DNA from: Branchiostoma lanceolatum
Lineage: Eukaryota; Chordata; Leptocardii; Amphioxiformes; Branchiostomatidae
Reading direction: 5' to 3'
DNA length: 64,000 nt
NCBI RefSeq assembly: GCF_035083965.1
Contig: NC_089740.1
Location: 10,910,596-10,974,595, forward strand
The notes below the pieces were generated by a model. That model saw nothing but the letters and a program-made list of their open reading frames with translations, did no database searches and was not told where the DNA came from. How positions within the stretch are numbered: position 1 is the first letter of the stretch; each line of letters opens with the position of its first letter. This document shows positions 1 to 64,000 of the stretch, piece by piece. Made by a program: the position numbers and the translations under genes.

Positions 1-664
1 TGATAGGTATCTATTCTATCTGTGAGATGCGAATGACACTATAGTTGACGTTTGTTTGCAATGTTTGACTCACAATCCGAATTTAGTGGTTTGTCAACCC
101 CCTCCAAACATGAAACGTTGGTTTTGTAAGGAGGCAACACCCTACAAGCACACACGGTTGACCTAGATTCTAAGGCTGAAGACACCTGATCTTAGGAACT
201 GCATGAGCTGTTGGTAGATATTTTACATAAGTTCCGTAGTCTCACCAAGGTGGTTAACCTCCTTGGTCTTACCAACAAAGATCCGTTCTTGGCTTCGTTC
301 GTAAGATCTAGATATAAACTGGAAAAGAAATGTCTCAGTCAATTGCAAATGGAAATGGTATGCGAGATAAAAAATGCAGTTTTTCTCAAGTAGGAGGTGG
401 AGATGACTCGTGTGTTAACTTAACCTTTAGCATACTGAAGTAGCCGTTTGGCAACCCCATTCCCTATTGGTCACAGGGTAAGGCAGTGGGAAAGGCAAAG
501 TCACTTTTGTCGTAGGGTTTTTGTTTTAGAGTTGTGTGCACGTTCACAGCTACAACTCACGATCCCTTTTCTGCATTGGTATGTAACTTGGCATATCGTT
601 TACTAGGATTCACGAGATGATACACTTTTCTTGTTGTTGTTTATTTTCACCTCATCTGTTCCAG
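1..664. other. 5' flank / first intron of PLA2 gene A
   Basis: No coding exon can be supported here. The first exon of PLA2 gene A must lie here or upstream of the window, because the exon at 726 has no start codon and begins in phase 0. A possible tiny first exon (atg gaa atg before gtatgc near 355) mimics the ATG-ATG first exon proposed for gene B, but the evidence is too weak to call it. The short open frames are not protein-like. Confidence 0.4.
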
Positions 665-1050
665 GCGCGGGTGTTGTGCCTGTTCGTCCTGTTGTTGTTA
701 TTTACCGTAACCTCCTCTGTTCCAGCCGCGGGTGTTGTGCCTGTTCGTCCTGGCCTTCACCGGTTGCTGGGCGTCGGGGGAACTCCGTCTCCTGGAGCAA
801 CTCGGAGACATGATAGTCAAGGTGAGCATCCTTTCCTGTTTCTCCTCTTCCCAATTTTTCCGTCCCGATGTCTTCTTCTTCGTTTCTAACACAAATTAGA
901 TGAATAGGCTCTTGTACCCTGGAGCAACTTGGAGACATGATAATCAGGGTGAGCATCCTTTCTCGTCTCTTTTCTTCCTTCCCTTTGTCTCTTCCTCCCT
1001 CTCTCTCGCCGTCCCGTCTTTAATTGATGAGCTTAGATGAATGGACAATT
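643..1050 (+). repeat. Two local tandem duplications at both edges of PLA2 A exon
   Basis: The acceptor and start of the signal-peptide exon (ctgttccag + cgcgggtgttgtgcctgttcg) occur twice, 61 bp apart, with exon starts at 665 and 726. Only the second acceptor keeps the frame. The exon end and its donor (ctggagcaactcggagacat...gtgagcatcc) recur 127 bp downstream at 918-960, with the donor context changed from caag to cagg. So both exon edges have been duplicated independently. Confidence 0.8.
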
Positions 1051-4000
1051 GTATACAAATTTTACAATGCAATGCTATTTCGTTCAGATGTGAGCTATAT
1101 GGCATTAAGTGGTGAAACCATGGATGTTCGTTTTTTGTCTGCATTTAGCACAACTGTACTGTGCATGTAGAGTGGTTGGTCAGTTTAACACGTATAAGCC
1201 GGTTCACGGTTTGAACTGCGCACAATTAGGTCAAAGATGAAGGCCCCTAACTTGTAAACAGTTTTTGTCTGGACCAATGTCTCAGGGCCTTCAATTTCGA
1301 CATATTTCTTACAATGTATCACACTGCGCATGCGCAGTTCAACCGTGAATCACCTTATTGTGCGTTGGTACACAATTCGCCTTTATTTGTGTATTTACGT
1401 ATGTTTGAAAATCAGCTGACCGGACGGGAGCCATGGGCCTACTGGGACTACGGGTGCTGGTGCGGTCCCGGCGGACAGGGGGCGCCCGTGGACGAAACCG
1501 ACTTGTGAGTGGCGTGTTTCTTTCCAGTCGTTCACTTCACATCAAAAAGAGATTGTGACAACACCATAAATGTACAACATTGAGTTAGGCCTTTTTAAAA
1601 TGAATTAGATCTATATTAGATGTATGGATGTGTTATAATACTTACTAATACTAGTATAATTTGATTAATCTAGATATTGCCATTTGCACATATATATTGA
1701 ACAGAGCATTAAGAATGTATCTATTCATTTGAAATGATGATAGATTAGAAATTCCAACAAAGACTATACAACTTTGTAGTTTCAACATCACGGTCTTTTT
1801 AGGAGTAGTTTTTTTCTTTTAAAAGTACTAGTTGTCATACATTCTATCACATACAATTATTGAGTGATAAAGTTATATTATATAGATATATTTATTATCA
1901 GGAAAGAAACTGTGCATTAATGCCATGGTGCGGACAAACGTTTGACATGACAGCTCTCTTTTGCTTACCATTTGCATATGATTTGCATATCATTTGCTAC
2001 AGTTGCTGTCGCACTCACGACCATTGTTACGACGCCCTGGACCTCCCGCCCTGTAAATGGGGAGACGCGGAAACGTACCTCGTACCCTATCAGTTCAACA
2101 TCCAGGACAAGAACGTCACCTGTCGTAAGTGCTCTGTACTGCAAGTGTACTAACGGACTCTGTCACCTTCGTCGTAAGGGCTCTGTAACACTTGTGCTTA
2201 TGTGCAAGTCCGCATGAGTTGCGTATTAACAAGTTTTTATTTAGGTTAAGTTTGCAGCCGAAGAAGTCATTTCTTTGGTTCAATAACTAGGCTGCACAAC
2301 GATAGGTCAAAGTAGAAAACAACTTCTTCCCTGCAAACTTTACATAAACCAAAAAATGTCCATGCGCAACTCATACGCATTTGAACATACGCACAAGTGT
2401 GATAGGGTCTTAACCTCTTTGGTCGTACGACGTAAAGATAGGAAATCGAGGGGCTTTTAAAAATTCAGTCTGTTCTTCCATACCCTTGCTGAAGATACTA
2501 GGTGCACAAAAATCGTAGTCTCCAAGCAGACCTACGGGTTGGCAAAGACCGTATCCAACAGGCAGAAGGAGTTTTTATAGCCAACCCAAGTCTCATAGCC
2601 AACCCAAGCTATGAGACCCGGGTTGGCTATAAAAACTCCTTCTGCCTGTTGGATACGGTCTTTGCCAACCCGTAGGTCTGCTTGGAGACTACAAAAATCG
2701 TGCTACGAGTGTGACCAAGCCTTCAACAAAATAAACAAATAAAAGGCATGGAAGCAACATTTCACCAAAATCACTTTCAATGCTGACTTTCAAATATATA
2801 TTCAATCTTCTAAATATCTTTATACATAGTACTTGCATAATGTGCTTGATAAAACCTTTCTTTTTGAGTAAATACCCCCTTTTTCATAAGTGAATAGAAT
2901 GCTATGTTTCATAGGTATGTTAGTTTCCTACTTGAATATGATGTTTATAGAGGAAGTAACTGAGCATGTTTCCCCTATTCAATCCAGTGGACGAGTTCGG
3001 GTCCTGTAGGCGGTCCCTGTGTGAGTGTGACAAGGGCCTGTCCACCTGTCTGTCTAGGAGTTCCTACGTACCGGCACATAACCACATGAACCAAGGTTAG
3101 TACTCAGTGCTACTACGTACCGGCACATAACCACATGAACCAAGGTTAGTACTCAGTACTACTACGTACCGGCACATAACCACATGAACCAAGGTTAGTA
3201 CTCAGTGCTACTACGTACCGGCACATAACCACATGAACCAAGGTTAGTACTCAGTACCACTACGTACCGGCACATAACCACATGAACCAAGGTTAGTACT
3301 CAGTACTACTACGTACCGGCTCATAACCACATGAACCAAGGTTAGTACTCAGTACTACTACGTACCGGCACATAACCACATGAACCAAGGTTAGTACCCA
3401 GTACTACTACGTATCGGCACATAACCACATGAACCAAGGTTAGTACCCTGTACTACTACGTACCGGCACATAACCACATGAACCAAGGTTAGTACTCAGT
3501 ACCACTACGTACCGGCACATAACCACATGAACCAAGGTTAGTACTCAGTGCTACTACGTACCGGCACATAACCACATGAACCAAGGTTAGTACTCAGTAC
3601 CACTACGTACCGGCACATAACCACATGAACCAAGGTTAGTACTCAGTGCTACTACGTACCGGCTCATAACCACATGAACCAAGGTTAGTACTCAGTACTA
3701 CTACGTACCGGCACATAACCACATGAACCAAGGTTAGTACTCAGTGCTACTACGTACCGGCACATAACCACATGAACCAAGGTTAGTACTCAGTACTACT
3801 ACGTACCGGCACATAACCACATGAACCAAGGTTAGTACTCAGTACTACTACGTACCGGCTCATAACCACATGAACCAAGGTTAGCACTCAGTACTATCTC
3901 TCATACGTACCGGCACATAACCACATGAATAAGGGTTAGTACTCAGTACAAAAGTACAGAAGTTACAATAGTCAGGCAGTCTCACTTTTAAAGTAGATTT

Positions 4001-7000
4001 TTGATTTTTAAAGAAAAATTACATTACATTACAATTACAGTCAGCTGTGTAATGGGTAGAACTGTATATGATCGCATCACTGTTCATTTTTTTTCGTTCT
4101 CATGCACCTTTTTTGTTTTTGTTTGATGCACCATCACCACGGGCCATAGACGGGTACGGCTTTTATTTTCCCTAGGCGTTATGTCCCACGCGGGGTTGCC
4201 TATAGTAATACATAGATGTAGATGTAGTTGTGTAAAGTACATTGCAAGGCATTCTGTGATGTTTGCATAACCTCCTCTGACTAAGTACCATCTCTGTCGT
4301 CCGTTAGGGTTACTCCATTCTAAAACTTGAGAGCGGGTGATAAATGTGAGCTCTTGTTTTTGACCAGTGGAACAAGTAAACATAGATATGATCTATTGAT
4401 TAAAACCTGAGACCAAAATAGTTGGAAATAAGATTGAGAATTGTTACCCCCCCCCCCCCCCCCCCGTGTACACTAAATGTCGGGCAGTAACTTTCTAGCG
4501 AGGTCCAATCATATGGCTGCTCGCAGGTCACCGAACGTCACCGACAATTAGCCAATGACGGTCGAGTTTTGGGTTGTTAACACCCCTGGTCTTATGTAAA
4601 TGTCATCAACTCAAACCAAGCGCATTTCAGTTGTTATTCCCACTACTTCCGTACGTGTACATCTAGATCAGTTTGTAATTTAACTTTCACCACCAAAACG
4701 CGAAGGGACTGAAGAGATGAAGTTTTACAGCTTCAATGGCGCTGCACTAGCGCTAATGGAGCGGTCATTGCGGGAGGGAATAGATCCCGACGAAGGTGAA
4801 ATTCTTCGAGTCGACCCAACATTTCCCACCAAAAGCAAGCTCTCGAAGACGGGCCGCGTACAGAAATGGAGGGAAATCAAGTCCAAGCTAGTCCTGGGTC
4901 AGGATTTTGTGGCACATTGTGAGGCCCCAAATCACCGACTGCCGGCGAGAGAAGACATTGAACGGATTTTCCGGCAAAGTCACCTAAGAACGAATCCAGA
5001 GTGCGACAGCGGCGCGTCTTCGAGTCACCGGCCATGGCGTGAGACTTGGGAATTGGTAAGTAATACCAAACTTCTTGTGAACAATATTTGTCAAAAATCA
5101 TGATTGTTTTACAATATGTTCGCTGAACCCTCCTTGCTGGAACCAACAAAATTTGAACTATACATGTAACGTTACATGAAGGTGTAACTTTATCATATAA
5201 CCGCACAAGAACATCGTTATGATTGTCTATTTCCACGCATAAACTATTCTGAATATATATGATGTTTTCGCTTTATTGCACACTTTGACGGACGTTGGTG
5301 CTAAAATGTTACAAAATGCACAAAACATAATGTAGAAACCGTTTTTATATGCAATACAATCAGTCTAAATTACGCACCGTATTATCGGTCAATCGACTTC
5401 TTTTGCTTTTTGTAATTTGTGACATGTTCTTATACTTGCATGTATGCAAAACCCGCTTACAATATAACGTTCAAAGAGGTTTACCTTGCTTCTGTGTGAT
5501 GTAAAAGCATTTGCTGAATTTGAATATGTCGGCCAGTCGTCGAGTCTTTCAGCTTTCTGAACTTTAAAGCACGATAATTTATTCATAGAATAACAATAAA
5601 GGTAACAAAGCCACTTAGATAGGATAATAGTAGGATAACATGCTAATGATTATTTTTGTAACCAAACGGAGATAAATAGGCGACTTTGAAGAGTTCTTAT
5701 TAAGTCAGTAACCCAAACACGCCTCGGATTTTGAGGCCAGTAACGTTTAGCTGACAACTCCTGAAGTAACGTCCAATATTATTTCAGATATCTTCAATGT
5801 ACCAAACAAATGTCAAGAAGTTTGGCATCACAAGAGAGGGCTTCGAACATCAGCTGGACACCTGTTCTTGCAAGGTGAGCGTCACGCCGGCACAACCACA
5901 GACAGCGCAGACAACCGCAGACGGTAACGACGAGTCTGAAAGCGAGGATGAGTTTGTGGGGTTTCCAGACGAGAGCGACAGTGACAGTGAGGGCTCTGAA
6001 ACAGAAAGCTATGATCTTTTCGAAGAGATGGACATTTCTGTGAGAGATCCTAAAGCCGGAATCAAGATCCACACCAGACCCCGCACCGTCAGTCGCCATG
6101 ACTACCAAAACATCACCATTTCCAGTGACACTTTAGAAGAACACATTGAAAACCTATCGGACACCCACAATGTACATCTGAAGGTAGTGCATACGAAAAA
6201 GACCACAGTCAGTATGAAAATCCGCGACAACGAAACAATCCATCTACTTGGCACCATGAAGACGTTTGCGTGTCACAGGGCCGGCACCCCGAGAAGAAAA
6301 CGGCTGTGCAAACGGCGGAGGAGGAAAAGTCGTGCAGTTGGATGCTCCTTCCGGGTGAAGGTTTTCACCCCGAATGACGAGAGCCAGCCACTGCAAGTTC
6401 GCCTCTATCCACACCATTGTAATCACACCCCCGGTTCAGAGGAGGACAGCTGCTACATGCCCGTACATCAGACAGTGAAACAAGTGGCCACTGACTGTCT
6501 TGGCGTAGGTATGACTGTACAGCAAACATCCAACATGCTACAGTCCATGCAACAATCTGGGACTATTGAAATCATAAACAAAGGCCGCTGGAGGACAACT
6601 CTGACAAGGAAAGAACTGACTCAGCTTCAGTATGAAATGCGCTGCAGTAAGAGGGTCCACCAGGATGACTGGGTCGGCACCTACGCCAAGGCAGAGCGTC
6701 TCCGAGACCAGGGCGTGTGTATCTTCTTCCAAGAGTACGACCCTGACAATGAAGACCCCGACAAGAGACCATTTGTCCTGGTTCTCCAGACAGAATGGCA
6801 GCGGCAGGCGGCAGAACGCTTCAGCCCCAACAGCGTCTGGACAGTGGACTCCACCTTCGGCCTGAATTCGTACGGCCTACCCGTCTTCAGCGCAGTAGTG
6901 CCCAACCAAAACCGCCAAGGACTGCCAATATTCTACCTGATAACGTCAAATGACAAGAAGACCAAGCACGAGGAGACTGGGGTCCGGCTTGGGTTCGAAG

Positions 7001-9689
7001 CTCTCCTGGAACGAATGAGTGCACGACCGAACGCCATCATTATTGACAAGTCTCTAACAGAGAAGAGGGCAATTGAGAGTGCCGTACAGAACGACCCCTT
7101 GTCGTGGGAAGACGGCACTCAGTCCAAATGCCACCTTCTCTTATGTTGGTTTCACGTAAAGAAGGCATGGACGGAGAACTTGTTGCCAAAGTTGGAAGGA
7201 CAGATGGCGGCAGATGTATACGAAAAACTATGCGGACTTATGATGCACCCGACGTGGCAGGGCTTTGAGGAAAACCTGGAGCAGTTCTACTCCGAATTTG
7301 AGAACGCGCAACAGGTCACTAAGTACATGCGTGGGTGGGACTGCGACGAATGGCGTAGCATGTGGGTCCGTGCTGGCCGCATGTTCCCCCACGGAGATAC
7401 TGACACCACGAACCTTGTAGAGCGTCACTGGGAGTTAATCAAGTATACAACACTCAATGGTAGGGCCAACCATCGCTTAGATGTTCTTATGGACGCTCTG
7501 ATCGGAAATCCGGACGATGGCACTTTCCATGGAGGGCAAAGTTCAGTGGGTTTCTACATGGAGAAACAGAAGGAAGTAGATATGGGACTCCATAGCGCTC
7601 GGGCCACGGTAGCGGAGAGGAACAGACAGAGCAGGGCAGAGATGTACATGCAGGCACACAGCAAGGACAGCTCTGTTCTCCGGCTGCAAAGCGAGGCTCT
7701 GCTTCTGTTCAAAATCAAAAGCAGTAGCAAAAAGGGGGTACGGTACAATGTTTGCTTAACAACAATGATCTGTGACTGCAGCGACAACTTCAACAATGCC
7801 ATCATCTGCAAACACATCTGCGCATGCCGCCTGTATGTACATAAGTTCAAACCCCACCTGCTTGCAAACATAGCTCCCCCGGACGCTAGAAACCCAACTA
7901 GTTTTTTAGTTCCAAACTGTGGATCCAGTACTGACAATACAGACGAGACGACAGAGTCACAAGTTCCCACACCTGAAAGTTCGGACACCTGTGAAGACCT
8001 AGATAATGCTCGTCTGCAAGTGGAAGCAACCTTGCGCGATATGCAATGGGAGGGAATGACCAGCTACCAAGCAGCGCAGACTACAATCTTAATGAAGAAC
8101 TTTGTTAAACAGCTCCAGACAGTTCAATCAGTACAAAAGCCACTCACCCGGGATGAGAGAGTCGTACAGGCTAGGCTTGTTCGCACAATTCAGCAGGCAA
8201 ACACTGCTGCGCGTCGTCCTACCAGCAGCACACAGGACCCTGACACCCAACCAGCCAACAGAATCATCGCCAGACAACCAGACCAGCAAACAAAACATCG
8301 AAAAAAGATCAAACAGACCCACAAACGGATTGTCCTGCCAGGAGAACATCACAGCAAGTTCAAGCGCGCAAAGTGTGCCAACTGCGGAACCTCAAACTAT
8401 GTTTGTGTCAACGGAAAAGCTACAGAAGCCACTACAACATGCAAAAACTGTGACGAGGAAGTGACCTGGGCTTGCCCTAAAGATGGACACAAGTGATCAA
8501 TGAATGAAAACTACAGTAAACCCTTCTTTCATATCTTTACCGACAAAGGTCACAGAACATAGTTGGAATTGAAGAAGTGTGAAATGTGGATGTTATTTGG
8601 ACGCTCAAGACTAACACATACGTAGAAATTGTAAAAAGTAAAAAGCATGGCAAATATTGTGCGTAGTTCATGTTACATTAAGAACAAGTCGGCTTTGAGG
8701 TTGTATGAATTAGATCGCGAATTTTGTTCAGTCGTACGTATGACCGTGCCTAATTAATTTGACACGGCATTATCATCGTTAAGTATTACCTATGCATCTA
8801 GTTGTGTTTTTCCTTCGACATTGTATACTTACCTTTGTTGAATCTATACATGCGCAGACTATGGTCAGCCAAACACGATAGCGACATTACTTCCCTGTAT
8901 TTTCTGATGACAATAAATGTAAAGTTTTGTATGTCACATTGTCTATCACCGAACATTATTTCCGTACATGAAATTTAAAGAAAATGCATGATACGAAGTG
9001 CTACAGCTTAGAACTTCAACCATGCTAAAGATACCAAAATGCTCTCTCCGAAGCGTGGCGTTATGGCTATACTGCATTATCAAATATAAGGCGTTGTGAA
9101 GTCAGGTCTTGTCGATGACGTTTAAAACTTGTTCAGTGCGTAGTTCTGCTCTACATAAGCAGGATTAAAAGTCATGTGCTGCAAGTCCCACGTAAAGTTA
9201 CTTCGTAATGTATTGCCGCTATTAACAATGAACCAGTAATCGACGGACAATGGGTGTGAAATATTCATTCTTGTCCCTCGCGTGCCAGTAGATTGGCGTT
9301 AATTGGCTACTTTGCATTTGAAAGGACCGGCTCTGGCGACGTTCGGTGACCTGCTAACAGCCATTTGATTGGACCTCGCTAGAAATTTACTGACTGTCGT
9401 TAAGTGTTGGGCCCCCCCCCCCCCCATATCTACTGAATACATTCACTTTCATTGTGTTGTTGTCATGGGACTTTTTTTTTAGAGTGACGTCACACTGATG
9501 CGTGACGTAAGCCGTGCAAATTGATCTACATAAAATGACGCCATATTGTTTTTATTTTTCTAATTTACAGATGTCTGTAAAGCCAGCGCAGAGTCAGTGA
9601 ATGCAGAGAGAGCTGTGCCGGAACCAACGAAGGGAGGATGGAATGATTGGATCGATCAGTTACTTGGAGGCTCTTCTAGAACGGGCTAG
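726..9689 (+). CDS. Secreted phospholipase A2, gene A (5' end missing)
   Basis: Predicted calcium-dependent secreted PLA2, which hydrolyses the sn-2 ester of phospholipids outside the cell. Exons by splice consensus and phase: 726-821, 1416-1504, 2003-2124, 2988-3095, 9571-9689 (stop TAG), about 177 residues plus a missing first exon. The first listed exon carries a hydrophobic signal peptide (VLCLFVLAFTGCWA) and the N-terminal helix LEQLGDMIVK. The second has the calcium loop YGCWCGPGGQG. The third has the active site CCRTHDHCY with the His-Asp pair. The fourth has the Cys-rich LCECDKGLSTC helix. All phases agree (0, 0, 2, 1, 1). Gene B has the same order, but its signal peptide and calcium loop share one exon. 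The last intron is 6.5 kb and holds a minisatellite and a transposon. Both edges of the signal-peptide exon carry tandem duplications. Whether the gene is still expressed cannot be told. Confidence 0.85.
1197..1353. repeat. MITE-like element, family 1, copy 1 (intron of PLA2 A)
   Basis: The ends are inverted: agccggttcacggtttgaactgcgca at the left and tgcgcatgcgcagttcaaccgtga at the right. The interior includes gtcaaag-tgaaggcccctaac-tgtaaacag. Related copies lie at 12262-12475 and 38230-38395. This copy sits in the gene A intron that gene B lacks. Confidence 0.75.
2188..2402. repeat. MITE-like element, family 2, copy 1
   Basis: Imperfect palindrome in the third PLA2 A intron listed. It starts near cacttgtgcttatgtgcaag and ends near catacgcacaagtgtg, with inner arms gcatgagttgcg / cgcaactcatacg and aagtttgc / gcaaactt. 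A second, shorter copy is at 51279-51465. Confidence 0.65.
2507..2700. mobile_element. 176-bp perfect-type foldback MITE with 9-bp target duplication
   Basis: The element spans 2516-2691 and is almost wholly palindromic. Two arms of about 83 bp start TAGTCTCCAAGCAGACCTAC; they differ at two adjacent bases and surround a loop of about 10 bases. The 9-bp direct repeat caaaaatcg flanks it (2507-2515 and 2692-2700). A 9-bp duplication fits Mutator-like (MULE) elements. The near-identical arms suggest a recent insertion. A transcript would form a long hairpin. Confidence 0.9.
3065..3948 (+). repeat. 49-bp minisatellite, 18 copies, built from a PLA2 exon end and splice donor
   Basis: Copies begin with tacgtaccgg at 3065, 3114, 3163 and then every 49 bp to 3849; a final diverged copy is at 3904. 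The first copy is the true 3' end of the PLA2 A Cys-rich exon plus its donor (caag|gttagt). Every further copy repeats the last 31 exon bases, the donor and about 18 intron bases. Each unit also ends in a cag that could pass as an acceptor. Reading through the first donor gives an immediate TAG, so only the first donor makes the full protein. Confidence 0.95.
4717..8496 (+). CDS. MULE-like transposase with SWIM zinc finger
   Basis: Predicted cut-and-paste transposase. Exon 1 is 4717-5055 (donor ttg|gtaagt). Exon 2 runs from 5788 (acceptor tatttcag) to the stop at 8496. Joined length is about 1015 residues, phase 0. Visible in exon 2, counting from its first ATG at 5797: an acidic N-terminal stretch; a Cys/His region (VGCSFRV...HHCNH) like the zinc domain before MULE catalytic cores; a DDE-type core with VDSTF near residue 351, IIIDKSL near 416, CHLLLCWFHVKKAW near 445 and NLVERHWE near 541; a SWIM finger CDCS...CKHICACRLY near 660-680; and a C-terminal zinc ribbon with four CxxC-like pairs. 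No frame break is seen, so the element may be autonomous. Exact superfamily placement (MuDR or a relative) is inference. Confidence 0.85.
5056..5787 (+). other. Intron of the transposase gene
   Basis: AT-rich, with stops in all frames. It is bounded by gtaagt and ttatttcag. No other feature is seen. Confidence 0.7.
8497..9334. other. Transposon 3' untranslated region
   Basis: No coding potential. An AATAAA at about 8911 (gacaataaatg) is a plausible polyadenylation signal for the transposase mRNA. Confidence 0.5.
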
Positions 9690-10785
9690 ATGACCTACAT
9701 AGTGTCTGTACGTGACGTCACCGTGAGCCGCTATCTTGGATGGTTAAACAAAGGAGGTTTCTGATTAAAAGCTCCTTGGTTAATCCTGACGAGTAAACTC
9801 AAGGACGTTTTAATCAGATGAAACCTCCTTGGTCAACCTAATACATTTTCACGTGTATAATGTATTTTTACACGTGACGTCACGGCCAGCAGCTTTGTCC
9901 AAGGAGGTTAAAATAAATAAATAAATTTTGACCTCCTTGCTTTGTCATAAAAGTGACGTCATAGTCTTGATCACGTGTTTGCAATCATTATGTAAAGAAA
10001 TCAACGTTATCAACAAACTGCAGCAATTCAGTCTGGCAGTTGTGTAATCTCTACCTCATTGTAATCATATGATATTTACTTTGAATATATGTGAAATATA
10101 TTTACCTGTGTATCATGATTTTGTGTCTTTATTTTAGTATCAAGAATCTTTACTTTAAGGTCTCCTTAGCGTCCAAAGTGCATGCCATAGAAGGAACAGG
10201 TCATTCAAGTCTTGCTATCTACTTACATTGATGAGATTTTTGGTTCGAGCATAAATAGATGCAAATTATACCGACTCTCACAGCCACTCGGTTTAGCTCA
10301 AATTAAATGGTAGAACGCTCGCTCTGCATGCAAGAGGTAACATAATTTTGACCCTCAAACGCAAAAGATATCAAATATTTGTATTACTAGAGATCCATTC
10401 ACAAACACTCGGGCCATGTTGTCCACCAAGTAACGAGCAAACAAGTAGACCCACCAACAAACGGCACCGAAAACAACTCCATGACAGATAGGTACACAAT
10501 CGTTTTACCGCAAGAGGGCGCTCTTATCCATACCCACTTTCAAGGTGTCACTATCAATGTTTACTTCTATACACATACGTAGTCACTCCCCGTGTCCACA
10601 ATGATTTCTAGGCCTGTTCCTCTTTTCAAGAGCAAGAAAACAAAAGAGAAACGACAAACCCTCTCTTTAAGTTGCCAAGAGGAAGTACTTGCATTCAAAG
10701 TACCTGTTCCGCAATTTTGAACAGAACTATTCGTCGCTCGGGAAGAAGCCGCGAGAAACGGACGTGGAAACCACGACGCTAAGCT
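9690..10785. other. Spacer between PLA2 genes A and B
   Basis: No gene seen. 9740-9960 is built of repeated and inverted aaggaggtt / aacctcctt and cacgtgacgtca words, a decayed repeat. 10385-10475 resembles the caaacaaacggcaccgaaaacaa tail of interspersed repeats seen elsewhere (55.7 and 59.8 kb). Confidence 0.5.
10287..10346 (+). repeat. tRNA-Ala-like fragment (pseudogene or SINE head)
   Basis: tttagctcaaattaaatggtagaacgctcgctctgcatgcaagaggt resembles the 5' two thirds of a tRNA-Ala with a TGC anticodon. The T arm is lost and the D loop has extra bases, so it is not a working tRNA. Confidence 0.55.
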
Positions 10786-13700
10786 ATGATGGTAAGGTTT
10801 GACATTCCCACGTTACTAAAACACAGTTTTAAAGTAAGGTACAACATGTATATTGTTTCCTCATTTGTTGTTGGAATGTATCAGGGGATTTCCTTTAGAT
10901 ACCACTTACATTATATATATAATGCTTACAGTGTTACTGGAACCTAATACAATGCCCTCTTCACCCAGCGCATATGGTCGATCGTTTCGTTGATTATCAT
11001 ATTTTCATATCATTTGATGAACTTGTCAAAGTTATCATGGCTGTATCGTAGGAGTTCATGATGTCGCCAGTATCTCTTCAATAGATAATTTCTCACTCAT
11101 ATAGATTAAAGGTAAATAACGTTTGTCCAAACAGGAACTCAATCGCATTTCAAATAGAATCTCCTTTGTTCTATCTTTTTACGACTTTCTCTGATATATT
11201 TACCTGTTGTGAAAGGTGGTCGAATGGACTCTTAGAGATGCGCACAAAATTGTCGATTCTTCTTCGTGTGTATTTGATTTGGAATGAATAACGCTAACAA
11301 GTATGGAGTCATGGCGTTAAAATAACCTGCCATGTTTTTACGGAACTTCCTCGTTTCGGTTCCGGAATTTGATAGGGGAAGGTTGAGCGCTTTTGACCAA
11401 GACATGTCAGCTAAGTATATGCCGACCTGCTGGTCCGAAGGAGAAACAAAGTGCAATTAATTAAAGAGTAAACATAGAAAGAAGTTTGCGGGGAAGAATT
11501 CGATGATACAGAAAAGACAACAATTGCAAGCTAGCTAATGCATGAAAGAGTCATGAAAGTTATAATAAGGGGCGTAAGATAACGGAAAATTCCGAAACGA
11601 CCGCTCAAAATTGACTTAACAATAAGTAAGGAAGGTAGCGTGCTTTGTCAAGTGTTTAGCGACCCTAGCTTCTTGATCAAGAGGTTGGGAGTTCAAATCT
11701 CTGTTGTTGACGCTCCCCCGACATGCGCGATATGTACTGGAAAGGGTTGCAGTCCTTAGGACGGAACGTTGAGCCCTCACTGTTCATTGTGCTTGTCGAA
11801 ACTCGGAGCTGGGGGAATTTCTCCGGAAAAATAAACCTGTAAATACTCTACATAGCGTCTGTTTTCTCTGTCACGACCAGTGGATGATTAGCTCTTAATT
11901 AGCTAAACTGGTTCAATATCACTTAGTAATACCCCCGTGTTAAGTGTGCATTTTCACTTTCATGTTATTTGATTAGCCAGTAAAGGTGGCTTAACTACAT
12001 GAGTTTGGATGTAACGTTACATGATTACAATGGACTTTGCTTATTTCTCGCCAAAAGGTTCGACTGCTTCCTCTTTTTTGCCTCGTGACCGTTGCCCTCT
12101 TTGGACACGTGGTTGCCGTGCCCAAGGCAGTGACGCAACTCGGCGTCATGATCACCAAGGTGACGGGCAGACCTCCATGGAAGTACTGGAACTACGGCTG
12201 CTGGTGCGGTAAGGGCGGCCAGGGTCCCGCGGTGGACGCCACAGACAGGTGGGTGAAATAAGCCGCTCCACAGTTTAAACTGCGCGTGTCTAGCGTGATG
12301 CATTGTGGGTAATATGTCAAAGGTGAAGGTCCTTGCAAACAGTTCTTGTCTACACCATTCTTCTGTCATACATATCTAGATGTGTTTTGATGTCTCAGGG
12401 GCATTCAACTTTGACATATTTCCCACAATGCACCACGATGCGCAGTTTAAAACGTGAACCGGCTTATAGAATTATCCCAATCCACCACTTTAAGCCCTGG
12501 TAAAATATGAAAATGTGACGACAAAATATCAGAAGACATTTTCACGGATCTTATTGCATGCTAGGAGACGCGGGGCATTATGAATAGACAAAATCATTAC
12601 CATGACAACGCGTAAACTGTGCATGCGTACTGTGTCCGGCCCGGTTTACATGTATGGTTTCCTTTTTTTTTCTTTCATTAGTTGCTGTCAAACGCACGAC
12701 TTTTGTTACGAGGACCTTGGGAAGCCTCCGTGCAAGTGGACGTTCAAGCAATACTTCACGTCCTACAAGTACGGCATTGATGGCAAAACTGTCACGTGCG
12801 GTAAGTCAGTAACACATTTTATGTCAAATTCTATGAATGAAAGAAAGGAGCTGTTTCAAGAGGTTACCAAATTCCATTCTAATTTCTCCACGTTTACACA
12901 CAAAAAGAAAACTACTCTCCTCTTATATCACAAAACCCACATATTACAGAAAAAGTGGAATCATTCGTCTTCCACTGTCTCGGAAAAGAATTTAGTGTCC
13001 ATATTTTGACTTAGATAGTCACATGTTGTATTGTTCCCCCATTATCTGTCCGCCGTTTTTCATGTTGCATGTACTTACAACTAGCCTACGGGCAAGAACT
13101 TGCAATAAACTGTCATTAACTAATCAACGAAACATTCCCAATAATGAATAAAACAATGAATTCACTAAAAGTCCAATAAACAGTTCACGGAGGTACATGT
13201 ATGAGATAGTCGGTGTCTTCTTTTCTGCAGGTGATCAGGAAGGGACGTGTAAACGGACGCTGTGTGAATGCGACAAGACGCTGGTCAGCTGTTTCGCCAG
13301 GAGCACATACGTCGAGAAGCACGATCATATGGATCAAAGTGAGACTTGTGAACCAGCTAGCCTAGCACATTAAGCTTCTGTCATACATTCGGGACCTTCT
13401 TAAGACTTTTGTCCCGACCACTCCCCAACCAAGGTCGGCGCTGGGTTTGGAGTAGCCTAGAATCCACTCTATTCTATTCCTCTGATCGTAACCAAGCAGA
13501 ATATGAATTTCCCCACTTTGACTTATTTTTGACGGCTTAGACTATGTACTATCAAGCAGTTTTGCCGACTAACTCCCAACGACAGATGACCAACTCCCAA
13601 CCATGGTCTGGAGAAGGTCGGGAGGCCATGATTCGGCTATGTGTAACAGGTGCTTAAGTTAAGCCCACATGAATTTCTTAAAACGATTCACAATTTCTCA

Positions 13701-14917
13701 TTTCGGCGCAGCACTGTGTAAACAATACGTGTTTTATGTCAACCCGTCAAGTGCCCCCATGCGCCCAATATTATATTGCACGGTTAAGTATACACAGCAT
13801 TTTGAAAGAATAATTGAATTTATTCATATTGATACAGGCCAAACGTTACATTAGCTCAACGTCATCTTCTTGCACAAAATAGGATTGAGTTCTGGAAGTT
13901 GTAGGTTTTGGAAATTGACGATGTATAGGAAACGTTGACTCGATTACTTCTATTTTTTAACCGCGAATGACATATATTATTTACCATATACCATTTAGTT
14001 GGTTGTGAAATATCTTGTATATTATTATGTCATACTAATTCTAAGTGACCTCATAGTTGGAATCAAAGTCAACTAAGCCTCATAACCCGATTCCCCTTTG
14101 CGAGCCTTCCACCATTTCCCCATTCCCGAAAAGACCCAAATTTGACAATTTGACGGTCGTCTTAGACACTTTTGTGGAGGCGGCCGGAAGCGGTACTGCA
14201 GATTAGGCTCTAATAGGGTATATCGTCTCGACTTGTAAAAAGTAAAAATATACATGAAATTACGCTTAAAGGCATGGTGGGCACTTTCCCAAACAGGTCC
14301 AGACATCTTCACATACATTTAGAATGACTTTTAAGACGCTAGTTGACAGAAGAAGGATTTACTTTTAAGCGCTGCGCGAGAAGCCAACGTAACACGTTGG
14401 CCGCCTGTTGAAGCGCCGCCTATATTCATGTACACACCACTTCTAACACGCAAGGAGGTTAAAGACATTTGTTGGCTTTCCCTTGAGAACTTTGGCCTTT
14501 TACTCAACTGTTCGCTTACATGATAGATATGTGGAAATAAACCTGGCCACAAATCGATATAGATATAGCCAACATTCGTATTTAGTATTACACATGTAGT
14601 AGCCTATTGTTACAACATAGTCAGTCACAGTTCACTGACACATGTATGTTTTTCACTATGTTTATACCATGAATTTGCAATTAGCCCACGGGCATGAAGT
14701 TGCAATACAACTTTCTGTATATAACATCGACTTAAAAATCGTGCGGATATCACCCATAAAACCAAGTCAATGTGTCCTTACGGAACGTCATGGTATGATC
14801 TTTATATATCTTTATCATTTTCAGTAATAAAAATTATATTTCTATCCCACAGCAATCTGCAAGAAGGGCAACTCCACCGAAATGATGCATGATGGTCTAC
14901 CCTGGGTCTTCCCATGA
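10786..14917 (+). CDS. Secreted phospholipase A2, gene B
   Basis: Paralogue of gene A. Proposed exons: 10786-10791 (ATG ATG, donor gtaagg; inferred), 12058-12248, 12682-12800, 13231-13338, 14853-14917 (TGA), 162 residues. The first large exon encodes a signal peptide ([19 protein letters not shown]) and, without interruption, the calcium loop [11 protein letters not shown]. Next come the active site [11 protein letters not shown] with His-Asp, then the Cys-rich exon [11 protein letters not shown], which is 108 nt exactly as in gene A. The final exon, [11 protein letters not shown]..., is unlike gene A's. Phases match gene A throughout. The reading frame upstream of 12058 has no ATG, so a separate start exon is needed. 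The ATG-ATG exon fits in phase and makes a good signal peptide, but it is the least certain part. It is expected to be a secreted, calcium-dependent lipase; the substrate is unknown. Confidence 0.85.
11640..11845 (+). mobile_element. tRNA-derived SINE
   Basis: A tRNA-like head contains a B-box-like gggagttcaaatctc. An unrelated body follows, ending near gaataaacctgtaaatac (gcttgtcgaaactcggagctggggg). It lies upstream of the main exons of PLA2 B. The family name is not known to me. Confidence 0.6.
12262..12475. repeat. MITE-like element, family 1, copy 2 (intron of PLA2 B)
   Basis: agccgctccacagtttaaactgcgc at the left and gcgcagtttaaaacgtgaaccggct at the right are inverted. The interior gtcaaaggtgaaggtcc and ttcaactttgacatatttcccaca match the other copies. 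It follows the calcium-loop exon, a different intron from the gene A copy. Confidence 0.75.
13400..13660. repeat. Interspersed inverted-end repeat
   Basis: Ends cccgaccactccccaacca and ccaaccatggtctggag...gtcggga are roughly inverted. Related text occurs at 31840-31960 (cccgacctctccagaccatgg ... ggttgggagttggtc). Intronic in PLA2 B. Confidence 0.5.
14070..14450. repeat. Interspersed repeat, family 3, copy 1
   Basis: Contains cgagccttccaccatttcccc, aacaggtccagacatcttca, ttagaatgacttttaa and gcgctgcgcgagaa. The same ordered words appear at 50140-50400 and, reversed, at 55725-56110. Intronic in PLA2 B. Confidence 0.75.
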
Positions 14918-14999
14918 TCCTCTGGTGTGCGAGGATCGCCTGTGTTCCGTACATCGAATCTCTTTCGATGAAACTACCGGCAACAAATTTGCTGTTGAG

Positions 15000-17417
15000 A
15001 AATGGAAATAGTTCATTGCACTCACTTACAAGTTACATTTAAATTTGTGAAGATTAGTTCCTTGCACTGTTTGTCTTATCACCAAATATAAAAATCATGT
15101 TAATCTGGAGTTATCAATTTGGATCACGCACAGATACATACATACATACATACATACACACATGCATGTACACACACACACACGCATACACACACACACA
15201 CACTCACACACACACACTGTGCCTTAATGTCTAGTTTTTGACTTGTTTTAGATCTGATTTGTAAGATCAACGCAATTCAGGAATACATGTATATGCGAAT
15301 TTCTAGGAATAGAATAAATAAATGAATGAATTTGAATGAATAAAGATGGACAGATTGAAAGATTGCTAGTCTGCTTTAAAATAATCAACAGGAACATTGT
15401 GCATGTCACACTGAGGGGCTAGACTAAAAACTATTACGTTAACGATTAAAACGTTGGAACAAGACTTCGTAGATCTACAGTTGACACATATGTCTTTCTA
15501 TACCTACTATCAAAGCCGCTTGTAGCATATGAATACATATTACATGAGAGTTTCCTTGTATACAGGATATGGTCGTGTTTTGAGTCTTTTGAGTTTTGAG
15601 GAAGTAATTCAAAGGAGGAACAGATGTTTTTGAAGGGTATGGCGGCGGGGGAAAATATATATCAACAAGTTCGGAGCAACAAAAGTGTCAAAATGTGGGC
15701 GAGGCAACCAGAAGAATTATCAAAAGATTGGACCAAAATATTATGATTCTTCAACATACAACAGTCATAAATCGTCTTAATGTACAGACGAAATCATGAA
15801 TTTGCTGTTGCACGGGGTAGCTATGGCTTGGAAGGAATATATTGCCACTGTTTATGCCATAATGGTTGTAGAATATAACTTCAACATTTATGTTAGGCTA
15901 TCTAGCTTAGGGTATAGGACTCTGGTTAACGTTTTTTCAGCACGAACTTCACAGCAACATTATACATTGCAGAAGGACCTAATTCTAAAGAATGGACATG
16001 GGACAAAAATATTTTAAAACAGGTCTAAAGAGGAACTTAGGTGGGAAGGGGTGGGGAGGTTGCGTGTCACTTTAAGTACGTCATTTCCGGTACTGCTTCT
16101 CGTCGACAGATGCCTAATAGCGGCTATTTGAGCAATATCATGAAAATGATACGACTGTGTATTTACCAGGGACTTCATACCTAACGTATCGAGAGGGTAT
16201 GATTAAACAAAACCCTCGACTTCTCGTCTCGCAAATGTCAATAACAAGTGCCTATATCTGAATTGTAATCTCGTGCAATTTGTAAATAGTGACCCGCATT
16301 TTCCGATCGACCACTTCCGAAGTTCGGGTTGAACGAAGCTTTCTGTGGTAATTTGAAGCAAAAATGGTCAAAAATTGAACTATATACACTTGTTCTGTCT
16401 GATGCATCATCATCATAATGACAAACCTACAAGATCCACGGTTCCGTGTTGAATATTTTTCATTCCAATGGCAAAGAATAGAGACAGCTCTGCAAGTAAC
16501 TCGGTCGTTCCCTTGCCTAATATTACGTATAATCAAATTTTATGATGCCCTGTTATACACCTGTCATAAACACTTCGGCAACTAGCGCTAGCTACCTAAA
16601 CATTTATCAACCCTAGATTTCTCTTGAATGTGGCACTTTAGCGATTGTAGCAACGCTCTTTGAAATATACAACGCAGTTTCGAAAGTATTTGTTCGTACA
16701 ATGTCGGTTTAGATAATCTTCGGCTAAGGTTACACTGATCAATTAACGGGCGGTAACTGGGCGTAAGCGCGTCCTTTTGAAGGCCCATCCCTTATTTACA
16801 AATCCTCGATGGCTACAGTTTTCACGGAACGTCACGTTTATTTGATGAAACGTGGGGTGACGTGGTAAATTTGGTGCGGCCATACTCGACATTTTTGTGG
16901 ACTAAAAAAATACACAAAAGGCAAACACAATGGCAGAAGTCACCACAAACTGAAGATAATTTTTGACAAAATGGTAAACGCATAATTGTTTCAAACAGGA
17001 CGTCCGGATTTTTTCAATGAAATCCGTTGTAATCTCAAGAGGGGAATGTGTCGTCTGACATGGTAAACATGGGTTGCCATGACGACGAATGGAGGATTTA
17101 TAAACCGCCCACCAGATGCTTTCTTGTCCAGGTTAATTTCCCGCCAGTTACAGGAAAGGGCTGAAAAACGTTCGTTGCGTCAGAGGGCGAGCTTCGCGCG
17201 CATTTTATTGAAAGTTTTACCTCAGACGACACAACGAAATCGTTTTCTCGAACGTTGTTACTGACATTCTTTCAGAAGATCATACGTTTTGGTTAATCTA
17301 ATAGTCTGAGAGGCATCTGTGGACGGTTGAAGAGGAGGATTTGGCCGATAGGAGGCTTGCTGTTGCTGATTTTTTTTCCTGACGAACACTTCAACTAGCC
17401 ATCGGGCAGACGACACC
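15000..17417. other. Spacer between PLA2 B and precursor gene 1
   Basis: No gene recognised. It holds a CATA/CA microsatellite (15133-15220) and ordinary AT-rich sequence. 16800-17400 is the likely promoter and 5' UTR region of the precursor gene that starts at 17418; no clear TATA box was found. Confidence 0.5.
15133..15220. repeat. CATA then CA microsatellite
   Basis: Six or more CATA units followed by interrupted CA repeats. Confidence 0.9.
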
Positions 17418-19365
17418 ATGAAGATACTTCTCGTCGCCATCTTGATCACCGCCATCTTGATTTGCTCATCCGAAAGCAGAGCAGGTGGGTACAAGATAGC
17501 ACAACTTGATAGGTTTCTTAGCCTCTATAGCATATGTACCTCTTTTTTCATGGTGATATTACTGAAACAAGAGCCTTGAACGAAAGTGACTGTAGTGCGA
17601 GGCTGGAAGCATACTAAGGTAAAGTAAAGCAGGCATCCTCAATTGAGGTGAAGCATAATGCTTTTTCAAGAAGCTAGTGGTAGTGCAATGCGGCCTCGGC
17701 ACGGCTCGCGTTTTTTGGCCAAGCACACCGGGTCACCCCTACTCTTCTCGATAAGTGTGTTGGGTTCTTTTACGTGCAGAGGTTTGACGCCCTAAAGCTC
17801 CCCCATACACGGGGCCGCCGTCTTTACGTCCCCATCCGATAGGACGATGCGCATCTTTTCCAGTCATGTCCAGGCCAGGGCCCGAACTCGGGCCGAAGCA
17901 TACTACACCGGAAAAATATTAGAAACCTATAGCCTCCATAGCAGGCTCTCTGGGCATTTATTTGGGTTTATAATACACTTTTGTTGATGACTTATTTTTG
18001 TAATGGGTCGTTTATGCAGCCAGCCCGTAACCATTATACCCGTACAAGCGACCTGGCTGTAGAAAAGAACCAGTATAAAAAGAAGTCATCAGCAAAAGTG
18101 TATTATAAACCCAAATAAAGGCCCAGAGAGCCTGCTATGGAGGCTATACGTTTCTAGTATTTTTCCGGTGTAGTATGCTCCCAGCCTCGCACTACAGTCA
18201 CTTTCGTTCAAGGCTCTGATCTTGTTACAGTAATATCACCATGCTAGCCAGAGGTCAATGAAGAAAAAGGGGTACATATGCTGAGTTTTCAGGTTATCTG
18301 TATTTATCTTTACACCAAAAATATGAATTAGAAGTTCTTAACAACCTTTGATTATACATTGTGCGAAACCAACTTGTAGAAAAAAATACGATGAAGCTAC
18401 TTCGTGTTTCCCAGACGTTAAAAGCAACAAACAACGTATATACTATAAATTAACCAGTTCGTTATACGGACACAACTACCAGTACTAGAAAGTGCACGGA
18501 AAACAATGTGCTCGTGTGTACCCGTGTGTGTTTGACTTTGGACAAAGTGTCCGACCATATGCGCTTGACAATGACATATGTATCCGACGTGTGTATTTGA
18601 TTAGCAAAGCAAAGCGACATATGTAGATACAGAGCAAATATAGACGATTTAAGATGTCAAGTTTCAAACAGTTTCCTTTCATGTTTACTGTAGTCTCAGA
18701 CGTTCTGCTGGAGAGGTTGGACTCGGAGACCAAAGAGGAGCGCCACCTGGCGATCAAGAAAAATGGGCAGGATGTCGTCATTGACCCTGAGGATGATTGG
18801 TACAGCGCCATGATGGTACGTTTAATGGTAAACTGAAAACGTTTCAAAGGAATACACTCTGGCTTGAACAAGTCAACTGTTTTTTGTGTATATTACTCAA
18901 TTTACTGCTTTGGTGTTTGATAGTTTTGTATCATTGTATCATTTTATCTCATACTGTACGGGGTGAAATAAGTTGCACAACTTGTCTCCTAATTTTGTTG
19001 GATTGTCTTCTGAATAAGTAATGAAAAAGACACTGCCGACTTTTTTGCAAATTTTATTACATTCTTCATGATTCTTGCCATCTATTCCAATTGGCGGGAA
19101 AACTGTTACATCAAGATTTCAAAAACAACAATGATAATGATGACTTAGAGCCCTCTCAAGTTTTCAATTTAGACTTGTCTCTTCATTTTCTTTCCCAATC
19201 TTACCTAATTGATTACTAAGCCCTTCCCCTATTCCCACATAGGGCAAGAGAACTTCCATTGACAGCCATGAAGAGGGTCGTGACCTTCAACCCACCAAGG
19301 TCCGCGTCTCAGGTCACAAGGCGAGGTCAGAGATCAAAGTTGACGAGGGAAGGGGTGAAAGTTAA
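17418..19365 (+). CDS. Small secreted precursor 1, candidate amidated neuropeptide
   Basis: Three exons: 17418-17484, 18700-18815, 19243-19365 (TAA), 101 residues. Exon 1 encodes a signal peptide (MKILLVAILITAILICSS). Exon 2 ends with a dibasic KK and then the 18-residue segment NGQDVVIDPEDDWYSAMM. Exon 3 starts with GKR, the usual signal for dibasic cleavage and C-terminal amidation, followed by a 37-residue hydrophilic tail. Phases are 1 and 0, identical to precursor gene 2, and the core VVIDxxDDWY recurs there. There is no cysteine after the signal region, so a disulphide-folded protein is unlikely. I do not recognise the peptide family. Secretion and processing are inferred from signals. 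It is not proven to be a neuropeptide. Confidence 0.75.
17529..18282. mobile_element. Foldback element in intron 1 of precursor gene 1
   Basis: The outer arms 17529-17616 and about 18172-18282 are inverted copies (agcatatgtacc...tcatggtgatattactg; cttgaacgaaagtgactgtagtgcgaggctgg). Inner arms at 17896-17995 and about 18083-18172 continue the palindrome (acaccggaaaaatatt...tagcctccatagcaggctctc). The left arm is split by a SINE-like insertion. Confidence 0.85.
17607..17905 (-). mobile_element. SINE-like insertion inside the foldback, with 10-bp target duplication
   Basis: The segment 17617-17895 is flanked by the direct repeat aagcatacta (17607-17616, 17896-17905). The uninterrupted right arm of the host foldback carries this site once. 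The insert's text (ttcttctcgataagtgtgttgggttcttttacgtgc and gcactaccactagct when reversed) recurs at 26060-26195 and in part at 50640-50730. Confidence 0.85.
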
Positions 19366-20713
19366 AAGGATGAATTAAAGATGTCGATGGACACAACTCC
19401 GTTGAAATGGCTTTCTCATTTTGTATTTCACAATAATTTTGTTAATTAGTAGGTTTTTTTTTTACTACATCCGCTTTCGTGCAGCATCGTAATGCCCCGT
19501 TATATCAACCTTTCCTTGAGAGTCATCTTGCGTACAAAAGTATAGGCATGGTTGTTTTAAAAGCAAAGTTCTTTTATATTTAACGTTAGTCCACACAACA
19601 ATACTTACGAAGTTAACGCGTAACGCACCTGATTTCCGGAAAGGCGGCGACAAACGCGTTCGTTTGACAGAGGGGTGGAGGAAATAATGTTACGTTTCCT
19701 CTTTTTAGAAATTCAGAATGGACCTGCGATTTTACGACAGTTTCTCAGCACGCGAAATTAGCTTAAAAGATTTAAACTTTGAACTGAGGACGGTAAAACG
19801 CAGGAAATGCTGAGCTATTCGGCAAATGGAGAGTTAGACAAGCTTTGGACGAAAGTGAAGAAAGATCCGATCTTGACAGCTGACACGTTGGAGAAGATGT
19901 TCCTACAGATACTGTAGAAAGGCCTCAGAGTCACGAAAGGCACCCACACCACACCGCACCACACACCAAACCAAACCAGAACATACATTGTACCAGGCAC
20001 TTGCCTGCATTGAATGACATGCCCTGTTACTTAATTCACATGTACTAATGGCAGAATATGAAATATGCTGATATGTATATATATATATATAAGATACTTA
20101 TACTAGAAAATCTATTGAATTATATTGAGGTAACTGTTACATGATATATTGACAAATAAAAAGTCCAAATTGAAAGCTAAGTCAACTAGATTCAAAATGT
20201 TTTATTGCACATTTGGATGCATTTTCCTCCCGTTGATTCCCTGCCTTTGCGAAATGCCTTCCTCATTTGTAATCTACAATGCAAAATTCTGTGTTATGAA
20301 TAAATAGATACCAGATTTTGTATTTTCCATTTTTTCACTTTCTGTTACAAAGTTCTACTAAATCTATATTTGTGAACAGGTGCTACTGATATTGCTACAA
20401 TAGGGTCCTAGAAATTACACATATCAATCTGTCTAATCTGACATGCTACTGTAAGCATTTGATATCGTTATCGAGTAAAATCTGACAACTGCCTTTTTAC
20501 ACCTCCTATACAAACATGAATAGGTGTGTTTACATAGAAAATTACATGTTTGATACGTTACATATAACTTTATTTTACGTTTCAATAGATATTTACGCGT
20601 TCCACATTGTTCCATGCCATCAAGCTTCTCCTATATTATCACTTGATAACTTTCCCTTCTTGAGAGCAATATAGACTCTCTTTCTTTTGAAATACTATTC
20701 GAATAGAAAGTCC
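19366..20713. other. Spacer between precursor gene 1 and KCNMB-like gene
   Basis: Convergent 3' flanks, AT-rich, no gene seen. A minus-strand AATAAA near 20567-20572 could serve the KCNMB-like transcript. Confidence 0.5.
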
Positions 20714-22358
20714 CTACGCAAAGTTTTCGAAGACTAGCTTGGGCCTTGACGAAGGTTGGGGCTGATTCTCGTCTCCGGGCTCTTCCGGTTCATCCTGGAA
20801 ACGAGACCAGGGGTTGTTTGATGCACTTGTAGGAAGGGTGGACTCGATATACCGCGTAAAACGGGTGTAGGCGAAACAGAACGCCACCGAGAACACCACC
20901 ATGACTAAGGCCGGCCAGAACAGTGCGTGGAACACTTCGCTCCAGGAAGACTTGACGTGGGTACGGGCTGCACCGGAGGGGTTTCCCGGGTCGTACCAGC
21001 AGGGGTAGGTCTGACCGACTCGTCCCCAGGTTTCCTGGTATCGCTCCACCACTTCGTCGTTCAACTCGTGGTCACGTGAGCATGGTGCAATGGCACACTG
21101 TAACCAAAAGAAGAAATATTCTAAATCACGGTCAAGATATCAAAAAAAGTTCTTCTAGACCCAAATTTACATAAGAGAGCATATGATCTTGTTGTTGTAT
21201 CCTTGTGATATTGTGTAAAAATTAGATACATGGAAATATCTTGCATTTGCTCGACAATGTTGATTTCAGCTGCAACTGGGCATGCGTCAATGATAGAATA
21301 AATGCGATTCTAAAGTCCGTACGTAATCTAAAAAAAAGCAAATGTCCAGCAAACAACATCATTATCACAATACAAAATCTTCATTCATATCATCATAATA
21401 CAAAATTCTATGTTAGTCCTAATCTTCAATTTCATACAACAGATTATGAAATAATAAGTCAAAAGGGGTTCCCGCACAACTTATTACAAGCAAATGTACC
21501 AGAAATTGAAATACTGAATAGTATAGGTAACGTTTTACATTTTTGCACAACGTCAATGTCAATGCATATATAATATTGATTCCCCATTCTTACTTGCGCT
21601 AAGAAGGTGATGTTTTCAGTGCCGTTTGCCGTCAAGGAAGGTGAACATCATTAGACGTAATCATATATAAAATCAGGGCCTCATATACAGAATTAATGAG
21701 GAATTGCTACAATAGGCTTCTTTTCACACTCTGAACAACTCTATATTTGAGTGGATACTGAAGATGATCAATTAACGTAATTCATGCAGATGAGGACATT
21801 TATCGCATAATCAATGTGAAGCAAGCATAATATGTCAGTCGTAAAGGCTAAGGAGAAGGTATGACGTCTTTGAACTCTTGGTTTTTTTTTAGCTAAACGT
21901 TTCAGGGGAATATAAACAAAGCCGACGTCAAATTCATCTCGAGAATCGTCTCAGTTCTTAAAGCACAAATCTTAAAGATCTTCTCTCAATTTACTAACCT
22001 CGTTCCCAAGGTCTTCTTCTGAGTCCACCAGATCAGCAGTTCGCTGTTGCCCGTCTCCGGTAAGGAACGTCACAGAGATGACCAGGCACTCGTACGTGCT
22101 GACACAGACATCGTACCTCCCCAGCGAGCAGCTACAGGAAAACCGGCTGGGACGATCGGGCTTGTCCCCGACGAAGTGCGAGCCGTTCACGTGGCAGGTG
22201 GCCTGTTGTGTCCGCATACGAACCACGGCCGGCTGGGCGACGGTGATCCCGAGAACGACGAGCAGGATCGCTCCGATGACAGCCATGGATAAGAGCATCG
22301 AGATGCCCAATTTTACCAGCCTTTCCTTGGGTGTCAACACACGTACATGTATAGGCAT
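20714..22358 (-). CDS. Calcium-activated potassium channel beta subunit-like protein
   Basis: Two exons on the minus strand: 22358-21999 and 21097-20714, 247 residues, phase 0. The architecture matches KCNMB subunits of BK channels: short cytoplasmic N-terminus, TM1 (LGISMLLSMAVIGAILLVVL), a Cys-rich extracellular loop with an N-glycosylation site (NGS) and CSCSLG...C...ECLVISVTF, then PCWYDPGNP, VFHALFWPALVM and TM2 (about 26 residues) before a polar tail. The PC.YDP and VFH.LFWP signatures are typical of the family. The start is the first in-frame ATG. A longer open frame upstream lacks ATG. It should modulate BK gating at the plasma membrane. Which vertebrate beta it matches cannot be decided by eye. 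Confidence 0.88.
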
Positions 22359-23332
22359 GGTTGTTATGAAAAGAAAGCTTTTCAGCCCACTAGACAAAGA
22401 GTACACTAGTAGTAGTAGTAGTAGTCCACTGTTTTCTGCTGCTGCTATGCGTACAATGTGAACGTATAAAGGCCGATGGACAAACGTTTGTGTTTGATAG
22501 AATGATACAGGAAACAGTGTTGCGTTTAGACTTTGCTCTTCTTGGAAATGGTGAGGTTGCGTGTGACGTTTCGTTGTCGCACCACTTCCGGGTCAAGATC
22601 ATGTTCGCACTGCCTCCTACCGGTTATCTGCTAAACTGCAATATCAGAAAGTTGGATGCGACAGTGCTAAAATTACATGTAAAGGAAAACATTTACTTGC
22701 GACCATGGCAATCTACATAAAACATCCTTGGCATTTGCCAGAGGGCGTTTTGACCTTTCTGCTCGCTCACCAAACCCTTTCACATAGTTGTAAAAAGGTC
22801 AAGAATGTCTGAGTTTTAGCTACGGGACTATCTAAAGTGGTTGTTGACAGTCTCTCGACAAAATAAGTCCTAGAGTTCAACCAGTACATCACCATTTTAT
22901 CATAAAAATACTATTCAGCAACATTTATAAACATCTACGTAGTGTGTACGAAATAACGTACAGATTGGCGCTCGTTATATGTAATATCCTTCCCCTTCCC
23001 TGTTATTCTACTTAGGAAATACAGGTGTCGTGACGACTTTGAGTGTATTCTGCAAATGTATCGAAAGGTTAATACCTGAACAAACATAATGCATTCCTAG
23101 TTTCCCAATACTTTATACTAAATATTTATTCAGGCGTCCCTAGTTTCCGGACCTATCGTTAGGTTGAAAATGTCATGAACGACACAAACAATTTTGAGGT
23201 ATCATTAAAGCAGCTGCTGCTTTTGCGGGTGTGCACAATAACCAAGAGGACCACAGCACAAAGTCGTCATCAAGTTTTACTCGGTTTTCGACGTTTGACG
23301 GACAGGTTTGCAGACGACCCCAATTCGTCAGG

Positions 23333-26300
23333 ATGGGACGACACATTGTCATCATAGCCGTCGTCGTGGTTACGATGCACCATCATGCAGCTGGTATGCT
23401 TTTTTTTGCAAATGGCTCAATCTACGATTGTTAGCTTCTATCAAATTCTTGTCCGGAAGCTGATTACAGAAAACAGCATAAGTACAATTAATAGAAAACG
23501 GTGTCAACGTAAGACATGTGTGTGGCTAGTTTCAATCATGAACGGTCTAAATCTTACTATTTGGGTTTTACTTTTTTATTGGCTTAAAACCTCACTTTTT
23601 ACGCAATGCGAGGGTTCAATGAATATCTTTGGGCGTGTGAAAACGATGACGTTGTCTTTTAAAAAAGCATGCATCGCTCGATTAGTTTTATGCTTTATGG
23701 TTAATCCTACAAAATTTAAAGGGTATACTGTGGAAACATGGAACTATCGCTGCTTAGCTAGTAGTGTATGAACTAGAGTTGAAAAAAGAATAGAGAGAAA
23801 AGCGAAAAACGTGTGAGCGGCCATATTTTTGGTTGCAATTTAGCTTCAATCACAAAGAGTGACCTGACCCCACGACTTTAAATTTGTCCACGACTTTATC
23901 GGTCATTTAGTTTCAATTCAAAGTGTTAACATGTTCTATAACACCAATACATTATGCGTGTACACACATTTGAGTGCCTGTGTACATGTGTACGGCCATG
24001 TTGATTTGATTAAATGGATGATATCCGCGCACGCATCATTTTTTGTCAATGTCCCCCCCAAAAAGAAGGAGCTGCAAAATGAGCAACTTATGTATGCCGT
24101 AGATTGCAAAAACATATCAGAAAATGGTTACTAATGTTGTAATTGAAATGAAGAATCTATTGTTCGGTATACCCGCTATACCGTGTGCTTAGTCATTTGT
24201 GCAACCTTCCTGTCCACGTAGTTATATAGTAGTCCAGGAGGAGATACCTGAAAAAAAATGGTCTCGTAGCACACCCTTTATATATAGAACAACATACCTT
24301 AAAATGATCAAGGGACATCAAGCTATCATTCTATGATAGTGAACTAAATATGTAAATGGTGTGCTACGTTTGTCAATTTCTAGCCTCTTCTGAGACTCTC
24401 ATCCTGGACTATAGATTTCATAATGAAAGCGAACTTTTTCGTTTGCCAAACTTTTTTTTCGCACGCTCGCCTCAGTTTGAGGTTCCCAGAGGACACCATC
24501 CGGATAATCGAATCAACATGGCCTAAGTTGTTACTTACTTCAAATACATATTGATTATATCATTCAGCGCTCCCACTAGTGCAGCAGCGCCTCCCAGCGG
24601 TTCAGCGAGGGAACCCACATTCACCCGAGCCGCCCGTCATTGTTCACCCGGACGATGACTGGTTTATTCCACCATTTGTAAGTAATTCAGTACGAGGAAA
24701 TAGTTTTTTTTGGTAAGAATATGTGACGATTGCTTCTCCTTTAAATCACGGTGGTCCAATGCTAAGCATCGTGCACAAAGAAAAGTTGGTGATGTTGTTA
24801 GGTGTTTTTTTTTTATGAGCATTCAACAAGCGAGCCTGCCCTGGAAACATTTAGTCTCTACCAGACTAACCGCGTCGGCTATAGAGAGAACATTTGCCGG
24901 GGGACTTTGGTCATGGAGGATAACATTCCCATCCCTCTCTCCGTAGCCAAACCCCTTCATACAGTTGACTCTATTTGGCCAATTTCTACTATTGAAGTTG
25001 AATGACATGGTCCTTCCTAGTAATCATATTTTTTGTATCTATCTCGCTCTTACAGCAAAAGAGTCCTGAAACAAAGGGTGAGTATATGTGCTATAATTTG
25101 ATATCACACACCCCCGACAATATGTACAAAAAATGTACCGTGGTTGCATGTTTATCAAATTAAGGTAGCATTTACTGAAGCACCATATAAATGAACAAGC
25201 CTGCACAGTATAATTTCTGAAGTCATTTGTTTTGAAGCGTATCAATCAAGTTTTTGGGTCGTTCTTATTACTATATATAGACACCTTTAATTGTTATCTC
25301 TACCAGACTAAGTACGCTGGATGTAGGGGAGTTTAATTGGCCCCCATAGGGCTTCATTTGAAATGTCACCATTTCCATGGGCTCTCTCTACTGGCCAATT
25401 ATTTACCCTATTGTTGCTATCCATAGTCCCCTGGGAAGGCCTGCTACTTTAATGGTAACTCTCGCATAGGTTGAAGGAAATGATCGTTGTGTACTTCTGA
25501 TTGGGTGAAACGCCCTGCCTGGCCCGGTCGTGTTGTCTCCCACAGTTTAGACTTTCCGGGCCAGACTGGAGGCCTGCCTGTCTTATGCTTGGGTCACATT
25601 TCCCAGCCGGGACCCGGCCGGGCTGTTTGCGGAAACGAAAAATTGAAATGTATATCAATAAATATGCACAACCTATACTTTACTGTACGTTTTGTGTGTG
25701 TTTGTTCCCCAACACTGCCCGACCGGGCCCCGGATTGAAAATGTGACCCAAGCATTAGCCTGGGACCTCCCCCCCCCCCTACTTTGCCCCTGACGGGGTC
25801 ATCTGGGGGGTAACCCCTAAGTTGAAGTTGAAGTTCAAATATCGGTTATCAGAACATTAGAAGAAAGCAACAATCTTCTCCTCCAGCCCCTGCTTGGAGA
25901 GTATTTAATGGAGCTCCCTCCATTCTTGCAGTCGAGCTGAAAAGCAACGGCAACGGACCTCACCCAACCCCGGAGATAGTGATTGACACCATTGACGCCT
26001 GGTACCACCCACCGGGATGGGTCAGTATCTTTAAAAGAGTGTCGAACTTCAGCACGTATACGTACAGAATCCAGTGCACGTATCGAGAAGAGTAGAGGTG
26101 ACCCCGTGTGCTTGAATAAAAACGCGAGCCGAAGCGAAACCGTATTGCACTACCACTAGCTAGACAAAAAAAGAACCATGCTTCACCTTGGTTGAAAATG
26201 ACTCTTTTACTTTACTTTTATTATCCGACGAAGAGAAAAGGGTGAAAAAATATATTGAAGGGTCCAGTAGTAGTTGCGCCACAAAGGCATATAGGAAAAA

Positions 26301-26566
26301 TATTATCAGGAACAATGTAGAATATTTGCGGTATATCTTTTTATTACTAATAGTAAGAAATATAAAGCTTATTTTTTATTAGGATCGTCTTCAGGCAAAT
26401 AAGAAATATCTTACAATCTATCTAATTGCTAAAAGCAGTGTTATTGATGATGAACAGTAATAAGCTATTTTTCTTAACCTTAACCCTCAACTCAAGCAAC
26501 AACATATCTCTGCACATGCACTGATTTGACCGTTTTCTTTTACAGGGCAAAAAGGGCCAGTCCTAG
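23333..26566 (+). CDS. Small secreted precursor 2, candidate amidated peptides with alternative exons
   Basis: Proposed exons: 23333-23393 (signal peptide MGRHIVIIAVVVVTMHHHAA), 24568-24677 (peptide exon a, ending PVIVHPDDDWFIPPF), 25056-25077 (22-nt micro-exon, QKSPETK), 25932-26020 (peptide exon b, ending PEIVIDTIDAWYHPPGW), 26546-26566 (GKKGQS stop). Peptide exons a and b both enter in phase 1 and leave in phase 0, like exon 2 of precursor gene 1. Either can join the signal exon to the GKK exon and give an amidated C-terminus. The micro-exon (phase 0 to 1) would allow both in one protein. Exon b's donor (gtcagt) is weak. The core motif is shared with precursor gene 1. Splicing and peptide processing are inferred, and no known family is recognised. 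Confidence 0.68.
26060..26195 (+). repeat. SINE-like fragment in the last intron of precursor gene 2
   Basis: tatcgagaagagtagaggtgacc...gcactaccactagct matches the reverse of the insertion at 17617-17895. Confidence 0.7.
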
Positions 26567-27660
26567 GATGACGTCACCAACGATGGCGGCCATCTTGAAT
26601 CGCAACGTCTTGGCATTTTTTGTAAAATTAGACTCATGTGACGGAATAGGCATTACAAGAAACATTCTGCCATTGAATACATTTACATTTTTAGTGCCAA
26701 CAAGAATGTATTCGAATCTCTTTTATAACAATGCTTTACGTCCATTAGATACGTTCTGCTGACCAAAAATATCCACAAACACCCAGAAACCCGGAAAAGA
26801 ATACCTCTACTTTCACGGAGGTAAAACATTGATTCTCCATTCATAATAGCAGAGAAAAGCTTCACGCTGTCCATCTTAATTACCTAATAGTATAGAGAAG
26901 TTTGAAGATCTTGCTTTCGGCCGCGGCCGTCCTGCCGTAACCTGTGTGCGCCCCCCCCCCCCCCCAGTGATACCCCTGTAGGGGTTGTTAGAGGGTACTA
27001 AGAAGAAGAAGAAGAAGATTGTCCTGCACAAACACCTTTAGTGATTGTGCGTATGGCAGCATTACATCTTCATCACAATTCTCAACGTAGTGTACGCTTA
27101 GGTATTATCAAAGTGGCCCCTAAAATCAAATACACGTTGGTGTAAATCAATGGTGCATTATTCCATACTCAACCACAAGAAAATTACATTACGCTGGTCC
27201 CTGACTGAGTTCCTGAATGTGATAAGTCAAAAGTCGTGATACATTTTTTTCCATAGGGAAGCTCGTGGTGGATCCAGATGGTAAACAATAACTAGATTTT
27301 CTAGTCATTATAGAATACTCTATCCACCGGTAATACAGTTATTTTGCTACAAGCAGAATATGAGGCGCTTTGAATTAGTATGTCGGATATCTTGCAAGGA
27401 CGTATACGTACGTTCGCTTGGCTGTATCATCGCATGAGGCAACGACCAACATTTCACTTGTTTCAACTTACTGTTGTCAATGATGTTACACTCAAGCTCT
27501 GGTGTAGCGTATACATCATGCACAATAAAACTTTGATTTAATATCAACGTTTCTTACAGCAATAACGTGAACGCCGGTTTTCCCTAAATCCGATGCGTTT
27601 TTCGGTAAGAGTTCATTGACACCAATCTGGCAAAAGAATAAACCATCATTTCTTTCCGTG

Positions 27661-27896
27661 ACTCCCCCCTTTCACTGAACCCGCGGCACGCTGGCGGCGT
27701 CGCTGCGTCCTAAATTTGGATTTGTGTTACCCTTGACTTTATGATGGGAATATCATTCAAAACGTACAAGTATGACCAAAAAGACAACAAAACACACAAA
27801 GCTTATAAAGATTCGTTGTTTTTTTTCAATTTGTTTTGTCAATTCGATCGGCTCAGCGACGCCGCCAGCGTGCCGCGGGTTCAGTGAGAGGGGGGC
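27661..27896. mobile_element. MITE with about 42-bp GC-rich inverted ends
   Basis: ccccctttcactgaacccgc...gctggcggcgtcgctg (27664-27705) is matched in reverse complement at 27853-27895. The interior is AT-rich. No clear target duplication was found. Confidence 0.85.
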
Positions 27897-28367
27897 TTTA
27901 CATACCGATATTATGCTATGCATGCTACATTTTTTCTCTAGTCCTGATGTTTAAAATATATTTTAAATGACCTCTCTTAGATATTTCAAGTGGTTTTAAA
28001 TGACCTCCCGTGACATTGAGACCGGCGACGTTTTTTCACGGTGCTGGTGTAACCATTTTCCGCGGGGAAAATTATCTTGCCACTAATTACCTTTGCGAAA
28101 CAGTTGTTGTTCGTTTCTTGGCTTGAAGAGAGTGCTAAAGATATAAAAAAAGACATCACGACCAAACAGCCACACGGCCACGTCACAAATAACACTTAGT
28201 GCCGCAGCGAACAACACCGTAATTTGAATCCTCTCATGATGGCGTCAGTCTATTCCATTATAGGGCGGACAATGTTTGACCTCGCCGTCTTCGAATGCAG
28301 GGTTACCACCAGAGCTTTTAGTAAATTCTGCCTCTATACAGTGTATATGTTCAATTTTTAATATCAG

Positions 28368-28572
28368 TGGCGTCGCGGTGGCGTAGTGGCAGGGTGTTTG
28401 GCACCAGAACCCAGAGGTACCGGGTTCGAATCCGGGGTTCCCTGATTGGTCCCGTTGACGTTGTGCCCTTGGGAAAGGCACTTTACACGACTTTCCCCAC
28501 TTCACTCAGGTGAAAATGAGTACCTAGCTTCGGTTGGGGACGTCTCTCGGATAGGACGTTAAATGGAGGTCC
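28368..28572 (+). mobile_element. tRNA-derived SINE, copy 1
   Basis: The head has an A-box-like tggcgtagtgg and a perfect B-box ggttcgaatcc. The body has cttgggaaaggcactttacacgac and ends ggataggacgttaaatggaggtcc. A reversed copy is at 33325-33599. Confidence 0.8.
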
Positions 28573-29205
28573 ATATATAGGTTATAATAGGTTTAAATAG
28601 CAGGCTAATTGCCGTATACGCATTATGTTCTGGCGACGTGTTCGCGGTAGCAGTATAATCAAGTACTGGACACTAAGTACTGCTACCCTTACCGAGCATG
28701 TTGCAACTTTCCCCCCACATAACGACAGTTCATAGCCCCGATTAATTCGATTATTGTAAAGACCTCGGGAGCAATTATATTACCACGCTCCACGGCCTGG
28801 TTTGAAATCAGTAACCTTTCGTCGTGCGTCGAAAGTCTGTCACACCCCAAATATCATGAATGTGGCAATCCATCTAGTTGCCCCACCCAAATATCATAGC
28901 CGTGACAATCCATCCATTGCTTTTGGAGTTATGATACTTTAACGAGCACAAACAGACAAACGCTGAAATGATTTTGAGGCGATAGATCCTTCAGATCCAA
29001 GGCCTTAAGAAGAGCGACCTGGCCATAATAAATTTGTACGACTACATTAATGAACGTTTACATATCAAATGTCAGTTATGTCTGGGGTGGCCACGCCCAG
29101 AATGTCACATTTCCGGCTTCAAATCAGATACAAGATATAACTTTGTTGAAAATCGCAGTGCTGCCATAGATTCATAATCAAAAACTGATGTACAATGATT
29201 AAGCC

Positions 29206-29370
29206 CAAAATAGTTACTCATCAGCAACAAGCAACTGGATACAATTTTGAAACAGTCAGACGTACAGACAGCATCCAATTCACTGACGAAAGATAGCGGA
29301 TGCTCTCTGAAACGTCTGACTGTTTCAACATTTTATCCATTTGCTTTAGTAACTATTTTGGGCGTAGCTT
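29206..29370. mobile_element. Foldback element
   Basis: gcccaaaatagttactcatc...tgaaacagtcagacgt is inverted as acgtctgactgtttca...agtaactattttgggc. The central loop is about 50 bp. Confidence 0.8.
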
Positions 29371-30604
29371 ACTACATCGTACCTGGATGTCAAACCTTCA
29401 TCAACGTACAATGATTAAGATTCATTAAAAACAAATTTGCAGTGATCATTCCACAATGCCCAATTTTGCGCCCATTCAAACAACTCAAGAGTACAAGCCA
29501 ATGACAGAAGTCCTCCCATGGGTGGACACGAGTATACAGAGATCGGTAGATGACATTTAGGATGACGACGTTTTGGATAAGCTTTGACAGAAGACTAATG
29601 ATCATGGAAACTTTTAAAAACTAATTTCACGTTTCCTTGAAAGTTCATCTGTGTCGGCAGAATTTGTTATGTACCTGACATATTGCCAACACAAAGAATT
29701 GGAAAGCTTCTGGCTGCACAACACCAGTTTTTCGTCAAGGGACTAATCCATCTCTTCGATGACATCATCACGTAATGCAGGTGACATAGATATGAATTAT
29801 GCAAATGAATACCTCACACGTCATACATTACATTGTACTAAGGCTGGGTTTACAAACATGTTTTGAGTCGACTTGGAGTCGACTCAGGACTGTATGGAGA
29901 ACCCAATACCGCTCAAGTGGTGTTCTCTATTAGGAAAACTCCACTTGAACAGCCCAAAGCTCCTCACACACAGCCCCAGTCGACTCCGAAAACCTGTCTG
30001 TAAATCGGGCCTAAATTGCGGGAATTTCATACTTGCGGCATTTGCCAGTTGTGTGAAGGTGAACATCGTTAAACATAAGTTATGAACTTATCAAGACCTT
30101 ATTTGTAGAATTGATCAGGACATGGTAGAATAACCTTCTTTGCTACGCGTGTACGAAACGACTTTCATACGTTAGACAGCTTCTGTTATTTCGGTGGAGA
30201 ACATGATCAATTTGATTGATGCAAAAGAGGGCCTTACCTGCGTAAGCAAGAAGAAACCTTTACAATACGTCAATCCTGAAGGTTACCCTTAGGTCGTGGA
30301 ACTCTAGATAGCATATGCTAATCTCCTTTTGACAAAATCGTGAAATGTTTTTAATGCATCAAAGGTGCTTCTATTTATACACTGTGTGCACGCGATACAG
30401 GTGATTGAACATTTGCCAGAATATTTAATTACATGCTTTATTTACAATAGCCAATTCAATAAAACGTATCCTCTACTGCCACCCATAGTCAATGCAGATT
30501 TCGAGCTAACTGTCCATCCATTGCCTAAAAAAAGTCCTAACATGAAAACTAACTTGCCATATTTTCTACAATTGCAGAGATTCTTCTTTTTTCTCAGGAG
30601 TTGT

Positions 30605-31360
30605 TTTTTCTGATTCTGCCACCTCAGGGTGGTGATGGACTGTACTGTCACGGTTCTCCACTACAAGAAGGCCGTTTTCCTGAAAGATGCGAAGCTCCTT
30701 GTAGCTGTTTTGTGTCATCCTGCATGAGTTCGACATTTCCTGGTCCCCGTTGCGCGTCCTGTGGAGTGTCCTGTACGTTGTATCACGGTATCAAACGCCC
30801 GATAGACACTTCTCAGTTTGCCTAAATGCCTTCCATAAGGCTGGTGTACGGACAACAGTTAAGATTGGGTTGATTGATGAGTTCAGGCATGATACTGCTG
30901 CGACCACTACATTCATACGAGGGCACATATCTCGGTAGGCGCTACATACGGGGATGGCCATGATTGTTAACAGCCAGAAGGTGAACGCTACCACAGCATG
31001 TATCAAGACTGTCTTTGCCTTCTGTGCACTTTCTTCAAATGTCCTACATGTTTCCCGATCAACACCATTCCAGTGTGTTTGTCTAGAACCATTCGGGATT
31101 TCCCCTTAACTGTTTGAAGAGCAACTGACCGACAAGGTCTATTTCTTTGTCCATTTCTCTGTTTGATAACGATATACACAATGACGTTTGTTAACAGCAT
31201 AACACAGCCGAGGAAAAACATTATGGATGTAAACATGATGAAAAAGACCATGGGGTAATATTTGATGCACTTTCCAGAGGTCAAAGTTTGCATGTCTAAA
31301 CAGTTCCATCCCACACCGGAAGAGAAGGCAAGGAAAGGAAAACAAACCGCCGAAACTGGA
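30605..31360 (-). pseudogene. Truncated GPCR pseudogene (TM4 to C-terminus)
   Basis: On the minus strand this matches the back half of the intact GPCR at 33971-35191. It has MGWNCLDMQTLTSGKCIKYY, the TM5 segment FFIMFTSIMFF, the CRSVALQT loop, TM6 FTFWLLTIMAIPVCSAYRDM and TM7 SINPILTVVRTPALWK. Homology starts abruptly in TM4 near 31360, so TM1-TM3 are absent. Small indels break the frame in the third intracellular loop and after TM7 (a 2-bp loss after ALWKAFRQ). The intact gene has no introns in its coding region, so intronlessness does not show whether this is a retrocopy or a segmental inverted copy. Confidence 0.88.
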
Positions 31361-33970
31361 AAGAGGTCTTTTTATATGGTGTAAACCGGCACGTGTATAC
31401 CCCGCACGTGAGTTTCTAATATGCCAAACTACGTAAACGTATAATCTGATTTTTCCTAGGATGAATTACTAGAAACTCCATTTTGACATAAAATAGCTAC
31501 AAAGCAACCTGCGAATGAGACAATCATCTTATTACTCGCGCTACCCTTAAGTATATTATGCTCAATGCGCAGTACCAATTGACTATACAGGTCAGAACTT
31601 TTGACCGTAGGACCTTTGTAAGACCTGAGGAAAATCACAACTACAAAGCTACAACAGGTGGCCAATGAGAAGATCAACATGCAAACATATTTTGATCAAT
31701 CTGGAGGGAGTGAATTTAGTCTTCAGTGAATTCCATTCAAAATGATTCACTGAAGAGGTGCTACAACACAATGTCCAGGTGGATTTATCCTGAGATGCAT
31801 ATGCTATCTCTCATTGGAGTTCCTGACACACATGTATGGCTGACCATGGCCTCCCGACCTCTCCAGACCATGGTTAGGACTTAGTTAGTTGTGAGCAAGG
31901 CCATCTATGGTTGGGAGTTGGTCAGAGAGGCCCCGGCTCCGTTAGCCGACAATGAATTTTGAAAAGTCGAAGTAATCGGGAAGGTCATATTCTGCTTTGA
32001 TCCGATCAGAGGGGCGAAAAATGAAGCTAAAATAGACACACAGACACACAGACAGACAGACAGACAGACGCAGAGAACACAATACCTCCATTTCCATGGG
32101 GTAAAATGACACCATGATTATCTTATCTACTTAAAGTGGCAGAGAAAAACCTCGCAATGTTCATTCTAGTACAGATAAGTTTGAACGCATACTTACCCCT
32201 ACGCATTGAGCATGGAAAATCAAGTATACATATAACATTATATTGGTATTGTCCATAACATTAACATTCAAAAATTGTGTCCCTTGATGACTTCATTTGA
32301 TATTCAACGAAATACAATATTTCAAGACCAGCTCACAATGCTGGTCTGCTGACATTCTGTGAGAATAAAAGATGCTCCCCACAAAAGTCATGTTAAGATG
32401 TATTTTGTTTTGCTTCTTTGCCAATCTGCAACTGAAGGCAGCCAAGACTTCCAGATATGACATAATGATATGTAATCATATACTTAAACAATATTGTTTG
32501 GAAACAAATTACAATTAATATTTCAGGGGGTCTATGATTTTCTGTAAGTGTATGTGTGCTGCACCTGTACACATTATCCCGGTTTTTATTTGGTTTTTGA
32601 TGTGACGCATGTATGTCCATATTCTGTTAGTATTTGAATTTGTAATTTACTTTGGAAAAGCAATAAAGGGAGAGAAAAAAGACTTCCAGATAGGGCAATC
32701 AAAGTAGACCTGATCAGTATTAACTAGCCATACCACGGGGGTACGGGTTACGGATAGTAAAATTCAGATAAATTGGCCATGGGAGAAAGTCAGGCTTGAG
32801 GTTGGTATTTCTCCTTGGAAATCCAAAGGTCCCTGGCCCAAATATTCTCCCTATAGCCAGCATAGTTAGTCCGGCAGAGACTATGAATTAACAGCAAAAG
32901 AAAGGCCATTGAACCCTAGACTAAAAGGTTAGAAAATACCTACATCAGCTAGGTCGTGAGCAGCTCTATCTTTTTCTTGAGGGAACTTTATTTATTGAAT
33001 ATAGTCGGCAAATTACTCAATTGTATAATCAAGGCGTGTTTTTTACATTAAATTGTTCAGCTTGTACAGAACACCAAACCCTAGCAGCTTTACAAATGGT
33101 CTATTGTCACTTAATTGATCACATTTGATATCCAGTTTGAATCAAGGCAAACAGTATATTTTGTCTGTATCTATTCATTTGTTTTTTATTTTTTTGTGTC
33201 GCATACCAAACCACCTCATGGCGTAACACATCAGGTTTGTACTGAACAGCAAACACTGCATATCCAGACAGATTTATTTGATCAAGCGGACATTATATAG
33301 GACCCTTGATTTTAGCCACTCACGCCGGGAAGGACCTCTACTCTTATCGCCGTGTGGTGGGTTCTTTTACGTGCTCGGCGCGCGAGGGTTTCATCAAACA
33401 CGGCCGGGACCTCCATTTAACGTCCTATCCGCGGACGTCCCTAACCGAAGCTATGTACTCATTTTCACTGGAGTGAATTCGTCTATAAGTGCCTTTCCCA
33501 AGGGCTCAACATCACCAGGCATGTAAGCAGATTCGAAACCAGCACCTCTGGGTTCTGGCCAAACACCCTGCCATTACGTATACGTCACCGCGACGCCACA
33601 TGATGTTTCCATATATTAACCCACCTTACTGCCCGAGGCCTAATCTCATTAAACGAGCAGCTTCTTCGCAAATTGATCCTCTTGTCAAAGGGAAGGACGC
33701 TTCGCCGCAATCAGATCGCACCACTATAAAAACATTGAGCCATACTTTGGCCTTTGCTACCCAGACTTCCGCACATGAGAGACCCATCTCCTCCTGGGCC
33801 GTCGTTACTGTCAACGTGGGTGTTGCTTTTCGTGACAGTTGTCTTTTGCAAGGAGGTTAAAGCTCCTTGGTCCCTGTTTCTGAGGTCTTCTCATAGCTAT
33901 CCGCACCAGAGAAGTGTTGGGACATAAGCGGCTTCCCTGGCGGCTGTACAGAATCACGACCAGCGCAACC
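31361..33970. other. Spacer upstream of the intact GPCR
   Basis: No gene supported. It holds a repeat related to 13400-13660 (31840-31960), a CAGA microsatellite (about 32039-32072), old interspersed repeat text and a reversed SINE (33325-33599). Confidence 0.5.
33325..33599 (-). mobile_element. tRNA-derived SINE, copy 2
   Basis: Reversed relative of the SINE at 28368: ggacctccatttaacgtcctatcc, aagtgcctttcccaaggg, agcacctctgggttctggcc and gtcaccgcgacgccac in reverse order. Its B box is damaged. It lies about 370 bp before the GPCR start codon. Confidence 0.75.
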
Positions 33971-35191
33971 ATGGTCAACGGCAGCTTTGGCGAACTGTTG
34001 GACACCAATCAGTTGCCTGTTCCCCACTCTGACGGCTCGATGCCCTGCCTTCGGTGGTATTTACGGAACAAGACTGTGTCGTACGAACGAGCCCAAGAAG
34101 CCTGCTCCGCGGCTGTGTACAACACTGTTGACATGGGAACAGGGATCGACATCATCTTCTGGCTGACAGGGATCTTCACCATCATCAGTAACCTTGCAGT
34201 GCTCGTGGGAATCATCGGAACACGAGAGCGCTCCAAACCAATTTGCTTCTTCTTAGCAAATCTGGCAATGTCGGACCTTTTGAGCGGGATTGCACTTCTG
34301 TATCGCGCTGAAGGGCACGTGTTACACAGTGTTAAGTATGGGTTCATGATGACCTTTGTCGATTTAATGACATTTACACAGTTGATTTCGGCATCGGCTC
34401 TATCCATATTGTCTGTGAATTGTTGCCTTGCGGTAAGCCAACCCCTATTCTTCCGCACCCGTGTTGGTTATATCAAGCGCATATCGTATGTAGCTATGGG
34501 CTTGTCGTGGATTTGTTTTCCTTTCCTTACCTTCTCTCCCAGTATGGGATGGAACTGTTTAGACATGCAAACTTTGACCACTGGAAAGTGCATAAAATAT
34601 TACCCCATGGTCTTTTTCATCATGTTTACATCCATAATGTTTTTCCTTGGCAGTGTCATGCTGTTAACAAACGTCATTGTGTATATCGTTCTAAAATTAA
34701 GACAAAGAAATAGACCTTGTCGGTCAGTTGCTCTTCAAACAGCTAAGGGAAATGATTCTAGACAAACACACAGTAATGGTGTTGATCAGGAATCATGTAA
34801 GAAATTTGAAGAAAGTGCACAGAAGGCAAAAACAGTATTGATACATGTTGTGGTAGCGTTCACCTTCTGGCTTTTAACAATTATGGCCATCCCCGTATGT
34901 AGCGCCTACCGAGATATGTGCCCTCGTATGAATGTAGTAGTCGCAGCAGTATGCCTGAACTCAGCAATCAACCCAATCTTAACTGTCGTCCGTACACCAG
35001 CCTTATGGAAGGCACTTAGGCAAAAACTGAGAAGTGTCTATCGGACGTTTGCTACCGTGATACAGGGCACTCCACAGGACGCGCAACGGGGATCAGAAAA
35101 TGACGAACACATTAAGGATGACACAAAACAATTACAAGGAATCGCGCATCGTTCAGCAAAACAGACTGCTATAATGGAAACCCAAGTCTAG
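33971..35191 (+). CDS. Class A GPCR, lysolipid (EDG)-receptor-like
   Basis: Single-exon, 406-residue seven-helix receptor. The ATG at 33971 has a strong context (gcaaccatgg). The upstream open frame has no ATG. Seen: an N-terminal domain of about 60 residues with NGS and NKT glycosylation sites; TM1 ending NLAVLVGIIG; TM2 LANLAMSDLLSGIALLY, close to the S1P/LPA receptor motif; MGWNC in extracellular loop 2, also EDG-like; TM6 TFWLLTIMAIPVCSAY; TM7 LNSAINPILTVV. Odd points: the E/DRY position at the end of TM3 reads NCC (SVNCCLAVSQP), TM6 lacks the CWxP motif and the NPxxY motif is NPILT. These losses suggest altered G-protein coupling or constitutive behaviour. The ligand is unknown. A half copy lies inverted at 30605-31360. 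Confidence 0.85.
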   Translation: MVNGSFGELLDTNQLPVPHSDGSMPCLRWYLRNKTVSYERAQEACSAAVYNTVDMGTGIDIIFWLTGIFTIISNLAVLVGIIGTRERSKPICFFLANLAMSDLLSGIALLYRAEGHVLHSVKYGFMMTFVDLMTFTQLISASALSILSVNCCLAVSQPLFFRTRVGYIKRISYVAMGLSWICFPFLTFSPSMGWNCLDMQTLTTGKCIKYYPMVFFIMFTSIMFFLGSVMLLTNVIVYIVLKLRQRNRPCRSVALQTAKGNDSRQTHSNGVDQESCKKFEESAQKAKTVLIHVVVAFTFWLLTIMAIPVCSAYRDMCPRMNVVVAAVCLNSAINPILTVVRTPALWKALRQKLRSVYRTFATVIQGTPQDAQRGSENDEHIKDDTKQLQGIAHRSAKQTAIMETQV

Positions 35192-37169
35192 TCTGGGACA
35201 GTAGAATCAGAAGAACAAAGTCCAGAGAAAAATGGATTGTAGAAGGTACACGCAAACGCACGGGTAGAATCTGTATAAATACGGTACAAAGGACAGAAGT
35301 AGTTGGCCAAATCTACAACATCAAGCAAGGAGAAGAATATCAGGTTAGTTTTCATGTTAGGACGTGTATTTTATTATGGTATGGCAGTAGAGAGTACGTT
35401 GAATAAGAATGGAAATTGTAAATAATTTATTAAATCTTCAGACAAATGTCCATGCATCTGTACTGTGATTGTTTTTACATACACACATCAGTTGCCTATA
35501 GCAACCAATACTGCAAGGTTAATCTGGTATTGTCGGACTTACGAAGTCATTGGTAAAATCTACTTTTCGTGCCGTGATAAATATATATCTTTTGCAATGT
35601 AGCCGAGCTCATCAAGCATGATTGCTATTACGGGTACCCAATATTCTCACATGCATACAATGTATGAAGACATCTGTAAATCTTGAAATTTTCAAAAGCC
35701 ACTAGAGGCCGTTATGACGTCACATAGGTTAATAGTGTAGTCCCAAAGGTTACTGTTGAACCCGTCTTGAACGTTAAGCGTCTTAATTGGCGCGCTCAGC
35801 GTCTTAATTAGATCCCTTAAGTCCTGGCCATGATGTGCCCAGGTGTTTGACAAGTCTTTCGCGCTACAGCATACTGTAGTGCCCACTTAGGGAGCATGAA
35901 GACAGTGATTACAGTATACAGGGCTTTTAATGCTTGGGTCAATGGGAAAAGAATGTGTCAGAATCAACATTCTTCAAGCGCCAACCTAAATAACATTATG
36001 TAGATGAAATTTTGAATTAATGAATGAATGAAATACTTTATTGTACATTCGCGCCACATCGGACAAAGACAAAGTACAGGAATATGAATATAAAAGTCAT
36101 TATTTAGTACAGAAATTGACAGGACTTCTAACACTAATCTAAAACGTGGGTTCTAGAAACACATATGTTCGTCAATCTCTTTGTAATGTTGAGAATATAG
36201 GTTGAGATGGGTTTGTTTAACAAAGAATAGTCAAAACGCAAGAGGATTTTTTTCAGTAATAATCATATTATTTTGAATTGCCAGTAACGGAAGTCACAAA
36301 TGTTTAGATATGAGAGGGAATACGTATTGCTCAAGCTATTGAAATACGATGATATACGATAAGATAGATATAACTGGCACCAAATCGATTACCAATGAAA
36401 GGTTGTGAATAATAATGACTAGATTAGAAGGCTCAATAAGGTTTCTACGAGGAATATATCTGAATATTCAATGTACAAAATAGTAGATACTTCAATGTGA
36501 CACGTGAGGTAGGTGGTTCAATCCTAATGCTGGTCCCACAATCATGTCTCATTGAAGCCACTGGGTTTCCGTGGAAACTTTATCTAATTTGCAGTTCATC
36601 ATCATGATTAAGGTAATCAAAATGAAAAAGGTAATAGTATTTCGTGCTTGGCTGAGATTACTCCATCTCGAGTATGACTTCACGTTACTTCATTCTTACC
36701 AGCATGGTTACCGTTTGGAAATTTCATTAGGACGTATGGTTATACACTAGTCTTTGATGGGGGTATGTTTGGGGAAGTAGCATGTCGCATGCCTGAGTAT
36801 TACTTCACCGTCGTAGAATAAAAGGTGCTCACAACGAACGTATTTGGATGGATACCGGTTCGTACCATGCTAGGATTTGTAAGTTTGTGTTCTATCCAAA
36901 TCTAACCTGGCATCCATCCTATTCTAGGTCCGGTTTGCTCCTTAGACAGCTTTTATAGCCGAATATTCTGCGTAGCAGCGACTATAGAGGAGCAGACAAG
37001 ATAGGATGAATATCAGGCATTTCAAAATCTCAAACTTTTCTCATCGCAGCCCAGGATACCTAATATAGGCAACGAAATAGATCTGAACGGGCATTAACAA
37101 GAACAGAAGGCTCCAAAGCGAAGAGCTTAGAAAACAACAACAACAACAACAACGAGGTCGTGAGCAGAT

Positions 37170-37480
37170 GTTTCTGTCTTGTTATTGGGGGATCCGGAGT
37201 TCTTCAACTTGGTCTTCAAAACAATTGAGTAAATGATCACTGTCACTCCACACAGGAAATGCGGCTTGATGACAAGATGTGGAATGACAGTTCCAGCCGT
37301 TGCGTATACGTAAAAGCTGCTGATGAACCGTCACTACCCCTGCAGATCCTTCTGTTCGATTATATTGTGGAAAGCCTATGCGATTGCATTGAGTTCATCT
37401 ATGAGATCATTAATGTACAGGTTGAATAAAGTGAGGCCTAGAACGCACCCTTGACGGACACAGTGCTGATACTAACGTTA
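37170..37480 (-). mobile_element. LINE reverse transcriptase remnant
   Basis: Minus-strand translation near 37380-37465 gives RQGCVLGLTLFNLYINDLID, the conserved non-LTR reverse transcriptase block after the GVRQGC/LSP motif. Flanking frames are broken. It is a decayed fragment. Confidence 0.75.
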
Positions 37481-38229
37481 CGTGTGATGTTTCCCACTAA
37501 GGCCCCGTTCATGATGCAAAAATCAAAACGGTTTGATTCGTTTTGGATATACTGAATCCGAACTGAAACGGTTTTTCATTTTGTATGCATGATGTAAACT
37601 TGCACCCAGACGTATTCTTCCTAACAGAAAGAGAAATTCGGGTTAGCCCTTTTCCCCTTCTTTTGATTATTATAACTTAACTCTGCTACATGATGGGTTT
37701 CAAGTGCATTTCAGCGCGCAGAATTATGCCATAGTCACGCGAGTGAACACTACACAACTTAAGCTCGAACTTAAACTTAAACGTACCAATTCTGTGTGAT
37801 TATGCTTCTAAGAGAACACTTGTAATGTGAAGTAACCTTTATTGCACAACAATTTTACACGGTAAAAGTATGGCAACAGAATCAACCCTCCTCTAACTCC
37901 TCTAACCAACATATGGAAACACTAAAAACTAAGGAACAATGAGGAAACACTAATAGGTAACTAGAATTTTAACGAACAGTAGCCGCAGAAGACATAGCAG
38001 TGCCTGAGATGGAGAGATATCTACTACCCAGCATTCAGACATACAACATACACTATCCTAACTCTTCCACCCTTGCTATCTGAACCAACAACAGCTATAA
38101 CTACTTCGGGTTAGAAGACTGGAAAACAACTGCAACCATTTAAGTTTTGTATGAACTACAAGCCTGACTAGCGGTTGACCAGTTGGAGTGTTAAGATGTT
38201 ATTACTTCAGCCCCACGATAGCTCTAACT

Positions 38230-38395
38230 GTAAGCCGGGTTTGATTGTTTAAACTGCGCATGCGTGAGGTCAAAGGTGAAGGACACTAACCTGTAAACAG
38301 GTCATGTACAGACTTATTAAGTTTCCGGGGCTTCCAACTTTGACATATTGCCCACAGTCCGCATGCGCAGTTCAAAACGTGAACCTGTTTATTTG
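38230..38395. repeat. MITE-like element, family 1, copy 3
   Basis: tttaaactgcgcatgcg at the left and cgcatgcgcagttcaaaacgtgaac at the right are inverted. The interior gtcaaaggtgaaggaca and caactttgacatattgcccaca match copies 1 and 2. Confidence 0.75.
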
Positions 38396-38469
38396 TGGAA
38401 CCCTGATTCATCATTACGTATCACTGGAGAGCAGTAACTAGAAAGATATCAAACAAATATCTATTTATG

Positions 38470-41400
38470 TTATTTCTCCACCATTGACGGAGCGATAGCA
38501 CGTATGATGCATGTAGCTCTGGTGTAGGACGGATGATATATTTCCCTCTTCCGCAAGGTGGCGCCCTCGATAATGACTTTGGCAGTATCCTCGGGTTGAG
38601 CCACGGTCTTCATAAAGTACTCTCGAGCTGCCGCTCCAAGATCCTGTCAGTGAGACAATTAGGAGACTTTGAAATACTTACAAAGGCATGCAATGTCTAC
38701 TGGGGTATACACGATTATACGCAAACTTCAAACGCCGCTTGTGCTTATGGGCACGAGGCATGTGTATGAAATGTAGACAATTACCAGAGAAAGCGAGAGA
38801 GATCGATCTCACTGTGTCTGGTGTACCACAAGGGAGCATATTGGGCCCACCTTTGACCAAAAATTACGTAGAAGATAGAGCTAAAACGTCTAACTTGTGC
38901 CCTTTAACTAACTTAATGTACAATGATATCACTATGTCTGTGTACCACAAGGGAGCATATTAGGCCCACTTTTGACCAAAATGGACGTGGAAGATAGAGC
39001 TTCTTACCTGTATGCTCCCTCTAAGTCCGTCCGTGTCTACCGACCCCAGCACGGCTAGAGTGATGGAAACGTTATGTGGCTTCATCTCACACCGCAAAGA
39101 GCTGAAGAAGCCGTCCAGGGCGAACTTCGCCCCGGTGTAGAACGTGAATGTCGGGTTGGGAACTTTACCTAAAAGAACATACAAACCAACATGATGCATT
39201 ATAGATAATGATATCATTAGATCAAGTAATGTATAAGTATACGACACTTTAAAGTTCAATATGTTGCCCTATCCCATATGATTGTATGTAAACAAACCCA
39301 TTAGTATGCACTTATTTGTTTGTTTGTATGTATGTATGTATGTATGTATGTATGTTTAGATATAGTAGACCTTACGAAAGTCGCTGTACTTTTGTTGTGT
39401 CAATAAAGATTGTAAAGTATCAAACATATAAAAAAAGGGTTGAAAAAGCAAAGATAAAGAATCAATTGTATCAAGTAAAGACGATCTAAAGTTAGAATAT
39501 ACCCGCGAAATTTAGGTCACCATTATATGATATTTTCATGGCGAATGAATAAAGAAAAGATACAAAAACCAGAACATCAGCTACAATGCTACAGAACGCC
39601 GCTAGGGGGTCCATTATTGTTTGGCTATAACAACTATCAGATAGATTCAACCACAACTTCTCGAGTTATGATGTTAATCCAAGAACTCACCCACTATCGG
39701 CACCGAAGCCACAAACGTTTTGGCAAAGGTGAAAAAGGAAAAAGAAGTGTTTTTCTTTGGAAAGTATAATCCGAATCAACGGCTACGAACCAAGTAGTCC
39801 GGTGACGACAGTTATGTTTCCTTGACTCTCCTTCAGCATGGGCAGGGCCAGTGACGCGAGTCTGACATGGCTGAGGTAGTTGATGTTGGTGTAGTCGGCG
39901 AGGAAGTCCATGTCCGGGTCAGCGTCCCACAGTTTGGGAAACTTCCCCCTCTTGTGCGAACACCCCCAGTGGTTCAATATGATGTAGTCAAGGCCACCTG
40001 AAAATGACCGGCAAAATTAGAGAAAATAAACGGACGACAGGATTCGCATGTCCCATGGCCTGTAGCAGTCTTGACATACGAAACAATCAATCAACCGCAA
40101 GCATCAGGGCAGATGCATGGCGGCTGCAGGCATCTCCCTCCAGGATGTTCTGATATGAAACTCGCAACATATAAAGTACAGTACGAGAAGCTTTGAAGGC
40201 TTGAATGCTTCTGGGCGTGCAGGTTTCTTTTAAGATAAAGCGCATGTTCAGACAGTGTTCTAAATGAAAATGTTCCGACAGCGCAGTATATGCCCCCGAA
40301 AATAATTTCATCAGGTTGGTAGTACATAGGATATTGAAGTTTTCTTTTTTCAAAACCAGTGACTTCTTACCTGCTGACATTAAATGTCGGTGTCTGTCAG
40401 ACACCTTCTTCAGAGCTTCTGACTGGAGTACTACTTCGGCTACTAATAGCGGCGAGAAGCAGTACTCCAGGCAGAAATTTTGAAGAAGGTGTGTGACAGA
40501 CACCTAAATTTAACGTTAGCAGGTAAGAAGTCACTGGTTGTGTAAAAAGAAAACTCTAATGTCCTACCGCTGTACATGTTTTAGATCTATACAGCATTGG
40601 GACAAGTGGGCCTTTTGAAAGTCATGCGTACCCCGGCACTTGAGTCTGCGAGCCTAGGTTCATAGTGTATTGCTGAGACGATGGTTTTACATACCCAATT
40701 TGCTGCTTGCTGTTTCGATGGTCCTCTCACAGTCCTCTGCTTTTCCCATGTCTCCTGCTACATAGATGGCCTCCTGAGCTCCCAGGTCCTTCATCTTAGC
40801 TACAACCTGGACAAATACAAGGTGGACCAGAAATAATGTCTCCTGCTACATAGATGGCCTCCTGGGCTCCCAGGTCCTTCATCTTAGCTACAACCTGGAC
40901 AAATACAAGGTGGACCAGAAATAATGTCTCGTGCTACATAGATGGCCTCCTGGGCTCCCAGGTCCTTCATCTTAGCTACAACCTGGACAAATACAGGGTG
41001 GACCAGAAATAATGTCTCCTGCTACATGGATGGCCCTCTGAGCTCCCAGGTCCTTCATCTTAGCTACAACCTGGACAAATACAGGGTGGACCAGAAATAA
41101 TGTCTCCTGCTACATAGATGGCCTCCTGGGCTCCCAGATCCTTCATCTTAGCTACAACCTGGACAAATACAGGGTGGACCAGAAATAATGTCTCCTGCTA
41201 CATAGATGACCTCCTGGGCTCCCAGATCCTTCATCTTAGCTACAACCTGGACAAATACAGGGTGGACCAGAAATAATGTCTCCTGCTACATAGATGGCCT
41301 CCTGGGCTCCCAGGCCCTTCATCTTAGCTACAACCTGGACAAATACAGGGTGGACCCAAAATGAAAATCATACCTCTTTGAGTCGTTCTTCCCTTCTGGC

Positions 41401-43790
41401 CGTGATGACGACTTTTGCACCATGCTTTGCATACTGATACGCCACCTGTTCCCCCACACCGGTACTGCAGCCAGTCACCACAACTCGGGCACCCCTAAGG
41501 GACTCTGGGGTTGGGTGACATCATGTTTTAAGTTATTTTCTCTGTTCGACTCTTTTTATGATTTAGCCCAAATGAAACAAAAAAATACATTAAGCGTATT
41601 TATTCACTCAGTCATACATTTTCTATTCATTTAACATCAACGAAAATGAGTTGCCGGTTCTTGATGTCTTGGTCTTACTTATAAAGTAATATAACCTACT
41701 GTCACCTGTCAGGGTATCAGGCAAACTGGTATCAGGAAAGATCACCCTAAATCCAACTCGCCTGAACATTTAACTACCAAGTCGCCCTTAATTTTATATA
41801 GGCTCACTCCTAAAATCAAACGCAAATATCCTATTTTCAACGGTTTATATACTGCTCTAGGTAACCTCTATTATTTCAACTTTCTCTTTTCTGCTCGGCA
41901 AGTCTTTAGCAGAACGACCGTCGGTACTCTGGGGGCATTGTCGGGCTATGTTGTCACATGTCGGGCCGCAGGCGTTTCCGTCGTGTTCGGCCGCTCGCTG
42001 TTGTCTCAAGCATGACTGATCTACTGCACTTTTATAGGCTACTAGAAAACTAGACAAATTTACATGATATACAATGCAAGCCAACAGTCTTTGGGATCGT
42101 CATGCTTGGAACTACAGTGGGCCAGTGGCCGGGCACGGTGGCCACTTGGGCGGGCCGGGCGGGTGACGTGTTAAACATGGCCGCCGGCGCCCCCGGATTT
42201 CCGACGGTCGGCCTGTTAAATACGTGCCGAACAGAAAGACAAGGTTAACAGAGAGTCATGAGGTTTAAGTAGCATATAAAATGATATGTATTCGTAGGAT
42301 ATCTTCGTATTTTTTTGCGGTGAACCTGTGTAAAACCTGGGGCGACTTGGTAGCTAATCGTTAATGTGCTACAGGTAAAAGTCGTTCACACGTATCAGGC
42401 CTGCCGTGTATCTGTATATCGTGGTTGCAGTCTCAAATGACGATCCCAGTGGGCCCCCTGTATGGTATGTGACCTTGGTACTGCTGGCTTACACCTTACA
42501 CTATGCAGTTTCCTAGTGGTTTGTCTCTTTTCATTTATAGGTCAGCAGTCAACCACGCGTAGACTACTCTACGATGGACACGGCGCCCCCCCCCCCCCCC
42601 CCCCCCAGGTCGATAGTCTGTACGTTGAACTTTTCACCCAAGCTGTCTATCTAAAGACCGCCACATAGAAAATGCTACATCATATGAAATATGTAGTTCA
42701 CTTTTTCTACGGTATGTTCTAGCCTCCTTTGCAGGCCGTCCCACAATTTTCAGCTTATCGGGACCAGGGTCTTTAGCTGAAGAATTCGAATTGCCACTCT
42801 TGGGCGCCCATGCAGCCTACATATAAGGAAGGTGTGTTTGCGTGAAACACACGGATTTGTCTTTTCAGTCGAAGCCAGATGTCATCAACACACCAGTGCG
42901 CAGTGGTTGGTACACGGTATATATAAAGAACTCCTCTTACCTAAACTAGCTGCTCGGGAAGCGATTCGGAACATGCGACTCATGCTGGTATTGTTTTCGA
43001 CTGATTAAATCAGGACAAGACAACAAAAACTAGCGCGACTGGAAAGACTGCTTTCTTGAACGCCGACTTCAAACCGCTTAGCTACCTGTAACTATCACTA
43101 TGGTGATTTGTGATCTAGGGAAGTGGAGTGTGCAACCGTCACAAAGGTGTACATGTACAGGACATCAATAATTTACGGTGCACCCTAAAATGGAGGAAAA
43201 TTATTGTTACTGTTACAGTAGTTAAATGTGTAATGGTTACGTCGTAATGTGATCGACCGTCGCTTGAATTTGCATTCCGGACCTTTGTCGTAAATGTAAC
43301 GTTACGTAAATTGACGCGTACGTTGGCGTAAATTGCATAAACTTTGTACATTGTTCTTCTTTGTTCAGTTATTAGATATACTTATGACTAAGACTACTAA
43401 TAACACAGCCTCCTTGTGTCCTATGAATATCTGTATATTAATTACAATATGATGTTGAAAATACCAGTGTCCTGATGCATTAAATCTTTACAATAATTAT
43501 GTTAAACTGAATTTGTTGGATCACTACTGCCGAAGAACCGTAAAAGTGAAATTCTAGAGCTTTACTCTAATACTTAATACGCATATGTATAAAGTAAAGT
43601 GACCAATACATTATCTTACAGAAAAGTTTCAACAAGAACACATGAATCGAACCTACTTTGTTCTACGAAACAAAGAACTTAAAATGTTATCAAACTTACC
43701 AGGGTCAAAGCCGTTGTTTGCATTGAGGAGATATTTGTATGCAGCGAGACCCGCTACAACCATTACAAAGACTATCACCAACCACAACAT
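38470..43790 (-). CDS. 11-beta-hydroxysteroid dehydrogenase 1-like SDR enzyme
   Basis: Six exons on the minus strand: 43790-43700, 41504-41374, 40806-40695, 39997-39791, 39168-39008, 38643-38470 (TAA). Total 291 residues, the size of HSD11B1. All exon phases agree. Exon 1 is a membrane anchor (LWLVIVFVMVVAGLAAYKYL). Exon 2 holds the Rossmann motif TGCSTGVG and VVITARR. Exon 4 has LDYIILNHWG, the NINYLSHVRL helix and TVVTGLLG, where the usual catalytic serine lies. Exon 5 has the catalytic YTGAK followed by FALDGFFSSLR, a hallmark of the HSD11B1 group. It is predicted to be an ER-membrane NADP(H) oxidoreductase. HSD11B1L is equally possible as the orthologue. TGLLG lacks the common SS of vertebrate HSD11B1 at the catalytic serine, so activity is uncertain. 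Confidence 0.88.
38688..38985 (+). mobile_element. LINE reverse transcriptase fragment with local duplication
   Basis: The plus strand reads VSGVPQGSILGPP near 38813-38856, the classic LINE motif. A second copy of the same words (gtgtaccacaagggagcata) lies about 130 bp further, at 38940. It is intronic and antisense to the dehydrogenase. Confidence 0.7.
39315..39357. repeat. GTAT microsatellite
   Basis: Perfect tatg units after gtttgtttg. Confidence 0.9.
40353..40545. mobile_element. Foldback element in dehydrogenase intron
   Basis: aaccagtgacttcttacctg...gtgtctgtcagacaccttct is inverted as agaaggtgtgtgacagacacc...caggtaagaagtcactggtt. The loop is about 40 bp. Confidence 0.8.
40749..41356 (-). 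repeat. 88-bp minisatellite, 7 units, built from a splice acceptor and exon start
   Basis: Unit starts recur every 88 bp (acctgg at 40805, 40893, 40981 and so on). On the minus strand each unit carries the 3' splice acceptor (tttgtccag) and the first 57 bases of dehydrogenase exon 3. The unit nearest the true exon is part of it; the six others fill the intron upstream. Reading on from any upstream acceptor meets a TAA after one unit (88 is not a multiple of 3), so only the proximal acceptor makes full protein. Confidence 0.93.
41505..43699. other. First intron of the dehydrogenase
   Basis: No other gene supported. It contains a poly-C run (42586-42607) and GC-rich text near 42110-42200. Open frames are short. 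Confidence 0.5.
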
Positions 43791-46245
43791 CTTTTCTGCA
43801 AGGGTATTTTCGCGGTCGTGACTCACGAACAACGACAGGTCGATGAGTAAACGTACTCTCAGACTGGTACTACTACTTCAGGGGAAGACAACTGCAGCTC
43901 TCGCGATATTCAGCGAAGTTTTACGAGATCTGGACTCCCGCCATTTTGGGCAATATTTGGTACATACCACTTCTCATCATGGTACATACAGAAAGAAACC
44001 AGGGGTGCCTCAGAGCATTTTATACGGATTTCATGAAACTTAAATCCGTACAAATTGTATGAAAAACACACCGTGCAAAAAACGACGCTCGAATATATGT
44101 GATGAAAACAGACGTATTTCATCCAATCCGCTGCCTGGGTCACGTGACAACTTGAACGTAATGCAAGCAGAATATCAGGGGATTAGTTATAAATGCTCTT
44201 CTGTAAACACATTAAAAGGAACCAAAGCAATATTAGGGCCAAAATAACGGGGGAAAATGCTAAAATCCTTATGGTAGCGGCACTTACTAACACTGTTTAG
44301 CACATTCGCGTGTTAACTTCACATTTTGTGCATTTTAAAACCGCGCAAAACTTGCCGTACGATGATCCTCTTAGTTTGGCGAGCCTACAAAAAACGCTCC
44401 GCGACGCGATGGTTCCCGGCCAGCAATAAGAAAAAAAAATGTAATAGTATAAAAAATGTAACTTGAAAAAGAAAACAGCCGGGAGGAGTCTGCATCGGAG
44501 GCTAATGGTTTTCAGTGAGTTCTCACATCACAACGACGTCAAATTTTTGCATCATGGATGTCGCTATTCCTTGTGATAGTATTGTTTGAACTAATCATGC
44601 ATAGAAATGGCTAAATAGATTGACTTTCAAGGTCAAATTTTCGGGCCCTAATATTGCTTGGGTTTCCTTTAACGTAGGGATAGGTGGTTCAGTCGGACCT
44701 CATATCAAACGTGATATACGATGTCAGGTCCTACAAGTTAACTACCAGAGGGGAGTAATCAACAATAACCTTGGGCTGAAAAGAAGCCATGAAGGGATCT
44801 TAATCATAACGATAATGCGTGATTGCACTATAGAGCGTTATGTGTAGCTTCTTAGGTTTCAAATGTCACTTAATGATGCCTAGTCAACCTGTCACAGTAC
44901 ACTCACGTGAGACGTCAAGCCGCATGCAATAGCTGACTTCACAAACAGACTGTATATAGCGCTCTTGTGGAAATCACTTAGATACCATATGTAACTCTGT
45001 TGGTATGTTGTCCCATGTCTTTTTCAGAGAGATCATTCTCTCCCTCTTTTTAAAAGTCTTATTCCTTGTAATCACGACAAAATGATGGATGATGTATTAT
45101 ATATATGTTAATATATGTGTATGTAAACAGCCAGGTCAATATGAAAGATGAAACAAATACATGGCAGATTGGAAGTTATGATTGATGTCTGGTATATCTA
45201 TGTTGTAGTCTCGGCTATACAAACATATACAAAAATAAAAAGAATATGCAAAAATGTGGCTGTAGAAAGCTTTAAAGGAAAACTTGGCGCATTAGGGTCA
45301 TGTTGCAGTAAGGACAAAACTGTAATACAACTGTTTTATAATTTTAAGTACTCGGAACAGATTTGGACAATTTTCTTACATGTATGTGGTGAAAGAGAGA
45401 AGGACAGTGAATAATTAGGTCGAACTGGTTCCATACGAGATAATGTACGGTACGGTTGATGATTATAGATATCAACTTTTATTTGTATAAACTAAATCTG
45501 CAGTATTTACTACCTCTGACGAGTTTTGATGAATGGAAAGCCAGGCTAGGGCGAGATAAATAAGATTCTACATCGTTTATTTTTAGCGACATGGAATGTT
45601 TGAGGAGAGGGATCGTGACCAGATGATGATGATTTTGCATACTAGCTCAGTAATGTGAGAAGTATTGTCTCGTATTCAGTATTGTACATGGTAGATACTG
45701 CCTTTAAGTGTTGTTGTAAACAGTGTTTAAGTCGAAGCGTGAATGATTCTTACCGTTGATATTGCTCTTTGCATATGTTTGTATGTTGACTGTAATTTTA
45801 TATGGAATAAAGTCATAGAAATATTTATGTTTTAGTCCTTTATTGGTTAGTTTTTTCACAGCTCATTTCACCTTATCTTACATTTGTGGACAATTAAGGA
45901 CACCGCGCCATTTGTTTAAATGTAATCATTGTAACGCGACACATATGAGAACTTTTAAATAGCTGTGAAGTGAAAGCAGTAAGTTGAGATGTTTCGCGGG
46001 AAATCCACACGAAACACTCCACGTGTTACTTTATTGTATGTACGAACCATGGCGTCAAATTGTATAGCATAGCTGATTGCAAGAGGAGGAGGACTTGTTC
46101 GTTGTAGTCCCGGAGGGCCGCGTATGATGAGGTTGGCTACCATAGAGATGACATTTTCGTCACCCCAGAAGTGTTTTGCTCCCACTCGTTTCGAGACCTC
46201 TCCCTCCAGTCTCTTTACAAGTCTCATTCTTGTAATCGCGACGAC
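43791..46245. other. Divergent spacer between dehydrogenase and second GPCR
   Basis: It should hold both promoters; none is clear from sequence. A MITE-like element lies at 44214-44670. 45922-46022 is repeated downstream at 49717-49815. Confidence 0.5.
44214..44670. mobile_element. MITE-like element with about 27-bp inverted ends
   Basis: aaaggaaccaaagcaatattagggcc (44216) and its inverse ggccctaatattgcttgggtttccttt (44643). The interior is unrelated to the other elements here. Confidence 0.7.
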
Positions 46246-47382
46246 ATGACGGGTTATGGAGAACACTACACTGGGGTGGCGCTGCTTGTTTTCATCGCTA
46301 CAAGTCGCTACGTTGGGATGACATCTGCTTCTGAACCCGGCTTCAACCTGACAAATGGCGATTTCGACAGAACTGACTTTACCAACGACTCAACCCTGCG
46401 GAACAGTTCGTTTGAAAACTGTGCCAGTGCCGGACTAGTAGGAAACATCACTTCCAACGTTTCTAGATGTTTGGAGAGCGATTCAGGTGGTACAGCTTAC
46501 GCGTATTCCAAACCAGTAGGAGCTGTGTACGCTACATTATGCCTCGGCATCTGGTCAGTCGTGGCAAACAGTCTCCCGCTAGCAGCCATCACCAAACAAG
46601 AACATCTCCACACGCCCGCCTACATCCTCATGGCTAATCTGGCCGCAAGCGACGTCTTGACCGGCGTAGACTTTGTGTTTGTGGGTAGCTCGGTTCTGTA
46701 CGACGTATACACCGAAACCACCCCGTCCATCGCTATGACCCGACTCTGTTTCACATTGGTCTTGCTCTCCGGCCTCTCCTCTGCCTACAGTCTGCTGGCC
46801 CTGACGACTGAGCGTTACTGGTTCATCGTCCACGGGATGACCTACGTCAACAACGTCACCAACGACAAGTGCAAGGTCATGATCATCATCGTTTGGGTGT
46901 GGTCTGTCCTGCTAGCGATGCTGCCCAACTTCGGCTGGAGCTGTGGAAGTCGTGCCGCGGAAGGATGCCTGTCCTTAGGGGGAGGGCTGCCGCTCGGCTA
47001 CGTGGTCCTCGTCCTGGTTTTCATTTTCATCCCGATGGCGGCAGTCGTCTATTTCAACCTGGGTATCTTCTGGTGCCTCTGGAAGCATGTAAACGCCATC
47101 GCTGCACAAGAAGCCGCTGTGGGCGCCCAGCCGAGCGTCAACAGAAGATCCGCCATCACAATCGTCATCATCACCATCGTGTTCCTGGTGGGATGGCTGC
47201 CGTTTTCTGTCAGGTTGGCCATGTTTACACAAGACGCCGTTTCGCTCTCTCAGATGTTTGTCTTCATCATTCTGAACTCCGCCATCAACCCTGTGATCTA
47301 CGGGTTCCGTCTGCAGGAGGTCCGTCGCGGCGTCGCGAGGCTCTTCGGTAACAGCCACGGAAACGGCACTCCGGACCCGTAA
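46246..47382 (+). CDS. Class A GPCR, EDG/GPR3/GPR119-like orphan
   Basis: Single-exon receptor of 378 residues. The ATG at 46246 is the first in frame with gene-like sequence. The N-terminus has about 80 residues with several N-glycosylation sites (NLT, NDS, NSS, NIT, NVS). Helices: TM2 LMANLAASDVLTGVDFVF, TM3 ending LLALTTERYWFIV with an intact ERY motif, extracellular loop 2 FGWSC, TM6 IVFLVGWLPFSVRL with a WLP turn, and TM7 LNSAINPVIYGF with a full NPxxY. The LANLAxSDxLxG and GWxC motifs place it near the lysolipid/cannabinoid/melanocortin cluster. The short C-tail ends GNSHGNGTPDP. These last codons and the stop seed the minisatellite that follows. The ligand is unknown. Confidence 0.88.
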   Translation: MTGYGEHYTGVALLVFIATSRYVGMTSASEPGFNLTNGDFDRTDFTNDSTLRNSSFENCASAGLVGNITSNVSRCLESDSGGTAYAYSKPVGAVYATLCLGIWSVVANSLPLAAITKQEHLHTPAYILMANLAASDVLTGVDFVFVGSSVLYDVYTETTPSIAMTRLCFTLVLLSGLSSAYSLLALTTERYWFIVHGMTYVNNVTNDKCKVMIIIVWVWSVLLAMLPNFGWSCGSRAAEGCLSLGGGLPLGYVVLVLVFIFIPMAAVVYFNLGIFWCLWKHVNAIAAQEAAVGAQPSVNRRSAITIVIITIVFLVGWLPFSVRLAMFTQDAVSLSQMFVFIILNSAINPVIYGFRLQEVRRGVARLFGNSHGNGTPDP

Positions 47383-48999
47383 ACTGAACAGAAGAAACAG
47401 CCACGGAAACGGCAATCCGGACCCGTAAACTGAACAGAAGAAACAACCACGGAAACGGCAATCCGAACCCGTAAACCGAACAGAGGAAACAGCCATGGAA
47501 ACGGCAATCCGGACCCGTAAACTGAACAGAAGAAACAGCCACGGAAACGGCAATCCGGACCCGTAAACTGAACAGAAGAAACAGCCACGGAAACGGCAAT
47601 CCGGACCCGTAAACTGAACATAGGAAACAGCCACGGAAACGGCAATCCGGACCCGTAAACTGAACAGAAGAAACAGCCATGGAAACGGCAATCCGGACCC
47701 GTAAACTGAACAGAAGAAACAGCCACGGAAACGGCAATCCGGACCCGTAAACTGAACAGAAGAAACAGCCACGGAAACGGCAATCCGGACCCGTAAACTG
47801 AACAGAAGAAACAGCCACGGAAACGGCAATCCGGACCCGTAAACTGAACAGAAGAAACAGCCACGGAAACGGCAATCCGGACCCGTAAACTGAACAGAAG
47901 AAACAGCCACGGAAACGGCAATCCGGACCCGTAAACTGAACAGAAGAAACAGCCACGGAAACGGCAATCCGGACCCGTAAACTGAACAGAATAAACAGCC
48001 ATGGAAACGGCAATCCGGACCCGTAAACTGAACAGAAGAAACAGCCACGGAAACGGCAATCCGGACCCGTAAACTGAACAGAAGAAACAGCCATGGAAAC
48101 GGCAATCCGGACCCGTAAACTGAACAGAAGAAACAGCCACGGAAACGGCAATCCGGACCCGTAAACTGAACAGAATAAACAGCCATGGAAACGGCAATCC
48201 GGACCCGTAAACTGAACAGAAGAAACAGCCACGGAAACGGCAATCCGGACCCGTAAACTGAACAGAAGAAACAGCCATGGAAACGGCAATCCGGACCCGT
48301 AAACTGAACAGAAGAAACAGCCACGGAAACGGCAATCCGGACCCGTAAACTGAACAGAATAAACAGCCATGGAAACGGCAATCCGGACCCGTAAACTGAA
48401 CAGAAGAAACAGCCACGGAAACGGCAATCCGGACCCGTAAACTGAACAGAAGAAACAGCCATGGAAACGGCAATCCGGACCCGTAAACTGAACAGAGGAA
48501 ACAGCCATGGAAACGGCAATCCGGACCCGTAAACTGAACAGAAGAAACAGTCACGGAAACGGCAATCCGGACCCGTAAACTGAACAGAAGAAACAGCCAC
48601 GGAAACGGCAATCCGGACCCGTAAACTGAACAGAAGAAACAGCCATGGAAACGGCAATCCGGACCCGTAAACTGAACAGAAGAAACAGCCACGGAAACGG
48701 CAATCCGGACCCGTAAACTGAACAGAATAAACAGCCATGGAAACGGCAATCCGGACCCGTAAACTGAACAGAAGAAACAGCCACGGAAACGGCAATCCGG
48801 ACCCGTAAACTGAACAGAAGAAACAGCCATGGAAACGGCAATCCGGACCCGTAAACTGAACAGAGGAAACAGCCATGGAAACGGCAATCCGGACCCGTAA
48901 ACTGAACAGAAGAAACAGTCACGGAAACGGCAATCCGGACCCGTAAACTGAACAGAAGAAACAGCCACGGAAACGGCAATCCGGACCCGTAAACTGAAC
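47348..48999 (+). repeat. 46-bp minisatellite, about 36 copies, seeded by a GPCR stop codon
   Basis: The unit reads agccacggaaacggcaat, ccggacccgtaaactgaa, cagaagaaac. The first unit is the last codons of the GPCR with the TAA stop and the first 3' UTR bases. About 35 more copies follow with few variants (cacgg/catgg; agaagaaa/agaataaa/agaggaaa). Higher-order blocks are visible: the catgg and aataaa variants recur in groups of several units near 47990, 48170, 48350 and 48720. The minus strand has no stop in any of its three frames across the array. Confidence 0.95.
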
Positions 49000-49530
49000 G
49001 ATCAAAAACTCTCCTCATAACATGCAGATTCGGGAAGGAAATGAAGCATTCAAAAGGTAACAGTTTGGTCATCAAAACACCTTATATTGACCCTTAGTAA
49101 AAGTCACAGAGATGAAAACCTGGATCTGGATATACCCGAACCTTCATTGACCGTATGGATAGCGCATTTGTGTACAACTGTGTGAGAATACTTGTATATG
49201 ATCATGATGGTTATACCATCTTGTAGTACATGCAGTATGTAACCAATAGTATAATGTTGATACTGGTATATCACATATGATATATGTACAGCCACCGGAA
49301 CTGCAATCCTGGCCCGTAAACTGCACGAATAAAAACTCTCCTCATACCATGTTCATGTAGTTTTGGGAAGCATAAAGTATTCAAAGGGTAACTGTTTCGT
49401 CATCAAGATTCCACATATTGACCCTTAGTAAAAGTCACAGAGATAAAAACCTGAATCTGGATTTGAGCTGAACCTCCAAATGGATAGCACATTTGTGTAC
49501 AACTGTGTACGAATACTTGTATATAATTCA
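49000..49530 (+). repeat. Duplicated GPCR 3' flank
   Basis: The text after the array (actctcctcata...ttgacccttagtaaaagtcacagagat...gcgcatttgtgtacaactgtg) recurs at about 49330-49515. The second copy is preceded by one diverged minisatellite unit (cagccaccggaactgcaatcctggcccgtaaactg at 49291). This looks like a tandem duplication from when the unit was still single. Confidence 0.8.
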
Positions 49531-49716
49531 TATGTAGAGCCAGTTCAAAAGAAAAGAATACATAACAAATTCCGAGCTATGGCTGCAGTCTTGTGTTCTT
49601 ATCATATTTCATGTCTTTATATCAACATAAGCCATCCAGAATGGATTGACGCGTTTCCTCAAAACGCAGTTCACCTGACATTTGTGAAGAAGTGCAACCT
49701 GTTATTCGTTTTAATG

Positions 49717-49815
49717 TAATCATTGTAAAACGACTGATGTGAGAACTTTCAGGTACATGTGAAGCGAGGTACGTAAGGTGAGATATGTTGCCTGAAAGCC
49801 ACACGAAACACCAGC
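49717..49815 (+). repeat. Copy of the GPCR 5' flank
   Basis: aatgtaatcattgtaa...gatgtgagaacttt...cacacgaaacacc matches 45922-46017, upstream of the GPCR. With the 3' flank copies, it suggests a former tandem array of this gene. Confidence 0.7.
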
Positions 49816-50139
49816 TAAGAATTCCTGGAAAATGGTTGGAAACTGGCCGCATTTATCAGAGGTTATTAATGAGAACGGATTTCTGGTCATCTGACTCTGA
49901 GAGTAAATCTACCCGGCATGTCGGAGTCAAATGAAAGCAATTAGTGAAGTTTGAAACGTGAGAGAAAATCGTGCAAATTTGCAAAACAAGCGGCCGTACT
50001 TATAGGAGGATATTAATGCGAACGGAAGTTTGGTCATCTGAGCTTATACATATTTCTATTTGGCCATTCAAATCAATGATGTTTACCTCCCTGAAAAATG
50101 AGGCACTGTAATTCACTTTATCTTCACTGTAGCAAAATT

Positions 50140-50400
50140 TCACAGTGGAGGGAAACTTGTAAAATGTAAAAATACACAACACGTTAGCCTAAAGGTCAGT
50201 GTAAATCTTCCTGAACAGGTCCAGACGTCTTCATGTACATTTAGAATGAGCTTCAAGCCTGTTATAAACACGAGGTGACATGAAAAAGACGTGTTTTTAG
50301 GCGCTGCGCGAGAAACCCATGTACCACCGTGCCCACCCGTGGAAGCGCCACCTATGTTTACGTTCACATCATTACCTTCGCCAAAATTTTATGTTTCCGG
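50140..50400. repeat. Interspersed repeat, family 3, copy 2
   Basis: acaggtccagacgtcttcatg, ttagaatgagcttcaagcctg, ggcgctgcgcgagaaaccca and cattaccttcgccaaa occur in the same order as copy 1 and reversed to copy 3. Confidence 0.75.
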
Positions 50401-52523
50401 GGGAATTTGTCTGTCTGTATGTTTGTCTGTGAACAGCATGGCTCGAGAAGCTGAGGGTGGATCCTAATGGTATTTGGCATGTGGGTAGGGGTCGGGGAAA
50501 ACAAGGTTAAGTTCAATATTGATCCTCCTAGTGTCTTTCTACGGTGTTGCAGTGGTGCTGGATTGCGGCCTGTGAGCTATTCTTCATTGTTGGGCTGAGG
50601 GAAGCGGGGGCATATGTAGTGAAGATATCAGGTCTCTATCAAAGCCAACCACACCTGGTCACTACTATACTTCTTGATATGTGTGTTGGGTTCTCTTACG
50701 TACAGCGGTTAGACGCCGCCTGAGCCTTATACGCCTGAAGCTTACACGGCTTAACGTCACAAGCCGTAATCACGAATGCAAAGAACCCATCATGTCCGAC
50801 ATACCCTTAGGGCACTGGCAGTATCTCTGTTGTTTCAATCACAGAACAAGACAAGTGGGTCACAACATGTTCGCAAGCATGCCACGCGGAATCCATGTCG
50901 ATATTAGTCTAGGTTTTGGCATTGGTAGAGTTACAAAGTTGTTTGAAGCCGGTATAGCGTCTAGCCTCATTTACGTATAACCTAACCATAATATTATATT
51001 CATAGGTTAGAGACGTACGCCGTAGGGTATGTTTTATCACTTATGTCAACAAATATTCGTAAGCGGACAAGCGAGAATAACCCATGTTTTGTGGATAAGG
51101 AGACGCATAATTGCCATAAACCTACTTTAGCTTTTACACTTTGTGTGTTTTGTTGCATTTTCAGACATACTTTCACTTTTATGCTACATGATATTCCACT
51201 CATGAAGTTACACAAATCCAATCTAGGTTGCAACGAGGGCGCAGCGCCATCGCTCTAGTGAAATGTAGGTCAAAGGGGGAATTCACACTTGTGTGTACAT
51301 CATATGTCCGCACGAGTATTGACAATGTTTTGTCTTAGGTAAAGTTTGCGGCCAAAAAAAAAAAATTCAATAACCAGGCTTCACAACGCTGGGTCGAAGT
51401 CAAAAACAAATTTCTTTCCCGCAAACTTTGTCAAAGCCAAAAAATGTCAATACGCAACTCATAAGGTCTTGAATATATACTATAGATTTATTACACACAC
51501 TAAGCCTAAGGGCAATCGAGGCATTTTCCTTCTTTCGGAATTTAATCACGAAGTACAATTACAAAATGTCAGCATATTGAAATGATCGTCACGTACGTAT
51601 TAAATGTAGACATCATCTAATTATTCATATCAATATTAGTCTGGGCTTTTGTATAAATAGAGAATATCGGAGTAGCTCTTGTAGTCCAAGATTGTCGTAC
51701 CTATACCCTTCGTTCAAGTTAGACGATTTTATCAGTTAGCGCAGTATCCAACAACGGACAAACACTACTGCAGATTCTGTTGGTCGGCGAGCAACGGACA
51801 AACAGAGGTTCTGTTGGTCAGTCATCTTGTGTTATTCGTGGACTGGACCAGACCTGCCGAACCAGATAAACATAAAGTCGAACCCAACTCCGTGAGCCGC
51901 CCAGCCAAGCAGTTTGACATACGACATACGCCCACGGAGAAAGCGGCAAATGTCAGGTACTTCTTTCAGTGGCAGATAGAAAAGAGTCCCTTTTCTCGGC
52001 CCTTAAAGTCAACAACTTAAACTCGACTCCAATTCTTCTTCGGACAGCTCAACAAAGCGGTCAACAACAGAGAACAGAAGAAAGCGGCAGAGAAATAATC
52101 TATTTCAGGTACTTCTTTTATTGACAGAAAGAAATTCAATCGTTAACGCGTTGTTCAACACTGCCACTTAGCTTCGGCCACAAAGCGAAGACAAAACCGG
52201 TATTGACCGTTATCAGTGTTGATCAGCAGCTGGATTTGACGTCTCTTATGGTTGTTCAAGGATTTGCAGAAGCTTTACCTTATACACTGCAAGACTAAAT
52301 GAGAGTATATGAAAATCGATGCTTCTAGATATTTTAGTCTTCCACGGCATAAGCATATTGCAAGTATGTACAAGAACTCAACTGCATTGTGAAACTTTCA
52401 AAAACCCAATTTTTCTGTCAAGTTTACGAGTGCGAACTTTAGTAGACGTAAAACCCGGGACAGCAGCTTGCTACTACCAACAATTTTTTTTCTTGGCAAA
52501 AACAAATCAAACTTATCTCTACA
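50401..52523. other. Spacer and likely 5' UTR of the LRR gene
   Basis: No coding gene supported. 50640-50730 holds a SINE-like fragment and 51279-51465 a family 2 MITE. 51760-51830 contains doubled words (gcaacggacaaac, ctgttggtc). Any 5' UTR intron of the LRR gene cannot be placed. Confidence 0.45.
51279..51465. repeat. MITE-like element, family 2, copy 2
   Basis: cacacttgtgtgtacat, ttaggtaaagtttgcgg and cgcaaactttgtcaaagcc, followed by acgcaactcata, match 2188-2402. Confidence 0.65.
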
Positions 52524-54983
52524 ATGAAGTCGATTTTTCAGTTCAGATATGTTATTTTTATCTCCCTAGCCTTTACATTTTCATCTAATCTTTCAGCAGA
52601 TCAGACCTGCTTTCCTTCATGTAAAAGAAGAATGTGGGGGTTTTGCATGCATAACCCAAACGAGGAAGGTCGCAGTTATGCTAGCCGCAACCCTGACGAC
52701 AGGGCACTGTGCATTGCATGTTACAACGCTCGGAATCATTCTGCTGAAATAGCCAAGAGCCCAACAGGCACATGTTTTTCAGACACGAAAGAGCTTGCTG
52801 TAAGAGGTATCCGATACGGAATATTATCGTCACCAAAACTAGCGATGATTAACCCTTCTTCACTTACAATTCTTTTCCTTCGCGACGCTTGGATAACAGA
52901 ACTAGACATTGGCACGTTCCAATGCTTTTGGAGGTTACAATATCTGTCTTTAGACTACAACATGCTAACGCATATTCCAAGAAATTGGTATATTGGTTCA
53001 TCACAAACGCAGGCTAATATTACATACTATCTCAGCATGCTTTCAATTTCTAACAACAAAATTTCCAGTTTAGACCCAGGGTGTTTTGAAAATCTGCACA
53101 ACCTTAATTCGTTATATCTACACAGCAATATATTACAAGAACTACATAGATATTGGTTTATTGGGCTCAGTACACTTCGTACATTGTTTCTAAGTGGAAA
53201 CGATATCCAAACAATTCCGTCTGACGCGTTTGAGTCCTTGAAAGCACTGGAGATTCTAGACCTTAAGTTCAACAACTTGATGTGTCTACATAGAGAATCA
53301 TTTCTAGTTCCATCAAAACTCGACACAGTCTTACTTAGTGGAAACCGTCTCGTTGGTTCAAGTATTGTGCACAATATGACATGGAGCGTTGTGTTGGAAA
53401 AATGTGCGCTAAATGTACAGTGGTTACGCTTCAAGGTCTCGGGCAAGGTTTTTTATGTTAGCTACGACGCAACAGAAGACGTATTTACCATTGACACAGA
53501 CCGATCTCTTAACCCATGTGAAAGATCTTCATCCGGAGATGTTCAACTTGGTCATGTGACATACCAACCTCCTTTCGTCGTCCTACTACATAAAGCAAAG
53601 AAACACGAGTCTTTTTCAAGTACTTGTTCGAAGGCATGGAAAGAACATGGTGGCGTAACTTTGGGTTTGAAAGGCGAATCGAGTTTACGACTCTTTGGTG
53701 TAGAACTAAGTGTTAAAAGAGATGGCCCCAATGGCTTTGGCCTAGTGGCGAATACTGTAAAAGAGCAGGCTAGTAACTCTCAAAATGCAGGCAGATATCA
53801 TTCTGTTTCAATAGTGCCGTGCTTCTCTTTTATTGAAAAGCAGGTGTACTTTCTCAACGTGTCCGGAGTAAGACAAGCAGACAGAACAAAATGTTTCCAA
53901 GGAGAGACTGTAAGAAACGGCAGCATTTCCACTACGGTAACAAGTGCACTAGTCACGACCGCATCTGGAATAAGTCTTAATAGAACCGACAACCAAATGG
54001 GCAGATCAGAAAACACAACATCGAATATATCACTGGTCCAAGAATCAGTGAATACTACAGTTTGGGCAACAACTGCAGTGCCACCATTTTCTGTTACACA
54101 GAAATTAAATGTGGCTATGGATGCAGTTGATGTTACAGATCTAAATATCCCTGTGATTGTAGTATGTATAGTCGTTGGTCTATTGATTATAGTATGTTGT
54201 GTTGCTTTGTTTTGCTACCATAAGAGAATTAGAAATCTTAGCTGCAACAGAGGCAATGACAACAACCGACCGAATATTTCTCTTGCATTGATAAACGCGG
54301 CAGGCTTGCTACAAAGTAATGTTATGTACGGTCAGAGTTCACGAGATACGCCCCAGGCAAGAGGTATACACGACAATGAATCAGTCATAAGTCCATACGC
54401 TGAGGGTGGTTTCGAGGATCACGACAGTTTGAATGGTTCAGAATCAGTCATCATGCCTTACGCTGAGGGTGGTTTCGCGGATCACGACAGCTTGACGGAT
54501 TCAGACTCAGTCATTAGGCCCTACGCTGAGGCCGGTTTCGCGGACCACCCTGATTTGAGCAGGGCTGATTCTTCCCAATCAGAAATCGTCCCGTACGGAC
54601 AGGCGAAACTGTGCGCAGCGTACTCAGTCCGCGCCCGGGCGCACACACACCCCGTGCCCTCCCGCCCGTACAGCATTGAACGCCCCCGTCGGAAACCAAC
54701 CAGGAAAGGGGCCGTCGTGGCTGCCTATGGTCAAAGTGGTCGTGATAACCCCAACGGTGGTAAGTCCGTCCGAAACTGCTACCAGCACCCAGTAATTCTC
54801 CCCACCCCGGGCGCCACCCAGTTCTCTGCCTACCAGCAGAATTCCACAGCCGCTCGGGGCACCCGCAAGGTACCTTGCTACAACTCCCCTGCCCTGGCTA
54901 CTGATCTACAGCGCACACTGACCAACACATATGACCAGCATGACCATAACGAGGTAGTCTACAATTCCGCAGAGTCTCTGTAG
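52524..54983 (+). CDS. Leucine-rich repeat single-pass transmembrane receptor
   Basis: Single exon, 819 residues. A signal peptide (IFISLAFTFSSNLSA) precedes a Cys-rich N-terminal region. About six LRRs lie near residues 112-290, for example LRTLFLSGNDIQTIPSDAF and LEILDLKFNNLMCLH. A long extracellular part follows with Ser/Thr-rich, N-glycosylated sequence, then a TM helix near 541-564 (VIVVCIVVGLLIIVCCVALF) and a cytoplasmic tail of about 250 residues. The tail has three 20-21-residue repeats of the form SVIxPYAEGGFxDHDSL (about 618-680), a fourth shortened one (EIVPYGQAK) and further tyrosines. Repeated PYAE tyrosines look like docking sites for SH2-type partners, by inference. No TIR, Ig or kinase domain is seen. 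Lancelets carry many LRR-TM genes; the role here is unknown. Confidence 0.88.
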   Translation: MKSIFQFRYVIFISLAFTFSSNLSADQTCFPSCKRRMWGFCMHNPNEEGRSYASRNPDDRALCIACYNARNHSAEIAKSPTGTCFSDTKELAVRGIRYGILSSPKLAMINPSSLTILFLRDAWITELDIGTFQCFWRLQYLSLDYNMLTHIPRNWYIGSSQTQANITYYLSMLSISNNKISSLDPGCFENLHNLNSLYLHSNILQELHRYWFIGLSTLRTLFLSGNDIQTIPSDAFESLKALEILDLKFNNLMCLHRESFLVPSKLDTVLLSGNRLVGSSIVHNMTWSVVLEKCALNVQWLRFKVSGKVFYVSYDATEDVFTIDTDRSLNPCERSSSGDVQLGHVTYQPPFVVLLHKAKKHESFSSTCSKAWKEHGGVTLGLKGESSLRLFGVELSVKRDGPNGFGLVANTVKEQASNSQNAGRYHSVSIVPCFSFIEKQVYFLNVSGVRQADRTKCFQGETVRNGSISTTVTSALVTTASGISLNRTDNQMGRSENTTSNISLVQESVNTTVWATTAVPPFSVTQKLNVAMDAVDVTDLNIPVIVVCIVVGLLIIVCCVALFCYHKRIRNLSCNRGNDNNRPNISLALINAAGLLQSNVMYGQSSRDTPQARGIHDNESVISPYAEGGFEDHDSLNGSESVIMPYAEGGFADHDSLTDSDSVIRPYAEAGFADHPDLSRADSSQSEIVPYGQAKLCAAYSVRARAHTHPVPSRPYSIERPRRKPTRKGAVVAAYGQSGRDNPNGGKSVRNCYQHPVILPTPGATQFSAYQQNSTAARGTRKVPCYNSPALATDLQRTLTNTYDQHDHNEVVYNSAESL

Positions 54984-57187
54984 TTAATATTGTAATTATT
55001 AGTTCACTTTCGTTGTTATGTAATATTAATATTGCAACCCAATCTACCTTCATTGTATCTATATCTATTGTATCTATATATCTATTGTATTTGTATATCT
55101 ATGTATATCTATGTACTTAGTATATCTATATGTCTATTGTATTAAATGCATTTGTATGCTATATATTTGTATCTAGTACTAGTATTAGTATTAGTATCAT
55201 TGCCATGCTGCTTTGCATCATAATTCAGAGTTTTGTTTAGTTGGGCAGTGGTTAAAAAGAATGTAACGTTACATGTAACCTTTAACATTTACTTTGTTGT
55301 AACAAAAAAGCTGAATTGAATACTGTTATTTTCATGTTAATAACATGAGTGGTGTGTTTTATTTTTGTATAGTTTGAAATGCATGCTGTTACAAAAGCCA
55401 GTCAAAGGTATGACCGGACCTGCCAACCCCTTATTGAGTTATTCTCTTTCAAAGTCTGAAACAAAATCGGCCCCTGCAGTTTCAAACAAGCCAATAGGAG
55501 ACTCAAACCTACACCACTTACTGTCTGTCCCAAGAGCTCTACCACTTAAAAAATCACGACCACAACACGAGATGCCAAAACCGGCAGTTTCACTGCATTA
55601 CCTAAGAAAGCCGCTATGAGGCCCATCAAATATCATAAGTATCTATCCACAGCTTCTCGTGTTATGCTGTCCACAGACACACATACAAACAGACAAACGG
55701 CGCCGAAAACATGAACCTTCTTGGCGAAGGTAATGATGTGAACGTGAATATAGGTGACGCTTCTACGGGTGGGCACGGTGCTACATGGGTTTCTCGCGCA
55801 GCCCTAAAAACACGTCTTTTTCACGTCAACTCGTGTTTATAACAGGCTTGTAGGTCATTCTAAATGTGCATGAAGACGTCTGGACCTGTTCTGGAAGGGT
55901 TTTACTGACCTTGAGGCTATTGTCTTGAATATTTTTACATTTTACATGTCGGGACTATAAACCCTATCCGAGCCTAAGCTGCAGTACCGCTCCCGGCCGC
56001 GACCTGAAAAGTGTTAAAACGACCGTCAAATTGCCAAATTTTGGTCTTTTCGGGAATGGGAAAATGTTGAAAGGCTCGCAAAGGGGTTGAATTTTATTAG
56101 GCTTCTTTGACTTTGTTTTCCAAAATTCCGACCATGCACCTAAACCTCAAGAATGACATTTCACAAACAGTTGGATTTTATGTCATAGATCACATAAAAT
56201 GTTTCCTTTGCATTTTAGCAATAGCAGTGATCGCGTGTAACAATTTCTGTAAATTGCCACACTATGAATGGGTACCACGTCCAAATTTCAATCCTGTTTG
56301 GTGAAAAAGAACACGTTGAACAGTCATAACGTTCTTTTTCTGTCTGTTTGTTTGTCAATGTCTCCAATTTTCCTTTAAAAATGCTTTAAGGTGTGTGGAT
56401 TAGGTAACAGTGCAATATAACCTTGGGCGCCGGGGGAGCTATTTTATCGGGGTCAAAATCATTCGAGGTTTTATCTTTTGGCAATTCCATTTACGTATAC
56501 TGATGAATTCCACTTCACATTTCATTCTACTCACCACTCAACTTAACACTAAAAGTTTCATATTATCATTATTTTACATATAATTATAAGACATACATCG
56601 TGTGCAAATATATACTAGTAGTAGGCAGATGTCAGAGTTTTGTTTGTAAAATAAACACACCTTTTTTTACTGTTTTGATAATTTATTGACCCCATCATGT
56701 ACCTTTACAAATTACAGCCAGATAGTCTTTCCTGATACGCACCATTTACTGAAGTACATGTACAGCAGTATAATCTTAAACTTCTCCTTAACACATTATG
56801 TATATTCATAAAAACACACACAATGTACAATTAAATGTAACTTCCCCCACAATACATCTGAACGCCTTGAGTGTATCTTCAAACACAGTATACGGTTGGA
56901 GCAACGAAGTATAAGCATGTTGCTTTATACATACAACGGTATCCAAATTTAGGGGCTAAATTTGCCACTATCATTACATGTATAAACAAAAATGAATGTC
57001 AAACAATTTACATTTATTCACATAACGTTTAACATTATAACTAATACCATAACATGTCATACACAAACAGTAGATTAAATGACCTATTCAGTATGATTAT
57101 TTACAAAACCGTCTACATTCATAACATTTCATAGCACAGTTTAAAACTATCTTAAAGACTTTTTTATAAGTAAGTAACAATTTTATT
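54984..57187. other. Spacer between LRR gene and LINE fragment
   Basis: No gene supported. A tatc/tatt-rich stretch lies at 55060-55200, a family 3 repeat at 55725-56110, and AT-rich sequence follows. Confidence 0.5.
55725..56110. repeat. Interspersed repeat, family 3, copy 3 (reversed)
   Basis: Reverse orientation of copies 1 and 2: ggtttctcgcgcagccc, ggtcattctaaatgtgca, gaagacgtctggacctgttc and ggaaaatgttgaaaggctcgc. It starts with cttcttggcgaaggtaatgatg, also seen at 59862. Confidence 0.8.
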
Positions 57188-57655
57188 ATGTGCTCAAAGA
57201 AAGACCTCGAAATTAGAAAAGCCCTAGCATGGGAAGCAAGCAACAAGTTGGACAAAATATGGAAATCTAACATTCCTAACAAACTGAAGGTACAAGTTTT
57301 TCTTACCTTTGTGGAACCGATACTACTCTACGGTGCAGAAACTTGGACGCTTACCTGTCAGCTCCAAAACAGACTGGATGGGACCTACACAAAGCTACTA
57401 CGCAGGGCACAGAACATTTCTTGGACACAACACGCTACTCTCAAAACAATTTATGGAAGTCTTCCGCGGTTGTCTCAAAAGCTCACCCACCGTCGTGTAA
57501 CATTTGCTGGACACTGCTTTCGAGCCAAACAGCAAATAGTTTCGCACATCCTTCTATGGAAACCAAGAGGCCAAGTGCACTGCAGAAGTTTGACCTTAAC
57601 CGATAGTTTAGTCAGAGACACTGAGATTGCATATGAACAGGGCAATATGGAGTGA
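57188..57655 (+). mobile_element. LINE ORF2 C-terminal fragment
   Basis: A 155-codon open frame with LLYGAETWTL, the TKLLRRAQNISW block, IYGSLPRLSQKLTHRR and FAGHCFRA. This is the typical region after the reverse transcriptase of non-LTR elements. No catalytic block is present, so it is a dead, 5'-truncated piece. It lies just beyond the 3' end of the polycystin-like gene, on the opposite strand. Confidence 0.85.
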
Positions 57656-57862
57656 TGTATGTACTTATTTAGTCCCGGCCGATGGCCGATAGATAGATAG
57701 ATGATTGAAGGTGGGTGAAACGACAAAATTTAAATTCGTTTCTGGAGCTGGAATGATTACTCATAAAACTGCTTACATCCATATCACAACATTTTATAGC
57801 ATAATCCAACACTGATTTAATGATTTATTATGTGAGAACAAAATTACACTTTTTAGGTACAA

Positions 57863-57868
57863 TTTATT
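57863..57868 (-). promoter_or_regulatory. Polyadenylation signal of polycystin-like gene
   Basis: AATAAA on the minus strand, about 110 bases after the stop codon at 57978. A second lies near 57822. Confidence 0.5.
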
Positions 57869-57977
57869 GAAATTATAGGCATAAAAATCTGATGTGCTCA
57901 AAAGTTTCTAATGATAGACATTGCAACATCTTTCATATTTACAATCGAAGTTGGGTAAAATGACATGATCAGAAGTC

Positions 57978-60900
57978 TCAATCTGATTCTGAAGCTGGTT
58001 CGATATTTATTGTCACCTTACACTCAGTATCAACGACTGGGCAAGAGTGCTTCTGATAGGCACGTGTTTGGAACGTTGGTGCCTTGACGTTGAGAAGGCC
58101 CTGGTTGCCCTGCCTGCTTCGCGGAAGGACGGAGTCACAAATGGCCAGGCTTTCATCCAGTCCCTCCTGAAGAATGCGTAGGTTGGTCTGCAGATCCTCC
58201 ATCTTCGATACATCTTCTGAAAAAAAAAAGATTAACGCATGATTATCGTACTGGAAAAACTTTATTGATTGTACCTCACAGAAGTAAATTCGGAAGATTG
58301 ATAATGATGATGATGTTCTGAAAAAAAAATTTCAGGCACAGATGTCATGCTTCAATGACTGAGTATTTCTTCGCAGTCCAATACTATCACTAGCTTGCTT
58401 GAGATTATCATATCTTACCAGTTTTGTCCTCCTTGTTTGTCGCCCTGTGGAAACCCAACATGGCCTTGAAGCTCCTCCACATGTGATCGGCAAGGTCACG
58501 GTCGTGGGTGACGTCAACGTCGGCGGAAATGGCGTCACAGATGATGGTCATGAGGAAGTTCATCAGGAGGATGAAGATGCAGATCATGAAGGTGGTGAAG
58601 AAGATGGGCCCGGTGAGAGGGTTGGAGTCCAGCATCTCATTGGCGAAAAACCTGGAAAATAAGGCAACAGGCATGAATATAGCAGGAAATCCAATGAAAA
58701 AAAAAAGATTTCCGTGATCTTTTCTGCAACCTTTCTGGGACCGTTGACCTATCTTCCTTTCACTGTCTTCAACGTGCCTTTGCACGTTGACCTTCAATCC
58801 CTGTCACTATTTAGCGACACCATTTTCCTGTCGATCAACTGTATCTAAATAACTACGTACACAAGCAAACAAACAAACAAACAAACAAACAGACAAGCAG
58901 ACACACTGTACACGAGGTTGAAACACACAGAAATACACAAATAGATATTAACGGGCTTAACAGAATAAAATGTGACTTGAATAATGATTTCGCACCTTTT
59001 TACGCATCATTGCTTTATGGTGGTACTCAGATCATTTTTACAGTTATAAGGAAAACGTACCTGCCCAGCACCATCTCAAAGAGCGCGAAGGTCGTGTGGT
59101 ACAGGTCCGAGTAGGACTCCATGTGGGCCCCAAAGACGAGGTACCCTAAAACCATAGAGGTGTCAGTATTAAACACACATTTAATTTTGTCCAAAATCTT
59201 TTACCGATACCAGTGCAACCACTCGAGATCACTGCTATACATGTTAACATCAATAGCCCAATGAATGAACAGCTACCGTAACGCTGAATTCAAGCAGCAG
59301 TATTCATATCACTGACTGCTGGAAGTCGCTCTGAAACACTCAATGTTAGAAAAAACAGTAATGCCAATACAACCATTATTAGTATTCACCGGTATTTCAA
59401 ACTAGTCTATTCCTTTGTACGTACCTGAGCTGATGAAGGCCATGAAGGCAACCGCAGCAACGACCAAGAACGACAGGAGCTCCTCCTTCATGAGTCCTGG
59501 AAGGGCCAGGAGTTTGCCGATGGTCTGACTAAAGCGGACGACGCGAAGTAAGGAGATGGTGTTGATAAAAACGACGAGACCCAGGACGTGCTTGAAGCAG
59601 GCATCCCACCATGCGGCAGCCGTCAGGTCCACAAAGTCTTCAAAACCCAGCTCTCCTGTCAAATGCACATGGAATATCAAAAGATATCAAAACCGGGAGT
59701 TCTGCTGCAGTACCATAAAAGTCACTAGGGGGTTTAATAATTTCTTCGCTTTGCCAACATCAACCAATATACCAAATATTAAAAGGTCCATTCACAACCT
59801 CTTTACTTATGCTGTTCACAAACAAACAAACAGAAAACAAACAGACACACAGCCCCGAAAAAGAACCTTCTTGGCGAAGGTAATTATGGATAAAATGAGA
59901 TGCAACAGACATAAATTCGCATTGAAATATCCTAATTAAAGTATCGTCTTACAATTTGAGCAAACAAAACAAGTGAGCAAACCACTCCACAAGTCTTAAA
60001 CTCCAGGTTTTGTGGCATAGGTATTCTACGTCAAGGTTAAACAAGTTTACCCCCAACTACATGAATGTTTTTAATCAACCGAGCGCTAGCTGCATGTGTC
60101 TGAAGTGCGAGGTGCTTACTATTAAGAAAGGTTTAACTATCTTAAATAAACGTCTGCAAGTCGAATACCCTCCTGTCTTTGAAACGAAAGTAATATTTGG
60201 TAAACGTGGAACATACCGTTGCTCCTGGCCACCATGGCGAGTGTATCAGTAGCCACGGCGTACCGCTTGACGAAGACAGAGATGACTGTGGCCGTACCGA
60301 CGAGGCTGACCCATCCAAGAGCATTCCAAGGCGAAGCACAATACCCCCACCCCTCCTTCACCACTGTCTTAACCTCCTTAAAGAGTAGGACTAGGTAGAA
60401 AAGTGTGAAAACAATATGCAGGAACAAACTAACATAATCATTATGGCTTTCGTATTGAAACAACCGAAAAGACGTGGTCGTCGCTTTTGGCATGAGGCTA
60501 CCAATTCCGGAAAGGTCTATGACCATCTTTACAACGCTGAACAGCTTCAAACTGGGGTTATAGAAGTTGATGTCGATTGTAACGGACTTTGTGTATTTTT
60601 CCAAATATTCTGAATCACTCAGAGCATTAATGAACGACATAGCGGTTTTATAGTCTAGAGGGAGGTTGAGAGAGTGAATGTTCTTGCAGTTAGATTTTGT
60701 GTAGTTTGGGTGATCTGAGAGGGCTGGAATGGCGAAACGCCAGCTGGTACAAGACATGTTCCCTGGTAGAACGTCCCAGCCGCGGCCAGCATCTTTGTCC
60801 TTCGTCATGGCACCTGCATAGCAAAACAGATTGTAGTATATAGAATTAAAAGGTTATTCCAACACAAAAAGTTTACACATCGAATGGTTTGAAATCATAA

Positions 60901-63611
60901 TACTGTAAGGGTACCAGATTTTATTCCATGGTGTAGGGATCTCATGGACATCCTAACACAGATGAACTGTCATGCTAACATTAGATATGTGGACAAAAGC
61001 TATGGCTATACTACCGTTAAATCTTCCATATCCTTCTACGGTATAATCAATTAACATGTCAGTTCAATGTTGTTCCTGTTGGGTAAAGGAGCTTAGTTGT
61101 TACTCTTTACATTTATATACACACAAGGCACTCTTAAGTTGAACTGCACTTATTATCGCCTTGAACATAATAGTGGATGACATCTTAAACGTCTTACTGA
61201 TTAAAGAATATATCCAGTTGCTTGAGTACCCTTTGTATTGTGCATTTCATTTCCTAGATGCATATCTTTCATCTATGTTGTCTTATAAACTTACACATAA
61301 CGTAAGCCCTAAAACAGTAAGTTAAAGTACAAAACTTGAGAAGATGCACCTGGACGTTGTCTGATTTGTGTCAGACGTGGAGGACCGATGCGGAAGGAGG
61401 CGGTGTTCTGCGCGAACAGTCGGTCTAAGTACTTCATTTTCCGCCCGTTGTACCAGGCGGATGGGTACAGGGTCGGCAGCAGGACATCCTCAAGCCAGGA
61501 GTAAAACTGGTCAGGCGTCCTGATCTGTACGTAAGATAGATACTTCCTGTTATAAAGTCATGACACAAGTGATACAGCAGTTCTCTTTGTATGGTTTTGT
61601 TTGTTTGTGTGTGTGTTTGTTTGTTTGTGTGTGTATGGGTCTGTCCGAGTGTCTGTGTGTAGTTTGCTCTACATGTAAAAATGATAACAAAGACGAGAAT
61701 TCTTCACAACAATTAGTCTAATAGGTAAACATATCCTTTGTTTAGCAGCTCACCGTATCGTAATCGTTCAGAATGTTGCTGGACAGTGTCTGCCTCTCGC
61801 GGAAGGCATGTGTGTCTTTGTCCATCTGTGCAATGTAGAAGAGGAGGGCCACGAAGATGAGCAACAGAAGAAGCTCCATCATTGTCGAGGCCGACTTCTT
61901 ACCCAGCTCCTTTTTCTTCTTAGCCGACTTGTGATTTGCTTTAGCAGGTCGGCGGAGTTTCCTCGGCGCTATAAAAAGAACAAAAAATGAAGTCAGGTGT
62001 GATCGAAGAAATATCATTGTTGCAGACATTTTAAAGAAATATTGAGGTATTTAAGCATCCAAGATAGATATCAGTAGCTTTAATATATACATTCGCTTTA
62101 GGTTGCTAAATCTTTGATAGGTTGGGTGCCCATTGAGTTGATCACGACGACAGAACAGAACATGTTTTTTAACAAATGTAGATAAATGAAGATTTGGCTT
62201 TAGTTACCCTGTACATTGATATGTATACCAACTCATTGACAATCGAGCTATCAAGCACAAGATAATCAACATAACACCTCATCGATTTGGTTAACAACAA
62301 GATTACATATTCGTTCTGCAATATTCGAGAGATCTAGATACATGTAAGAAATCTATCATAATCAAACACAATTTTCTTTAAGTAATAATTGTCGAACTAT
62401 TTGAGTTCCAACCTGTTGTGTTCCACAGGTTCAGCTGCAGGTCGTCTTTACGGATAGCTGTCGGCTTGGCGAGGAACGGGAGGCTAAAGATGGCAGCCAG
62501 GACCACAGCCAGCACGAAGATCTGCGGAGATAGTGTAAAAACATCATCTTATTGTCATAACATGTCCTTCCATAGATACATATATGTAACTAAAATGGTA
62601 CCATGTAATCAACATATTCTAAGGCGTAACAATAAATTATTTGTCTTTGTATCTTAAGTACGAGAGACATTTACAACCCTAGTAGGGTTTTACAGTGATA
62701 ATTTCTCCGCAGTTATAGTGTAGTGGGCATTTGTCAATAATGTTCATTGACATCCTTTCTTAGCTTCTAAGTATTGTATGTAGCATAGATAATTTCCCTT
62801 GGGTTTTTAAACCTAAAAAATAATAGGAAAATGAAATTAGAGTGTTAAGCTAAATTTTGTACTTTAGGAGAAATAATAGCAGAGGTTTACAGTATCCCAC
62901 ATATATTGCTCCTATGATATCAATCATAACAAGAAGGGTGTGATACGTTACCTGAAGGGTCTCTACCACACAGCTGGATCCCATGAAGGACAGGACGAAG
63001 GCCTTCATCCAGGCGTCACTCTTCTCCTTCCCCCAGTCCATACTGTACAGGATGACGAAGAACGCAGAGATGGTGGACACCAGGAACACGGTCACCCACG
63101 CCACGTACCGGGCCCAGCAGAACAGGGATTTCCGCAGGCGTCCTGGAGTTCAAGAAATAGCTTGGTTGGATAGTGGTTGGGATTAAGGTTGTGGGAAGGT
63201 TCTGAATGCGTGACAGGGACTTAACGTACATAGTACGTGTCACAGATATTCATATGTTTACCAATACCAATTACATTTTTATTGTTGCTCTCAATCTTAA
63301 AATACACGTATACTACAGATGGTCTTCAATCAATCTCGTATTGAATACACTTATATCCTTGTATATAATAATGTGCAAACATTTTTAATGTTGAAAACAG
63401 CTAAACTTGCTTCCTTCTTCTTCCCAGTTCATACTACATGTATTACTGTGACGTGAAGACGCTATTGAGTCATTTGCATACCTTGTTTGGAGGTGCGGAT
63501 TACCATCTCCGGAGTGTCCACAGTCAGGGGCGCCTCCACGCGGAATAGTTGTACAATCATCAGATTGACGGGAACTACAGTCAGGATAGACATCAGGCTG
63601 ATGTACAGCTC
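57978..63611 (-). CDS. Polycystin-1-like channel protein (C-terminal part)
   Basis: Partial gene running off the right edge. Ten exons on the minus strand: 63611-63482, 63142-62952, 62521-62413, 61968-61754, 61524-61350, 60813-60217, 59655-59425, 59145-59061, 58651-58419, 58216-57978 (TGA). These give 734 residues and all phases agree. Order: a TM (LMSILTVVPVNLMIVQLF), TMs YVAWVTVFLVSTISAFFVIL and the next exon, a basic linker, a TM (MMELLLLLIFVALLFYI), the polycystin (TOP) domain with WLEDVLLPTLYPS and FRIGPPRLTQIR, then the six-helix channel-like block ending YLVFGAH, the pore region and S6 (FMICIFILLMNFLMTII). A Leu-rich, possibly coiled-coil tail closes it. The helix before the TOP domain fits PKD1-type proteins, which have extra N-terminal TMs, rather than PKD2. 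The PLAT domain and ectodomain would lie beyond 64000. Confidence 0.88.
58861..58895. repeat. CAAA microsatellite in polycystin-like intron
   Basis: caaa units in a row, ending acaaacagacaag. Confidence 0.85.
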
Positions 63612-63654
63612 CTGTGAAGGTAGCGCATTTATATCATAAGGATGTAAGACATTT

Positions 63655-64000
63655 GGGACGTTATGACGCATTTACATTTAGGAGTTAAGATATCTAGGAC
63701 GTAATGACGCCTTTACATTTAGGAGGTAAGACATTTAGGAGGTAATGTATTCACATTTAGGAGGTAAGACATTTAGGAGGTACGCATTTACATTTAGGAG
63801 GTAAGACATTTACATTTAGGAGGTAAGACATTTAGGAGGTAATTCATTTACATTTAGGAGTAAAGATATTTAGGACGTAATGACGCATTTACATTTAGGA
63901 GGTAAGACCTTTAGGAGATACGCATTTACATTTAGGAGGTAAGACATTTAGGAGGTAATGCATTTACATTTAGGAGGTAAGAAATTTAGGAGGTAATGCA
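63655..64000. repeat. Minisatellite of acatttaggaggtaag units at right edge
   Basis: Alternating words catttacatttaggaggtaag and acatttaggaggtaatg(acg) repeat with a period near 37 bp and shorter variants. The array runs off the window. It lies in an intron of the polycystin-like gene, next to the exon at 63482-63611. Confidence 0.85.

Follow-up and report, generated by a model that had tools for sequence, protein, structure and literature searches.

Two adjacent lancelet genes sharing an acidic core as likely precursors of C-terminally amidated peptides

What do two short, neighbouring genes of the lancelet Branchiostoma lanceolatum produce, given that their proteins share an acidic core? 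The window, by which we mean the whole stretch of 64,000 nucleotides that was analysed, had been described in an initial annotation as holding two amidated-peptide precursor genes about 6 kb apart, an observation that was partly confirmed here and whose interpretation was partly supported. In the established class of amidated peptides, secretion is followed by dibasic cleavage, trimming and glycine amidation. Judging from the sequence, we consider it likely that both genes encode short precursors of this kind, from which secretion and trimming would yield peptides with an amidated C-terminus, likely neuropeptides or hormones; action on a G-protein-coupled receptor would follow the general class. 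A hydrophobic start with cleavage sites compatible with the -3/-1 rule was found in gene 1, gene 2 and the Branchiostoma belcheri protein P0002, signal peptides being called by hydrophobicity and this rule. A basic site before the peptide is present in gene 1 of both species (KK) and before neither core of gene 2. A glycine and basic pair after the peptide was found in gene 1 of both species (GKR) and after the second core of gene 2, core B (GKK); the first, core A, has none in the NCBI model.

Gene 1 (17418-19365) consists of three exons, which lie on the plus strand, as do all other parts of the peptide genes given below. Exon 1 (17418..17484) encodes the signal-peptide-like start MKILLVAILITAILICSSESRA, which is also the start of the NCBI protein P0001, and is left in phase 1. 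Exon 2, the core exon (18694..18815), is entered in phase 1, left in phase 0 and matches P0001 exactly; its acceptor at 18694 is that of P0001 and adds the residues VS, and use of a second AG would move the start to 18700. Exon 3 (19243..19365) opens with the GKR amidation and cleavage site and continues through a tail to the stop codon. When spliced from the window, these exons give letter for letter P0001, a B. lanceolatum protein of 103 aa that is listed as uncharacterized at NCBI, whose models were known here by sequence and name. The exon build, phases and GKR opening that had been proposed for gene 1 are thus identical to those of the NCBI model. The predicted peptide NGQDVVIDPEDDWYSAMM (18762..18815) is preceded by KK at 18756-18761, as had also been noted. 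After removal of the signal peptide, prohormone convertases would cleave at KK and GKR, KR would be lost and the glycine would be converted to the amide, giving NGQDVVIDPEDDWYSAMM-NH2 of 18 residues, with a net charge of -5 and a computed [M+H]+ of 2083.874. The corresponding product in B. belcheri would be NGQDVVINPDDDWYSPMM-NH2. As a prediction, this amidated peptide of 18 residues is well supported.

The orthologue of gene 1 in B. belcheri is P0002 (99 aa), which aligns over its full length with 70 of 103 columns identical if the 4 gap columns are counted as differences. The stretch KK-NGQDVVI[DN]P[ED]DDWYS[AP]MM-GKR keeps 20 of 23 positions; the signal sequence keeps 15/22, the spacer 13/21, the stretch after GKR 7/19 and the tail 15/18. 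Conservation of the core and GKR across Branchiostoma species, on which the initial annotation had staked its proposal, thus holds for gene 1 in B. belcheri. The KK-to-GKR stretch is better kept than the remainder of the protein (20/23 against 50/80; Fisher P = 0.041). The tail is conserved about as well as the peptide, which therefore does not stand out by its conservation. The last 18 residues of P0001 and P0002 read SGHKARSE[IF]KVDEG[RS]G[EQ]S, with 15 of 18 conserved, and this tail may be a second functional part. Gene 2 shows a recognisable relationship to gene 1 of B. belcheri, with E = 3e-07 in a single comparison.

Gene 2 (23333-26566) begins with the ATG at 23333, 5.9 kb downstream, in agreement with the spacing first reported. 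When spliced from the window it gives exactly P0003, an NCBI uncharacterized protein of B. lanceolatum with 100 aa. Exon 1 (23333..23393), the signal exon of what we call unit 2 below, encodes MGRHIVIIAVVVVTMHHHAA, is left in phase 1 and matches P0003; its donor is weak (2.16 on a home-made score), and the donor threshold set for the signal-exon scan left this annotated start undetected. Exon 2 (24568..24677) is entered in phase 1, left in phase 0 and contains core A, VIVHPDDDWFIPPF (24636-24677). Next in the NCBI model comes a 22-nt microexon (25056..25077) that encodes QKSPETK, is entered in phase 0, left in phase 1 through a donor scoring 5.99, and matches P0003. Exon 4 (25932..26020), entered in phase 1 and left in phase 0, contains core B, EIVIDTIDAWYHPPGW (25973-26020). 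The donors of the exons of core A (1.69) and core B (0.65) score low on the home-made matrix. The last exon (26546..26566), an exact match to P0003, encodes GKKGQS and the stop.

P0003 is thus one chain in which core A, QKSPETK, core B and GKKGQS follow one another, with a glycine and basic pair after core B and none after core A. Since both cores are in P0003, the two annotated genes hold three cores, two of them in gene 2. The acceptor at 26546 is the sole one within 24678-26566 that is followed directly by G[KR][KR], and no separate amidation exon for core A was found in 24678-26545. Upstream of GKK, P0003 contains no dibasic pair, so that neither core of gene 2 has one before it. The product would be a secreted chain carrying cores A and B, amidated at its C-terminus at GKK, with no dibasic site before either core. 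Two earlier statements need amending in this light. The expectation that each peptide exon is followed by an exon opening with GKR or GKK stands for gene 1 and for core B (GKK, 26546) and fails for core A, which is followed by the QKSPETK microexon and then core B. The description of two genes of one build is right for the signal-like starts and the short precursors and wrong for gene 2, a single two-core chain with a 22-nt microexon that had been missed. Cores A and B as mutually exclusive exons were rejected because P0003 has both; this arrangement survives as an unproven alternative.

The position of the microexon raises the question of whether gene 2 is one gene. The frame of an ATG at 25002 runs through the microexon and exits by the microexon donor in phase 1, which makes 25002..25077, encoding MTWSFLVIIFFVSISLLQQKSPETK, a candidate signal exon for a third unit; it is left in phase 1 and is absent from the NCBI model. 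This exon has the same kind of start and the same phase as both other signal exons. An in-frame ATG lies 36-90 nt upstream of 13 of the 175 acceptor-like sites in the window, and at 2 of the 13, the 25056 site being counted, the start is comparably hydrophobic. Pyrimidine-rich tracts tend to encode hydrophobic residues; part of the likeness of the 25002 start to a signal peptide is therefore expected, and the likeness is suggestive and no proof. The start also has no basic residue ahead of its hydrophobic stretch.

The best reading of the locus is that of three tandem units of signal, core and amidation exons, the last two of which are spliced together. Unit 2 would lack its own amidation exon and be spliced into unit 3 via an acceptor inside the signal exon of unit 3, the exon with the ATG at 25002, which would then give just its last 22 nt to the chain. 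The strongest competitor, which is quite conceivable if short of probable, is that gene 2 is two genes, with P0003 reflecting either read-through transcription or the fusion of two gene models. Unit 2 would then comprise core A and its signal exon at 23333, and unit 3 would comprise core B, the signal exon at 25002 and the GKK exon. In its favour, the ATG at 25002 provides an in-frame hydrophobic start that exits through the microexon donor in phase 1, of a kind found at 2 of 175 acceptor-like sites, and unit 3 would share the three-exon build of gene 1. Such a division would leave unit 2 without an amidation exon, however, and the NCBI model joins core A to the microexon and leaves the ATG at 25002 unused; the composition of the pyrimidine-rich tract and the missing basic residue weigh on the same side.

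Other products could also arise. The microexon (22 nt) and the exon of core B (89 nt) add up to 111 nt and the exon of core A (110 nt) and the microexon to 132 nt, both of which are frame-neutral to skip, so that amidated core A alone or amidated core B alone is predicted to be possible. The in-frame options would be a junction that links core A directly with the GKK exon, initiation at 25002, and splicing of the signal exon directly to core B, each leading to one amidated peptide. The computed [M+H]+ is 2608.262 for amidated core A and 2869.369 for core B cut after ELK. A more far-reaching proposal, which we put forward tentatively and rate as rather doubtful, is that these "DDW-amides" form a cephalochordate-specific peptide hormone family with an orphan receptor. 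A tandem duplicate that had lost its amidation exon would have been rescued by splicing into its neighbour, whose signal exon became a 22-nt spacer microexon, and the locus would deliver either a two-core amidated chain or, by choice of start site or frame-neutral skipping, either amidated peptide alone. The locus would also be a clear and testable example of a tandem peptide gene that has lost its amidation exon and is retained by splicing into its neighbour.

If the basic motifs are unused, the proteins could instead be small secreted proteins with another role, be it epithelial, in gametes or immune, in which the core and the tail act within an uncut protein. The conserved tail after GKR (15/18) and the lack of a dibasic site before the cores of gene 2 would fit such a role. 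We regard it as unlikely, as two species retain KK-(18)-GKR on either side of the stretch that is conserved most, and core B of gene 2 likewise ends with GKK. The predicted peptides have net charges of -3 to -5, whereas classical antimicrobial peptides are cationic, and an antimicrobial role was rejected on this acidity.

No match above the cut-off was obtained with Pfam, where the best scores were 13.7 bits (cut-off 27) and 11.3 bits (cut-off 27.2), the gene 2 query containing one extra G. The best NCBIfam hit, with E = 0.053, likewise scored below its cut-off. Among PDB sequences, the gene 1 alignment had 0 matches and P0003 had one, with E = 1.4. The earlier view that the genes belong to no known family therefore holds for Pfam, NCBIfam and PDB sequences. 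The peptide strings were found in no paper of the open-access collection searched and no listed title or abstract named the family; absence from print is unproven.

A further alternative is that the peptides belong to one of the known families of amidated peptides, namely W-amide/MIP, cholecystokinin/sulfakinin or bombesin, and have diverged too far to be recognised. Like bilaterian single-peptide amidated precursors, gene 1 combines in two species a signal-like start, a dibasic site, a short peptide and a glycine before a basic pair. In contrast to these, the lancelet proteins have no recognised motif, the amidation site is on a separate exon starting at the glycine, and gene 2 has no upstream dibasic site. 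W-amides usually have a spacing of six or more between their W residues, cholecystokinin has acidic residues beside an aromatic residue, and bombesin and tachykinin peptides have an M before the amidation site. Core B, which ends in WYHPPGW-GKK, has two W residues and a predicted W-amide end, as do the W-amide/MIP/allatostatin-B peptides. Its spacing is five, however, the peptide of gene 1 ends in MM, and core A, with a single W, terminates in F, so that the likeness to W(X)nW-amides first remarked upon applies to core B only and the three cores do not share the family feature. PMC7270403 reports no peptides of this family in deuterostomes.

The acidic residues next to an aromatic residue and the predicted amidated end recall cholecystokinin and sulfakinin. 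The C-terminal motifs of these peptides are DYMGWMDF-, DYGHMRF- and xYGxGLFx-amide, and cholecystokinin-type peptides and receptors seem to have been lost in B. floridae (both from PMC4772807). None of the three cores contains DYMGWMDF, DYGHMRF or xYGxGLFx, core A has no Y, and a sulphated cholecystokinin-like peptide was rejected on motif. The suggestion of tyrosine sulphation is weak, as the residue before Y is W rather than acidic and core A has F there. Gene 1 has M before GKR, as in bombesin and tachykinin peptides. PMC12002301 describes a GXLM-amide end for bombesin-type peptides of several chordates and one echinoderm, and a lancelet bombesin-type (GRP-like) peptide, DKGQEHWQYGHWY-NH2, that is also amidated and W-rich and has no motif in common with the DDW core. 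Gene 1 ends in SAMM and the other cores differ, which does not agree with a GXLM-amide end or GRP-like identity. The deuterostome tachykinin end, FXGLM-amide (PMC6880623), is not matched by WYSAMM at the end of gene 1 either. With no defining motif of W-amide, cholecystokinin or bombesin shared by all three cores, descent from one of these families appears very improbable.

To compare the cores with chance, a profile built from the core of gene 1 in B. lanceolatum and B. belcheri was used to scan the six frames of the window and of random windows matched in trinucleotide make-up. After gene 1, the next best matches in the window were cores A (44) and B (33.5), and the fourth scored 26.5. Of 200 random windows, 1 reached the score of core A and 5 reached that of core B. 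A score of at least 33.5 together with a phase-0 GTNNG donor 1-6 codons on occurred 4 times in 2000 random windows and for 3 of 3 cores here, a comparison in which gene 1 is both among the three and the source of the profile and the donor rule was set after the exons had been seen. The cores of gene 1, A and B are related beyond chance. Pattern and profile scans gave these three alone as cores in the window; an exon-like KLVVDPDG near 27257 was tried as an extra core and dropped for having no W. That the stretches merely look like exons and have no function is scarcely credible, despite core B alone not being rare (5/200), given the exact NCBI models, the orthologue in a second species, and the donors and phases; for gene 1, the B. 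belcheri orthologue has already refuted it.

In protein-database searches at E 10, which 2 of 4, 1 of 2 and 3 of 3 candidates passed, the matches listed included no relatives from outside the lancelets and no B. floridae proteins; beyond P0001 and P0003, they comprised one relative, P0002. As far as the searches reach, the genes would thus constitute a lancelet-restricted, so far unnamed family of amidated peptides with an unusual fused second gene. Lancelets serve to infer the peptide systems of the chordate ancestor, and a lancelet-only amidated family, if true, would provide a ligand specific to this lineage, whose orphan receptor would have to be sought.

Several other features were seen in and around the two genes. 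Intron 1 of gene 1 contains an inverted repeat (17897-18179) with arms of 127 nt that are 91% complementary, which is probably a mobile element, and the last intron of gene 2 has related stretches, inverted, in the vicinity of 26066-26218. The minus strand between the two peptide genes (20717-22592; Pfam CaKB, two ORFs) encodes a calcium-activated potassium channel beta subunit, and 19483-19568 matches the 5' end of this gene at 78% over 87 bases, which is perhaps the relic of a duplicate. An intact cannabinoid-receptor-like GPCR (33884-35188) has an inverted partial copy at 30652-31346 that is 89% identical over 697 bases and has no Pfam match in the one ORF tested. A second rhodopsin-type GPCR is located at 46108-47379, with GPR6, cannabinoid receptor 2 and GPR12 as the nearest solved chains. 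These GPCRs (33971-35188 and 46108-47379) were considered as peptide receptors and rejected, because the receptors of solved structure closest to them are the cannabinoid, GPR6/12, LPA and S1P receptors, which gives no link to the peptides. An exon-like end with an acceptor and stop, reading VCKASAESVNAERAVPEPTKGGWNDWIDQLLGGSSRTG by eye, is present at 9571-9689. The window also contains a MULE/ZSWIM transposase-like ORF (5770-8493), a phospholipase A2 exon with a score just under the cut-off (12584-13006), a leucine-rich-repeat ORF (52452-54980) and, on the minus strand, a polycystin exon (60140-60853).
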